Source of the DNA: Candidatus Omnitrophota bacterium
GTDB lineage: Bacteria; Omnitrophota; Gorgyraeia; Zapsychrales; Zapsychraceae
Direction of reading: 5' to 3'
DNA: 52,203 nt
NCBI GenBank assembly: GCA_015232535.1
Contig: JADFZM010000002.1
Coordinates: 1-52,203, forward strand
Part shown: positions 1 to 52,203 of the stretch, one piece after another
How the letters are laid out: every line of letters begins with the position of its first letter
Position numbering within the stretch: the stretch's first letter is position 1
Translations under genes and position numbers: made by a program
Notes under the pieces: generated by a model
What the model saw: only the letters and a program-made list of their open reading frames with translations
The model's database searches: none
What the model was told of the DNA's origin: nothing

Positions 1-2
1 CT

Positions 3-68
3 TTTGTATTCGCAAAGGCAAGTCCTTTAGCGGATCCGAAGGATTTGGAGAAGTTTTTGTATTCATAA
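3..68 (+). CDS. C-terminal fragment of a TPP-dependent dehydrogenase E1 alpha-like subunit (partial, 5' end outside window)
   Basis: Frame starting at nt 3 reads FVFAKASPLADPKDLEKFLYS*, which looks like an E1-alpha tail, and lies directly upstream of an E1-beta-like ORF. Confidence 0.5.
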   Translation, partial: FVFAKASPLADPKDLEKFLYS

Positions 69-127
69 TTTTAAACGATGGATGTAAGACGAGATACGTT
101 TTTCGTCCTTCGTTGAAAGAATAATAA

Positions 128-1171
128 ATGCCTTGGACAAAATTACAAATTGAGCGAGAAGAGCCGGTTTTCGACGAAAGCCAGGGACAGAACGTGCGCA
201 AGCTTTCTTACGGAGACGCTATCCGCGAAGCCCTCGACCAGGCCCTGGAAAAAGACGGGCGAGTTTATGTGATGGGGCAGGGGATAGATGACCCCGGCGG
301 TATGTTCGGGACAACATTAGACCTGCATAAGAAATACGGTAATGAGCGTGTTTTTGATACCCCACTTTCGGAGAGCTGCTTAACGGGTGTTGCCGTAGGC
401 TCGGCAATGGCCGGGATGAGGCCCGTCTATATTCATAATCGTCCCGATTTTCTTCTTTTGGCCATGGACCAGATAGTCAATCATGCCTCTAAGTGGAGCT
501 ATATGTTCGCCGGGCAGGTTTCAATCCCGCTTGTTATCCGTACTTGTATCGGGCGGGGATGGGGCTCTGCCGCCCAGCATTCGCAGGCTTTGCAGTCTTT
601 ATTCGCCCATGTTCCGGGTTTGAAAGTTGTTATGCCGGCATCGGCTTATGACGCTAAGGGGCTTTTGATCACCGCTATCGCCGATAATAATCCGGTTATC
701 TATATCGAGCATAGATGGTGCTACAAGCATATCGGTTATGTGCCGGAGAAAATTTATTCCATCCCCTTCGGGCAGGGAGTTGTTAAGAAAGAAGGCAAGG
801 ACGTTACAATAGTTGCTGTTTCGCATATGGTGATTGAATCTCTGCGCGCCTCCGTCGAGTTAGAAAAAAAGGGAATTAGCGTAGAGATTATTGACCCGCG
901 CACTCTTAGGCCTCTCGATGAGGAAATAATTTTGAAATCCGTGGCCAAAACAGGAAAACTTCTTGTTGCCGACCTTTGCTGGAAGACGGGCGGTTTCAGC
1001 TCGGAGGTAATAACAACAGTCGCCGAAAAAGGTTTACGGTCTCTTAAAAAGCCGCCGGTTCGATTGTCCTTTCCGGATATCCCTACTCCGGCAGGTTTTA
1101 CTTTGGAGAATGCTTTTTATCCGGGAGTTGATGATATTGTGCGGGAGGTTGAGAAGCTGGCGAAGGAGTAA
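128..1171 (+). CDS. Transketolase C-terminal / E1 beta-like subunit (alpha-ketoacid dehydrogenase family)
   Basis: 347 aa ORF; LSYGDAIREALDQAL, DTPLSESCLTGVAVGSAMAGMRPV and IDPRTLRPLDEE motifs typical of the E1-beta/transketolase pyrimidine-binding family. Confidence 0.85.
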   Translation: MPWTKLQIEREEPVFDESQGQNVRKLSYGDAIREALDQALEKDGRVYVMGQGIDDPGGMFGTTLDLHKKYGNERVFDTPLSESCLTGVAVGSAMAGMRPVYIHNRPDFLLLAMDQIVNHASKWSYMFAGQVSIPLVIRTCIGRGWGSAAQHSQALQSLFAHVPGLKVVMPASAYDAKGLLITAIADNNPVIYIEHRWCYKHIGYVPEKIYSIPFGQGVVKKEGKDVTIVAVSHMVIESLRASVELEKKGISVEIIDPRTLRPLDEEIILKSVAKTGKLLVADLCWKTGGFSSEVITTVAEKGLRSLKKPPVRLSFPDIPTPAGFTLENAFYPGVDDIVREVEKLAKE

Positions 1172-1176
1172 ATGAT

Positions 1177-2109
1177 TTGAACAAAGACTCAAAAATATTT
1201 ATAGTCGGGCATGATGATATACAGGAAAAGTCCCTTTTAGCCTATTTTGTTAAAAGCGGGTTTAAAAATGTTTTCTCCGCCTCGGATATCGCTTTAAACA
1301 CCGCTGTTCAGTCTTCTGTATTCCATTTCTTTATGAAGCACCGACCGGAATACGTTTTCTTAAACTCCATACGCTCCGGAGGAATAGAAGCCAACCGCCA
1401 AAGCCCGGCGGATTTTATTTATGAGAATATCGAAAGCCAGAACAATATATTTTACTCATCTTACAAATTCGGCGTCAAGAAGCTCCTTTATTTGGCCAGC
1501 TCCTGCGTTTATCCCAAGGAAGCTTCCCAGCCCATCAAAGAATCCTATATTTTGACAGGGGAACTTGAAGAAACAAGCCGGGCTTATTCAATTGCGAAAT
1601 TGGCGGGAATAGAAAGCACCCGCGCTTTCCGTAAGCAATATGGTTTAAACGCTATTGCCGCGATCCCGGCGACGGTTTACGGCCCCGGCGGGGATTTTGA
1701 TGCCGGGAAATCGCATGTGATTTCCGCTTTGATAGCGAAATTTACCGGCGCGGCCAGAGATAATTTAAGCGAAGTTACGGTTTGGGGCTCGGGTAAACCA
1801 CGCAGGGAATTCTTATATGTTGATGATTTTGTTTCGGCGTGCTTATTTTTAATGGAGAAATATAATGAGGAAGGTATTATTAATTTCGGCGCGGGAGAGG
1901 ATATATCGATTGCCGAGCTGGCGGGTATTATCGCGCGCAAAACAGGCTTTCGGGGAAGCGTAAGATACGACGCCTCTAAGCCGGAGGGAGTAATGCAAAA
2001 ACTTTTGGATAATTCCCGAATAAAACAATTGGGATGGAAGCCGAAAACTTCTCTGGATATGGGAATAGAAGAAACGTGTAAATGGTATAAGGATAATTCA
2101 GGCAAATAG
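1177..2109 (+). CDS. NAD-dependent sugar epimerase/reductase, GDP-L-fucose synthase-like
   Basis: 310 aa; TTG start; SDR-type SSCVYP...YSIAK motifs and WGSGKPRREFLYVDD signature of the GDP-fucose synthase-like family. Confidence 0.8.
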   Translation: MNKDSKIFIVGHDDIQEKSLLAYFVKSGFKNVFSASDIALNTAVQSSVFHFFMKHRPEYVFLNSIRSGGIEANRQSPADFIYENIESQNNIFYSSYKFGVKKLLYLASSCVYPKEASQPIKESYILTGELEETSRAYSIAKLAGIESTRAFRKQYGLNAIAAIPATVYGPGGDFDAGKSHVISALIAKFTGAARDNLSEVTVWGSGKPRREFLYVDDFVSACLFLMEKYNEEGIINFGAGEDISIAELAGIIARKTGFRGSVRYDASKPEGVMQKLLDNSRIKQLGWKPKTSLDMGIEETCKWYKDNSGK

Positions 2110-2131
2110 TGAAACAGAAACGGAGCAAGAG

Positions 2132-3064
2132 ATGAAAATATTAGTAACCGGCGGGGCGGGCTATATAGGCTCGGTAATGGTGCCGATGCTTTTATCTATG
2201 GGGCACGAGGTTACCGTTTTAGATAATTTCATGTTCAACCAGACTTCCCTTTTGGATTGCTGTCATTTTAAAACTTTGCAAATAATCAGGGGAGATACCC
2301 GTAACGAGGATTTAATAAAGAGATTGATCAAAGACAAAGACGCGATATTTCCCTTAGCTTGCCTTACCGGCGCTCCGTTATGCTCTAAAGAGCCGGCGAT
2401 GGCCGAGGATGTCATTCTTAAGGCGATGCGCCTTATTTTGAAGCTGCGCGGTAAAGGACAGGTTATCATTTATCCGACGACAAACAGCGGTTACGGTATC
2501 GGCGAAAAAGGCAAGTTTTGCACGGAGGATACTCCTCTTCGGCCTGTTTCTTTGTACGGTAAATTGAAAGTGCAGGCGGAAAACGAAATCCTGGAAGCGG
2601 GAAACGGCATTACCTTAAGGCTAGCTACTGCTTTTGGGGTTAGCCCGCGCATGAGATTGGATCTTTTGGTCAATGATTTTGCTTACCGCGCCCTTAATGA
2701 CCGCTATGTTATCTTATTCGAGGCGCATTTTAAGAGAAATTATATTCATGTCCGCGATGTTGCCAAGGCTTTCATCCATTCTTTGGATAATTTTGCGAAA
2801 ATGAAAGATCAGGCTTACAATGTGGGCTTAAGCGACGCGAATTTGAGCAAAAAGGAACTCTGCGAAGAGATAAAGAAACATGTCCCGGAGTTTTATTTCC
2901 TTGAATCAGCCGTCGGCGAAGACCCGGATAAAAGGGATTATATAGTCAGCAATGAAAAGATCGAGAAAACCGGTTATATGCCGGATGTTTCTTTGAGCGA
3001 TGGAATAAAAGAGCTTGTGAAAGGATACCAGGCGATAAAAAGAAACCAGTTCGCCAACATTTAA
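2132..3064 (+). CDS. NAD-dependent epimerase/dehydratase (extended SDR)
   Basis: N-term ILVTGGAGYIGSVMVPMLL Rossmann motif; YGKLK catalytic motif. Confidence 0.88.
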   Translation: MKILVTGGAGYIGSVMVPMLLSMGHEVTVLDNFMFNQTSLLDCCHFKTLQIIRGDTRNEDLIKRLIKDKDAIFPLACLTGAPLCSKEPAMAEDVILKAMRLILKLRGKGQVIIYPTTNSGYGIGEKGKFCTEDTPLRPVSLYGKLKVQAENEILEAGNGITLRLATAFGVSPRMRLDLLVNDFAYRALNDRYVILFEAHFKRNYIHVRDVAKAFIHSLDNFAKMKDQAYNVGLSDANLSKKELCEEIKKHVPEFYFLESAVGEDPDKRDYIVSNEKIEKTGYMPDVSLSDGIKELVKGYQAIKRNQFANI

Positions 3065-3067
3065 AAG

Positions 3068-4588
3068 ATGCAAAGTAAAACGGATGTTTTATTCGTAAAG
3101 CCGAATAACCAAAAGAAAATCTTTCAGGACCTGAGCAAGGATTTTTCCGGAATTGAGCCGCCTTTGTGGCTTATTTTAACCGCCGCTTTTATCAAAAAAG
3201 AAGGGTTTTCGGTTTCGGTTATCGATGCGGAGGCGGAGAATTTAAGCACAGACGAAACCCTGGAGCGAGCGCGTAAGGAAGATCCTCTTTTAGTCGCGGT
3301 CTTGGTTTCAGGCACAAACCCTTCTGCCTCGACGATAAATATGCCGGGGGCAGGCGAATTCCTGAAGGCGCTTCATGAAAAAGGCACGAGAGCCTTGACG
3401 GTTATTTCAGGGCTGCATCCGTCGGCTTTGCCCCGAAGGACGATGGAAGAGACGGCGGCGGATTTTTTGATAGAGGGCGAAGGGTTTTACACATACCGCG
3501 ATTTGATATCATTGCTTAAGAAGGGGAATCCTAAGGTAAATGATTTTAAGGTTAAAGGGCTTTGGTTTAGAAAGGGCAAAGAGATCCTTTCTAATCCCAG
3601 GGCGGATAATGTCAATGACTTAGGAGTTCTGCCTATGCCGGCATGGGATCTTCTTCCTATGGATAAATACCGGGCGCACAATTGGCATTGTTTTTCACGC
3701 GTCGATAAAAGGACCCCTTATGCTGTTATCTATACGAGCTTAGGTTGCCCTTTTAATTGCCATTTTTGCTGTATCAACTCTATTTTCGGCGGCCCCGGGA
3801 TCAGGTATCGCCCGGTAAAAGACGTTTTAAGCGAGATAGAATACTTAGTTAAGAATTATAAAGTTAAGAATATTAAGATTTTAGACGAGCTTTTCGCGCT
3901 TAACTGGAAGCACGTCGAGGAAATTTGCGACGGTTTGATCAATTTTGGTTTTGAGCTAAATATTTGGGTTTACGGGCGGGTTGATACGGTCAAGGATTAT
4001 ATGCTTGCCAAAATGAAAAAAGCCGGGATAAATTGGATAGCCTACGGGTATGAAGCCGGGAGCAAAAAAGTCAGAGACGGGGTTTCCAAAGGGCGTTTTA
4101 GCGAGAAAGAGATCAAAGAGATCACCCGAAAGACTCACGAGGCGGGGATCAGTATAGTCGCTAATTTTATCTTCGGTCTTCCCGAGGATGATATGGAAAC
4201 AATGAAGGAAACCCTTGATTTGGCCAAAGATCTTAATTGCGAATACGCTAATCTTTATTGCGCCATGGCTTATCCGGGCTCGAGGTTGTACGAGGATGCC
4301 GTTAAGCAAAAACTTCCTTTACCGGAAAGTTGGAGCGCTTTTTCTCAGTTTAGCGTTGACTGTTTGCCTTTGCCGACGAAATATATCACAAGCGCTGAGG
4401 TTTTACGTTTCCGCGACGCAGCGTTTGATGACTATTTTTCCGATCCGCGCTACTTGGAGATGATAGAAAGAAAATTCGGCGATAGCGCGGTTAATAACGT
4501 TAAGGCGATGCGTGAGGTAAAGTTAAAGAGGAAAAATTACACTCTTGATAACAAAGTTTATTTTAAGGGCACCATGGAGGCAATTTAA
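3068..4588 (+). CDS. B12-binding domain / radical SAM protein
   Basis: 506 aa; cluster motif SLGCPFNCHFCC (CxxxCxxC); N-terminal cobalamin-binding-like domain (VLVSGTNPSAS..ISGLHPSALP). Confidence 0.9.
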   Translation: MQSKTDVLFVKPNNQKKIFQDLSKDFSGIEPPLWLILTAAFIKKEGFSVSVIDAEAENLSTDETLERARKEDPLLVAVLVSGTNPSASTINMPGAGEFLKALHEKGTRALTVISGLHPSALPRRTMEETAADFLIEGEGFYTYRDLISLLKKGNPKVNDFKVKGLWFRKGKEILSNPRADNVNDLGVLPMPAWDLLPMDKYRAHNWHCFSRVDKRTPYAVIYTSLGCPFNCHFCCINSIFGGPGIRYRPVKDVLSEIEYLVKNYKVKNIKILDELFALNWKHVEEICDGLINFGFELNIWVYGRVDTVKDYMLAKMKKAGINWIAYGYEAGSKKVRDGVSKGRFSEKEIKEITRKTHEAGISIVANFIFGLPEDDMETMKETLDLAKDLNCEYANLYCAMAYPGSRLYEDAVKQKLPLPESWSAFSQFSVDCLPLPTKYITSAEVLRFRDAAFDDYFSDPRYLEMIERKFGDSAVNNVKAMREVKLKRKNYTLDNKVYFKGTMEAI

Positions 4589-5593
4589 ATGATAATAAGC
4601 CGGACACCTTTTAGGATCTCTTTTTTCGGCGGGGGAACCGATTACCCGGGATGGTTTAAGGAAAACGATGGCGCGGTTGTGGCGACAACGATCAATAAAT
4701 ATTGTTATATCACCTGCCGCTATCTTCCGCCATTTTTTGAACATAAATCGAGGATAATCTATTCCAAGATGGAGCATGTTTCAAAGATAGATGAGATTGA
4801 CCACCCGGCGGTCAGGGAGGTTTTAAGGTTTTTAAAAGTAAAAGAAGGCGTTGAGATCCATCACGACGGAGATTTGCCTGCCCGCACGGGACTGGGCTCA
4901 AGCTCTTCTTTCACCGTGGGCCTTTTGAACAGCATGTACGCGCTTTTAGGCAAGATGGCATCGAAAGAACAACTTGCAAAAGAGGCCATATATATCGAGC
5001 AAAATATGTGCCTTGAAAATGTCGGTTGCCAGGACCAGATGCTGGTTGCTCACGGCGGATTGAATTTTGTCGAATTCGGCGGGGACAATCACTTGAAAAT
5101 AAGCAAGATAACGGTGCCCGGGAGCACTCTCGAAGATTTACAGTCGAATCTGATGCTTTTTTTTACCGGGTTTTCGCGGAACGCCTCCGAAATAGCCAAG
5201 CATCAAGTAAAGAACATCCCTAATAAGCGTCGTGAACTTGAATTGTTGTACCAGATGGCGCTTGAGTCGTTAAAGATTTTAAACAATAACAAATTAAATG
5301 ATTTCGGTAAACTGCTGCACGAAAGCTGGATGCTTAAGAAAACACTCTCGGATAAAATCACAACGCCTCAGATCGATGAGATATACAATAATGCCAAAAA
5401 GTCCGGGGCTCTAGGCGGCAAGTTGATAGGGGCGGGCGGCGGCGGCTTCGTGCTTCTTTATGTCCCGAGGGAAAAGCAGGCGATTGTAAAGGAGAAATTA
5501 AAGAAGCTATTATTGGTCCCGTTTAAGTTCGAGACCTTAGGAAGTCAGATCATTTTCTATCAGCCGAGCGAAGGGTACGTTAAGAAAAAATAA
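4589..5593 (+). CDS. hddA: GHMP kinase, D-glycero-D-manno-heptose 7-phosphate kinase-like
   Basis: RTPFRISFFGGGTDYPGWF and LPARTGLGSSSSFTVGLLN; adjacent to HddC-like nucleotidyltransferase. Confidence 0.8.
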   Translation: MIISRTPFRISFFGGGTDYPGWFKENDGAVVATTINKYCYITCRYLPPFFEHKSRIIYSKMEHVSKIDEIDHPAVREVLRFLKVKEGVEIHHDGDLPARTGLGSSSSFTVGLLNSMYALLGKMASKEQLAKEAIYIEQNMCLENVGCQDQMLVAHGGLNFVEFGGDNHLKISKITVPGSTLEDLQSNLMLFFTGFSRNASEIAKHQVKNIPNKRRELELLYQMALESLKILNNNKLNDFGKLLHESWMLKKTLSDKITTPQIDEIYNNAKKSGALGGKLIGAGGGGFVLLYVPREKQAIVKEKLKKLLLVPFKFETLGSQIIFYQPSEGYVKKK

Positions 5594-5600
5594 TATTTCG

Positions 5601-6314
5601 ATGAAAAATAAATTAAAAAACATTGATGTGGTGATTCTTTGCGGAGGATTAGGCAAAAGGCTCCGCCCAATGACGGGAGAGGCTCAAAAAACGATGGCTA
5701 TGGTGGCCGGCCATCATTTCCTAGATATCCTCCTCGGCTATTTATCTAAGCAAGGCTTTAAAAGGGTCATCCTTTGTACCGGTTTTTTTGCCCAAGAAGT
5801 TGAGGAATATTATAAGAAGAATGATTTTGGCTTAAAACTGGAGTTTTCCCGGGAGCCAGAACCTTTGGGCACCGGAGGGGCTTTTAAGAATGCCGAAGGG
5901 ATGATTAATAGCGGGACATTTTTCGGTTTAAACGGCGATTGTTTCTGCCCGGTTGATTACAGCGCTGTCTATGAATTTCACAAGGAACATAATGGGGTTA
6001 CGACTTTGGTGGTTGCGCAGGTCGCCGATAGCCGCGATTTCGGCAGCATCATTCTCGATAAAGACGGAGCCATTAGCGATTTTTTAGAGAAAGATGCCAG
6101 CCGCGGGATAAGTTACATTAATGCCGGAATATATTGTTTTGAGAAGAAAATATTTGATTTCATGCCGAAACTGAAAAAGTTCTCTATTGAAACCGACGTT
6201 TTCCCCTCGATAATTAAAAAAGGTTTTTACGGATTTCTGACGGGTGCCGAGTTTATCGATATCGGGACACCCGAGAGGTTTTCTAAGGCGCAGGAAATTT
6301 TTAAGAAAGGGTGA
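5601..6314 (+). CDS. hddC: Sugar nucleotidyltransferase, D-glycero-D-manno-heptose 1-phosphate guanylyltransferase-like
   Basis: VVILCGGLGKRLRPMTGEAQKTM signature; LNGDCFCPVDY; context with HddA-like kinase and GmhB. Confidence 0.75.
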   Translation: MKNKLKNIDVVILCGGLGKRLRPMTGEAQKTMAMVAGHHFLDILLGYLSKQGFKRVILCTGFFAQEVEEYYKKNDFGLKLEFSREPEPLGTGGAFKNAEGMINSGTFFGLNGDCFCPVDYSAVYEFHKEHNGVTTLVVAQVADSRDFGSIILDKDGAISDFLEKDASRGISYINAGIYCFEKKIFDFMPKLKKFSIETDVFPSIIKKGFYGFLTGAEFIDIGTPERFSKAQEIFKKG

Positions 6315-6317
6315 AAC

Positions 6318-7493
6318 TTGAAAATAAATTTGGAACAAAGCAAAACCCTGATCTCTAAGGCCGATTACCGCGTCCCCTTCGGGACAATATCTTTAACCTC
6401 GGAAGCTAAGAAGCTTATAAAAGAGGCCTTAGATAGAAAATGGCTGACAAGGGGAAAACTTGTGCAGGAATTTGAAGAAAAATTCGCATCCCTTTTCGGG
6501 GTAAAGTATGCGGTAACGGTTAGTAGCGGTACGGATGCCGATTGCATTGCCTTAGCTGTTTTATACGATTACGGCGCAAAAAGGGGGGATGAGGTGATAA
6601 TCCCCGCTCTGACTTTTATTGCGACCGGAAACGCCGTTTTACAGGCCGGCTTTAAGCCTGTTTTTGTTGACGTAAAAAAAGAGACTTTGAATATCGACCC
6701 CGCAAGAATCGAAAAGGCCATCACCAATAAAACCCGGGCGATCATGCCGGTGCATTTGATGGGAAAGCCGGCCGAGATGGACAAGATAATGGCAATAGCT
6801 CGAAGGCATAACCTCTTTGTCGTTGAGGACGCAGCCGAGGCCCACGGTGCGCAATATAAGGGAAAATATGTCGGCACTTTCGGCCAAATGGCCGCTTTTT
6901 CCCTTTACGCGGCTCATATTGTTACGACCATTGAAGGGGGCATAATAATTACCGACGATAAAAAGATCGCCGAGATCTTAAGGTCTTTGCGCAATCATGG
7001 AATTGAAGGAAAATTCCGGGCAAAGCGGATCGGTTTCTCGGCGAAAATGAATGAAATTGAGGCGGCGGTGGGTTTGGGGAACATCAAGATTTTTGATAAA
7101 ATATTAAAGAAACGCCGGCGCAATTTGTTATATCTGATCGATAAATTCCGAAAATTCGACGATATATTCCTGTCTATCAAAGAGGAAAATAACGAAAAAA
7201 TCGGTCCGCACGCTTTTTCGATCGTCCTAAAGGATAACTCAAGGTTCACCAAGGACGAATTTGTAGCTTTTTTGGACAAAAGGGGCATTGATTCAAGGAA
7301 TTTATTTTATTCCATCCCAACCCAGTGCCCGAGCTACTCTTATCTTGGCCATAAGTTAGGGGAATTTCCCGAGGCGGAATATTGTTCGGATAACGGGACG
7401 CATATCGGGATCCATCAGGATTTGGAATTGAAAGATTTGGATTATGTCGAAGAGAATGTTGAAGAATTTTTGAGGGCAAAAGGGCTGAGGTAA
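6318..7493 (+). CDS. DegT/DnrJ/EryC1-family PLP enzyme; His replaces the usual PLP lysine (3-dehydratase-like?)
   Basis: 391 aa; TVSSGTDADCIALAV and VVEDAAEAHGAQYKGK motifs; active-site loop FSLYAAHIVTTIEGGIIIT in place of FSFYPTKxLGAYGDGG. Confidence 0.85.
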   Translation: MKINLEQSKTLISKADYRVPFGTISLTSEAKKLIKEALDRKWLTRGKLVQEFEEKFASLFGVKYAVTVSSGTDADCIALAVLYDYGAKRGDEVIIPALTFIATGNAVLQAGFKPVFVDVKKETLNIDPARIEKAITNKTRAIMPVHLMGKPAEMDKIMAIARRHNLFVVEDAAEAHGAQYKGKYVGTFGQMAAFSLYAAHIVTTIEGGIIITDDKKIAEILRSLRNHGIEGKFRAKRIGFSAKMNEIEAAVGLGNIKIFDKILKKRRRNLLYLIDKFRKFDDIFLSIKEENNEKIGPHAFSIVLKDNSRFTKDEFVAFLDKRGIDSRNLFYSIPTQCPSYSYLGHKLGEFPEAEYCSDNGTHIGIHQDLELKDLDYVEENVEEFLRAKGLR

Positions 7494-7497
7494 TTTT

Positions 7498-8616
7498 ATG
7501 AAAATAGCAATTAATTGCCGATCCTTTATTAACAAAAAATATACCGGCATCGGCCGCTATGCTTATCAGTTATTAAAAAGTTTAAGCGAGATCGATACCG
7601 AGAACCAATATTTGCTTTACATTAAAAAGGGATTGATAAATCTAAACAAAAGGATACCGAGTTTTAATGTAAAGAATTTTACGCTAAAGATCGACCGTTT
7701 CCACCACGGGTTGGAGAAATCTATCGGCACAGTCGATGTTTACCATGCGCCAAGCCCAGAAGCCGTGACAGTCAATAATGGCGCCAAGATAGTTGTAACA
7801 GTGCATGATCTTATCTTTAAGACCTTTCCGGAGGGGCACACGCAGACATCGATCGATGAAACGGAGAGGAAAATGCATAATATCGGCGAGAGGGCCGATA
7901 AAATAATCTGTTGTTCAGAGAATACCATAAATGACCTTAAGAAATATTTTAAAATACCCGATGAGAAAATAACGCTTATCTACCAGGGAGTGGATAAAAA
8001 CATTTTTTACCCGATAAACGCCGAAGAATCAAAACTTGCTGAACGGGTGATTAAAAAACGCGGGATCAAAGACCCTTTTATCCTTTCGGTCGGGACAATC
8101 GAGCCGAGGAAGAATTTGGAAAATATCTTATACTCATTTGATAAGCTTAGGGCACGCGGGAAGTTCAAGGGTAAATTGGCGGTTATAGGGATGGAAGGCT
8201 GGCTTAGCGAAGGAGTCGAAGGGCTGATAAAAAAGCTGGAATTAAAAGAGCATGTTGTTTTCCTCGGATATTTGACCGACCAGGAACTGCGGTATTTTTA
8301 TAACAAAGCCGAGGCTTTTGTATTTCCTTCCTTTTACGAAGGGTTTGGTTTTCCGATAATCGAGGCATTTTGCTGCGGAACCCCGGTTGTTACTTCAAAT
8401 GTTTCTTCTTGCCCGGAGGTGGCCAAAGATTCGGCTCTATTGGTAGACCCTTATAGCTCGGAAGATATTTCGGAGGCGATAGCACGGATATTGCATGACC
8501 CGAAGCTTAAGCGATCTCTTGTTGAAAAAGGATTTCGCCGCGGGAGCGATTTTAGTTTCCGGAAAACAGCCCAAAAAACATTAGCGGTTTATAACGAAGT
8601 TTGCCAAAAGCAATGA
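7498..8616 (+). CDS. Glycosyltransferase family 4 (group 1)
   Basis: FILSVGTIEPRKNLENILYSF and EAFVFPSFYEGFGFPIIEAFCCGTPVVTSNVSSCPEV motif. Confidence 0.92.
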   Translation: MKIAINCRSFINKKYTGIGRYAYQLLKSLSEIDTENQYLLYIKKGLINLNKRIPSFNVKNFTLKIDRFHHGLEKSIGTVDVYHAPSPEAVTVNNGAKIVVTVHDLIFKTFPEGHTQTSIDETERKMHNIGERADKIICCSENTINDLKKYFKIPDEKITLIYQGVDKNIFYPINAEESKLAERVIKKRGIKDPFILSVGTIEPRKNLENILYSFDKLRARGKFKGKLAVIGMEGWLSEGVEGLIKKLELKEHVVFLGYLTDQELRYFYNKAEAFVFPSFYEGFGFPIIEAFCCGTPVVTSNVSSCPEVAKDSALLVDPYSSEDISEAIARILHDPKLKRSLVEKGFRRGSDFSFRKTAQKTLAVYNEVCQKQ

Positions 8617-9455
8617 AAATAAGCGGATTCACAATTGCCCGCAATGTAATCAAATATAACTATCCCGTAATTGAGTCGATCAATTCAATTCTGCCGATCT
8701 GCGATGAGTTTATTGTCAATATCGGTGATTCCTCCGATGGTACGGAAGCCCTCCTTAAGGAACTTAAAAGCCCCAAGATAAGGATAATCAGGAATCGCTG
8801 GGATATGAGTTTAAAAAGCGAGACCTTGTCGCAGCAGACCAACCTTGCACTCAAAGAGTGTAAAGGAGACTGGGCTTTTTATTTGCAGTCGGACGAAGTT
8901 GTTCATGAAAAGGATCTCTCCCGGCTTTTTTCGCTGATGAAAAACAATTTAAACAATCAGAACGCGGATGCCCTAAGGTTCTATTGGCTGCATTTTTACG
9001 GGAGCTTTTACCGTTACCGAATTGATTCCGGTTGGTACCAGAAACAGGACAGGATAATTAGGAACAATAACACCGTCGAATCATACGGCGATGCCTATGG
9101 TTTCCGGCGAACAGACAAAAGGCCCCTGGGTAGAGTGAACACTGGATGTTTTATTTACCATTATGGCTGGGTTCAGCCGAGGGATTTGATGATGCAAAGG
9201 CGGATCAATGCCGAGGAGATAGGGTTTGTTTCTCTTGACGATAAAAAAACAAAGAAAGAATATGAATACGGCGACCTGGGCAGGTTTCCTCCTTATTTTG
9301 GCAGCCACCCGAAGGCCATGGCGGAGATAATTATAAAACATTCAATGAGCGTTGAAGATCTAAAGCGCATCGACAAAGAATTCTGGTGGCATCCGGCGAA
9401 AATATTGCGTTTGCGTTATAAGACCTTTAACCGTGTCAAGCAAAGAATCGATTAG
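8613..9455 (+). CDS. Glycosyltransferase family 2-like protein
   Basis: Start taken at ATG 8613 (ORF track from 8601). ISGFTIARNVIKYNYPVIESINSILPICDEFIVNIGDSSDGTE with WAFYLQSDEVVHE. Confidence 0.75.
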   Translation: MKISGFTIARNVIKYNYPVIESINSILPICDEFIVNIGDSSDGTEALLKELKSPKIRIIRNRWDMSLKSETLSQQTNLALKECKGDWAFYLQSDEVVHEKDLSRLFSLMKNNLNNQNADALRFYWLHFYGSFYRYRIDSGWYQKQDRIIRNNNTVESYGDAYGFRRTDKRPLGRVNTGCFIYHYGWVQPRDLMMQRRINAEEIGFVSLDDKKTKKEYEYGDLGRFPPYFGSHPKAMAEIIIKHSMSVEDLKRIDKEFWWHPAKILRLRYKTFNRVKQRID

Positions 9456-10556
9456 ATGAAAATCAACGGACTCAAGCGGGATATGAATATTGCTCCAAGG
9501 AAACTGCTGATCGTTAATATCTTCGGTATCGGAGATGTCCTTTTTACTACCCCGATAATCAATAACCTCAAAGCTTTTTTCCCCGATCTCAAGCTCGGTT
9601 ACCTTTGTAACCGCCGGACCGAGGAGATGTTAAAGAGGAATAAAAAACTGGATAAAATACATGTCTATGAGCGCGATGAGTTCAAGGCGCTTTATAAGAG
9701 GTCAAAACCCGCCTATTTCCTGATGATTAAAGATTTTATCAAGGAGCTTAAAGAGCAAGGCTATGATACGGCGATCGATGTTTCTTTAAACACCTTTACG
9801 TCTTTTTTGGTCTGGTTTATCGGGGTCAAGAACCGCTATGTGATCAACTATAAAAACAGGAGTTTTCCTCTTAATAATAGGATAGATATCGACGGCTATG
9901 AGGAAAAGCATGTGATAGAATATTATTTGGATTTGCTGCGCGTTTTGGATATACCGGTTTTGACAAAAGGGATCGATATAGGTATTAACGAGCAGGACCT
10001 TTCTTGGGCAGAGGAATTCTTTAAGCGGAATTCCTTGCTCCAAAAGAAATTGGTAGTGGGGATTGTCCCGGGAGGCGGAGCGAGTTGGGGGAAGGACGCT
10101 ATTTATAAACGCTGGCCGCTCGAAAAATACGCCAAATTAGCTGACAATTTGATTGAAAATTACGGTGCGGAGATTATACTGATGGGGGATAAAAACGAAG
10201 TCGGATTGTGTTCTTCTATCGCCAAGCTGATGCGCAATAAAGTTTTTTCGGCTTGCGGTGATACAACTCTGTTCCAATTCGGCGCTTTAGCCCGCCGGTG
10301 TAATTTTTGCGTTTTGAATGACGGAGGGCCTTTACATGTAGCGGTGGCCGCGGGTGCCAGGGTTGTATCTGTGTTCGGGCCCGTTGAGGAAAAGGTTTAT
10401 GGCCCCTATCCGGCAGGGCATCATTTGGTTGTTGCTAAGGATATCCCATGCCGGCCTTGTTATCACAGGTTTAAAAGGGCAAGTTGTGAACACGTGAGCT
10501 GTTTAAAAATGTTGGAAGCACAAGAGGTATTAGAAAGGATTAAGAAGATTCTATGA
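9456..10556 (+). CDS. Heptosyltransferase-like glycosyltransferase family 9
   Basis: LLIVNIFGIGDVLFTTPIINNLKAFFPDLKLGYL; VGIVPGGGASWGKDAIYKRWP; NDGGPLHVAVAAGARVVSVFGP. Confidence 0.9.
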   Translation: MKINGLKRDMNIAPRKLLIVNIFGIGDVLFTTPIINNLKAFFPDLKLGYLCNRRTEEMLKRNKKLDKIHVYERDEFKALYKRSKPAYFLMIKDFIKELKEQGYDTAIDVSLNTFTSFLVWFIGVKNRYVINYKNRSFPLNNRIDIDGYEEKHVIEYYLDLLRVLDIPVLTKGIDIGINEQDLSWAEEFFKRNSLLQKKLVVGIVPGGGASWGKDAIYKRWPLEKYAKLADNLIENYGAEIILMGDKNEVGLCSSIAKLMRNKVFSACGDTTLFQFGALARRCNFCVLNDGGPLHVAVAAGARVVSVFGPVEEKVYGPYPAGHHLVVAKDIPCRPCYHRFKRASCEHVSCLKMLEAQEVLERIKKIL

Positions 10557-11659
10557 AAGTTCCGTTTATTGATTTTACCGAACAGCACCAAACAATAAAG
10601 AAAGAGATCGAAACCGGCTTTAAGGAAGTCTTTCGCAGGGGAGATTTTGTTCTTGGCAAAGCGGCTGAAGAATTTGAAGCGCAGTTCGCCGGTTACTGTG
10701 ACTCAAAATACGGGGTGGGCGTTAACTCCGGAACGGACGCTTTATATTTGGCCGTATCGGCGTTGGATATCAACTTAGGAGATGAGGTTATAATTCCGCC
10801 TTTTACTTTTATCGCGACCGCTTTGTGCATTTCTTACACCGGGGCAAAGCCTGTTTTCGTTGATATCGAGGATGAGACCTATAACCTTGACCCTAAAAAG
10901 ATAAAACAGGCGATCACCAAAAAAACAAAAGCTATTATGCCTGTTCATCTCTACGGGCAAACGGCGGATATGGACGAGATAAATTCGATCGCTAAAGAAT
11001 ACGGTATTGCCGTTATCGAAGACGCCGCTCAGGCGCACGGCGCGAGATATAAAGGAAAAAGGTCCGGAGCTTTGGGAGAAGTAGCCTGCTTCAGCTTCTA
11101 TCCGACTAAGGGCTTAGGAGCTTACGGTGACGGGGGGATAGTTGTGACTAGTAATAAGGATATTTACGAAGAAGTAAAGATGCTCAGGGACTACGGCCGG
11201 GAAGGCCGTTACAAGCATAAGGTCAAGGGCTACAATTCCCGCCTCGATACTTTGCAGGCTGTGGTTTTATCGGCGAAGCTGAAACATCTGGACAAATGGA
11301 ACGAGCAAAGGTCAAATCACGCGGCCTATTACGGAAAGCTGTTAAAAGGGATCAAAGGCGTTAAGGTTCCCGTGGCAAAAAATGACCGCACCCATGTTTA
11401 TCAGACCTTCGCGATAAGGGTTAAAAACCGGGATGCTGTCTGTGCCGAACTGCAAAAAAGAGGGATAGGAGTACTTATCCATTATCCGATCCCGATCCAT
11501 CTTCAGGAAGCTTATCGGGAATTAAAACATAAAAAAGGCGATTTCCCGGTAAGCGAAGCATTATGCGAGGATGTTTTATCTTTACCTATGTTCCCGCATA
11601 TGACGAAAAAACAGATAGAATTTGTTTGTGAGAACATTAAAGAATTGGTGAAAAAATAA
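10553..11659 (+). CDS. DegT/DnrJ/EryC1-family aminotransferase with canonical lysine
   Basis: VIEDAAQAHGARYKGKRSGALGEVACFSFYPTKGLGAYGDGG motif. Confidence 0.92.
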   Translation: MKVPFIDFTEQHQTIKKEIETGFKEVFRRGDFVLGKAAEEFEAQFAGYCDSKYGVGVNSGTDALYLAVSALDINLGDEVIIPPFTFIATALCISYTGAKPVFVDIEDETYNLDPKKIKQAITKKTKAIMPVHLYGQTADMDEINSIAKEYGIAVIEDAAQAHGARYKGKRSGALGEVACFSFYPTKGLGAYGDGGIVVTSNKDIYEEVKMLRDYGREGRYKHKVKGYNSRLDTLQAVVLSAKLKHLDKWNEQRSNHAAYYGKLLKGIKGVKVPVAKNDRTHVYQTFAIRVKNRDAVCAELQKRGIGVLIHYPIPIHLQEAYRELKHKKGDFPVSEALCEDVLSLPMFPHMTKKQIEFVCENIKELVKK

Positions 11660-12441
11660 TGCTGAATACTAAGACCGGGAAAATCCCTTTAAGTGTTGTT
11701 GTTATCACGAAAAATGAAGAGGCTAATATCGAAAAATGCCTGGGAAGCGCCTTGGGCTGGGCGGATGAGCTCTTGGTTGTCGATGATGAATCGACCGATA
11801 AAACGGTTGAGCTCTCGAAAAAACTTTCCGCCCGGGTTTTGCATAGAAAAATGGACAATGAAGGAATACACCGCAACTGGTCATATTCCCAAGCAAAGAA
11901 CGAATGGGTTTTAAGCCTGGATGCCGATGAATATGTTACGGAAGAACTGAAAAGGGCGATAACCGAGGCGATAAAAAAGGATGATTTTCAGGCGTATACT
12001 ATACCTCTTAAGAATTATATCGGCAGTTATTTTGTTAGGTACTCGGGCTGGTATCCGGCGGGAAAGACGCGGCTTTTTATGAAAAGCAAATTCCGCTATG
12101 AGGAGGTCGAAGTTCACCCGAAGGTATTCTTAGACGGAAAAACGGGCTTTCTTGAAGGCGATATTGTGCATAAAGGTTATCCCGATTTTGAGCATTTCCT
12201 AGGTAGCTTGAACAGGCAGACGACTTTAGAGGCCAGGAAATGGATAAATACCGGAAGGCAAATGTCTTTGGGCCGGGCTGTATGGCGGACCCTGGACAGG
12301 TTTCCACGTTCTTTCTTCGGGAAGAGAGGTTTTAAGGACGGGTTTATCGGTTTTATGATCGCTTTTTTTGCCTCGCTTTACCAGATAATGAGCTATGCCA
12401 AATATTGGCAGATGAAGAGGGAAAATAATCAAACCAAATGA
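11659..12441 (+). CDS. Glycosyltransferase family 2 (WaaE/KdtX-like)
   Basis: LSVVVITKNEEANIEKCLGSALGWADELLVVDDESTDKTVELSKK; DADEYV. Confidence 0.88.
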   Translation: MLNTKTGKIPLSVVVITKNEEANIEKCLGSALGWADELLVVDDESTDKTVELSKKLSARVLHRKMDNEGIHRNWSYSQAKNEWVLSLDADEYVTEELKRAITEAIKKDDFQAYTIPLKNYIGSYFVRYSGWYPAGKTRLFMKSKFRYEEVEVHPKVFLDGKTGFLEGDIVHKGYPDFEHFLGSLNRQTTLEARKWINTGRQMSLGRAVWRTLDRFPRSFFGKRGFKDGFIGFMIAFFASLYQIMSYAKYWQMKRENNQTK

Positions 12442-13010
12442 AGATAGTCTTCCTGGATAGAGACGGAGTGGTTAATCAGTTCCCCGGAAACGGCGAATAT
12501 GTAACTAAGCTGAAGAATTTTTCTTTTATCCCGGGTTCGCTTGAGGCTATCCGCCTTTTAACGGAGAATGGCTATCGGATCTTTATCATCTCCAATCAGG
12601 CCGGTGTGGCCAAGGGCGTTTATTCGATGAGCAAGTTAAAACTCATTAATAGAAAGATGCTCGACGGCATTAAGAAAGCCGGCGGAAAAATAAACAAGAC
12701 TTTCTACTGCACGCACCGCTCCGATGAAGGCTGCCACTGCCGGAAGCCGGAGATAGGAAGCATCATAAAAGCCCTTAAGTCGGTTGGGCAAAGCCTTCAA
12801 ACGGAAAATACTCGCTTTTTCGTCGGGGATTCGAAGTCGGATATCTTGACCGGTTTTCGCTCGGGGTGCCGCACTATCCTTGTCCTTTCGGGAAGGGCAA
12901 AAAGAAAAGATGTCGGCAAATGGGGAGTGCGCCCGGAATATATCGTCAAAAACCTTCAGGAAGCAACAAAAATAATAATCGGCTCAAACGGGTCAAAAGA
13001 ACCTGCCTAA
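12438..13010 (+). CDS. gmhB: D-glycero-D-manno-heptose 1,7-bisphosphate phosphatase (HAD family)
   Basis: IVFLDRDGVVNQ; IISNQAGVAKG; CTHRSDEGCHCRKPEIG; FVGDSKSDI. Confidence 0.88.
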   Translation: MKIVFLDRDGVVNQFPGNGEYVTKLKNFSFIPGSLEAIRLLTENGYRIFIISNQAGVAKGVYSMSKLKLINRKMLDGIKKAGGKINKTFYCTHRSDEGCHCRKPEIGSIIKALKSVGQSLQTENTRFFVGDSKSDILTGFRSGCRTILVLSGRAKRKDVGKWGVRPEYIVKNLQEATKIIIGSNGSKEPA

Positions 13011-13035
13011 GCAAAATCAAAAAGGGGAGTATGCC

Positions 13036-14118
13036 ATGAAAATACTCGTTATCTACGCTTCGGCCGGGGCCGGGCATCAAAAGGCCGCGGAGGCTATTTA
13101 CGAAGGTATAAAGAAATATACTTCCCACGAGGCGAGGCTCGTCGATGTACTTGATTATACCAATTCAAAGAATTTATATAAAAAAAGCTACTTTTTAATG
13201 ATCTCTAAGGCCCCTTGGCTATGGGCTTTCTTTTTCGGTTTGATCGATATCCCCTGGCTGCAGCCATTGGTTCGTTTTGTAAGAAGGGTTTATAACTCGA
13301 TAATTGCAGTTAAACTGGAGAAATTCCTTAAGGCGGAACAGTTTGATTATATTTTATCGACCCATTTCATGCCTAATGAGGTCGCTTCAAGCTTAAAAGC
13401 CAAAGGTTTGATCAAATCAAAAGTGATCTCCTGCGTGACCGATTTTGACGTTCATAAGATATGGCTGGGGAAAGCGGTTGATAAATATACTGTTGCCTGC
13501 GAATGGACTAAAGAGAAATTAAAGTCTATCGGAATAGATGAGAAAAAGATCTTTGTGACCGGTATCCCTACTAACGAAAAATTCGCCGCTAAAGTTGATG
13601 TTTCCGAATTGAAAAAGAAATTAGGGGTAAGGCCGGATGCTTTTACGGCTCTTATTGCGACCGGCTCTTTTGGTATCGGGCCGATCGAGGAAATAATAAA
13701 GGCTTTGAACGGAGAAATGCAGGTTGTGGTCGTTTGCGGACATAACAAAGGCTTGTATCAAACATTAAGCGAACAAAAATACGGCGATGTTGTCGTATTT
13801 AGCCTGGTTGATAACATGTACGAGCTGATGTCGGTTGCCGATGTTATGGTCACTAAGCCCGGCGGATTGTCTATCTCCGAGGCCTTGGTTAAGCAGCTCC
13901 CGATGATATTCTTCAGCCCTATCCCGGGGCAGGAAACCAACAACATTATGGTTTTAAAGCGTTATGGAATCGGCTTTGAAGGCTCGGGGATAGAAGAGAT
14001 TGTTTCGGAACTGAAAAGCCTTATGAATTCCCGAGATAAATTCCTGACGGCATTAAAGATGACCACAAACTTATCTTATCCTTCCGCGGTAAAAGATATT
14101 GTTTCGCTTATTGTATGA
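13036..14118 (+). CDS. MGDG synthase / UgtP-like processive diacylglycerol glycosyltransferase
   Basis: ILVIYASAGAGHQKAAEAIYEGI N-terminal signature; VMVTKPGGLSISEALVKQLPMIFFSPIPGQETNN. Confidence 0.87.
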   Translation: MKILVIYASAGAGHQKAAEAIYEGIKKYTSHEARLVDVLDYTNSKNLYKKSYFLMISKAPWLWAFFFGLIDIPWLQPLVRFVRRVYNSIIAVKLEKFLKAEQFDYILSTHFMPNEVASSLKAKGLIKSKVISCVTDFDVHKIWLGKAVDKYTVACEWTKEKLKSIGIDEKKIFVTGIPTNEKFAAKVDVSELKKKLGVRPDAFTALIATGSFGIGPIEEIIKALNGEMQVVVVCGHNKGLYQTLSEQKYGDVVVFSLVDNMYELMSVADVMVTKPGGLSISEALVKQLPMIFFSPIPGQETNNIMVLKRYGIGFEGSGIEEIVSELKSLMNSRDKFLTALKMTTNLSYPSAVKDIVSLIV

Positions 14119-15959
14119 GCAAGACCGTCGCCCAAGTTGTTTTTAGCCTGCCTATAGAAGGCCATTTCGACTATTCTGTCGACGATAAGTTGAAAAGTGC
14201 TATTTACCCCGGCCAGAGGGTCAAAGTCGTTTTCAATAAAAGAAAAATCATCGGATATATTCTAAAGCTGAGCAACAAAAGCCAAATTCAAGACCTCAAT
14301 CCGGTTATTGAGGTGCTGGATAAAGGGCGGATTTTATCCGACGGGGAATTGGCTTTTGCCGGGGAATTCAGCCGCTATTACGGGTGCAGTTTAGGCGAGG
14401 CGATAGAATGTTTTCTTCCCGTTGCCCTAAGAGGAGCGGCGAAGACTTTATCTGTCGTTAAAGAGCCTGTTTATAACCCAGGGGTTAAGCCGAAGGCCAC
14501 AGTTTTGAACATGCCGGATAAAGAGGCGGGTTTTAAATATTTGCTGGAGCGTATAAAAACCTATACCGATGATAAAAAGGGGATCCTTATAATTGTCCCC
14601 GAGAGTGCACAGGTAAAGCGCCTTACTGAGGTTATTAAGAAAGCTATAGACGCGCCGATACTTTCTCTTGAGCGGCCTCTTGTTATGAAAAGCGATATCT
14701 CAAAATGGGAAGCTATCAAAAATGGCGATACGGGCATAGTTGTCGGTACGCGATCTTCGGTTTTTTCGCCTCTCTATAAATTGGGGTTAATCGTTATGTT
14801 CCACGAGTGCAACTACAGCTACCGGCAGGAGCAGTCCCCGCATTACCATACCCGCGATGTATGTTTAATGCGCTCTAAGTTATCCGGTTGTGACCTTATT
14901 TTTGCCGGCGAGGCTTTTAGCGCCGAAGTTTGGAACATGAAAAACAAGTTTAAATGGGAGTACAAAGACTTCCCCAGAGAAAAATATGCCGATCTCCAGA
15001 TCGTCGATATGGAGAATTACGGGCCGAAAACAAATTACTATTTATCTTATCCTTTGCAGAATGCGATCTCTAAATCTTTGGCGGAGAATAAAAAGGCATT
15101 GTTGTTTTTTAACCGAAAAGGATTCAATTCCAGGACTCAGTGCAGCCAATGCGGATACACCCTGAAATGCGAAAGGTGCGATACGTGGCTTACCTTTATA
15201 TATTCTGCCCAGTCCCTGGCCTGCCCGCGCTGCGGATTCAAATGCGAGCTCCCTAAGATTTGCCCGAAATGCGAGAAATCCTACTTGAAATCTTCCGGAA
15301 TGGGAATTGAAAAACTGGAAAGCGACCTAATGCGGTTCTTCCCTCAGGCTAAGATTTGCTGTTTTGATAAGGATTCGAAGAATTTTAATCCGGACGCGAA
15401 TATCATTATCGCCACCTCGGCTATCCTGAAAAAGGCAGACACATTGAATATCGATATCGCTGCCTGCATTAACCTCGACTCTGAATTGAACCGGCCGGAT
15501 TACCGAAGCGCCGAAGGGGCCTTCTTTTTGCTGATAGCTTTGCGGAATTTGGCGAAAGAAAAGCTGATTGTTCAGACCCGGTTGCCTGATAATTACTCAT
15601 TAAGATCCTTAAAAAAGCTGGATTTTAATGCGTTTTACAAAGAGGAGTTAAAATTAAGGAAAGAGTTAGGTTTCCCTCCATATAAGGATATGGTGGTTGT
15701 GACTTTGCGCGCCGCGGATAAAAAGAAGGCGGAGGAAAGCGCGGAAGAATTATATAAAGCGCTTATAGAGAAGAAGCCCAAAAACATAGAAATTATCGAG
15801 CCCCAGCCCAGCATTGTTCCGAAGTTGCGGGATAAGTTCCGATATAGTATCATGCTTAAAGGGCGTTCCCCGGATAAGCTTATAAGTTATTTAAAAGATT
15901 GCCAAAAAAGACAGAAAAACAAACATTCTGTGGTGACAACGATAGAAGTGAACCCTTAA
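14115..15959 (+). CDS. priA: PriA homologue (primosomal protein N'), apparently ATPase/helicase-degenerate
   Basis: 614 aa; VGTRSSVFSPLYKLGLI..YRQEQSPHYHTRDV and Zn-binding CSQCGYTLKCERCDTWLTF...CPRCGF..CPKC match PriA. No Walker A GxGKT and no DEEH in the translation. Confidence 0.85.
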   Translation: MSKTVAQVVFSLPIEGHFDYSVDDKLKSAIYPGQRVKVVFNKRKIIGYILKLSNKSQIQDLNPVIEVLDKGRILSDGELAFAGEFSRYYGCSLGEAIECFLPVALRGAAKTLSVVKEPVYNPGVKPKATVLNMPDKEAGFKYLLERIKTYTDDKKGILIIVPESAQVKRLTEVIKKAIDAPILSLERPLVMKSDISKWEAIKNGDTGIVVGTRSSVFSPLYKLGLIVMFHECNYSYRQEQSPHYHTRDVCLMRSKLSGCDLIFAGEAFSAEVWNMKNKFKWEYKDFPREKYADLQIVDMENYGPKTNYYLSYPLQNAISKSLAENKKALLFFNRKGFNSRTQCSQCGYTLKCERCDTWLTFIYSAQSLACPRCGFKCELPKICPKCEKSYLKSSGMGIEKLESDLMRFFPQAKICCFDKDSKNFNPDANIIIATSAILKKADTLNIDIAACINLDSELNRPDYRSAEGAFFLLIALRNLAKEKLIVQTRLPDNYSLRSLKKLDFNAFYKEELKLRKELGFPPYKDMVVVTLRAADKKKAEESAEELYKALIEKKPKNIEIIEPQPSIVPKLRDKFRYSIMLKGRSPDKLISYLKDCQKRQKNKHSVVTTIEVNP

Positions 15960-15961
15960 AG

Positions 15962-16894
15962 ATGAAAATAGTATTTTTCGGAAGCGACGATTTCGCGGCG
16001 TGCCATTTAGAGGCTCTTTTGTCGGCAAAAGAGGGGATAATTTGCTGCGTTTGCCCCGTCGATAAAGCCGTCGGGCGCGGAATGCGAAAGGCCTCGTCCC
16101 CGGTCAAGGAAATCGCTGTCAAAAATGGCATTGATGTTTTGCAGCCGCTTGATCTTATGGATAGAGGCTTTTTAGAGAAGCTAGAGGCATTTGAAGCGGA
16201 CCTTTTTATAGTCATCGCATACGGGAAAATACTTCCCAAGGAAGTTTTAACGATACCAAGAATATTTTCGATAAATGTCCATGCCTCATTGTTGCCTAAA
16301 TACCGCGGAGCGGCTCCTATAAACTGGGCTGTTATAAACGGAGAAGAATCTACCGGCATAACCATTATAAAAATCAACGAAAAAATGGATGCCGGAGAGA
16401 TCGTAAGCTCATGCATCGTTCCTATTTCCCGCGGCGATACGTCGTATCAGTTAAGGGAGAAAATGAAAAGTATCGGGCCTCAGCTCCTAAAAGGCACGGT
16501 TCAAGCGATTTTGGCGGGTAAATATAAATTAACTTCGCAGGACGAGTCAAAGGTAAGTTTTGCCCCGAAATTGACAAAAGAAAACGGCAAGATCGACTGG
16601 AATAATCAAGCCGAGGCCATATGCAATAAAGTTAGGGGCCTTTTGCCCTGGCCTTCTGCTTATACTTTTTATCGTGGAAAGATGCTGAAAATATTGAGAG
16701 CGGATGTCTCGGCTTTTATGGCGCAGGGGCATAAGCCGGGCGAGGTTGTTTCAACCGATAAGAAGGGGGTAAACATAGCCGCTAAGGGAAGCGTTGTCCT
16801 GATTAAGGAAGTGCATTTACAGGACGGGAAGCAAATTTCAGCCTTTGATTTTACTTTAGGGCATGAGTTGAATCCCGGGGAGCGTTTGGAATAA
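15962..16894 (+). CDS. fmt: Methionyl-tRNA formyltransferase
   Basis: Start at ATG 15962 (ORF track begins 15899). MKIVFFGSDDFAACHLEAL; INVHASLLPKYRGAAPINWAVINGEESTGITI. Confidence 0.93.
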   Translation: MKIVFFGSDDFAACHLEALLSAKEGIICCVCPVDKAVGRGMRKASSPVKEIAVKNGIDVLQPLDLMDRGFLEKLEAFEADLFIVIAYGKILPKEVLTIPRIFSINVHASLLPKYRGAAPINWAVINGEESTGITIIKINEKMDAGEIVSSCIVPISRGDTSYQLREKMKSIGPQLLKGTVQAILAGKYKLTSQDESKVSFAPKLTKENGKIDWNNQAEAICNKVRGLLPWPSAYTFYRGKMLKILRADVSAFMAQGHKPGEVVSTDKKGVNIAAKGSVVLIKEVHLQDGKQISAFDFTLGHELNPGERLE

Positions 16895-16923
16895 ATAAAG
16901 GCAGCTAGAAACAGCAAAATAAC

Positions 16924-16952
16924 TTGACAATATCCCGAAGAGGATATAGCTT
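16924..16952 (+). promoter_or_regulatory. Candidate sigma70-type promoter upstream of gap
   Basis: TTGACA at 16924-16929 followed about 17 nt later by a weak -10 (TAGCTT); in the fmt-gap gap. Confidence 0.4.
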
Positions 16953-16995
16953 ATATTAGTTTTATTTATTTGAAAAAAGCGCTTCAACATTTTAA

Positions 16996-18066
<1,071 letters not shown>

Positions 18067-18082
18067 TTAAGGCTTTTAGTTT

Positions 18083-18120
18083 AAAGGGGATCGCTGTTTT
18101 GGCGGTCCCCTTTTGTTTTT
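18083..18120 (+). terminator. Rho-independent terminator after gap
   Basis: AAAGGGGATCGC-TGTTTTG-GCGGTCCCCTTTT followed by GTTTTT; stem with one G-T wobble. Confidence 0.88.
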
Positions 18121-18129
18121 AAATTATGT

Positions 18130-18157
18130 TTGGCTATACTGTTTTTTTTGGTATAAT
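18130..18157 (+). promoter_or_regulatory. Candidate promoter of the pseudopilin gene
   Basis: TTGGCT (18130-18135), 16-nt spacer, TATAAT (18152-18157). Confidence 0.55.
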
Positions 18158-18190
18158 CTGAAATATCATCTACGGGAAAAAGGGGCCAGT

Positions 18191-18661
18191 ATGCAATCCA
18201 AAGCATTTACGCTTATGGAAATCCTTATAACGGTCATTATAGTCGGGGTATTAGCTTCCGTCGCTATCCCCCGTTATGTGTCTACGGTGGAAAGGGTCAG
18301 GGCTATGGAGGGGATCAATCTCCTGAAACAGCTTTTAGGCGCGCAGAAGATCTATAGGATGGAGAACGGGATATATTGCTACTGGATCTCTGACTGTTGG
18401 GATGACCTGGGAGTGGGTATAGAAAATTTTCAAAATGATGATCCAAATGATATTGAGCATTTTGACTGGGATACTCGCTCGACCGGAGCCGAAGGGCAGC
18501 TCGCAGCAGGGCAGAGATTAGCTATTATTAGAAGGCTTAACAGAAACACGAATAGTTGTTTATACAGGCTGAGGATTAATGAAGATTCTACGATTGATTG
18601 CGACAATGAACCAGGTTGTACAAATTTTAGCTGTGAACGATTGGGGCGGCTGGCCTATTAA
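18191..18661 (+). CDS. Type IV pilin-like / pseudopilin with N-terminal methylation motif
   Basis: Start at ATG 18191: MQSKAFTLMEILITVIIVGVLASVAIPRYVS, a prepilin-like N-terminus; several Cys in the C-terminal half. Confidence 0.85.
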   Translation: MQSKAFTLMEILITVIIVGVLASVAIPRYVSTVERVRAMEGINLLKQLLGAQKIYRMENGIYCYWISDCWDDLGVGIENFQNDDPNDIEHFDWDTRSTGAEGQLAAGQRLAIIRRLNRNTNSCLYRLRINEDSTIDCDNEPGCTNFSCERLGRLAY

Positions 18662-18685
18662 AAATAGAATAGAACGGGAGGAGAA

Positions 18686-18913
18686 ATGATCACGCCGGAG
18701 ATGAGAGAACTGATAAACGATCCTCGCGTAAAAGAGGAGATCAACAAACACCGTTGGTATGAAAGCGAGCGCAAGGGCTCGGATGTCGGGTTGGACTATG
18801 CGGTTGAGGATTGGCTGAGAAAATACTCTTTATCTTGGATGAAACGTAATATTTCCCTAGAAAGGACAGAAACTGTTTGGGAATCGATAAAGAAAGTATT
18901 TAATAAAAAGTAA
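18686..18913 (+). CDS. Small conserved-looking hypothetical protein (75 aa)
   Basis: Short ORF after GGGAGGAG; followed by a strong hairpin terminator. Confidence 0.6.
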   Translation: MITPEMRELINDPRVKEEINKHRWYESERKGSDVGLDYAVEDWLRKYSLSWMKRNISLERTETVWESIKKVFNKK

Positions 18914-18975
18914 AGGCCTATTAACCTTAGGGATCCCTTAAACGTTTTCAATAAATTTAGCGCAAACAGGCAAAA

Positions 18976-19013
18976 AAAAGGCAACTCAAATATTGAGTTG
19001 CCTTTTTGTTTTT
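18976..19013. terminator. Bidirectional intrinsic terminator between convergent genes
   Basis: AAAAGGCAACTCAA-ATA-TTGAGTTGCCTTTT perfect inverted repeat with A-run on one side and T-run on the other. Confidence 0.9.
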
Positions 19014-19030
19014 ATGAAATCCGAAATTAA

Positions 19031-20200
19031 TTACCTGCCGCCGTACTGTTCCATCAAAAGCATCTTTGACCCTTTAGTCGGTGGCTTTGTTGTCTTTGCG
19101 GCTTCTATTGTATTGCCATAAGCCCCGATATTTACTCTTCCGCCGTTATAATTGGGCTCAAGAGAATAGGGGTCTGCCGGATCTCCTTGATCGATTACCG
19201 GAGAAATAAAGTTTTGCTCATGAAAGTCTCCGTTTGCCGCATCGACAAAAAGAGGGTCCTCGGAGATATTGTTAGCAAGAGTTGCTCGACCGGTCTGATA
19301 ATCACCCGAATCGTTTAAGTATACATCATTATATGAAACTGTTACGTTTTGGTCGCGGTCGGTAGTAAGCTTTGTTACTATTCCCCTCCCGCGGTTATTA
19401 AATACAACATTGTTCCTAATACTAACTGATAATGGTGTGTAATAGAGAGCTGTTGATATTGCTTTTCCTTGGGTGTTTGTAAGCCCGGTTATGGTGTTAT
19501 TAACTATAGTTCCTCGAAAAAGCTGACCTTCCGCTTGAATTCCATTGCCAAAATTTGTTATTAAATTGTTTCTGATTATAACTTGTTCATTGACGGTATT
19601 TGAATTAGATAAAATACCTACTGAGTTAGGGCAATTATTAGATCCCAAGATTATTAGTTTATTTCCGGAGATGGAACCGGATGTTCCACTAAACTCGAAC
19701 CCCTTCTGTACAGAACAGGATCCGTTATGGACTTCAAAATGATTGTTGGTAATTCTCGCATTGGATACTCCAAGAGCGACTACACCAGTACCAACTACAT
19801 TTACAAACTTTGAATTCCTGACTTCCATTTCAGAGCTATAATTAAATGATAAATCAATGTTGTCGAATTTCATGTTTTCAATAACAATGTTGTCAGAATC
19901 AAAAACGTGTATAGATAGATTCAGGATAGTGTCTTCCGATGATTCACCCCTAAATGTCAGATTTGATTTATTTTCCAAGTAGATATGCGGTTCTCCTTCC
20001 TCAGGATTTTCCGAGGAGGAGGGAACATACACTCCGTTAGCAATAAAAATAGTATCTCCTTCTTCAGCTGCGTCTATGGCTTGATAGATTTTTGGGTAAT
20101 CTGCAGGAACATTAAGAGTCGCCGCTTCACCAATATAGGGAAGGGCCCAGAAACAAACAACTGCGGTGAGAAAAACTGTTGATAGGGTTAATTTCTTCAT
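19031..20200 (-). CDS. Secreted right-handed parallel beta-helix repeat protein
   Basis: Likely start ATG at 20200 (MKKLTLSTVFLTAVVCFWALPYIGEA signal peptide). VPADYPKIYQAIDAAEEGDTIFIANGVY then repeated N-rich strands; IDQGDPADPYSLEPNYNGGRVNIGAYGNT C-terminal motif. Confidence 0.85.
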   Translation of the reverse strand: MKKLTLSTVFLTAVVCFWALPYIGEAATLNVPADYPKIYQAIDAAEEGDTIFIANGVYVPSSSENPEEGEPHIYLENKSNLTFRGESSEDTILNLSIHVFDSDNIVIENMKFDNIDLSFNYSSEMEVRNSKFVNVVGTGVVALGVSNARITNNHFEVHNGSCSVQKGFEFSGTSGSISGNKLIILGSNNCPNSVGILSNSNTVNEQVIIRNNLITNFGNGIQAEGQLFRGTIVNNTITGLTNTQGKAISTALYYTPLSVSIRNNVVFNNRGRGIVTKLTTDRDQNVTVSYNDVYLNDSGDYQTGRATLANNISEDPLFVDAANGDFHEQNFISPVIDQGDPADPYSLEPNYNGGRVNIGAYGNTIEAAKTTKPPTKGSKMLLMEQYGGR

Positions 20201-20225
20201 TAAGATCTCCTTTCGTTCGTGCTGC

Positions 20226-20262
20226 AAAATTTAAAAGCCCTTTTCCTTATCAGAATAGGGCT
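20226..20262 (-). terminator. Candidate terminator in the leader of the beta-helix gene (riboswitch expression platform)
   Basis: On the - strand: AGCCCT-15 nt-AGGGCT followed by TTTAAATTTT, between the riboswitch aptamer and the start codon. Confidence 0.5.
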
Positions 20263-20284
20263 ATTAAACAAAAAAATCGTTTTG

Positions 20285-20360
20285 TTCGGTAGTCCGGCTA
20301 TCCTTTTTAAGGACCATGGATTTTGCGTCCCAGCATTACTGCTGGTTTGCCTTTATCGTA
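20285..20360 (-). ncRNA. Cyclic di-GMP-I (GEMM) riboswitch aptamer
   Basis: - strand reads ATAAAGGCAAACCAGCAGTAATGCTGGGACGCAAAATCCATGGTCCTTAAAAAGGATAGCCGGACTACCGA. It has conserved GGCAAACC, a P2 stem CCAGCA/TGCTGG with GTAA (GNRA) tetraloop, GGGACGCAAA, and AGGATAGCCGGACTACCGA. Confidence 0.9.
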
Positions 20361-20759
20361 AAACGACAAATATTTTATACATCCGTTTACAAGAATAGCA
20401 TTAATTTTCAATCTGTCAAGGGAGAGAATTTTAAAAAAGCCTTTTCCCGCTGATTTCAAATTACGAAGCTGCTAATCATAAGTGCTTGATATATAATAGC
20501 TTACAAGATAGAAGATAATTATCTACGTAGTTTAACAATGAATTAAAAAGCGTAATAAATAAAATTTATATTTTCACTGGGCTCAGTGTTCGGAATTCAG
20601 GATATTTCGTAATTCAAGCAGAAAAAAAAGAAAGGGCATGTATTTTGAATATCCCCCAAATAAAACTTAAGTTTAAACCGCCAATTGCTTAAAATCATAA
20701 ATTAATAGGCCCTTATTTTACAGAAATGATATAATTATTAAAATAAATACAAGGATAAT

Positions 20760-22442
20760 ATGGGTAAAAATAAATTTCCATTAGGGCAGCTTTTAATAGA
20801 GAAGAAGATCATAACCCAAGAGCAGTTGGATATTGCTCTTCGAAAGCAAAAGGAAACAGGAGAGCTTTTAGGAGCGACCTTGCTGGATTTGGGCTTCATT
20901 GATGAGGAAACGGTTTTCATTCCTTTATTAGCCGGCCAATTAGGGGTTGATTTTATAAGCTTTAAGGACCTGCAGATCAATCCCGAAGCGATAAAAAAGT
21001 TGCCCGCTAAATTCGCCAGCCATTATAATATAATACCCTGTGATTTTAAGGACAATGTGCTAAAGATAGCGACTACCCAGCCTCTGGATGTGCATTTGAT
21101 CGATGAGTTGAGCTCGGTGGTTAAAAGCAAGGTAAAGACTGTCTTGGCCAGCGAGAAGGACATTACGGAGGCGATAAGGCAATATTACGGTGTCGGCGCG
21201 GAAACGATCGAACAGATGATGGGTTCTGTTCAGCAATCGGCTGTCAGCGAGAAGGAAGTCGCCGGAATTGAAGATGAATCCGAGGCCTCGATAAGCAAAT
21301 TTTTAAACCAGATCATTATCGAGGCGTACAGGGATAGGGCGACGGATATCCATATCGAGCCTTACGAAGACGAGCTTAAAATAAGGTACCGTATCGACGG
21401 AATATTATACGACGCCAAGGTCCCGGCGAACATCAAGGTTTTCAAGGATGCCATAAATTCGCGCATAAAGATTTTATCAAACCTCAATATCGCCGAGAAA
21501 AGGGTTCCGCAGGATGGGAGGTTCAAAGTAAGGGTCAATGACCTTGATATTGACCTTCGCGTATCATTCCTTCCCACCCAGCACGGCGAAAGCGTTGTTT
21601 TAAGGGTCTTGAATTCCGCCCGCTTGTACGATCTCGAGGAACTGGGGTTCAATAAAGATGAGTTAAAGATAATAGAGAATATCCTCAAGCGGCCGCACGG
21701 GATAATTTTCCTCACCGGCCCCACCGGAAGCGGAAAGACAACCACTCTTTATTCATTCCTTTCCAAGGTCAATACCGAGGATAAAAAAATAATCACGATC
21801 GAAGACCCTGTCGAATACCAGCTAAAAGGTATAACGCAGATACAGATAAACCCTAAAGTAGGCCTCACTTTCGCCCAGGGCCTGCGTTCCATGCTCCGCC
21901 ATGACCCGGACATAATGATGGTCGGAGAGGTTCGCGATATCGAAACCGCCGAGATAGCCATTCAGGTTGCCTTGACCGGGCATTTGGTTTTATCGACCTT
22001 GCATACGAACGATGCACCAAGCGGGGTGGCGCGGCTTTTGGATATGGGAGTTGAGCCTTATTTGATAACCAGTACGGTGGAGTGCCTGATCGCTCAGAGA
22101 TTGGTCAGGGTTATTTGCCCCAGCTGCCGCCAGAGCTATATTCTGCCCGACGATGTCCTGGAGGAATTCGGCGAGGAAAAAGGAAAAGAAGTTATCGCCT
22201 ACAAAGGCAAGGGCTGTGAAAGCTGCCATTTCACCGGCTATATCGGGCGCGAGTCGATCTACGAGATCCTGGTCTTTAGCGAGGAGATACGCGGCCTGGT
22301 AATGGAAAGGGCGACGGCAAATCATATCCGCGAAAAAGCCGCAGCGCAGGGGATGAAAACACTTCTTCATTCCGGCTGGGCGAAGATCAAAAAAGGCATT
22401 ACTACCGTCGAAGAAATCTTCAGGGTAACAAAAGATGAATAG
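20760..22442 (+). CDS. gspE: Type II secretion / type IV pilus assembly ATPase (GspE/PilB)
   Basis: MshEN-like N-terminus; GIIFLTGPTGSGKTTTLYSFL Walker A; CPSCR...CESCHFTGYIGR zinc motif. Confidence 0.95.
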   Translation: MGKNKFPLGQLLIEKKIITQEQLDIALRKQKETGELLGATLLDLGFIDEETVFIPLLAGQLGVDFISFKDLQINPEAIKKLPAKFASHYNIIPCDFKDNVLKIATTQPLDVHLIDELSSVVKSKVKTVLASEKDITEAIRQYYGVGAETIEQMMGSVQQSAVSEKEVAGIEDESEASISKFLNQIIIEAYRDRATDIHIEPYEDELKIRYRIDGILYDAKVPANIKVFKDAINSRIKILSNLNIAEKRVPQDGRFKVRVNDLDIDLRVSFLPTQHGESVVLRVLNSARLYDLEELGFNKDELKIIENILKRPHGIIFLTGPTGSGKTTTLYSFLSKVNTEDKKIITIEDPVEYQLKGITQIQINPKVGLTFAQGLRSMLRHDPDIMMVGEVRDIETAEIAIQVALTGHLVLSTLHTNDAPSGVARLLDMGVEPYLITSTVECLIAQRLVRVICPSCRQSYILPDDVLEEFGEEKGKEVIAYKGKGCESCHFTGYIGRESIYEILVFSEEIRGLVMERATANHIREKAAAQGMKTLLHSGWAKIKKGITTVEEIFRVTKDE

Positions 22443-22461
22443 ATCAATAAGGGATAGGTAA

Positions 22462-23691
22462 ATGCCCGAATTCCGTTACAAAGCAAAAGAAGGGCCGAGC
22501 AAAGTGGTGGAGGGAGTTGTCGATGCCGGAAATGTTGATTTGGCCATCAGTAAAGTGATAAATTTAGGCTTGACCCCGATAGATATTTCGGTTAATACCC
22601 ACCACGAAATAAATCCTGCCAAGTCAGCCACAAAAGGAAATTTTGTATTTGTTAAGCGCTTTAAACAGAAAGACCTTGTCCTTTTTGCCCGGCAGATGAG
22701 CGACCTGGTGGGCGCGAATGTACCGATGCTTAAATCGCTCCAGCTCGTCGAAAGCCAGACCGGCAACCCTTATTTCAAAGAGATAATAAAGAAGATGCAC
22801 AAATATGTAGAGGACGGCGGTGCTTTATCCGATGCCTTATCTCAGGAAAAAAATATTTTTAGCCCCTTGTACGTAAATATGGTCCGCACGGGTGAATTAA
22901 GCGGGAAGCTGGATGTTGTGTTGAGCAGGCTGGCCGATTATATGGAGAAAGAAATGGACACCACAGGCAAAATCCGCTCCAGTTTGGCTTATCCGGGGCT
23001 GATAATGATAGTCGGGGCCTTAACGGTATTTTTTCTGCTCAGCTTTGTAATCCCAAGGATCTCTTCGATGTTTGATGATATGGACCAGGCTCTGCCGCTT
23101 CCGACGGTTATACTTGTAAAATTGGGAGTATTTTTTTCTAATTTCTGGTGGCTGATGATTTTATTGTTTATTTCAGGAGCCTATTATGGCCACCAGTATA
23201 TTTCATCCCAAAAAGGAAGGTTATGGTTTGATGTTTTGAAATTAAAACTTCCCTTCCTGGGAGAGTTTGTAAAGGTCGACCAGATCGGAAGATTTTCCCG
23301 GACCATGGCGACGATGCTTGAAAGCGGGGTACCGATAACTATGGCCTTGAATTCGGTCTGGCCGGGTTTGGATAATGTGATATTAAAATCAGAGATAAAA
23401 AAAGTCGCTGAGGAAGTTACGAAAGGCAGTAGCCTGCGCCTGGCGTTAAAGAGATGCTCTTTTTTTCCGGAGTTCGCTTTAAATATGATCTCGGTCGGAG
23501 AGGAGACCGGGCGGCTTGAGCAGGGATTCTACAAAATTGCCGATACTTTCGAGCGCCAGGCGGATGAGGCTGTCAAAACAACTCTATCTTTGCTGGGCCC
23601 GCTGGTATTGGTATTTATCGTCGGGATTGTGGGTATGGTTGTCATTGCGATGATCTTGCCAATATTTAAAATGAATCTGATAATCCAGTAA
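22462..23691 (+). CDS. gspF: Type II secretion / type IV pilus inner membrane platform protein (GspF/PilC)
   Basis: MPEFRYKAKEG; FARQMSDLVGANVPMLKSLQLVESQT; FSRTMATMLESGVPITMALNSV. Confidence 0.95.
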   Translation: MPEFRYKAKEGPSKVVEGVVDAGNVDLAISKVINLGLTPIDISVNTHHEINPAKSATKGNFVFVKRFKQKDLVLFARQMSDLVGANVPMLKSLQLVESQTGNPYFKEIIKKMHKYVEDGGALSDALSQEKNIFSPLYVNMVRTGELSGKLDVVLSRLADYMEKEMDTTGKIRSSLAYPGLIMIVGALTVFFLLSFVIPRISSMFDDMDQALPLPTVILVKLGVFFSNFWWLMILLFISGAYYGHQYISSQKGRLWFDVLKLKLPFLGEFVKVDQIGRFSRTMATMLESGVPITMALNSVWPGLDNVILKSEIKKVAEEVTKGSSLRLALKRCSFFPEFALNMISVGEETGRLEQGFYKIADTFERQADEAVKTTLSLLGPLVLVFIVGIVGMVVIAMILPIFKMNLIIQ

Positions 23692-23703
23692 AGTTCCTAA
23701 GTT

Positions 23704-23998
23704 CCGGGGACGCGTACCTAATTATGGAAATGAAAAAAGTAATATTCAAAATCCATGATGATTAGACAGAAGATATTATAAGGAGTTGACTAAGGTATTT
23801 ATTCTTGACCAGCGGTGAGTTGCGGGCAGTTGAAGCCGTATTTAAAAAGTTCTTTGTTATAACCGGACAGGGATTCTGCCTGACGCCTGCCTGGCGAAGG
23901 TTGGGGCGGCCAGGGGGAGTTCCGGGGATACGTACCCAATTAAGGAAGCTCAGGGGATATGAATTAGGTACGCGTCCCCATAATTGTCCCCATAATTG
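23704..23998. repeat. Short GC-rich element in direct and inverted orientation (CCGGGGACGCGTACCTAATTA-type)
   Basis: CCGGGGACGCGTACCTAATTA at 23704-23724; CCGGGGATACGTACCCAATTA at about 23922-23942; inverted GAATTAGGTACGCGTCCCC at 23961-23979; then TAATTGTCCCCATAATTGTC. Confidence 0.75.
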
Positions 23999-24093
23999 TC
24001 CGGGCAGTTGAAGCCGTATTTTAAAAGTTCTTTGTTTTACTCGGACAGTGATACTGCCTGACGCCTGCCCGGCGGAAGTTGGGGCGGCCAGGG
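23823..24093 (+). repeat. Pair of ~90-bp imperfect direct repeats (23823-23915 and 24002-24093)
   Basis: Both copies share GGGCAGTTGAAGCCGTATTT-AAAAGTTCTTTGTT-CGGACAG-CTGCCTGACGCCTGCC-GGCG-AAG-TTGGGGCGGCCAGGG. Confidence 0.85.
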
Positions 24094-24272
24094 TTAGGCG
24101 GGGTTGATAATTTTAATTCCCCCCACCCCCCATTGCTGGAGGGGGTCTTAATCGATGTTTTAGTTGCACATCGGGGAGGAAAACAACGGAAGCAACAATT
24201 TTTATAATGACGTAATTCAAGGATATTTAAGGTAAAAACAGGATAGAATTAGAAAGTAATATGGGAGGAGAT

Positions 24273-24719
24273 ATGCGTAAAGAAAAAAGGTCAGGATTTA
24301 CAATGATTGAAATCATGCTGGTAGTTATAATCATCGGCATCTTAGGTGCGATGGTTATGCCCAATATAACCGGAAAAAGCGAGCAGGCGAGGAAGGCCGC
24401 CGCCCGGGCGGATATCGAAGCTAATCTTTCGGCGTCCCTTGATCTTTACGAAATGGACAACGGCAGGTTTCCTACGACCGAGCAGGGTCTTAAGGGCCTT
24501 TTGGTTAAACCGACTTCGTCTCCCGAGCCGGCGAATTGGAACGGCCCATATCTCAAAAAGAAGAAGATGCCGCTAGACCCCTGGGGAAGAGAATATGTCT
24601 ATGTTTCGCCTGGAGCGCGCAATGAGGGAGAGTATGACCTTTCGTCTTTAGGCCGAGATGGAGTTGAAAGCGAAGATGATATCATCAATTGGGGCGAGAC
24701 TGGAATGCAAGGGGAATAG
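24273..24719 (+). CDS. gspG: Type II secretion major pseudopilin GspG
   Basis: MRKEKRSGFTMIEIMLVVIIIGILGAMVMPNITGKSEQARKAAARADI; YEMDNGRFPTTEQGLKGLL; PLDPWGREYVYVSPG. Confidence 0.95.
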   Translation: MRKEKRSGFTMIEIMLVVIIIGILGAMVMPNITGKSEQARKAAARADIEANLSASLDLYEMDNGRFPTTEQGLKGLLVKPTSSPEPANWNGPYLKKKKMPLDPWGREYVYVSPGARNEGEYDLSSLGRDGVESEDDIINWGETGMQGE

Positions 24720-24722
24720 AAT

Positions 24723-25244
24723 GTGGAAAGCCGAGAGAGGGTGAAAATATTTTTTAAAACAGGTAAGCGGATAAGAAGCGGTTTCACTTTAATCGAAATT
24801 ATATTTGTTGTGATGATCGTTCTAATAATCCTCGGCATTGCCCTGCCTAATTTCAGTAAGACATACTCCGGAGTACTTCTTAATCAAACAGCGCAGGATT
24901 TAACCTATTCTATGCGCTATGCCCAGTCTTTGGCTATCAATAAAGGTATTATGACCCGCTTGGTGGTAGATGAGAGTAAGGGGTCGTATTGGGCCGAGGA
25001 ACAATTAACCGATGATACGGGCGATGTAACCGATGATTTCGTAAAAGGGAAAGGGCGTTTATCGAGGCCCGTTCAAGTACAGGCGGATATTGAGCTGGAA
25101 TGCGAAGGCGGGCAAATTATGTTCTATCCCGACGGAAGCATAGAAAAAAAGAGGCTTTATTTATGCCGCAAGGAAAAGTGTTTTACCGTAACGACAAAGG
25201 AATTATGGGGACAAATAGCGCTTTTAAACGGAAAAGTTTTATAA
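24723..25244 (+). CDS. gspH: Type II secretion minor pseudopilin GspH-like
   Basis: GTG start; RSGFTLIEIIFVVMIVLIILGIALPNFSKTYSGVLLNQTAQDLTYSMRYAQSLAINKG. Confidence 0.82.
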   Translation: MESRERVKIFFKTGKRIRSGFTLIEIIFVVMIVLIILGIALPNFSKTYSGVLLNQTAQDLTYSMRYAQSLAINKGIMTRLVVDESKGSYWAEEQLTDDTGDVTDDFVKGKGRLSRPVQVQADIELECEGGQIMFYPDGSIEKKRLYLCRKEKCFTVTTKELWGQIALLNGKVL

Positions 25245-25246
25245 GC

Positions 25247-25678
25247 ATGGTTTTCCCTGGGAAGAGAGGATGCGGTAATAAAAGGGCATCCATGCTCATC
25301 GAGGCCTTGCTTTCGACGGTAATTTTATCGGTAAGCCTTACGGTAATAATCAGCTCGATAACGGCTTGTGTGCGTTCGATTGTTTACAGCAGTGATTACA
25401 CTGAGGCGCTTTTTTTAGCGGAAGACAAAATGCTTAAACTATTGGAAAAAGGATCGGTCGCTGTCAATCTTAAAGAGGAGGAGGCTTTTCCCGCTCCTGA
25501 CGATAGATTCAAATATATCCTCCAAACAAACATATCGGAATTCTCTAAGGCCGCCTCCGACCTGCCTTCCGAGGAGAAGATCAATGAGGTTGCCTTAAAA
25601 GTATATTGGGACTCCGGGAAAAGAAAGAACGCCCTGGAATTTAACACTTACCTGTTTAATTTGCCCGATGAAAAATAA
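25247..25678 (+). CDS. gspI: Type II secretion minor pseudopilin GspI-like
   Basis: In-frame start near 25247 (ORF track from 25100 overlaps gspH). KRASMLIEALLSTVILSVSLTVIISSITACVRS...ALFLAEDKMLKLLEKG. Confidence 0.68.
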   Translation: MVFPGKRGCGNKRASMLIEALLSTVILSVSLTVIISSITACVRSIVYSSDYTEALFLAEDKMLKLLEKGSVAVNLKEEEAFPAPDDRFKYILQTNISEFSKAASDLPSEEKINEVALKVYWDSGKRKNALEFNTYLFNLPDEK

Positions 25679-26387
25679 TAATAAATCATTCACCATGATC
25701 GAGCTTCTTTTAGCGCTAAGCATATTTGCGGTCATCGCCTCCGGTGTTTACAGTATTTTTTGGAGCGGATTGAAATTAAGCCACCGCGCCCAGCTCAAGA
25801 CATCTGTTTACAAAGAGGCCCGCCTCGCCATTAATTTAATGACCAGGGAGCTGGAGAATATGCTTTATTATGACTTCGGGGAGAAATATCCGAATAAAGC
25901 TTCTTTTTTCGGTACGGAAAGCAGCATAAGTTTCTTAACCGAAAGTGATGAAGGATTGAAAGCGGTGAGCTATTATCTGGTGTCACCGTCTGATGGCACG
26001 GCGCATACCGTTATTATCGGAGATATATACAAAAAAAACGTAGCCTTTGAGATCAAAGACGAAAAGCTCGAGCGGCTCAATTTTCTGGTGCGGGAAGAAA
26101 AACTTTTCGTCGATTACTTAAATAATGCGGAGGGCCAAAGCGGCAGTCTCGAGGTGGTTTCGGCAAATGTAAAAGAAGGCGGCCTGAAATTCAGTTATGG
26201 GTATTCGGCCGGGGGTGATAACACCTCTATTGTTAGGAAGGGCACCTGGAAGGGAAAATATATCCCTTCCGATGTAAGAATGGAAATAGATTTCATAAAT
26301 CGGCTCGACCCTAAGCGCAGTATGAATATCAAAAGAGGTGTTTTGATCTCAACGGGCTTCTTAGGGGAGGAAGAAGGGCCGCAATAA
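25668..26387 (+). CDS. gspJ: Type II secretion minor pseudopilin GspJ-like
   Basis: NNNKSFTMIELLLALSIFAVIASGVYSIFWSGLKLSHRAQLKTSVYKEARLAINLMTRELENM. Confidence 0.8.
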   Translation: MKNNNKSFTMIELLLALSIFAVIASGVYSIFWSGLKLSHRAQLKTSVYKEARLAINLMTRELENMLYYDFGEKYPNKASFFGTESSISFLTESDEGLKAVSYYLVSPSDGTAHTVIIGDIYKKNVAFEIKDEKLERLNFLVREEKLFVDYLNNAEGQSGSLEVVSANVKEGGLKFSYGYSAGGDNTSIVRKGTWKGKYIPSDVRMEIDFINRLDPKRSMNIKRGVLISTGFLGEEEGPQ

Positions 26388-26389
26388 AT

Positions 26390-27463
26390 ATGAGAATAAG
26401 GACGGGTAATAAATCCGGGGTAATTTTGATAATCGTGCTATGGGTATTGGTCATCTTGACTGTTTTGTCCTTAAGCCTGGGACGCGGCTCGAATATCGAA
26501 TTGGCTATGGCGAAATACGCGATAGGTAAAGCGCGGTCAAAATACATTGCCTGGGCGGGATTGTTTTATTCAGTTTATCAGCTTAAGCAAGACACTAAAG
26601 ACCCTGCCTCGGCCGCCGAAGACAATTTGTATTACTGCGGAATAAAAACGGATGATTCCGTAAATCCGGAGACACTTTTTAAAGACCACAAGGTGGAGGG
26701 AGGGGAATTCAGCATTTATTACCGACAAGAAGCTTCGGACAGCGGCAGAAAAAGAATTGTTTACGGCCTTTTCGACGAAGAGCGGCTGCTCAATCTTAAC
26801 GGCATAAACAGTTTTAACGTTCCGATCCTGGAAAGCCTTTTGACGGTTCTGGGCGTGGAACAGGAGAAAGCGAGGACTATCGCGGCCGCAGTTGCCGACT
26901 GGCAGGACGGCGACGATAATTTATCCGACGGGGAATACGGCGCGGAAAACGATTATTATTCGAGTCTGCCCAAGCCTTATCTTTGCAAGAACTCTGCCTT
27001 TAACTCTCTTCCTGAATTGCTGCTTGTAAAGGGGATGGACAAAGAGGCCTACTCTTTGGTAAAAAATTATCTGACCGTTTTACCTTCGCAGGGAGGGTTA
27101 AAGGTGAATTTTAATACCGCTTCATACCCCGTCTTACTGGCTTTGGCCATGGATTCCTTAAAAAGGACGGTTAATGCCACAGAGGAAGATGCCAGAAGCC
27201 TGGTTGAAAAAATGATTAAATACAGGCGAGGCGGGGACCAAACAGAATTTACCTCCGACGACAGAAAGGTGGATTTGACCGAGACCCCCGTTAATGCCGT
27301 TGAAAGGAATATCTTTTTGCAGATGAGCCGCTATAAGACCGACCGTTCGCAGTATTTCCGCGTACACTCACAAGGAACTGACTCGGCAAGAAAGATAAAA
27401 ACTAATTTGACAGCGGTCATAGATCGGGATGACAATAGTGTATTATATTGGAAGATTAACTAG
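26390..27463 (+). CDS. gspK: Type II secretion minor pseudopilin GspK
   Basis: KSGVILIIVLWVLVILTVLSLSLGRG; VYGLFDEERLLNLNGIN; NTASYPVLLAL. Confidence 0.88.
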   Translation: MRIRTGNKSGVILIIVLWVLVILTVLSLSLGRGSNIELAMAKYAIGKARSKYIAWAGLFYSVYQLKQDTKDPASAAEDNLYYCGIKTDDSVNPETLFKDHKVEGGEFSIYYRQEASDSGRKRIVYGLFDEERLLNLNGINSFNVPILESLLTVLGVEQEKARTIAAAVADWQDGDDNLSDGEYGAENDYYSSLPKPYLCKNSAFNSLPELLLVKGMDKEAYSLVKNYLTVLPSQGGLKVNFNTASYPVLLALAMDSLKRTVNATEEDARSLVEKMIKYRRGGDQTEFTSDDRKVDLTETPVNAVERNIFLQMSRYKTDRSQYFRVHSQGTDSARKIKTNLTAVIDRDDNSVLYWKIN

Positions 27464-27475
27464 GCCTAAGGTGAT

Positions 27476-28909
27476 ATGAATAAAGGGATTTCCTCAGTAA
27501 TAGAAATTACCGAATCGAGCGTTAAGCTTTTGCAGTATAAAGGCTCTTCAGGGAAGAAGGTGTTTTTAAGCGCGGATGTTAAACCTTTAGTTGATTTTAA
27601 TGATGAGGAGCTGGTAAAAAGTCTTAACGGATTCATAGTTTCGCGGAGTATAGGCTCTGGTGATTTGACCTTGATTGTCCCGCGAAAATTCGCCATTCTC
27701 AAGCAGATGAAGCTTCCCTCCCATAATGAGGCGGAGATAAAAAAAATGATCGGCCTTCAGCTGGTCAGCCAGCTCCCTTATTCTTTGGAGGATGTGATTT
27801 ATGATTATCTTTTGATAGAGAAAGACAGCAGCGGTTATTCGCGGGCCCTGGTGTTTGTCCTTCACAAAGATGTTTCGCAAAGATATATCAACCTACTGGA
27901 AAAAGTCGGATTAAGGCCGAACGTATTGACTGTCAGTTCGCTGGGGATCCTGGGATGGCTTAATTATCAGACGGAGATTCAATCTATCAACTTGCATTCA
28001 CCGGTTATCGTAGTTGATATTGATATGCAGCACTCAGAGATATGTTTCTTGAACAATCTCCAGCTGCTTTTCTCCCGTAATGTTGATTGGGGGCTGAGGG
28101 ACTTGAACGAAGATAATCCTATTGAACTTTTAGGCCAGATTGAATTAAGCCTGGAGGCTTATAATAAGGAAAACATGGGCCCGGCTGTGAAAAGGGTCAT
28201 GATTATCAGCTGCGAAAATACGGCTGAGGGGCTTAAAAAAAGGATCGAAGAAGAGTTAAAATTACCGGTGGACATACTTTATGCTTTAGATAACTTAACT
28301 TTTCAAAAGAGCTTTAATCTGGCGTCCATGAAAGATAACAGGTTAATTTCTTTAACGGTTGCTTTAGGCCATGCCTTAGAGAATGTTAAACATGCTCTGA
28401 ACCTGCTTCCGAAGGAGATACACGACAGCGAAAAAATTAAAAAGCAGACTAAAAAGGCCGTCAAGTTCGGTTTTCTATTTCTATCGTCTCTATTGTTATG
28501 CGCGGCTATAATGGCCGTTGACCTTTATCAGAGGAGAAATTATCTCAGGAAGATTGAAATGAAAGCCGAAGATATAAATCCTAAGCTCAAGGATGCTAAA
28601 AATAAACTGCAATTTGTGAAGTTTTTCAACGAAGAGTATAAAGGCCAGACCTCTGTCGCCGATATCATCGCCGGGCTTATTGACATAACACCTTTGGATA
28701 TTTCTTACCGTTCGGTTTATCTCGATGAGAACGGGGCTTTTACTCTCCAGGGATACGCCCAAAAAGGCGCGAGTGTAAACGACTTACAGTCTAAAATGGT
28801 GAAGTCGCCGATTTTTAAAGAGGTGAACCTGCAGTTCGCTACAAAAAGAATGACCTATAACATGGAATTAACCGATTTTAAGATAATAGCTCAAATAATT
28901 AAGAAATAG
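27476..28909 (+). CDS. GspL/PilM-like actin-fold assembly protein
   Basis: IEITESSVKLLQYKGSSGKKV; MKLPSHNEAEIKKMIGLQLVSQLPYSLEDVIYDYLLI; C-terminal TM followed by PilN-like region. Confidence 0.78.
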   Translation: MNKGISSVIEITESSVKLLQYKGSSGKKVFLSADVKPLVDFNDEELVKSLNGFIVSRSIGSGDLTLIVPRKFAILKQMKLPSHNEAEIKKMIGLQLVSQLPYSLEDVIYDYLLIEKDSSGYSRALVFVLHKDVSQRYINLLEKVGLRPNVLTVSSLGILGWLNYQTEIQSINLHSPVIVVDIDMQHSEICFLNNLQLLFSRNVDWGLRDLNEDNPIELLGQIELSLEAYNKENMGPAVKRVMIISCENTAEGLKKRIEEELKLPVDILYALDNLTFQKSFNLASMKDNRLISLTVALGHALENVKHALNLLPKEIHDSEKIKKQTKKAVKFGFLFLSSLLLCAAIMAVDLYQRRNYLRKIEMKAEDINPKLKDAKNKLQFVKFFNEEYKGQTSVADIIAGLIDITPLDISYRSVYLDENGAFTLQGYAQKGASVNDLQSKMVKSPIFKEVNLQFATKRMTYNMELTDFKIIAQIIKK

Positions 28910-28914
28910 CCGAA

Positions 28915-29451
28915 ATGATCGTTAGAAAATTTACCAAGCGGGAACAGTATATCGCATTCTTTTGCGCCCTGACGGGGTTTGTTTATCTGGGGTACTTAGG
29001 GGCATATATCCCATTTAAGAATGAGATCGAGGCTATCGACGCTAAAATCAGTACCGCGGAGGCGAAATTTAATAAAAACAGAGAGACAATAAAGGAAGCA
29101 GAGGAGCTGGAGGCTCAGTATAAAACATATATTTCAAAATTTGCCCAAACCAAGACAAACGAGCAGGAAATGTCCTCGCTGCTCGAAGAGATCGAGGAGG
29201 TGGCTAACAAGCTGGGGTTGAAGATCTCCGACCTTAAGCCTAAGAAAGTCCAGAAAGAAGAGTATTATAACCGTTTTTCGGTGACTTTGGCGATAGACAG
29301 CCAGCTGGTCGATATAATACATTTTATATATACCTTAGAAAACAAGCCGTATAATTTCAGCATTGATGAGATACGCTTTGACCAGGCTACCCGGGCCAAA
29401 TCCAGCGTAAAAAGCAATCTGGTATTATCCAAGATCCTTATACCCCGCTGA
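28915..29451 (+). CDS. GspM/PilO-like assembly protein
   Basis: N-terminal TM, coiled coil (FNKNRETIKEAEELEAQY) and a ferredoxin-like C-terminus (RFSVTLAIDSQLVDIIHFIYTLENKPYNFSIDEIRF). Confidence 0.68.
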   Translation: MIVRKFTKREQYIAFFCALTGFVYLGYLGAYIPFKNEIEAIDAKISTAEAKFNKNRETIKEAEELEAQYKTYISKFAQTKTNEQEMSSLLEEIEEVANKLGLKISDLKPKKVQKEEYYNRFSVTLAIDSQLVDIIHFIYTLENKPYNFSIDEIRFDQATRAKSSVKSNLVLSKILIPR

Positions 29452-29534
29452 TCAGGAAAAGTTTTCGAATAATTAAATAATGAAAAGCTGTTAACCCCGA
29501 TATGCTTAATGGGACTGTCGCGAAATACCGTTTT

Positions 29535-29588
29535 CCAGGTCACGGCGATAATGATCGATGTTAATAGCCTGGTTTTTTCTTTTCTTGC
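29535..29588 (+). terminator. Weak candidate terminator after the secretion operon
   Basis: CCAGG...CCTGG flanking a loop followed by TTTTTTCTTTTC; short stem and long loop. Confidence 0.35.
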
Positions 29589-29623
29589 AATAAGACTTCA
29601 ATTTTGTAACGCTCGGAAGTCCA

Positions 29624-29653
29624 TTGTTTTTTTTAGGGGAGGTATGGTATAAT
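29624..29653 (+). promoter_or_regulatory. Candidate promoter at the start of the lipid gene cluster
   Basis: TTGTTT (29624-29629), 18-nt spacer, TATAAT (29648-29653). Confidence 0.5.
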
Positions 29654-29721
29654 TACAATTCGTCGTGTCCATAAATAGTAGAATTAGTACAAATAGTTTA
29701 GTCCCGATAGAGAGTACTTAT

Positions 29722-30390
29722 ATGTTCAATTTTATACTTTACTTTATACTCTTAATTTTAACCTTACTCCCATGCACAGCCCTGGCTGCTCAAGCAGAAT
29801 ATATCCCCATAGCCACATCTGCTTCTGAAGCGCAATCTGTTAAGAATAATCCTACGTTCAAGGAATTTGGAATCTTGACGAGCTATGGCACTGCAAAAGT
29901 AACAGAAAAGGATGATTATGTCACAATACCAATGTTTTTTCGCTTTGGGATTGATTGCGATAAGTTTGGGCTCGGTTATTCAGATTGGATCGAGCGGGGA
30001 GCGAAAGATCTTTTTCACAAAGACTTTCGCCCAAAGGGCACAACAGAGTTTTTGATAGAACCATTTCTCAGTTATGTCCCGAGCCCGGACAGTAACATGG
30101 AAGGCGGAATCATTCTTGCTTTTAAATATGACTGGCCCCTGACAGAAAAGTTTCATACTTACGTATGGAATGGTGGCGGGATAATGTATATTACTCAGCA
30201 TTTACGCGAACAATCAACTCAGTGGAATTTCACTCCGCAGATGGGCGGAGGCTTCAGCTATTTTCTGGATAAAAACAAAGCATTAAGCATTGAATATCGC
30301 CATCGCCATTTCTCAAATGCTAATAAAAGGTTACCAAATGACGGGATAAATCAGGGTTTTATATCAGTTGGCTTTTCATGGTTCTATTGA
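29722..30390 (+). CDS. Acyloxyacyl hydrolase / PagL-like lipid A 3-O-deacylase family
   Basis: Likely start at ATG 29722 followed by a signal peptide. Beta-barrel-like; C-terminal LSIEYRHRHFSNANKRLPNDGINQGFISVGFSWFY matches the PagL catalytic His-x-Ser-Asn region. Confidence 0.78.
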   Translation: MFNFILYFILLILTLLPCTALAAQAEYIPIATSASEAQSVKNNPTFKEFGILTSYGTAKVTEKDDYVTIPMFFRFGIDCDKFGLGYSDWIERGAKDLFHKDFRPKGTTEFLIEPFLSYVPSPDSNMEGGIILAFKYDWPLTEKFHTYVWNGGGIMYITQHLREQSTQWNFTPQMGGGFSYFLDKNKALSIEYRHRHFSNANKRLPNDGINQGFISVGFSWFY

Positions 30391-30397
30391 GGCTTAG

Positions 30398-31132
30398 ATG
30401 ACCGGATCAAAAAATAAACTGGCATTAATCATCGGTGGAAGTCGTGGTATAGGGCGAGCCATTGTTTTACGTTTGGCGCAGGAGGGCTTTGATATCTGGT
30501 TTACCTGCCGTTCTAATATGGAGGCGGCCCAAAAAGTTCAAGCGGAGGTCGAAAAGATCGGCAGGGAGTGCAGGGTCTTTTCTTTTGATATCGCTGATTA
30601 TAACGCGGTCAAGCTGGCTTTGGAAAAACAAGTTGATACGCGCGTTCCAGATGCCGTTGTTTACAACGCGGGCATTTCAAAGGATAACCTTTTTGTTTTT
30701 ATGACGAGAGAGGAGTGGGATTCGGTTTTACATACCAATCTGGATGGATTTTATCATGTAATGCATACAGTAATTTTCCCTATGTTGCGTGAGAAGAGGG
30801 GCAGAATCGTGATTATTGCATCTACATCTGGGGAGATTGGGCAGGCCGGACAGGTCAACTATTCGGCGTCTAAAGCCGGATTAATAGGAGCTGCCAAGGC
30901 TCTGGCGCGAGAAGTAGCGCGTAAAAATATTTTTGTAAATGTTGTGTCTCCCGGGGTCATAGAAACAGAAATGACCAAGGATCTTCCAAAAGACAAAATC
31001 CTTCCGTTGATCCCTTTGCAGCGTTTTGGTTCAGCCGATGAAGTCGCATCCATTGTGGCTTTTTTGTGTACAGAAAAGCACATGTATATTCATGGGCAGG
31101 TAATTGGCGTCAACGGCGGCCTTGCCATCTAA
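30398..31132 (+). CDS. 3-oxoacyl-ACP reductase (FabG/ApeQ-like SDR)
   Basis: ALIIGGSRGIGRAIVLRLAQEG; NAGISKDNLFVFMTREEWDSVLHTNLDGFYHV; YSASKAGLIG; VSPGVIETEMT. Confidence 0.94.
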   Translation: MTGSKNKLALIIGGSRGIGRAIVLRLAQEGFDIWFTCRSNMEAAQKVQAEVEKIGRECRVFSFDIADYNAVKLALEKQVDTRVPDAVVYNAGISKDNLFVFMTREEWDSVLHTNLDGFYHVMHTVIFPMLREKRGRIVIIASTSGEIGQAGQVNYSASKAGLIGAAKALAREVARKNIFVNVVSPGVIETEMTKDLPKDKILPLIPLQRFGSADEVASIVAFLCTEKHMYIHGQVIGVNGGLAI

Positions 31133-31149
31133 CGAAAGCTTTAAACTCC

Positions 31150-32652
31150 ATGGAAAGATATAATTCAATAATTGTTGGGAGCGGAATCAGTGGATTAACT
31201 TTGGCTTTACTTTTAGCTGCTAACGGACGCAAGGTTCTGCTGCTTGAAAAGGCCCCAATCATCGGCGGATGTTTGTCGCGTTTTTATAAGAAGGGAGTTC
31301 CTTTTGATACGGGATTTCATTTTACCGGAGGATTTGTTAAAAACAGAATAATGGAAGATATGCTCAGAGTTTTAGGCATTCGCGACAGCATTCATCCCAT
31401 TCTTCTTGATAAGGAAAGATCTAACCGATTTATTTTTGAAAATGAAGGCCTAAGCCTTGAAATGCCTGCCGGCTTAGAACAATGCTGTGCTAAACTTGAG
31501 AATTATTTTCCTGCACAACGTGTTGCCATAAGAAATTATTTTGAAATGGTTGAGCGGGTTATTCAGTCGACCCCGTCATTTGATTTACGCAAAATCTCTT
31601 TTTCTCCCGAACCCATTGAAGAAGATTACATTAGCCTTCAAAAAGTTTTAGATAGTCTTACCCAAAACCAAACGCTTAAAGCTGCCTTATCGGTTTATTG
31701 TATGTGTTATGGTACTAAGCCTTCTGAGATATCTTTTGCTAATCATGCGCGAGTGTCTATTGGTTTTTATGATTGTTTAACGCGAATAAAAGACGGGGGA
31801 GAAGCCTTTATTCGGGCTTTTTCTCAAGCGTTCAAGAATTATCCGATTATGATCCGGTGCAATACAACCATTCAAGAGTGTCTAGATATTCACGATGGCA
31901 TTGTTGGCCGCGTCCTTCTTTCTGATGGCGAAGAAGTTGCTTTTGATGAATGCATTTTTACCATTCATCCATTTGAAGTTTTGAAAATCATTCCGAAACA
32001 GCATTTTTCTAAAGCATTTTGGGAAAGAGTAGAGTCCTTCGAGCCCTCCAATGGTTTCTTTTCGGTATTTGGGGCAATTGAAGGAGAAAAGGTAGCTGAT
32101 AATTTTGAACCCTCCATCGTGTCGTTATTACCGCATTCTGATATTAATATTTTATTAGACCCTAAGTACATTGGTCCTCAAGCTTTAGCGATCTTTCAAA
32201 GCTTAGAATGCGCTAAGGATAAAACTTTTCATGTTCTTAATGCTTTTGAGCCATCTTTTTTTGAGCAAGTTGCTCCTTGGTCTAACTCAAAAGTCGGCCA
32301 TCGTCCGCAAGGATATACGGATTATAAGAAACAGCGTGTTCAAAGTATTTGCAATCGGATTCAAGGATTCTTTCCTGAATATAAGGATTCATTTCGAATG
32401 TATGACGCTGCCAGCATGTTGACGTTCCGTGATTATCTGTTTTCGCCTGATGGCAGTGCTTATGGGATAAAACAAAAAGTCGGACAATTTAATCTTTTTG
32501 GAAAATTACCTTTACGTAATCTTTATACTGCTGGGCAGAGCGCGGTTCTTCCCGGGATATTGGGAGCCATGTTGTCTTCTTTTGTTATTGCCCGGGCTCT
32601 CGTTGATAAAGATGCGTACAACAATTTTATAAATAAAAGTTTATGTCCCTAA
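31150..32652 (+). CDS. CrtI/CrtISO/RetSat-like FAD-dependent oxidoreductase
   Basis: Start at ATG 31150. NSIIVGSGISGLTLALLLAANGRKVLLLEKAPIIGGCLSRFYKKGVPFDTGFHF; C-terminal LYTAGQSAVLPGILGAMLSSFVIARAL. Confidence 0.88.
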   Translation: MERYNSIIVGSGISGLTLALLLAANGRKVLLLEKAPIIGGCLSRFYKKGVPFDTGFHFTGGFVKNRIMEDMLRVLGIRDSIHPILLDKERSNRFIFENEGLSLEMPAGLEQCCAKLENYFPAQRVAIRNYFEMVERVIQSTPSFDLRKISFSPEPIEEDYISLQKVLDSLTQNQTLKAALSVYCMCYGTKPSEISFANHARVSIGFYDCLTRIKDGGEAFIRAFSQAFKNYPIMIRCNTTIQECLDIHDGIVGRVLLSDGEEVAFDECIFTIHPFEVLKIIPKQHFSKAFWERVESFEPSNGFFSVFGAIEGEKVADNFEPSIVSLLPHSDINILLDPKYIGPQALAIFQSLECAKDKTFHVLNAFEPSFFEQVAPWSNSKVGHRPQGYTDYKKQRVQSICNRIQGFFPEYKDSFRMYDAASMLTFRDYLFSPDGSAYGIKQKVGQFNLFGKLPLRNLYTAGQSAVLPGILGAMLSSFVIARALVDKDAYNNFINKSLCP

Positions 32653-33875
32653 AAAGAGTTGTTATCACAGGAATAGGTGCAGTATCGCCATTAGGAAGCG
32701 ATTCTCTTGAAATGTCGCAAGGGCTTGAGGCTTCTCTTAGCGCCGTGCAATATATGGAAGGCTGGGATACTTATAAAGGCTTGAGGTGTCTTGTAGCTGC
32801 GCCGGCTAAGGCTAAAGATGAACATCTAATCCCGCGACAGAGCCGCAGGTCCATGGGCTCTATGAGCATTTATTCTGTTCAGGCCGCGCAAGAGGCATTG
32901 AATGACAGCGCGCTTCCAACAGAAATATTAAAGACAGGCCGAGTAGGCTGTATTATCGGTTCCACCATGGGAGGCGCTAAAAGCATTAATGATGTTTATG
33001 AAAATATGGCATCGCAAAGAGATTTAACGCAATTGACCTCGATGAAATTCTTTCAGTGCATGTCTCATACAGCAGCGTTGAATGTTTCCCAATATTTGGG
33101 TATTAACGGCGTTGTTATGGCGACTTCGGCGGCCTGTGCTTCAGGGCTTCAGGCGATTGGGACGGCGTATGATCTTATCCGCTTAGGTTCCCAAGATGTA
33201 ATTTTGTGCGGCGGGGCGGAAGAGCTTCATCCTACTGTTACAGCATCATTCGATATTTTGTTTGCCACTTCAACGAAATATAATGATCGCCCTCAACTAA
33301 CACCACGTCCTTTCGATGCCAATCGTGATGGGCTGGTCTGCGGCGAAGGCGCAGGAATTATTGTGATAGAAAGCTATGAACACGCAATGGCTCGTAGCGC
33401 AAAAATTCATGCAGAGATTATTGGGTATCAAACTTGTGCTAGCGGGTTACATATCAGTCAGTCGAGCAAGGAGGCTTTGGCCTCTTCCATGCGAGGAGCA
33501 TTAGCCGCGGCACAGATAAATTCTAAGGATATTGATTATATTAATGCCCATGCGACGGCAACGCTACAAGGAGACAAGGAAGAGGCGGATGCTATTCGGG
33601 AAATATTTGGAGATAAGGTCCCTGTCTCTAGCCTTAAAGGATATATGGGGCATACCTTAGGTGCTTCAGGCGGCCTTGAATTGATTGCCAGTTTGTTTAT
33701 GATGCGTTCCGGTCGGATTTATCCGACGAAGAATTTAGAAAATGTAGCCGATGATTGCCAGGGTATTTGGCATGTGCAAAAGCCATTAAAGCGACCGCTA
33801 AATTTTATTTTAAAAAACGCATTCGCACTCGGCGGAATTAATGCGTCGATAGTATTGAAAAGGTTGTCTCAATAA
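32643..33875 (+). CDS. Beta-ketoacyl-ACP synthase (FabF-like), catalytically intact
   Basis: Cys in TSAACASGLQAIG; His in INAHATATLQGD and SLKGYMGHTLGASGG. Confidence 0.93.
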   Translation: MSLKRVVITGIGAVSPLGSDSLEMSQGLEASLSAVQYMEGWDTYKGLRCLVAAPAKAKDEHLIPRQSRRSMGSMSIYSVQAAQEALNDSALPTEILKTGRVGCIIGSTMGGAKSINDVYENMASQRDLTQLTSMKFFQCMSHTAALNVSQYLGINGVVMATSAACASGLQAIGTAYDLIRLGSQDVILCGGAEELHPTVTASFDILFATSTKYNDRPQLTPRPFDANRDGLVCGEGAGIIVIESYEHAMARSAKIHAEIIGYQTCASGLHISQSSKEALASSMRGALAAAQINSKDIDYINAHATATLQGDKEEADAIREIFGDKVPVSSLKGYMGHTLGASGGLELIASLFMMRSGRIYPTKNLENVADDCQGIWHVQKPLKRPLNFILKNAFALGGINASIVLKRLSQ

Positions 33876-33900
33876 AATTAGTTGGATAAGGGAAGGAGAA

Positions 33901-34176
33901 ATGATGATCAAAGAAGAAGTCATAAAGAGAATTAATAAAGTCTTCGAGAAGGACTTTGAAATTGATCTGAAGAGGCTTAAGCCAGATGCGCAAATTTTTA
34001 ATGATTTAGGCCTCGATAGTTTGGATATTGTGGACCTGGTCGTGGCCCTGCAGAAAGAGTTCAGCGTTACTATCCGGGATGACGCGCGAGTTCGTAATAT
34101 CCGGACCCTTAATGACATTTATGATTTTATTCTTCTGCTGGGCGAAGAGAGAAAAAAGGAGAATATTAAGGAATAA
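33901..34176 (+). CDS. Acyl carrier protein
   Basis: DLGLDSLDIVDLVVALQKEF phosphopantetheine site. Confidence 0.93.
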   Translation: MMIKEEVIKRINKVFEKDFEIDLKRLKPDAQIFNDLGLDSLDIVDLVVALQKEFSVTIRDDARVRNIRTLNDIYDFILLLGEERKKENIKE

Positions 34177-34931
34177 TGTTGACGTTAAAAAAGTTAATCC
34201 TCAATACTGCTTTTTATCTTTTTTTCTTTTTGTTAACTATTCTTTATACCGTGGTTTTAACATTATTGATGATAGGGGTTAGAGTTCTTTCTTCTGATCA
34301 TGAGGTTAATAGGCAATTGCGTTTAGGCATTCGCTGGTATGGACGTATACTTATTTGGGTCTTGCCTCAGCCCTTTTTAAAGGTAAAATATACTAATAAA
34401 TCTCGTCAAGAAAATAAGGATTTACCTTGCATTGTCATTTGCAATCACCGGTCATCATCAGACCCATTTTTAATGGCTTGCCTATCATTTGACTTGATTC
34501 AGATCGTAAATAAATGGCCTTTTAGGATCCCGTTCTTAGGTTGGGTTGCGCGTTTGTCAGGATATTTGAGTGTGAATGAGATGTCGTTTGAGGAATTTAG
34601 ATATCGCTGTGGAAATATTTTAGATCAAGGCGTTTCTGTTGTGGCTTTTCCGGAAGGGACTCGCTCCGGATCTAGAGCAATGGGACAATTTCGCAGTGCG
34701 ACGTTTCGTATCGCGCTTGAGAAAAAAGTTCCGATTGTGCCGCTATGTATAACAGGCAATGAAGATAAACCCCTACGCGGTTCTTTTTGGCTGAATCCCG
34801 GCACGATCCTTATTCACAAATTGCCCCCAGTTCCATACGAAGAATTTAAGGATTTTAGTCCGTTTAAGCTTAAGAACTACATCCGAGATATTATTGAACG
34901 CGAAACAAAAGTAATGGATTCCCAGAAATGA
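34176..34931 (+). CDS. 1-acyl-glycerol-3-phosphate acyltransferase-like (PlsC family)
   Basis: IVICNHRSSSDPFLMACL (HxxxxD) and VVAFPEGTRSGS. Confidence 0.92.
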   Translation: MLTLKKLILNTAFYLFFFLLTILYTVVLTLLMIGVRVLSSDHEVNRQLRLGIRWYGRILIWVLPQPFLKVKYTNKSRQENKDLPCIVICNHRSSSDPFLMACLSFDLIQIVNKWPFRIPFLGWVARLSGYLSVNEMSFEEFRYRCGNILDQGVSVVAFPEGTRSGSRAMGQFRSATFRIALEKKVPIVPLCITGNEDKPLRGSFWLNPGTILIHKLPPVPYEEFKDFSPFKLKNYIRDIIERETKVMDSQK

Positions 34932-36223
34932 AATCATTTGAGCATTATCAAAAAAGTTCATTCTTAGAACTTAGTGCTAGGCAAAAAATACAAACTCAAT
35001 TATTACGTCAGCACATGACGTATTGTAATAAATCGTCTCCGTTTTATCGTCAACTTTTTAAAAAACATGGGGTGGTTCCCGAATCGGTCAATTTAGATAA
35101 TTTGCAGGATGTTCCATTTACGGATAAACATTGCTTGGAGCGTTCTAATAAATCATTTATAGCAGTTTCACAAGAAAGTGTAGCGGATATTGTCTTATCT
35201 AGCGGCACCACGGGCGCTCCGACAAAAATAGTTTATTCTCAAGGAGACCTGGAGCGATTAGCTTATAATGAACGTCAATCATTGGCGTCTTGCGGCCTAA
35301 ATGCTCACGATCGTGTTCTTTTAACCTGTACCATCGATCGTTGTTTTATTGCTGGATTGGCTTATTATTCCGGGGCAAGAGCTCTTGGGGCCGCATGCAT
35401 ACGCAATGGTTTAAATTCTCTGGAAAGCCACGCGGGAATTATCAAATTAATGAACCCGACTGTTATTGTTGGTGTCCCATCATTCTTGCGGAAACTGGGT
35501 AATTTTGTCTCGCATCAGAAGATTTCCGTCGCTAGCGTCAAGAAGCTTGTTTGCATCGGGGAGCCTTTAAGGAATATTGACATGCAAAAGTTGACACTTC
35601 TAGAAGATATCGAGAAAATCTGGAAAGCCAAAGCGTACTCAACTTATTCTTCCTCGGAAATAGTTACTACTTTTTGTGAATGCGAAAGACAAAATGGCGG
35701 GCATTTGCATCCGGAATTAGCAGTTGCTGAAATTGTGGATGAGAGAGGGCGCCGGGCTAGTGCAGGCGCTGCCGGAGAATTAGTGGTAACACCCTTAGGA
35801 ATTGAAGGAATGCCTTTAGTGCGTTTTCGCACAGGAGATATTAGCTTTATGATAGATGAGCCTTGCGCTTGTGGCCGTAAAAGTCCGCGCTTAGGGCCTA
35901 TCTTAGGGCGAAAAAAACAAATGCTTAAGATAAAAGGAACGACTGTTTATCCTTTGGCTGTTTTTTCTGCCCTTGATAATATCTCTGAGATAAGCGATTA
36001 TTTTATTACGGTATTTTCTCAGGATGCTCTTTCTGACCGATTGACAGTGACTGTTTCCTTGCGTTATTCCTGTTCAGTTCGTAGAATTAGTGAAGTTTTG
36101 GCTGCAAGTTTACGAGTAGCCCCGGAAGTTGTGATAGCTTCCGAAGAAGAAGTACGCCGTGTTGTTTATAATCCATCTTTACGGAAACCTGTTCGATTTT
36201 TTGATAGGAGAAAAAAGGTATGA
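34928..36223 (+). CDS. Phenylacetate-CoA ligase-like adenylate-forming enzyme (AMP-ligase)
   Basis: DIVLSSGTTGAPTKIVYSQGDL; MPLVRFRTGDISFM; CACGRKSPRLGPILGRKKQMLKIKGTTVYP. Confidence 0.88.
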   Translation: MKSFEHYQKSSFLELSARQKIQTQLLRQHMTYCNKSSPFYRQLFKKHGVVPESVNLDNLQDVPFTDKHCLERSNKSFIAVSQESVADIVLSSGTTGAPTKIVYSQGDLERLAYNERQSLASCGLNAHDRVLLTCTIDRCFIAGLAYYSGARALGAACIRNGLNSLESHAGIIKLMNPTVIVGVPSFLRKLGNFVSHQKISVASVKKLVCIGEPLRNIDMQKLTLLEDIEKIWKAKAYSTYSSSEIVTTFCECERQNGGHLHPELAVAEIVDERGRRASAGAAGELVVTPLGIEGMPLVRFRTGDISFMIDEPCACGRKSPRLGPILGRKKQMLKIKGTTVYPLAVFSALDNISEISDYFITVFSQDALSDRLTVTVSLRYSCSVRRISEVLAASLRVAPEVVIASEEEVRRVVYNPSLRKPVRFFDRRKKV

Positions 36224-37710
36224 GCACCTGTGGGAAAATCCCTAATCGATTCGAATTTTCTCAGCACGATATTGAAGAAGCGGTTCGCTCCGGTCAACTT
36301 TTATCTGCAGAGATAGAATTAAGCCTAAAATGCAATTTGCGCTGTCAATATTGCTATGTTTCTACGACAGCTGACCAGAACAATGAGCTTACGGGAAAAG
36401 AAATCCGCGATGTAATTCTTCAAGCGCATGATTTAGGTGCGCGTAAGATTATTATTCTTGGCGGAGAGCCATTAATTTATCCGCGAATTATTGAAAAAAT
36501 AGAATTCATTCGCGCTCATGGAATGCAGGTAGAATTATTTACTAATGGTCTTATGGTAACGCCTGCTATGGCGCGTCGATTATTTGAGCTTGGTGTAAAT
36601 GTTGTAATAAAAGTTAATTCTTTTAAAGATGACGTTCAAGATAAAATTGTTGGTATGCCGGGGGCTTCCAAAAAGATGAGGGCAGCGCTGGTGAACCTTA
36701 AGGGAGCAGGATACCCTTATGGAGCCGGATTCTTAGCCGTGAGCACAATTATTTGCCGGGAAAATTTTTCTGAACTTATAGATTTATGGGTTTGGATTCG
36801 AGACCAGGGAATTCTGCCTTATTTTGAAATCTTAACCCCTCAAGGAAGGGCTTCAGAGAATGATTGGCTTAATGTCGGGGCTGCCGATCTCGAAGATTTA
36901 TTTTATAAAATAAGTGAGATAGACCGAACACGTTATAACCAAATCTGGGATCCTCAGCCGCCTCTTGTCGGAGGGAAATGCTTGCGCCATCGTTTTTCTT
37001 GTTTAATCAATGCCCAAGGCTTTGTTATGCCGTGTGTCGGGGTAAACATTCCAATCGGAAATATTAGGGAGAAAAAACTCAAGGACATCCTAAGAGAAAG
37101 CGAGATTGTCCAAGATCTTAGATATTATCACGATAAAATTAAAGGACCTTGCGGCAAGTGCGACAAAGCCGATGATTGTTATGGTTGCCGAGGGGCTGCT
37201 TATCAATTGACTGGTGATTATTTAGCTTCGGACCCTTTATGTTGGAAGAATTTATCGCTTTCTGAAGATATTGCAAAGCTCCCTATTTTAGTTAATGAAT
37301 TTATTCCCCACGGAAAGCCCATGTGTTTGGTTGATCGCTTGATAAAGCAAGGGGAACGAAGCGCCGAAGTCGAGACCACAATAAGAAGAGATATGCCTTT
37401 TGTGGACGAAAATGGTTTATTAGAAGAGGTTGGATATTTAGAAATGATTGCCCAGGCCACTGCAGCTATGAGAGGGTTTAAGCAGTATGGGATAACGAGT
37501 AATAAGCAAGAGGGTTTTCTTTCAGGGGCAAAGGATTTTGAGATTTTTGAACGCGCACGCGTAGGAGATGTTCTCGTTACGTCTGTATTTAAATATGCCA
37601 AATTTGAGGATATTGGTGTCATTAAGGGAACTATCCACCGCGGATCTTCTTTGCTAGCGCAGGGTGAGATAAAAGTTTGGCAGAAGTCAGCCAAGGAGAA
37701 AATAGCATGA
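36220..37710 (+). CDS. Fusion protein: radical SAM/SPASM domain plus C-terminal hotdog 3-hydroxyacyl-ACP dehydratase (ApeI/ApeP-like)
   Basis: N-term LSLKCNLRCQYCYVST; SPASM-like CLRHRFSCLINAQGFVMPCVGV..CGKCDKADDCYGCRGAAYQ; C-term FIPHGKPMCLVDRLIKQG...EEVGYLEMIAQATAAMRGF hotdog signature, all one uninterrupted ORF. Confidence 0.9.
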   Translation: MSTCGKIPNRFEFSQHDIEEAVRSGQLLSAEIELSLKCNLRCQYCYVSTTADQNNELTGKEIRDVILQAHDLGARKIIILGGEPLIYPRIIEKIEFIRAHGMQVELFTNGLMVTPAMARRLFELGVNVVIKVNSFKDDVQDKIVGMPGASKKMRAALVNLKGAGYPYGAGFLAVSTIICRENFSELIDLWVWIRDQGILPYFEILTPQGRASENDWLNVGAADLEDLFYKISEIDRTRYNQIWDPQPPLVGGKCLRHRFSCLINAQGFVMPCVGVNIPIGNIREKKLKDILRESEIVQDLRYYHDKIKGPCGKCDKADDCYGCRGAAYQLTGDYLASDPLCWKNLSLSEDIAKLPILVNEFIPHGKPMCLVDRLIKQGERSAEVETTIRRDMPFVDENGLLEEVGYLEMIAQATAAMRGFKQYGITSNKQEGFLSGAKDFEIFERARVGDVLVTSVFKYAKFEDIGVIKGTIHRGSSLLAQGEIKVWQKSAKEKIA

Positions 37711-38360
37711 TTAAAATATTCGTAACACTTTTAATATTCTTTCTTGGAAATGTTGTTCAATGTCAAGCCCAAAACTCCGATGAAGTAAAGGAGGTGCTTA
37801 CAAATATTACAAGCCAAATGGCGAATCTCAAGACCGTTCAAGCCGATTTCACTCAAGAAAAGAAGATGGCCGTATTTACTTCACCGATAATTTTGCGTGG
37901 AACATTGCTATGGGAAAAACCTGATTCCTTTGCTTGGCGAATTGTTTCTCCGATTCAGTATATAATTGTCATGCGGCAAGGAATCGCCCGACAATGGGAG
38001 GGGGAGCATAATACTATCCAAGAATTTCAAATGAGCTCCAATCCTGTCATGCGCGTAGCTTCTTCGCAATTGCAGAAATGGTTTGGCGGAAATTATCAGA
38101 AGCTTGCCACGGAATATGATGTTTCTTTGGCTGGCCGTCAGCCGTTAATTTTGGCTTGTGTGCCACATCAGGATAGCCCGGAATCCGGCGTGATTGCACG
38201 AATCTCGATACAGTTTCGAGAAGATTTGCGTTATATCGAACGAATTACAATTGAAGAAGTATCCGGAGATATAACAAATATCAAATTCGAAAATACACAT
38301 TTTAATTTGCCAATTTCAGAAGATAGTTGGCGTATAGGTTTGGTGAGCCCACATGTTTGA
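37707..38360 (+). CDS. LolA-like outer-membrane lipoprotein carrier protein (ApeL-like)
   Basis: Start at ATG 37707. Signal peptide, then LKTVQADFTQEKKMAVFTSPIILRGTLLWEKPDSFAWRI. Confidence 0.88.
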   Translation: MIKIFVTLLIFFLGNVVQCQAQNSDEVKEVLTNITSQMANLKTVQADFTQEKKMAVFTSPIILRGTLLWEKPDSFAWRIVSPIQYIIVMRQGIARQWEGEHNTIQEFQMSSNPVMRVASSQLQKWFGGNYQKLATEYDVSLAGRQPLILACVPHQDSPESGVIARISIQFREDLRYIERITIEEVSGDITNIKFENTHFNLPISEDSWRIGLVSPHV

Positions 38361-40725
38361 GGCCTGTTTTGAAAAAGTATTTTTGTTTTTTCAGCGGTTT
38401 AAAAGAACTGTTTTAATAATTTTGTGCTCGGCTATAGCCCTTTTTGCAATAGCAGCAACATGCATCCACTTTGATAATGATATTGTGAGCATGCTGCCTT
38501 CTGACCCCAAACTTCGACGAGATTTTGATCTTGTTCGGGGAAGTGCGTTTGCCGGTAAAGTTGTTCTTTCTTTTGAATTAAAATCTCCTGACAGATCTTT
38601 GGATGATTTGGTCCGCTATGTTGATACGGTTGTCCAGCGTCTTCCGGGGCCACTTGTAAACAAAGTTATTAAAGGGCCGGACCTTTCTCCGGATGAGCTG
38701 GTGAAGTTTGTTCAAATCGGCCCTCGCTTGATCGGTGAAAAAAGTTTAGAGGCTTTTTCCGGGCGAACATCGCCGAGTGCCATCGATGAAAGCCTGCGTT
38801 CAGTCCGTTCACGTTTGATCTCTTTTCAAGGGATGTTTATTAGCGGCATTGTGCAGGCTGATCCTCTTGGAATATTTTCGCAGGAGTTAACGGCTCTACA
38901 ACAACTAGCGGCTACTTTTGGACGTAATGTCACTTTTTACAATGACCACTTTGCTACGCAAGACGGTAAGCATCTGATGCTTATTCTTGAGACGCCAGTT
39001 CAGATTACAGACGCAGAGCGTTCAAAGGAATTAATATCTTATATTCAGGCATGCCTCAAAGATATTCCGTCTTATGCTCAGGCGGATATTATCGCCGGGC
39101 ACACGCATACAGTGGCTAATGAGTCTTTGATCAAGAGCGACATTGCTCGAACAGTAACGGTCGCGACGATTGCCTATTTGCTCGTTTTAATATGTTTCTT
39201 CAGGGATATGCGCGCGGCGATATTTTTTTTAATTCCTGCGTGTTCCGTTTTGGTTGCTTTGGTTTGTTCGGGGCTGATATTTGGCCGTATTTCGGCGTTT
39301 ATTGTAGCTTTGGCATCAGTCATTATCGGCATTTCAGATGATTACGGGATCCTTGTTTATACTGCTATTCGTACGGCTGGACGTCGGGATGTGGTTTCTT
39401 GCATGGCACGACCCATTGTCTTGGCAGCCTTATTCACGAGCGGGATATTTTTTGTATTCTTCTTTTCCAGTATCCCCGGATATCATCAACTTGCTTTTTT
39501 AACTATCATCAGCATTTGGCTGTGTGTTTTATTTGTTTTATTGATATTTCCTCATCTTGTTACGACGTCAGCGCTTCGTCTTCCCCGTGGCGTGGGGGAA
39601 GGCCCGACAAGCCCCAAAAAAGATAGGCAAAAGATTGTGGCTTGGATCATTCTTATCGTGATTTTATGCGTCGGTGCGCAACGTATGACTTTTAGTAGCG
39701 ATATTTCAACGTTAGACGGCGTTGATGCCAAGACCCGTGCCGGAGAGGAGAAATTCGAGGAGGTTTGGTTGGGACGATATAAACAAGGGATATTCGTTGT
39801 GACTGCTCCGACACTTGAAGAAGCACTTACGGTCAATCGAAGCGTTTATAATGATTCGGCTTCTTTTTCTAAACAGATTACCAGTATCGCGCCATTTATG
39901 TTGCCTGAGCAAGAACAGAAGAAAAATATTGCGGCTTGGCGGGTTTTTTGGCAAACAAAGAAAGGGCAGGATTTAAGAGATTCCGTTCAAGTAAGCGCTA
40001 TGCAAAATGGATTTTCACCCGATGCTTTTGCCTCATTTCTAGACTTAACCCAGCGCGATTCTTTTCCGAAGTTTGAGGACATTTCTTTCTTAAAACAAAT
40101 GTCAGAGCGATTTATTTCATCCCAAAAGGGTTTGGTTCGCGTATTAACGTTTTTTCCGGAAGAACCCGGCTATACAGTCCATTTTAATCGGTTGGCACAT
40201 AAATATCCCGGGTCATTTATTTTTTCACGAACAGAGTTTTCCCGGCGATTTAATTCAAGTATTAATCAAGAAGCGTTACGGCTGGCCGGGTATGCTGGAT
40301 TATTTTTGTGTTTTGTGGCGGCATTCTTTTTGCGCAGAATGCGGTTAATTTTAGCTGTTTTATCAGCTGCGGTTACGTGTATATTAGCTATAGCCGGTGT
40401 CTATGGATTCTTGGGGAAGCCGTTAACCGCTCCGGCCCTTGTGGCGATGATGATCGCTGTAGGCCTTTCGATAGATTATGGTGTATTTTTATTGTATTCT
40501 TTACAAAATAAGATCGATACGGGAACGGCCAAAGCTGTCAGTATTTCTGCTGCCACAACATTAACCGGTGCGCTTTCTTTGTTGGCAGCACATCATCCGG
40601 CGCTTTTTTCAATAGGTCTTTCTTTAAGCGTGGGTTTAGGCGTCGGATGGTTGTGTGCACAAATAATTATGCCGGCTTTATACAGACTTTATTGTTCGAA
40701 TGCTTGTGAGGCCAAGAATGAATAA
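38353..40725 (+). CDS. MMPL/RND-family exporter (ApeM-like)
   Basis: 790 aa with two TM blocks: AFIVALASVIIGISDDYGILVYTAI and TAPALVAMMIAVGLSIDYGVFLLYSL. Confidence 0.92.
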   Translation: MFEACFEKVFLFFQRFKRTVLIILCSAIALFAIAATCIHFDNDIVSMLPSDPKLRRDFDLVRGSAFAGKVVLSFELKSPDRSLDDLVRYVDTVVQRLPGPLVNKVIKGPDLSPDELVKFVQIGPRLIGEKSLEAFSGRTSPSAIDESLRSVRSRLISFQGMFISGIVQADPLGIFSQELTALQQLAATFGRNVTFYNDHFATQDGKHLMLILETPVQITDAERSKELISYIQACLKDIPSYAQADIIAGHTHTVANESLIKSDIARTVTVATIAYLLVLICFFRDMRAAIFFLIPACSVLVALVCSGLIFGRISAFIVALASVIIGISDDYGILVYTAIRTAGRRDVVSCMARPIVLAALFTSGIFFVFFFSSIPGYHQLAFLTIISIWLCVLFVLLIFPHLVTTSALRLPRGVGEGPTSPKKDRQKIVAWIILIVILCVGAQRMTFSSDISTLDGVDAKTRAGEEKFEEVWLGRYKQGIFVVTAPTLEEALTVNRSVYNDSASFSKQITSIAPFMLPEQEQKKNIAAWRVFWQTKKGQDLRDSVQVSAMQNGFSPDAFASFLDLTQRDSFPKFEDISFLKQMSERFISSQKGLVRVLTFFPEEPGYTVHFNRLAHKYPGSFIFSRTEFSRRFNSSINQEALRLAGYAGLFLCFVAAFFLRRMRLILAVLSAAVTCILAIAGVYGFLGKPLTAPALVAMMIAVGLSIDYGVFLLYSLQNKIDTGTAKAVSISAATTLTGALSLLAAHHPALFSIGLSLSVGLGVGWLCAQIIMPALYRLYCSNACEAKNE

Positions 40726-41383
40726 GAAGTTGTTTATAAGCACGATAAGTCTAGTTATTTTACTAATGGGTTGCGCTCACCTTCCCATAAGAAGTATATC
40801 CAGACAAGAAACGCAGGTAGTTTTAGACGATTTTCAAGTACGGCTGGGGGATAAATATGAAATTCTTAGTTCGGTTGTATTCAAGTATAAGTTTTTTACA
40901 TTATCGAGCTTAGGATTAACCTCTATCGACCTACCTAAGGACTATTTGGCAGTTGCTGGAATTACTCCGGCAGGTATCACTTTGTTTAAAATTGTTTCCG
41001 AGAAAGGGAAAATCATTCATTCGTTTGTTATCCCGGAATTAGAGAAACGTGGCGATGTTGCCAAAGCTGTGTCCGGAAATATTCGGGATATTTATTTTGA
41101 TTTAACTCCTGGCCAGCTTATATCCATGGTTTCCAAAGGTGATAAATTATATTTGAAAACCTTAGTTTCTGACGGGGCGCAGAATGAATATGTTTTTTCT
41201 GAGAAGGATAGAACGCTATTGGAAAAACGCCTTTACAAAAATGGCAAGCTTTCTTGGAACATATACTACAAAAATTGGTTTGCTGATTCTTCTGGTAAAA
41301 TTCATCCAAAAGATATTCGTTTATTGCATAGGGAGTATAAGTATCAGTTATTATTAAATCTCAAAGAGGCGAAGCCTCTATAG
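40718..41383 (+). CDS. DUF3261-like lipoprotein (ApeN-like)
   Basis: Start at ATG 40718. Lipobox LVILLMGCAH; position directly after LolA-like and MMPL genes as in aryl-polyene clusters. Confidence 0.68.
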   Translation: MNKKLFISTISLVILLMGCAHLPIRSISRQETQVVLDDFQVRLGDKYEILSSVVFKYKFFTLSSLGLTSIDLPKDYLAVAGITPAGITLFKIVSEKGKIIHSFVIPELEKRGDVAKAVSGNIRDIYFDLTPGQLISMVSKGDKLYLKTLVSDGAQNEYVFSEKDRTLLEKRLYKNGKLSWNIYYKNWFADSSGKIHPKDIRLLHREYKYQLLLNLKEAKPL

Positions 41384-41398
41384 GCCCAAGGTTAAATT

Positions 41399-41773
41399 AT
41401 GTCTATATTATACAAAGAGATCAAAGAACTATTTAAGCAAGTCCATTGTCACAAGGATGGAAAAATAACTGCCGAGATAACTTTCCCCAAAAAGTTTACA
41501 GGGTTTAAGGGGCATTTCCCAAAGAACCCGGTCGTTCCCGGAGTATGCGAAATTATGAGCGTAATTGTGTTGTTAGAGCTAGCTTTTAAACAAAAAGCAA
41601 AATTAAAGACAATTAATTTGGCAAAATTTTTGGCGCCCGTTACTTGTCAGGAAAAAATAAACGTTGAGCTTCAGCGTGAAAATAAGAGCGGTGTCTTGGA
41701 ACGCGTTAAAGCGGTATTTATGTCAAAGAAAAGAAAAGTTGCCGAAATTCGAATCGAGGTTAATTATGAATGA
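41399..41773 (+). CDS. FabZ/ApeI-like 3-hydroxyacyl-ACP dehydratase (hotdog)
   Basis: FKGHFPKNPVVPGVCEIMSVIVLLELAF catalytic motif. Confidence 0.85.
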   Translation: MSILYKEIKELFKQVHCHKDGKITAEITFPKKFTGFKGHFPKNPVVPGVCEIMSVIVLLELAFKQKAKLKTINLAKFLAPVTCQEKINVELQRENKSGVLERVKAVFMSKKRKVAEIRIEVNYE

Positions 41774-42269
41774 GCCTGTTTCTAAATCAACCCGTCGTAG
41801 CAAAGGATCATATTTTAATTCTCCAATAAACGTTTTGCCTGCGCTTAGCGCACAGGTCCGTTTGCGCGTAGCCTTCAGTGATGTTGACCCTATGGCTGTC
41901 GTCTGGCATGGGCGCTATGGACAGTATTGCGAAAAGGCTTATGCGGAACTGACACGCAGTTGTGGGATTTCATATCATGATTTTTTCCAAGCACGGCTTC
42001 GGGCGCCGATTGTTCAAGCCCATATGGACTACTATGAACCGTTATTGTTGGAAGAAGAATTCACTGTAACTGCCAATTTAATATGGTGCGAAGGGGCGCG
42101 AATGAATGTTGAATATGTTCTGGCTAAGACTGAAGGATCAATTGCGGCAACAGGATATACTGTACAGATGTTTACCGAACATACGGGGATACCATTGTTA
42201 ACAATTCCGCCGCTCATTGAAAAGTTACGTCAGCGTTGGCTAAAAGGAGAGTTTAAGTGCCTCCAATAA
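41766..42269 (+). CDS. 4HBT-type acyl-CoA/ACP thioesterase (ApeK-like)
   Basis: Start at ATG 41766. VAFSDVDPMAVVWHGRYGQYCEKAYAELTR motif. Confidence 0.87.
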   Translation: MNEPVSKSTRRSKGSYFNSPINVLPALSAQVRLRVAFSDVDPMAVVWHGRYGQYCEKAYAELTRSCGISYHDFFQARLRAPIVQAHMDYYEPLLLEEEFTVTANLIWCEGARMNVEYVLAKTEGSIAATGYTVQMFTEHTGIPLLTIPPLIEKLRQRWLKGEFKCLQ

Positions 42270-43387
42270 AAACTGTAGTCACAGCCTGTGATTTGGTAAC
42301 TGCCTATGGGGAGGGCGCTTTGTTTTGTTGGAATGGTATATTATCCTCTAAAAGCGCCATCGGCAAAGCGGAGCGGTTTTCTACGGCTTCATTTCAGAGC
42401 AGTAATGCAGCTACCGTGGCAGGGGTTAAATATTTAGGCGAGGAGTCTCTTGTGATTCAAATGTTTCTTTTGCTCTTTAATAGCAATAAGGCATTAATCC
42501 CTCACGATGCCCTGCTTGTTCTTGCTACTACTACGGGAGAAATAGATATATTAGAAAAGCAGGTTTTAGAAGGGGCTGGCGATGAGAAGGAGAGTAGGCT
42601 TGGTGTTCTATTGGAGAAAGTAAAGGCGCTTACCAAAGTTAAGGGAGAGGGCACGATTATTTCCAGCGCTTGTACCTCATCGATTGCTGCCCTTGGTTTT
42701 GCTTCAAGCCTGATTCAAAGCGGAAAACATGATTGTGTGTTAGTAGTTGCCGCTGACGCGGTGACGGAGTTTGTTTTTTCTGGATTCTCATCGCTTATGG
42801 CGCTTGACCCTGATAAGGCAAAACCATTTGATAAAAATAGGGCTGGTTTAAGCCTGGGCGAAGGCGCGGGATTTGTTTTACTCATGAGCCAATCGCGGGC
42901 ACAGCGGGAAGGCAGGACAACCTTAGGAGAAATAGCTGGCTGGGGAGTAGCAGGTGACGCCAATCATATGACGGGGCCATTGCGCGATGGCAGCGGTTTG
43001 AAGCTGGCAATACAAAAGGCCTTGCGCAGTGCCGAGTTATCCAGCGATGATGTGGGATGCATATCCAGCCATGGCACAGGGACAGTATACAATGATTCAA
43101 TGGAGATGAAGGCCTATAAGAGTGTTTTCGAGAATCGAGAGGTACCTCTTTACTCAATAAAAGGAGCCGTCGGGCACACCATGGGAGCATCCGGCTTAAT
43201 CGAAACTGTGATTGCTCTTCGGGTTTTAGAAGAAAATATTATTCCTCCCACGGTGGGATTAGCTGATGTTGATCCTGAGGCAAAAGATTGGGTTTCATTG
43301 GAAAAACGTACTTTAGAAAAGCGCGCTATCTTGCTTAACAACGCAGGATTCGGCGGAGTAAACGCGGCGCTGTTATTAAAACAATAA
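42257..43387 (+). CDS. Beta-ketoacyl-ACP synthase, catalytically intact
   Basis: GTG start; Cys in TIISSACTSSIAALG; ISSHGTGTVYNDSMEMKA; SIKGAVGHTMGASGLIE. Confidence 0.9.
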   Translation: MPPIKTVVTACDLVTAYGEGALFCWNGILSSKSAIGKAERFSTASFQSSNAATVAGVKYLGEESLVIQMFLLLFNSNKALIPHDALLVLATTTGEIDILEKQVLEGAGDEKESRLGVLLEKVKALTKVKGEGTIISSACTSSIAALGFASSLIQSGKHDCVLVVAADAVTEFVFSGFSSLMALDPDKAKPFDKNRAGLSLGEGAGFVLLMSQSRAQREGRTTLGEIAGWGVAGDANHMTGPLRDGSGLKLAIQKALRSAELSSDDVGCISSHGTGTVYNDSMEMKAYKSVFENREVPLYSIKGAVGHTMGASGLIETVIALRVLEENIIPPTVGLADVDPEAKDWVSLEKRTLEKRAILLNNAGFGGVNAALLLKQ

Positions 43388-43401
43388 GGAAAGGAAATGG
43401 T

Positions 43402-43998
43402 ATGAAAAAGACAATTGTTTTATTAGTGTTGGCGGTATTGGCTAGCGGATGTGCTACTGTAAAATTGAAGGAGGACAAGACTTATTATACTAAGGCGAAT
43501 GTCTGGTATGAGAAGCCGAATGAAGTGTTAACCGTGTACCATAAAGGAGAGATTATTCCTGTAGGTACAAAAGTTACAGTGGTGAACGCTAGCGGTAGTT
43601 GTATAACATTTATTCCTGAATCAAACTCAAAGAAATATACTTTGGTCAATTCATCAAAATATAGCAATATAGGAATTGAAGAGTTTTTTAATCAGTATTT
43701 TTCTGAATCTGATGTAAAGGCCGAAGGAGGAGAGTTTTATAATTTTACAGAAGAAGAGAGAAAGAATATTGAAAATGGTATTATTGCTTCAGGAATGAGC
43801 AAAGAAGCGGTTTTAATGGCATATGGATATCCTCCCAGTCATCGTACTCCTGATACGCGTAGTAATCGTTGGGTCTACTGGATAAGTAAATTCAGGAATT
43901 TTGGTGTTGAATTCAAAGATAACAAAGCAATACTTGATGAGAAAAGCAATAGGCAGAAAGTTCAACAAGACAGCGTAGAGCCAGCAGAAAAGCCCTAA
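43402..43998 (+). CDS. Lipoprotein with SmpA/BamE-like segment
   Basis: Lipobox VLASGCATVK; SKEAVLMAYGYPPSHRTPDTRSNRWVYWISKFRNFGVEFKDNKA. Confidence 0.7.
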   Translation: MKKTIVLLVLAVLASGCATVKLKEDKTYYTKANVWYEKPNEVLTVYHKGEIIPVGTKVTVVNASGSCITFIPESNSKKYTLVNSSKYSNIGIEEFFNQYFSESDVKAEGGEFYNFTEEERKNIENGIIASGMSKEAVLMAYGYPPSHRTPDTRSNRWVYWISKFRNFGVEFKDNKAILDEKSNRQKVQQDSVEPAEKP

Positions 43999-44103
43999 GG
44001 TTCTAATGCGGATGGACTTTTGGAATACAAGAAATTAATAGATACCGGCGCTATTACCCAAGAGGAATACGAACAGAAGAAAAGTCAGCTTTTAGGGTTA
44101 TAA
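43999..44103 (+). pseudogene. SHOCT-like C-terminal segment separated from the lipoprotein ORF by one in-frame TAA
   Basis: In frame after TAA (43996-43998): GSNADGLLEYKKLIDTGAITQEEYEQKKSQLLGL*; strong SHOCT-type motif. Confidence 0.7.
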
Positions 44104-44192
44104 GTATTCGCTCATATGGGATAAGAAGTCTATTTCAGGCTTCGGCGGAGTGAGCGGAGCGCTGGTATAAAACAGTAAAAAAGGAGGCGCAG

Positions 44193-44861
44193 ATGTCAAG
44201 GTTAGCAAAGTTTTATTTTTTGATTTCTTTTGTTTTGCTCAGTACCGGTTGCGCCACAAACCGTGGTTTTTTGGGCATAGATGTGCCTGCCGGAAGCCTG
44301 ACTGTACCTAATGGTAAGCAGGTGTATATTCGTTCGATTACTGATAACCGCCAATTCCAAGATAAGCCTTCAACCCCGGATATTCCTTCTTTAGGCTTCG
44401 ATAGCTTGAAAGAGGCCACGGCAGATATTAAAAACAGGGCTATGGCAAGAAAGCGTAATAGTTATGGAAAGGCTATGGGTGATATCCTGCTTGAAGAGGG
44501 GCAGAGCGTACAAGGCGTTATTTACCAGGCGACGAGGAATTCTTTATTTTCCCTTGGCTATGCTGTAGTCAGCAAGGAAGAAGAAGCAAGGCCTGATGCG
44601 ATCATATTGGATATCTCGATCGATAAATTCTGGGGTTGGCTTGAGCCGGGATTCTGGGCCATATCCCTGAAAAGCGAGATAACTACGACAAATACTATAA
44701 CCATGCCGAAACAGGACAGCCCAATCCTTATAAAGGCAACGGCAAAGAATACCTGTCAGGTAGGAAGTGAAGCCAACTGGAAAAAGGTTTTCAGGCTAGT
44801 AATTGATGATTTTATTGAGAAGGCCAAAATAGAGCTGAAGAATTTGGATACGAACAATTAA
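44193..44861 (+). CDS. Predicted outer-membrane lipoprotein (YajG-like?)
   Basis: Lipobox VLLSTGCATN; conserved-looking VPNGKQVYIRSITDNRQF and long basic region; family assignment uncertain. Confidence 0.6.
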   Translation: MSRLAKFYFLISFVLLSTGCATNRGFLGIDVPAGSLTVPNGKQVYIRSITDNRQFQDKPSTPDIPSLGFDSLKEATADIKNRAMARKRNSYGKAMGDILLEEGQSVQGVIYQATRNSLFSLGYAVVSKEEEARPDAIILDISIDKFWGWLEPGFWAISLKSEITTTNTITMPKQDSPILIKATAKNTCQVGSEANWKKVFRLVIDDFIEKAKIELKNLDTNN

Positions 44862-44874
44862 ACAGAAGATTTCC

Positions 44875-45429
44875 ATGATAAAAGGACACGGTTGGATAAA
44901 AGAGGGGCAATGCGGCTGTAGCCAGAAAGGCCTTTTGTGGCAGTATACCGATCTGCGGTCATTATGCGCCGAGCTGCTTGAATGTGCCGTACTTGCTTAT
45001 CCTGTAGAAAATTTTGCCAGGTTTGATGCCGCTTCGCGTCTCGTTGCTATATCAGTGGCTTTGGCTTTAAATGACGCTAGTATCCCTTATTCCAAAGGGA
45101 AGAAACAGGATATTGGAATACTTGGCACGAATACTGACGGAGCGCTGGATTCAAATCTCTCCTACTTTCGAGATTATGTGGCAGCGGGAAGAAAACTTGG
45201 GCGGGGAAACTTTTTTATCTATACTTTGGCATCAAGCCCGTTGGCAGAATCGGCAATCCATTTCGGGTTGCAGGGGCCGGCATTTTATATGCGGAATTTG
45301 GAAAATCCGGAAGAAAATTTATTAGCCCAGGGTGAATTGATGGTACGAAATAAAGCAGCCCAAACTATATTGGCGGTTTCTTTTGGAACAAAAGAGGCTG
45401 CCTGTAAATGTATTCAAGAAACAATATGA
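44875..45429 (+). CDS. Short ketosynthase N-terminal-fold protein lacking the nucleophilic Cys
   Basis: 184 aa; FARFDAASRLVAISVALALNDASI..IGILGTNTDGALDSNLSYF and LASSPLAESAIHFGLQGPAFYM resemble the KS N-terminal half; no TACASG-type motif. Confidence 0.65.
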   Translation: MIKGHGWIKEGQCGCSQKGLLWQYTDLRSLCAELLECAVLAYPVENFARFDAASRLVAISVALALNDASIPYSKGKKQDIGILGTNTDGALDSNLSYFRDYVAAGRKLGRGNFFIYTLASSPLAESAIHFGLQGPAFYMRNLENPEENLLAQGELMVRNKAAQTILAVSFGTKEAACKCIQETI

Positions 45430-46688
45430 AGGTAAAACTTATATATCCCAAATGGCCTAAACTTGCCTTTCAGCCTGAATTTAATTTGCCGCCTCATGGG
45501 CCTATCTGTTTCGCGGCTGCCTTGCCGCGGGACATTGACATTGTCTTTTGTGACGAGAACGTGGAAGATTTAACGATCGATCGGGACGAAGATCTGGTTT
45601 TTATTTCATGCATGTTGACTTGTCAGATCGCTCGCGGCTGGGAAATTGCTGACCAATACCGTGCTATTGGCAAGAAAGTTATTTTTGGCGGCATTGCAGT
45701 TATGTTACATTACGAAGAAACGTTGCCTCATGCGGACGCTGTTTTCTTAGGGGAAGCCGAAGGACACATTGGGAAAGTATTTCAAGATTTTGAGCGCGGC
45801 GCATTGAAGAAGATTTACAATTTTATGAATGATTACCCTGACACCGCATTGATTGGATCTGCCAGAAGAGATATCTTAAAACACGAGCTATATAATTTTC
45901 GTGGCGTGCAAATGGTGGACCTGGTTCATGCTTCGAGGGGATGTAAGTTTAATTGTTTTCCCTGCTGCACCCCTTTTTTAGGCGGAAGGAAATTTCGCCC
46001 TCGCCCAATTGATAAAGTTGTTGAAGAATTAAGAAGTATTCCTAACAATCGTCTCTTTTTGGTTGATAATTCATTGGCGCAAGATGATCAATGGGAAAAG
46101 GATCTTTTTCAAGCGATGATACCCTTGAAAAAGAAATGGGTGTCACATCCGATTAAAGATGACGATGAGATCCTAGATTTGGCAGTTAAGGCTGGATGTT
46201 GGTATGTATATCAGGCTATTTTTGATACATCAGATTATATAAGGCGGCGCGTAAAACGTCTTAAAGAAAGGGGAATCGGTGTTGAAGGGACAATTATTTT
46301 AGGAACTGACGATCATGATGAGGATTATATAAAGAGGCTCGTTGATTTTCTTCTGGATATCGATCTTGATTTGGCGGAATTTACTATTTTAACTCCATTT
46401 CCTCATTCTCCGATTCGTTCAAAGCTGGAAAAAGAGAATCGGATTATTCATAATGACTGGTCTCGGTATACCGCCGGAGAAGTTGTTTTTAAACCTGCGA
46501 AGATGACCGAAGAGGCTCTATCGAAAATGTATGAATACGCTTGGAAAACTTTTTATGCTAGCTGTTGTAAAGAGGTTAAGATGGCAAAACTTTATTTAAG
46601 TATTATGCAGCGGGAGAAACAGGACGGAACTTATCAACATGTGCGCTTACGTAATTCTCGAGGATGGGAGTCACCTGTTAAAAGATGA
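45408..46688 (+). CDS. B12-binding-like / radical SAM protein
   Basis: VHASRGCKFNCFPCC cluster motif; N-terminal KLIYPKW...NLPPHGPICFAAAL...KVIFGGIAVML. Confidence 0.9.
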   Translation: MYSRNNMKVKLIYPKWPKLAFQPEFNLPPHGPICFAAALPRDIDIVFCDENVEDLTIDRDEDLVFISCMLTCQIARGWEIADQYRAIGKKVIFGGIAVMLHYEETLPHADAVFLGEAEGHIGKVFQDFERGALKKIYNFMNDYPDTALIGSARRDILKHELYNFRGVQMVDLVHASRGCKFNCFPCCTPFLGGRKFRPRPIDKVVEELRSIPNNRLFLVDNSLAQDDQWEKDLFQAMIPLKKKWVSHPIKDDDEILDLAVKAGCWYVYQAIFDTSDYIRRRVKRLKERGIGVEGTIILGTDDHDEDYIKRLVDFLLDIDLDLAEFTILTPFPHSPIRSKLEKENRIIHNDWSRYTAGEVVFKPAKMTEEALSKMYEYAWKTFYASCCKEVKMAKLYLSIMQREKQDGTYQHVRLRNSRGWESPVKR

Positions 46689-48061
46689 AAATTGTTCTTA
46701 TTTCTGCTAATACCGCCCAAACACCTTATCCGGTGTATCCTCTTGGCATGGGAATTGTTGCCAAGGCTCTCCTGGACGCAGGGCACCAGGTCGTGCAATT
46801 CGATTTTCTTCATTCCGGCCAGTCGTTTGAGAAATTAACTCAAGTTTTACTATCACAGATGCCGGATCTTGTTGGGATATCTATCCGTAATATTGATAAT
46901 GTGAATTTGGCCAGTGAACAGCATTATATAGGCACCGTTCGCCAGATTGTCCTAGCGGTACGTTCTTCAGTAAAAGTACCGATTGTTTTAGGCGGTGCCG
47001 GTTTTTCCATTATGCCGGAAACTATTCTTGATGCTGTCGGAGCAGATTATGGGATTGTCGGAGAATCTGAGTCCGCGGTTGTTGATTTCGTGGCGGACAT
47101 AGAGGGTGGGAAACGTCCTGATAGATGTATTCGAGCTCATAATTTAGTCGCACCTAAGAACATTGGCAGCGCTCAGTATGATTCGGATATCATAAAATTT
47201 TATCTTAAATATGGCAATATGGTTGGCATGCAGACAAAGCGCGGATGCATTCATAAATGTGTTTATTGCACATATCCGCTACTTGAAGGGAGAATTTTCC
47301 GGCCCCGTCCAGCTGTCGATGTTGTGGACGACATTGAAGTATTGATTAAAGACCATCATGCCGGGTATATTGTTTTTACTGATTCTATATTTAATGACGA
47401 CCAAGGGCTTTTTTTGAATGTTTTACATGAAATGAAACGTCGTAGGTTATCGGTGCCATGGACCGGATTTATAAAGCCAGGCAATATTCTTGAAGAGCAT
47501 GTGCTTTTGATGAAAGAAACTGGTCTTAAGGCGGTCGAAATAGGTTCGGATGCGGCATCAGATATTGCGTTAAAAGGGATTGGAAAAGATTTTCTTTTTA
47601 AGGATATCATATCGGCTAATGATATTTTTGTCAGAAACGGTGTAGCCACAGCACATTTTTTTATGTTTGGCGGCCCCGGGGAAACGAAAGATTCCGTGAT
47701 GGAAGGAATCGAAAATATTATTGCGCTTCCGGGGACAGTTTCTTTTATGTTCATGGGGATTCGTATTTTGCCGGAAACTCCTTTGGAAAAAATTGCGTTA
47801 AGGGACGGGGTAATTGAGCCGGGACGGGACTTGTTAGAATCCGTTTATTATATTTCTCCGGCTCTTGACCGACAATGGCTTGAGAAGACCATGCTAGAGG
47901 GTTTTAAAGACCATCGATGTTGTTTCTTTCCGGCGGATAAATTTGAATCAAGCATAAAATTTCTTCATCAGATGGGATATTCGGGGTCTTTGTGGGAAAT
48001 GTTGTCACCGAACAAAATGCGAAGATCGCAAAGATCGATTCATCCTATGCAAAAAGGATAG
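46685..48061 (+). CDS. B12-binding / radical SAM protein
   Basis: MQTKRGCIHKCVYCTYP; N-terminal YPVYPLGMGIVAKALLDAGHQVVQFDF and PIVLGGAGFSIMPE. Confidence 0.92.
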   Translation: MKIVLISANTAQTPYPVYPLGMGIVAKALLDAGHQVVQFDFLHSGQSFEKLTQVLLSQMPDLVGISIRNIDNVNLASEQHYIGTVRQIVLAVRSSVKVPIVLGGAGFSIMPETILDAVGADYGIVGESESAVVDFVADIEGGKRPDRCIRAHNLVAPKNIGSAQYDSDIIKFYLKYGNMVGMQTKRGCIHKCVYCTYPLLEGRIFRPRPAVDVVDDIEVLIKDHHAGYIVFTDSIFNDDQGLFLNVLHEMKRRRLSVPWTGFIKPGNILEEHVLLMKETGLKAVEIGSDAASDIALKGIGKDFLFKDIISANDIFVRNGVATAHFFMFGGPGETKDSVMEGIENIIALPGTVSFMFMGIRILPETPLEKIALRDGVIEPGRDLLESVYYISPALDRQWLEKTMLEGFKDHRCCFFPADKFESSIKFLHQMGYSGSLWEMLSPNKMRRSQRSIHPMQKG

Positions 48062-48074
48062 ATAATTTATAAAA

Positions 48075-49274
48075 ATGATTACAGAAGATTCAAAAAAAGC
48101 GAATATTCCTTTAGATTTTATATGGTGCGTTATCCCGGTTTATAATAACGCTGCCACGGTATATAAAGTTGCTGTCGGTTGCCGAAAGCGCCTTCATAAT
48201 GTTCTGGTTGTTGATGACGGCTCAACAGATACAAATGTGCCTGAGTTGTTTGCCCAAACGGACATTCATGTTTTGCGGCATGATACTAATCGCGGCAAAG
48301 GCGCGGCATTGATCACGGCTCTGAATTATATTCATGCTCACAGCGGAATGTTTATGATCACAATTGATGCGGATGGCCAACATTACCCTGAAGATATACC
48401 TTCTTTTATAGAAAATTTGCATGAGTCAACAATCCTTATTGGTAGTCGCGACTTTACAGTAGTCAATGTTCCTGGCACAAGTAAGTTCGGGCGAAAATTC
48501 TCAAACTTTTGGCTTCATATAGAAACGGGAGCGGAGGTTGCTGATACGCAAAGTGGTTTTCGTGCTTATCCGGTAGGATATTTAAAAAAATTGATATTTT
48601 CTACGAGTTATTATGATTGGGAAGTTGAGGTCCTGGCGCGTTGTGTGTGGGCGGGGCTTACAATCAAGTCTATACCAATAAATGTTTTTTATCTTCCTGG
48701 AAGAGCTCGAATTTCTCATTTTCGCCCTTTCCTTGACAATTTACGTATAACGCTATTACATTGTCGATTGATCGGACGAATCCTTTTGCCTATACCGCAT
48801 AAACAGCTTGTGCCAAAAACGAAAAAGAATGAAATTAATATGCAATTGTTCAAGGACCCAAGACATTTCTTCCAGGGGCTTTTGGCGGAGCATGCCACGC
48901 CAGTTGGGCTTGCGGCATCGGCGTTTGTTGGTATTTTTTTAGGCGTATTACCGCTATTATCGGTGCATATGGTGGTTATTCTTTATGTGGTTAGCCGGCT
49001 TCATTTAAACAAAGTAATGGCACTTGCCATTCAAAATATTTGTATGCCGCCATTTGTTCCGGTAGTTTGTATTGAGATTGGCCATTATTTGCTCTATCGT
49101 GAGTGGATTACTGAAGTATCATTACGCGTGATCTTTTGGCAGTTTAAAGATAGAATTTGGGAATGGCTGGTCGGTTCTTTAGTTGTAGCCCCGCTTTTGG
49201 CGATTTTTATCGCAATTATTGTATTTATTATTTCATCGCGTTTTCATAAGGAGCGCTTAGCCCGTGCAACCTAA
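48075..49274 (+). CDS. Glycosyltransferase family 2 with C-terminal DUF2062
   Basis: WCVIPVYNNAATVYKVAVGCRKRLHNVLVVDDGSTD; C-term GLAASAFVGIFLGVLPLLSVHMVVILYVVSRLHLNKVMALAIQNICMPPFVPV. Confidence 0.9.
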   Translation: MITEDSKKANIPLDFIWCVIPVYNNAATVYKVAVGCRKRLHNVLVVDDGSTDTNVPELFAQTDIHVLRHDTNRGKGAALITALNYIHAHSGMFMITIDADGQHYPEDIPSFIENLHESTILIGSRDFTVVNVPGTSKFGRKFSNFWLHIETGAEVADTQSGFRAYPVGYLKKLIFSTSYYDWEVEVLARCVWAGLTIKSIPINVFYLPGRARISHFRPFLDNLRITLLHCRLIGRILLPIPHKQLVPKTKKNEINMQLFKDPRHFFQGLLAEHATPVGLAASAFVGIFLGVLPLLSVHMVVILYVVSRLHLNKVMALAIQNICMPPFVPVVCIEIGHYLLYREWITEVSLRVIFWQFKDRIWEWLVGSLVVAPLLAIFIAIIVFIISSRFHKERLARAT

Positions 49275-50181
49275 TGTTTCCATGTGTGTCGGCCAAAAAA
49301 TAGAAGTGAAGCATCGCGGTAACGCTTTAGGCTTCTGGTTTTTTCGCCAAACCTTAGGGGTTTTTGGTTTGAGGGGAGCATATTTTTTGTTATCTGGAGT
49401 GGCGCTTCATTATCTTTTGTTTGACATTGACGCTCGTCGGCAGGCTATGAGTTATGTGCGGCATCGTTTTCCGTCAGACGGGTTTTTACAAAATGTTAAT
49501 GCTGTTTATCGCATTTTTATTAGTCAAGGACGCCATTTAATTGATCACTTTGCTTCATTAACCGGGACGGTTGATTTTGATATGATGTTGGAAGGCAAAG
49601 AGATTATCAAGAAGGTTAGCGACGCTAAAGAAGGGTGTATTTTACTTACTTCGCATTTCGGTAATTGGCAAATTGCGATGCCTGCTTTTGCCCAAGTCAA
49701 CAAGAAGGTTTATCTTGTTATGCGACCCGAAGATAATCAAGCGGTCGCTCAATCGTTAGGGATTGGCCGGGAAAGTTCGCAAATCCATTTGATTTCGCCC
49801 GAGGGCAATTTGGGAGGAGCCATTGAAATTGTTAAAGCGGTTCAAGAAGGCGCTGTTGTTTCAATGATGGGCGATCGTCGCTATGGATTTGATAGTGTTA
49901 AAGTCCCTTCCTTTTTAGGCCAACCGGCCTTTTTCCCTTACGGGGCCTTTGTCATTGCCGCCACTTGTCAAGTTCCAGTAATTGTCTTTTTATCCGTGAA
50001 AACAGGGGATAGAAAATATACGGTGGATATTTCTCGGGTGATCTATCCTTCTTATAAAGAAGGTAAACCAAAAAAAGATCAATTGACAGAATGGGTTCAG
50101 GAATACGTTGGGGTTCTAGAAGAGTTTGCCCAAAAGTACCCGTATCAATGCTTTTTATTTCATGATGTTTGGAAAACATAA
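49264..50181 (+). CDS. LpxL/HtrB-like lysophospholipid acyltransferase
   Basis: GTG start; GCILLTSHFGNWQIAMPAF (HFGNWE-type motif); VSMMGDRRYGFDSVKVPSFLGQPAFFPYGAF. Confidence 0.9.
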   Translation: MQPNVSMCVGQKIEVKHRGNALGFWFFRQTLGVFGLRGAYFLLSGVALHYLLFDIDARRQAMSYVRHRFPSDGFLQNVNAVYRIFISQGRHLIDHFASLTGTVDFDMMLEGKEIIKKVSDAKEGCILLTSHFGNWQIAMPAFAQVNKKVYLVMRPEDNQAVAQSLGIGRESSQIHLISPEGNLGGAIEIVKAVQEGAVVSMMGDRRYGFDSVKVPSFLGQPAFFPYGAFVIAATCQVPVIVFLSVKTGDRKYTVDISRVIYPSYKEGKPKKDQLTEWVQEYVGVLEEFAQKYPYQCFLFHDVWKT

Positions 50182-50194
50182 TAACGGAGGATAT

Positions 50195-50473
50195 ATGGAT
50201 CAAAAAGAACAAGAGCTGTCAGAAATTCGAAAGAAATTAAAAGAATTAATTGTTACAGGCCTTTCATTGGAAGGGGTTGACCCGAAACTTATCAAAGACG
50301 ACGAAATTCTCTTCGGCGAAGGGCTGGGTTTAGATTCTCTAGACGCTGTTGAAATTGTTGTTCTTTTGCAGCGCAATTGGGGATTGGAAGTAAAGGATAT
50401 GAAAGAAGGGCAGAAGGCCTTTTCCTCCATCAATACCCTAGCGAATTATGTTTATGATCACATTAAGAAATAA
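50195..50473 (+). CDS. Acyl carrier protein
   Basis: Start at ATG 50195 after GGAGG. GEGLGLDSLDAVEIVVLLQRNWGL. Confidence 0.93.
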   Translation: MDQKEQELSEIRKKLKELIVTGLSLEGVDPKLIKDDEILFGEGLGLDSLDAVEIVVLLQRNWGLEVKDMKEGQKAFSSINTLANYVYDHIKK

Positions 50474-50480
50474 TTGAAAT

Positions 50481-51647
50481 ATGCCAGTGAAACCGGTTGT
50501 TATTAGTTCAATGGGCGCAATTTGCGCGGCTGGAAAGACGACTTTGGAGATTATCTCGACATTCGAATCCTACCGTCGAAATCCAGGCCTCCCGACTATC
50601 TTTGAATCTTCGCTGGATTTTCCTGTCTTTGAGGTTAAGAAATTTTCACATCCTCCAGAAATTATGCGAACTTTGGCGCTTGCTTATGTTGCCTTAGATG
50701 AAGCTATATCGGACGCGGGGCTAGATGGAAGCCTTAAAGGATCAAGGGTGGGAATTTGTATGGGGACCACGGTTGCCAGTCAACTTAACGATGAATCTTG
50801 GTATCGGAGATATTGTATTGAAAATAAAATTTATCCTGAACCGATCGATAAATATTTTAAAGGAAATCTGGCTGAAGCACTAGCTCTTCGCTTAGGAATT
50901 TTGGGTCCAGCATTAACAATTGTGAATGCATGTTCTTCTGGCGCGGATGCTATAGGGGTAGCAATGGATTGGCTTTCAACAGGGATTTGCGATATTGTCA
51001 TTGCCGGTGGGGCTGATGAGATTAATCATATTCCTTATTGTGGTTTTGGCGCATTGAGCGTTACAAGCTCATTGCCATGCAAACCTTTTGATAAGAATAG
51101 GAATGGTTTGAATTTAGGCGAGGGGGCAGGTATTTTAATTTTAGAGACAGAAGCGTCTGCGGTAAGGCGCTCAAGGAAGCCGGATCTTTTTGTTTCCGGT
51201 TATGGCGCGGCTGCGGATGCGTATCATCTGACAGCGCCACGGCCCGATGGCTCCGGCCTGGCGAAAGCGATTGATATGGCTTTTACTCAAGCCGGACTAA
51301 AAGCGCAAGACATAGCTTTTGTTAATGCTCACGGCACCTCGACTCGGGATAATGACCTGGCGGAAGGTCGCGCGTTACTGCGAATTTTTGGACAAGATCT
51401 CAAATTTCTTTCAACCAAAGGTTTTACCGGGCATACTCTTGGCGCAGCAGGTGCGTTAGAAGCTATTTTTATTGCTCTCGCTTTGCGCCATGGCTGGATA
51501 CCAGGCAATATTGGATTTGAAGAAACGGACGAAGAAATAGGAATTGCTCCGGTAATGAAGAAGACCTCTGTTGGGGGGAAAGCTGCCCTCTCAACGTCAT
51601 TAGCTTTTGGGGGAAACAATGCGGCTTTGATCGTTTCAAGATGCTAA
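50481..51647 (+). CDS. Beta-ketoacyl-ACP synthase, catalytically intact
   Basis: TIVNACSSGADAIG Cys; VNAHGTSTRDNDLAEG; STKGFTGHTLGAAGALE. Confidence 0.93.
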   Translation: MPVKPVVISSMGAICAAGKTTLEIISTFESYRRNPGLPTIFESSLDFPVFEVKKFSHPPEIMRTLALAYVALDEAISDAGLDGSLKGSRVGICMGTTVASQLNDESWYRRYCIENKIYPEPIDKYFKGNLAEALALRLGILGPALTIVNACSSGADAIGVAMDWLSTGICDIVIAGGADEINHIPYCGFGALSVTSSLPCKPFDKNRNGLNLGEGAGILILETEASAVRRSRKPDLFVSGYGAAADAYHLTAPRPDGSGLAKAIDMAFTQAGLKAQDIAFVNAHGTSTRDNDLAEGRALLRIFGQDLKFLSTKGFTGHTLGAAGALEAIFIALALRHGWIPGNIGFEETDEEIGIAPVMKKTSVGGKAALSTSLAFGGNNAALIVSRC

Positions 51648-52203
51648 TGCATATTAATGGAATCGGTATTATTTCGCCAGTTGGTCGCGGCCTAGAAGTT
51701 CATCGTCAGGCTTTGGCTAATGCTTCTTTGCCGGCTGTTGTTGATGGGTTTCATCGAGTTTCCGAAAAGGACCTGAAAGATCCTTGTCTGGCCAAGGATG
51801 CTCGGCGAGCAGGCCGATTCGACCGTATAGCAATTTTGGCTGGGATGGATGCTCTTAAAGATGCAGGGATCTGTTTGGATATAGATTCGCCACAAATTGG
51901 CCTGATTTTGGCTACAAGCTTTGGGCCACATTCAACAACCTTTCGTTTTCTAGATGACCTTTTGAATTTCAAAGAAAAAGATGTTTCGCCAACACTCTTT
52001 TCTCATTCTGTTCACAATGCCGCAGCGTCTTATTTATCACTTCTGGCTCGCATACAAGGGCCCACATTAACTGTTACGCGTTTCTTTTTTGCATTTGAGG
52101 AGGCGCTGTCTTTGGCGTGTTCTTGGCTTGAGCAGCAAAGATGCAAGCATGTTTTGGTTGGCGCCGTTGATGAATTAGGGTCTGTGATGGAACAGATTAT
52201 TCG
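51641..52203 (+). CDS. Ketosynthase-fold protein without active-site Cys (chain-length-factor-like), truncated by window end
   Basis: Open frame from ATG 51641 to window end: MLMHINGIGIISPVGRG...FSHSVHNAAASYLSLLARIQGPTLTVTRFFFAFEEALSLA; Phe/Ala occupy the expected Cys region. Confidence 0.78.
   Translation, partial: MLMHINGIGIISPVGRGLEVHRQALANASLPAVVDGFHRVSEKDLKDPCLAKDARRAGRFDRIAILAGMDALKDAGICLDIDSPQIGLILATSFGPHSTTFRFLDDLLNFKEKDVSPTLFSHSVHNAAASYLSLLARIQGPTLTVTRFFFAFEEALSLACSWLEQQRCKHVLVGAVDELGSVMEQII

Follow-up and report, generated by a model that had tools for sequence, protein, structure and literature searches.

Organization of the priA locus

In the window, i.e., the whole stretch of 52,203 nucleotides that was analyzed (contig JADFZM010000002.1 of the Candidatus Omnitrophota assembly GCA_015232535.1), priA is a single uninterrupted open reading frame, with the boundaries and strand that a first-pass annotation had assigned to it. 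Its start overlaps the end of the upstream glycosyltransferase gene in an ATGA junction, and the TTG start listed for the downstream fmt gene lies within priA; the real start of fmt is probably farther downstream. The glycosyltransferase-priA-fmt synteny is conserved among relatives, and fmt directly follows priA in 55 of the 65 relatives compared. Among six genes compared with their counterparts in the congener (G001), priA is the fastest evolving, with 48% identity versus 63-93% for its neighbors. No repeats were found within or around it. The features of the locus are collected in Table 1.

Elsewhere in the window, a c-di-GMP-I riboswitch is predicted at 20285-20361 on the minus strand (58.7 bits, gathering threshold 35), just upstream of an open reading frame (19031-20227, minus strand) whose product resembles a secreted parallel-beta-helix protein. 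Beyond these two elements, the plus strand carries type IV pilus genes whose products, judged by eye, resemble PilB and PilC.

Table 1. Features of the priA locus, in coordinates of the window.
Feature	Position	Strand	Basis
MGDG-synthase-like glycosyltransferase, conserved upstream neighbor	13036..14118	+	Pfam, synteny
priA pseudohelicase ORF, 614 aa	14115..15959	+	NCBIfam TIGR00595
3' DNA-binding domain (3'BD), aa 7-102	14133..14420	+	Pfam PF17764, E=8e-21
ex-Walker A unit, aa ~127-152: strand, substituted loop, helix; without GxxGxGKT	14493..14570	+	alignment, AF2
ex-Walker B (FHEC), then retained aromatic-rich loop YRQEQSPHYHTRD, aa ~228-247	14796..14855	+	alignment
zinc-binding cysteine-rich region, 8 Cys, aa 343-386	15141..15272	+	alignment A1
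ex-motifs V and VI, catalytic residues gone, aa ~430-482	15402..15560	+	alignment
PriA C-terminal domain, aa 522-614	15678..15956	+	Pfam PF18074, E=7.7e-16
fmt, methionyl-tRNA formyltransferase, conserved downstream neighbor	15899..16894	+	Pfam PF00551 and PF02911

Family membership and fold

The window protein is a PriA orthologue. It matches the PriA family model TIGR00595 with 331.5 bits (cut-off 230.35) over profile positions 15-508, beginning just past the start of Walker A, and it covers both the entire 3'BD profile (PF17764, 74.1 bits, 1-96) and that of the PriA C-terminal domain (PF18074, 59.1 bits, 1-95 of 95); none of the Pfam helicase-domain models matched within the E-value limit used. 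The CxxC zinc motifs noted at first reading are present, four in number and located in an insertion of lobe 2. Their eight cysteines (C343, C346, C352, C355, C370, C373, C383, and C386) align with E. coli C436-C479 and are invariant in alignment A1, as are F18-D19-Y20, the counterparts of E. coli F16-D17-Y18.

The AlphaFold2 (AF2) model of the protein, built from 31 sequences, has a pLDDT of 88.7 and a pTM of 0.86. Its top structural matches are all PriA proteins, including E. coli PriA bound to a fork (8fak_H, Z 33.5, 597 aligned residues, 2.8 Å) and E. coli PriA without its winged helix (6dcr_B, Z 37.1); the Foldseek TMq is 0.89. The alignment with PriA structures that had been proposed as a check thus gave a match over the whole length of the chain; the next-best match after PriA, Mfd (Z 18.5), covers mostly the lobes. 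The winged-helix domain between the 3'BD and lobe 1 is not present in the window protein, in which 55 residues separate the end of the 3'BD from motif Ia, versus 147 in E. coli and 79-101 in the intact PriAs of other Omnitrophota. As the intact proteins are also short in this region, most of the shortening predates the loss of the motor, and the idea that the winged helix disappeared as part of that loss was rejected.

Loss of the motor motifs

In the alignment to E. coli PriA, the Walker A sequence GVTGSGKTEVY is replaced by MPDKEAGFKYL, VIDEEHDSSYKQQ by VMFHECNYSYRQE, IILGSATPALE by LIFAGEAFSAE, ILIGTQMLAKGHHFP by IIIATSAILKKADTL, and FAQLYTQVAGRAGR by AFFLLIALRNLAKE. The DEEH box reads FHEC, no catalytic residue is left in motifs V and VI, and the SF2 motifs I, II, III, V, and VI that characterize an active helicase are not retained. 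The replacements quoted in the first-pass annotation (no GVTGSGKT, FHECN, AGEAFS, and the motif V/VI region) were accurate. Its broader statement that all helicase motifs are lost goes a little too far: the VGTRSS box, which it had itself listed as kept, is still there, as are FFNRKGF in the region of motif IV, a portion of motif Ia (VPES), and the aromatic loop YRQEQSPHYHTRD. The former P-loop was swapped in place, as the strand (128-132) and the helix (136-152) that flank it persist in the AF2 model, and the Q-motif stretch upstream of it is gone. Judged from these substitutions, the window PriA would be devoid of ATPase activity, and with ATP hydrolysis unwinding would be lost as well.

Distribution of the losses among Omnitrophota

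Whether relatives share the losses had been raised as a check at first reading, and they do, beyond chance. Residue statistics were compiled for 85 motor-less ("dead") PriAs of the main clade, i.e., from the order of the window's genome and its sister families, and for 42 intact PriAs from Omnitrophota families outside this clade. In the dead clade, the residue equivalent to E. coli K230 is retained in 5% of the proteins, the GKT threonine T231 in none of the 85, motif V Gly538 in 1%, and the motif VI arginines R584 and R587 in 1% (one protein of 85) and 4%, respectively, whereas the Walker A lysine and threonine, the motif V glycine, and the motif VI arginines are found in 95-100% of the intact proteins. 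Other positions have been preserved in the same 85 proteins, namely F16 (100%), D17 (99%), the tyrosines of the aromatic loop (93-94%), E322 of motif II (94%), and the zinc cysteines (approximately 92%, the other members having lost the whole domain). The former P-loop has acquired a consensus of its own, HDxxxxKRWxxY, with the arginine present in 57 and the tryptophan in 54 of the 85 sequences. The window PriA has diverged farther than most PriAs of its order and is devoid of this RW pair.

All of the PriAs extracted and aligned from the window's family and order are without a Walker A motif. In a sample of 285 Omnitrophota genomes, with contig-end fragments set aside, matches to the PriA model are bimodal, with full-length matches at E-values below 1e-160, starting at profile position 1 or 2, on the one hand, and degenerate matches of approximately 1e-24 to 1e-133 on the other. 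Dead PriAs occur under 22 family codes in this sample. Two side observations may be recorded here. The D17 column (residue 19 of the window protein) is an aspartate in 84 of the 85 dead-clade PriAs; most intact Omnitrophota proteins have His, Thr, Gln, or Ser there. In addition, contig SBBM01000045.1 (L270), labeled as a Planctomycetales bacterium, encodes a dead PriA of the Omnitrophota type; the label is probably wrong.

Selection and domain-wise constraint

Dead PriAs are under purifying selection. For close pairs, dN/dS ranges from 0.088 to 0.153 among dead PriAs and from 0.035 to 0.123 among intact ones; the pair formed by the window protein and its congener is saturated, with dS undefined. 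The ranking of the domains by constraint is reversed. Intact PriAs are most conserved in their motor lobes (mean pairwise identities of 0.60 and 0.67, versus 0.44 for the 3'BD and 0.40 for the C-terminal domain), whereas in the dead clade the 3'BD comes first (0.41), followed by the zinc domain (0.38), the lobes (0.29 and 0.34), and the C-terminal domain (0.32). Together, the dN/dS values and the domain identities indicate that the dead protein is maintained, and that its fork-end reader, the 3'BD, is maintained best. The proposal of the first-pass annotation that this is an ATPase-dead, structural PriA under selection is thereby supported, given the shared losses, the predominance of synonymous changes, and the PriA fold throughout the chain.

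Evolutionary history

Species trees were built with RpoB and RpoC and, in a second version, with RpoB, RpoC, ribosomal proteins, and SecY. The order of the window's genome and families f13, f15, f20, f25, f27-30, f32, f37-39, and f46 (the last sampled in the RpoB+RpoC tree only) form one clade with an SH-aLRT of 100. Four further lineages with dead PriAs (f18, f31, f43, and f44) sit among intact families, on starred branches, and the tree that includes ribosomal proteins requires five changes, every one of them on starred branches. Nevertheless, a single dead clade was not rejected by the AU test (p 0.40 and 0.34), and in a PriA tree with motif columns masked all of the dead PriAs group together (SH-aLRT 96), a result to which long-branch attraction might contribute. 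Five independent losses were therefore set aside as a firm claim, and between one and five losses of the motor in the phylum are possible. The RpoB proteins of the main clade (L201, L142-L218) have a deletion of approximately 75-95 residues (TIGR02013 positions ~219-297, E. coli residues from ~227). The segment is present in the full-length RpoB proteins of the four isolated dead-PriA lineages and in intact relatives, and the deletion looks like a clade marker.

Erosion has gone farther in some members. Seven of the 85 dead PriAs, but none of the 42 intact ones, have lost the zinc domain in addition to the motor (L090, L092-L095, L098, and L112; 554-599 residues; families f1, f7, and f38). In six MAGs (G053, G093, G149, G152, G172, and G262; completeness 92-97%), no PriA was detected with TIGR00595, the 3'BD model, or a profile of the clade, which yielded SF2 cross-hits only; as these genomes are at least 92% complete, PriA may be dispensable in places. 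It is conceivable, and we put it forward tentatively, that PriA is being dismantled stepwise and in one direction, from an intact protein to a motor-less one (perhaps several times), then to one without motor and zinc domain, and finally to no detectable PriA. The conserved HD..RW structure gained by the dead P-loop of the main clade would then fit with ATP-independent restart being the normal way for dozens of families.

Comparison with known PriA proteins

The window PriA is a pseudohelicase, i.e., a PriA orthologue whose catalytic motifs are lost. Such proteins are already known in Deinococcus-Thermus and, from sequence, probably in Actinobacteria. Actinobacterial PriA is annotated as lacking detectable helicase motifs. 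It has been described as a smaller, very divergent putative orthologue (PMC1193525). The window protein lies outside that branch, as it scores 391 bits on PRK05580 models and at best 152.5 on PRK14873 (cut-off 812). The PriA of Deinococcus radiodurans is also an orthologue with defective helicase motifs and retained DNA-binding regions. It neither hydrolyzes ATP nor unwinds DNA, but its affinities for single-stranded DNA and for forks are similar to those of the E. coli protein, and it makes contact with DnaB (PMC4504706). In Deinococcus-Thermus, however, the P-loop is recognizable, with its lysine changed to arginine, whereas in the Omnitrophota dead clade the whole P-loop and motifs V and VI are replaced (MPDKEAGFKYL in the window protein, HDxxxxKRWxxY in the clade); the phylum also differs, and in some Omnitrophota members the zinc domain has been lost too. 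With the E. coli and Klebsiella proteins (8FAK, 6DCR, and 4NL4), the window PriA shares the 3'BD, the two RecA-like lobes, the zinc region, and the C-terminal domain, but it differs from them by the absence of ATPase and helicase motifs and of the winged helix, and by its length (614 versus 732 residues).

The Omnitrophota dead PriA is thus a new, more extreme lineage of an established kind rather than a new category. Its new features are the phylum in which it occurs, its wide distribution (22 family codes), a P-loop that has been replaced altogether, and, in some members, the additional loss of the zinc domain. Among the open-access papers searched, we found no paper linking PriA with Omnitrophota and no biochemistry of any Omnitrophota PriA, and the main genome paper of the phylum does not mention PriA.

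A putative scaffold for replication restart

E. coli PriA provides a precedent. The ATPase-dead K230A variant loads DnaB in vitro, PriA-PriB restart in vivo is independent of the PriA ATPase, and binding to a fork is enough to pivot the zinc region and form a pore for lagging-strand single-stranded DNA (PMC10175261). D17 has been described as crucial for recognition of the DNA 3' end without base selectivity (PMC4129139). By analogy, the Omnitrophota dead PriA may be a fork-recognition scaffold, and the window PriA is probably a pseudohelicase that recognizes forks and supports the reloading of DnaB without ATP. At stalled forks or D-loops, the 3'BD would capture the 3' end of the leading strand. 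The two RecA-like lobes, inactive as they are, would join the zinc and C-terminal domains in gripping the lagging-strand template and in making a docking platform. DnaB would be reloaded next, probably by a DciA-type loader. Restart of this kind would work only on forks with a lagging strand that is already single-stranded, or else would need another enzyme, such as RecG, to expose it. For the window PriA itself, we infer fork binding, DnaB reloading, and the involvement of a partner helicase. As the zinc domain, the dock for PriB in E. coli, is lost in seven members of the clade, the platform part of the model is not valid for all of them.

Of 69 genomes, 68 have DnaB and 56 have DciA; DnaB and RecG are both present in the window's genome. 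A DciA match is absent from that genome (G000) and from its congener (G001), though most relatives have one.

A rather unlikely alternative is that PriA has been repurposed as a factor that binds forks or 3' ends, for instance in fork protection, as a recombination mediator, or as a partner of another helicase, and has ceased to contribute to DnaB reloading. The rapid divergence of priA relative to its neighbors, the clade-specific consensus of the former P-loop, the expendability in seven members of the zinc domain, which is the PriB platform of E. coli, and the genomes without detectable PriA would all be in keeping with such a change. On the other hand, approximately 92% of the members have a complete PriA architecture including the zinc and C-terminal domains, and no other restart system was identified among the components searched, DnaB and DciA. 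Much less probable is a hidden or non-canonical nucleotide site, which might, for instance, bind ATP without hydrolysis and switch the conformation of the protein: many members keep RecA-like lobes, a loop where the P-loop used to be, and some acidic residues of motif II, such as E322, but with neither a glycine-rich loop, the Lys/Thr pair, nor the residues of motifs V and VI, the groups that hold phosphate in SF2 proteins are missing.

Local decay, a pseudogene, or an assembly error in a normal priA is scarcely credible; the first-pass annotation had named decay and assembly error as grounds for refutation. While the window copy diverges more than most of its order and does not have the RW pair, the recurrence of the same losses across genomes, in 85 PriAs, the open frame, a clade dN/dS near 0.1, the well-formed model, and the conserved operon all speak against it, and the congener, whose protein is 48% identical with the same losses in an open frame, refutes it together with the rest of the clade. 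Lastly, a second, active PriA elsewhere had been offered as an alternative in the first-pass annotation. Such an intact protein, with the window copy as an accessory, is very improbable. The window's MAG is 82.85% complete, but apart from its priA, TIGR00595 matches only Mfd, UvrB, and RecG there, and none of its relatives, including 34 that are at least 90% complete, yielded another PriA-level match; the window priA is the sole PriA found in its genome.

Implications

The scaffold reading thus remains the preferred one. Given that the loss of the motor is common to the branch and that the protein is still under selection, these bacteria seem to restart broken forks by means of a PriA that marks them and cannot unwind DNA. 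The ATPase of PriA is conserved in most bacteria, yet PriA-PriB restart in E. coli does without it. What the motor is for can be tested by comparison with a large natural lineage whose PriA has kept the scaffold but not the motor. The dead lineage shows the irreducible fork-reading parts of PriA, the 3'BD above all, and its zinc-less members test the need for a PriB-docking platform outside PriB-containing bacteria.

Follow-up and report, generated by a model that had tools for sequence, protein, structure and literature searches.

The fusion gene and its surroundings

In the window, by which we mean the whole stretch of 52,203 nucleotides analyzed here, we found a single gene that encodes a radical SAM (rSAM)/SPASM enzyme joined in frame to a hotdog domain (Table 1). 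Its start codon overlaps the stop codon of the upstream ligase gene (ATGA), and its TGA overlaps an ATG of the next gene. Because of these overlaps with both neighbors, we place the fusion gene in a tight operon.

Judging by gene content, the surroundings correspond to a conserved aryl-polyene/flexirubin-like type II PKS cluster of about 17 genes, and the window carries the gene set of an aryl polyene cluster, with ketosynthases (KS), a KR, a split dehydratase, acyl carrier proteins (ACPs), a ligase, a thioesterase and export genes. All of these, together with LolA, the RND exporter, the DUF3261-like lipoprotein and the acyltransferases, are shared with the E. coli aryl polyene (PMC8253772) and flexirubin (NCBIfam FlxB, FlxY, LolA2) clusters. 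What sets the window apart from them is a CrtD-like oxidoreductase plus three radical SAM enzymes, and no known aryl-starter gene was found. By analogy to the aryl polyene clusters (PMC8253772), the LolA and MMPL proteins, the acyltransferases and the glycosyltransferase (GT) suggest that the product is an exported outer-membrane lipid. We also considered the celluxanthene aryl polyenes of anaerobes as a match and discarded them: they are made by a type I PKS, and the word 'radical' is absent from the text of the celluxanthene paper.

The usual gene order, found in most fusion loci, is KR, CrtD-like, KS, ACP, PlsC, FlxY-like ligase and rSAM-ApeP, followed by LolA, MMPL, lipoprotein, ApeI-like, thioesterase, KS, KSN, two B12-binding radical SAM proteins (B12-rSAM) and GT, with KS1, ACP1 and PlsC as constant neighbors of the fusion gene. 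Relatives of KSN sit in fused, class II (see below) and anammox clusters, in the latter at the kuste3345 position. As for the part of the cluster beyond the window, locus L160 (G000:C133:50001-59368) contains the KS-like/chain-length-factor-like gene, a third ACP-like protein, a second AMP-forming ligase, a 442-aa protein without an assigned family, lipoproteins and a protein weakly similar to CrtD-type oxidoreductases.

Table 1. Genes and features of the cluster, with positions in the window
Feature	Positions	Strand	Remarks
KR (FabG/FlxB-like)	30398..31132	+	FabG NF004200 over cut-off; FlxB 284.7 bits (cut-off 340)
CrtD/CRTISO-like FAD oxidoreductase	31066..32652	+	True start probably inside the ORF
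Ketosynthase KS1	32643..33875	+	
Acyl carrier protein ACP1	33901..34176	+	
PlsC-type acyltransferase	34176..34931	+	
FlxY-like AMP-forming acyl-CoA ligase	34928..36223	+	NF053551 446.5 bits (cut-off 520)
rSAM/SPASM-ApeP-like fusion protein	36220..37710	+	496 aa, ATG to TGA, ORF intact
CNLRCQYC, CxxxCxxC ligands of the SAM-binding 4Fe-4S cluster	36331..36354	+	Residues 38-45
SPASM region	36979..37242	+	Pfam SPASM; two auxiliary clusters expected
ApeP-like hotdog domain, one dehydratase half	37282..37689	+	Residues 355-490; 6qsr_B by sequence and fold
Codon of E408, predicted acidic half of composite dehydratase active site	37441..37443	+	Glu of FabZ/ApeP E-x-x-AQ motif
LolA-like carrier (LolA2_flexi-like)	37707..38360	+	
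MMPL/RND-type exporter	38353..40725	+	
DUF3261-like lipoprotein, weak	40700..41383	+	18.5 bits (cut-off 22.3)
ApeI-like hotdog protein, predicted partner	41399..41773	+	Pfam ApeI-like 26.8 bits (cut-off 28.5), FabA 25.3 (cut-off 23); 6qsr_A; AF2 FabZ fold
4HBT thioesterase	41796..42269	+	
Ketosynthase KS2	42257..43387	+	
KSN, KS-N-like, 184 aa, conserved	44875..45429	+	Syntenic in related loci; no Pfam/NCBIfam match
B12-binding radical SAM protein 1	45408..46688	+	
B12-binding radical SAM protein 2	46685..48061	+	NCBIfam TIGR04072 rSAM_ladder_B12, 600 bits (cut-off 360)
Glycosyltransferase-like protein	48075..49274	+	From reading of sequence, position and conservation
LpxL-type acyltransferase	49264..50181	+	
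Acyl carrier protein ACP2	50126..50473	+	Similarity to related ACPs
Ketosynthase KS3	50481..51647	+	
KS-like/chain-length-factor-like protein	51641..52201	+	Extends beyond window end

The fusion is conserved in many bacteria

A query with the single protein against genome contigs gave no match, and an alignment query on named genomes gave 399 relatives. The best 80 of these 399 all turned out to be full-length or nearly full-length fusions without a stop, with identities of 46-71% to the window protein. Conservation counts below refer to the alignment of the window protein with these 80 relatives (81 sequences). Most carriers are represented by metagenomes, of sediment, groundwater and other origin, and together they span at least ten named phyla, among them Nitrospirota (21), Omnitrophota (16), Thermodesulfobacteriota, Myxococcota, Kiritimatiellota, Verrucomicrobiota, Lentisphaerota and Planctomycetota, with single fusion records from Pseudomonadota, Bacteroidota and Deferribacterota; these ranks are approximate, since the record titles are MAG labels. 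Ten other Omnitrophota genomes have the fusion; in one, a TAA lies within the frame that matched.

The source is a draft genome of 210 contigs and 83% completeness. Hence, one could argue that an assembly or frameshift error joined two genes, the doubt raised in the preliminary description of this DNA. The in-frame fusion at 80 further loci in so many phyla, together with an alignment that is gap-free at the junction between the rSAM and hotdog parts, makes such an artefact vanishingly improbable, and we ruled it out: the single-ORF fusion proposed in that description is real. Its remark that no described enzyme has this architecture holds insofar as we found no description of an rSAM-ApeP fusion in the literature searched (papers outside subscription journals), but the architecture itself is widespread and not limited to the source genome.

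The radical SAM/SPASM domain

The AF2 model of the fusion (mean pLDDT 90.8, pTM 0.89) shows two well-ordered domains. By its motifs and Pfam matches, the protein belongs to the radical SAM/SPASM enzymes, and SAM cleavage is predicted. Pfam Radical_SAM covers residues 33-188 (83 bits) and SPASM residues 254-315 (34.5 bits), both over the cut-off, in agreement with the rSAM motif and the Cys-rich SPASM-like region pointed out previously. Besides CxxxCxxC, the rSAM part has a GGE motif. Within CxxxCxxC, C42 and C45 are invariant (81/81) and C38 is present in 80/81, the remaining sequence having a gap. The SPASM cysteines 254, 272, 311, 314, 320, 323 and 341 are likewise found in 81/81, and C261 in 78/81.

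By sequence and fold, this part is nearest to the peptide and tetrapyrrole enzymes AhbD, NirJ, PqqE and SkfB. It stays far short of all NCBIfam equivalog cut-offs, for example those of AhbD (150 of 500 bits), NirJ2 (142 of 500) and PqqE (98 of 381). The window protein shares CxxxCxxC, the SPASM Cys pattern and the fold with AhbD, NirJ, PqqE, SkfB and SuiB, and differs from them in having a hotdog extension and no peptide or tetrapyrrole context.

The hotdog domain contains the Glu half of a dehydratase active site

In FabZ-type enzymes, the active site combines a His (GHFP) from one protomer with a Glu from the other. Regarding the C-terminal ~140 residues of the fusion, no Pfam family scored over its cut-off, the ApeP-like family PF22817 giving 11.7 bits (cut-off 27). 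Sequence comparison (E 7e-6) and fold comparison (TM 0.80 on the target) agree on the best hotdog match, PDB 6qsr_B, which is ApeP from Xenorhabdus doucetiae. We therefore call the domain ApeP-like on the basis of these matches, and not a member of PF22817. E408 (in YLEMIAQ), Q412 and A415 are present in 81/81 sequences, and the catalytic GHF His is missing from the fused domain. The PH of FIPHGKPM was rejected as the catalytic His, because this position holds His in 42/81 sequences and Gln in 39/81; it aligns with the non-catalytic 'LPHR' position of FabZ. A complete FabZ/FabA-like dehydratase in one polypeptide is likewise ruled out by the absence of the GHF His. Hence, what had been described as a complete dehydratase-like domain contains only the Glu, the other half being encoded by a separate gene, and of the two intact active sites that were to be checked on an AlphaFold model, the two ordered domains are there but the hotdog has half a site.

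That separate gene is the ApeI-like one. Its product has the catalytic His in GHFPKNPVVPG and a Met at the Glu position, which in its relatives is mostly Leu, Gln or Thr, and Glu in three. We detected the partner gene in 50 of the 57 fusion loci with enough flank, and did not detect it in mini-clusters without the hotdog domain. From these sequences, we infer that the fused hotdog and the ApeI-like protein form a heterodimer with one composite active site. There is also just one active site in the characterized ApeI/ApeP pair, and A. baumannii has an ApeH-ApeI fusion (PMC8041823), so there is a precedent for the fusion of a half-dehydratase. In both the X. doucetiae complex (PDB 6qsr) and the A. 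baumannii ApeH-ApeI/ApeP system the His lies on ApeI and the Glu on ApeP, as predicted for the window pair. In contrast to ApeH-ApeI, the window has the ApeP half in the fusion, and its fusion partner is a radical SAM enzyme.

Relatives without the hotdog domain and the link to ladderane clusters

Unfused homologs of the rSAM part occur in three settings. In class II clusters (Omnitrophota L038-L040 and Brocadiia genomes), the rSAM stands alone beside a FlxY-like ligase and a B12-rSAM, with a FabZ/FabA-type protein. The second setting is that of anammox clusters. The gene order of L155 equals that from kuste3352 to kuste3335 (gene list in Javidpour 2016), including the 66-aa kuste3350, and on these grounds the L155 rSAM adjoining the ligase is the counterpart of Kuste3343, which Rattray 2009 pairs with DP1855 (PMC2649909). 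The rSAM part of the window protein is 43-46% identical to the unfused anammox-cluster rSAM at this position. The Kuste3343/DP1855 clusters of anammox bacteria and Desulfotalea (PMC2649909, PMC4790861) share with the window the homologous rSAM/SPASM beside a CoA ligase, as well as KS, KR, ACP, a CrtD-like oxidoreductase, an MMPL-like protein and B12-rSAM; the TIGR04072 B12-rSAM, a trait of ladderane clusters, is also found in the window. The window differs from the anammox clusters in two respects, as their rSAM (~370-380 aa) has no hotdog and their dehydratase is an ordinary FabZ-type protein. By sequence, then, the rSAM domain is a relative of a published ladderane candidate, without a tie to ladderanes.

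HZS_alpha had no match in the source genome. It is an imperfect anammox marker, as the Pfam domain also matches a Kiritimatiellota genome, and so the anammox identity of the clusters rests mainly on gene order. Pontiellaceae B12227 (G393), which is not an anammox bacterium, gave eight HZS_alpha matches over the cut-off, and the domain is thus not specific to hydrazine synthase.

The third setting comprises small Desulfobacterota clusters (L187, L188, L189, L190 and L195) with KS, a PlsC-like gene and an unfused rSAM (51-55% identical). Most of them also have an ACP, several have a B12-rSAM, and no dehydratase or ligase was detected in the 14-20 kb covered. In a tree with the unfused Brocadiia and Omnitrophota relatives, the fused proteins formed one clade (100/99). 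When Desulfobacterota were added, seven unfused rSAMs fell among the fused proteins, and a single fused clade was not rejected by the topology test (AU p 0.27). According to this result, the fusion likely arose once, and later losses of the hotdog, for example in Desulfobacterota, are possible.

Two loci separate the domains in other ways. At L140:1453-2847 (G466:C11), a homologous rSAM/SPASM has an ACP domain (PP-binding, 39 bits against a cut-off of 20.8) as its fusion partner in place of the hotdog, which indicates an ACP-bound substrate, in a single MAG. At L193:9384-10517 (G1018:C22), CxxxCxxC and ~130 barrel residues are lost and the ApeP half is intact. The L193 cluster is complete except for the ligase gene, and this ApeP half is the sole match of its kind in that genome, which suggests, again from a single MAG, that the dehydratase half is needed alone. 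L193 has lost both ligase and rSAM core, and we considered an obligate partnership of FlxY and rSAM, which was ruled out because 7 of the 69 loci whose rSAM is intact show no ligase nearby. The domains are therefore separable in evolution: anammox, class II and small Desulfobacterota clusters have an rSAM that lacks the hotdog, and L193 has the hotdog with a ruined rSAM. Since evolution uncouples them, the fusion appears helpful, not necessary. The earlier proposal of radical chemistry coupled to dehydration finds no support here if it means a single catalytic cycle.

A model for the fusion protein

We propose that the fusion protein serves, with its two domains, in an anaerobic lipid pathway that runs on a type II PKS of the aryl-polyene/flexirubin-like kind. 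The C-terminal hotdog would be one subunit of a heterodimeric 3-hydroxyacyl-ACP dehydratase and would supply Glu408, with the ApeI-like protein supplying the His of a single composite active site. The N-terminal rSAM/SPASM domain would be a second, independent active site that abstracts hydrogen from an ACP-tethered chain (or from the starter), using the SPASM clusters as electron acceptor, and the oxidation may dehydrogenate the substrate, form a C-C bond or result in decarboxylation. The fusion would nucleate the dehydratase heterodimer beside the rSAM domain and bring intermediates held on ACP from the dehydratase over to the rSAM active site. We propose oxidation of an ACP-bound chain because two-electron oxidations are the usual reactions of SPASM enzymes whose auxiliary clusters are conserved, and are carried out by PqqE, SuiB (SPASM) and BtrN (twitch), with AuxI serving as the electron acceptor in SuiB (PMC9012708).

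We regard this whole picture, with an ApeP-ApeI heterodimer and rSAM oxidation of an ACP-bound chain docked by the fusion, as fairly probable. Its computed elements are the fusion, the two half-sites and the gene for the partner, along with the cluster and the homology to Kuste3343-type rSAM; that the rSAM substrate is an ACP-bound chain is what we infer. An ACP-bound acyl substrate had been suggested before, and the suggestion has gained from the L140 fusion and the constant KS, ACP and acyltransferase neighbors. KS and PlsC-like genes also lie beside the rSAM in the small clusters without hotdog. Against the picture stand the proximity of the rSAM part to peptide and tetrapyrrole enzymes, the L140 case being one MAG, the separability of the two domains in evolution, and the ApeP similarity falling below the Pfam cut-off.

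Alternatively, the rSAM could make or modify a starter acid, as the free acid or once the FlxY-like ligase next to it has loaded it, with the fusion reflecting mere co-expression and no channelling. This is possible, if somewhat unlikely. The ligase adjoins the rSAM in fused and unfused clusters, anammox included, and L193 lacks both. Besides, aromatic ammonia-lyase (PF00221; TAL) and chorismate lyase (PF04345; UbiC) were absent from 10 carrier genomes (the source genome being 83% complete), so the usual aryl starters seem unavailable and the starter may not be the usual aryl acid. However, the loci with an intact rSAM-ApeP and no ligase nearby, the small Desulfobacterota clusters, which combine rSAM with KS and PlsC-like genes without a ligase, and the carrier-bound substrate indicated by L140 all speak against it.

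It is quite unlikely that the rSAM closes rings on an ACP-bound polyene through C-C bonds, as proposed for ladderanes, to give a cyclized polyene lipid. The identity to the rSAM that takes the place of Kuste3343 in the ladderane candidate cluster, the TIGR04072 protein in the window and the C-C bonds formed by the SPASM enzymes PqqE and SuiB (PMC9012708) fit such a role, but many of the bacteria that have this family show no sign of anammox, and Desulfotalea, which has the Kuste3343 counterpart DP1855, produced linear polyunsaturated hydrocarbons and no ladderanes (PMC2649909).

Implications for the family

Our preferred model, dehydration by an ApeP-ApeI pair next to rSAM oxidation of an ACP-bound chain, bears on ladderane biosynthesis, which is unsolved; expressed in E. 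coli, ladderane radical SAM candidates did not yield the product (PMC4790861). The existence of relatives joined to a dehydratase subunit or, once, to an ACP suggests that the family acts on ACP-bound chains. The rSAM-ApeP and rSAM-ACP fusions are thus natural constructs for probing the substrates of ladderane-type rSAM enzymes. We think it unlikely that the dehydratase-rSAM module modifies each ACP-bound intermediate during polyene assembly, by a radical oxidation that might form rings; if it did, type II PKS tailoring would gain a new class, and the substrate type of Kuste3343 would be revealed. The rSAM-ApeP architecture marks a widespread polyene-type lipid pathway.
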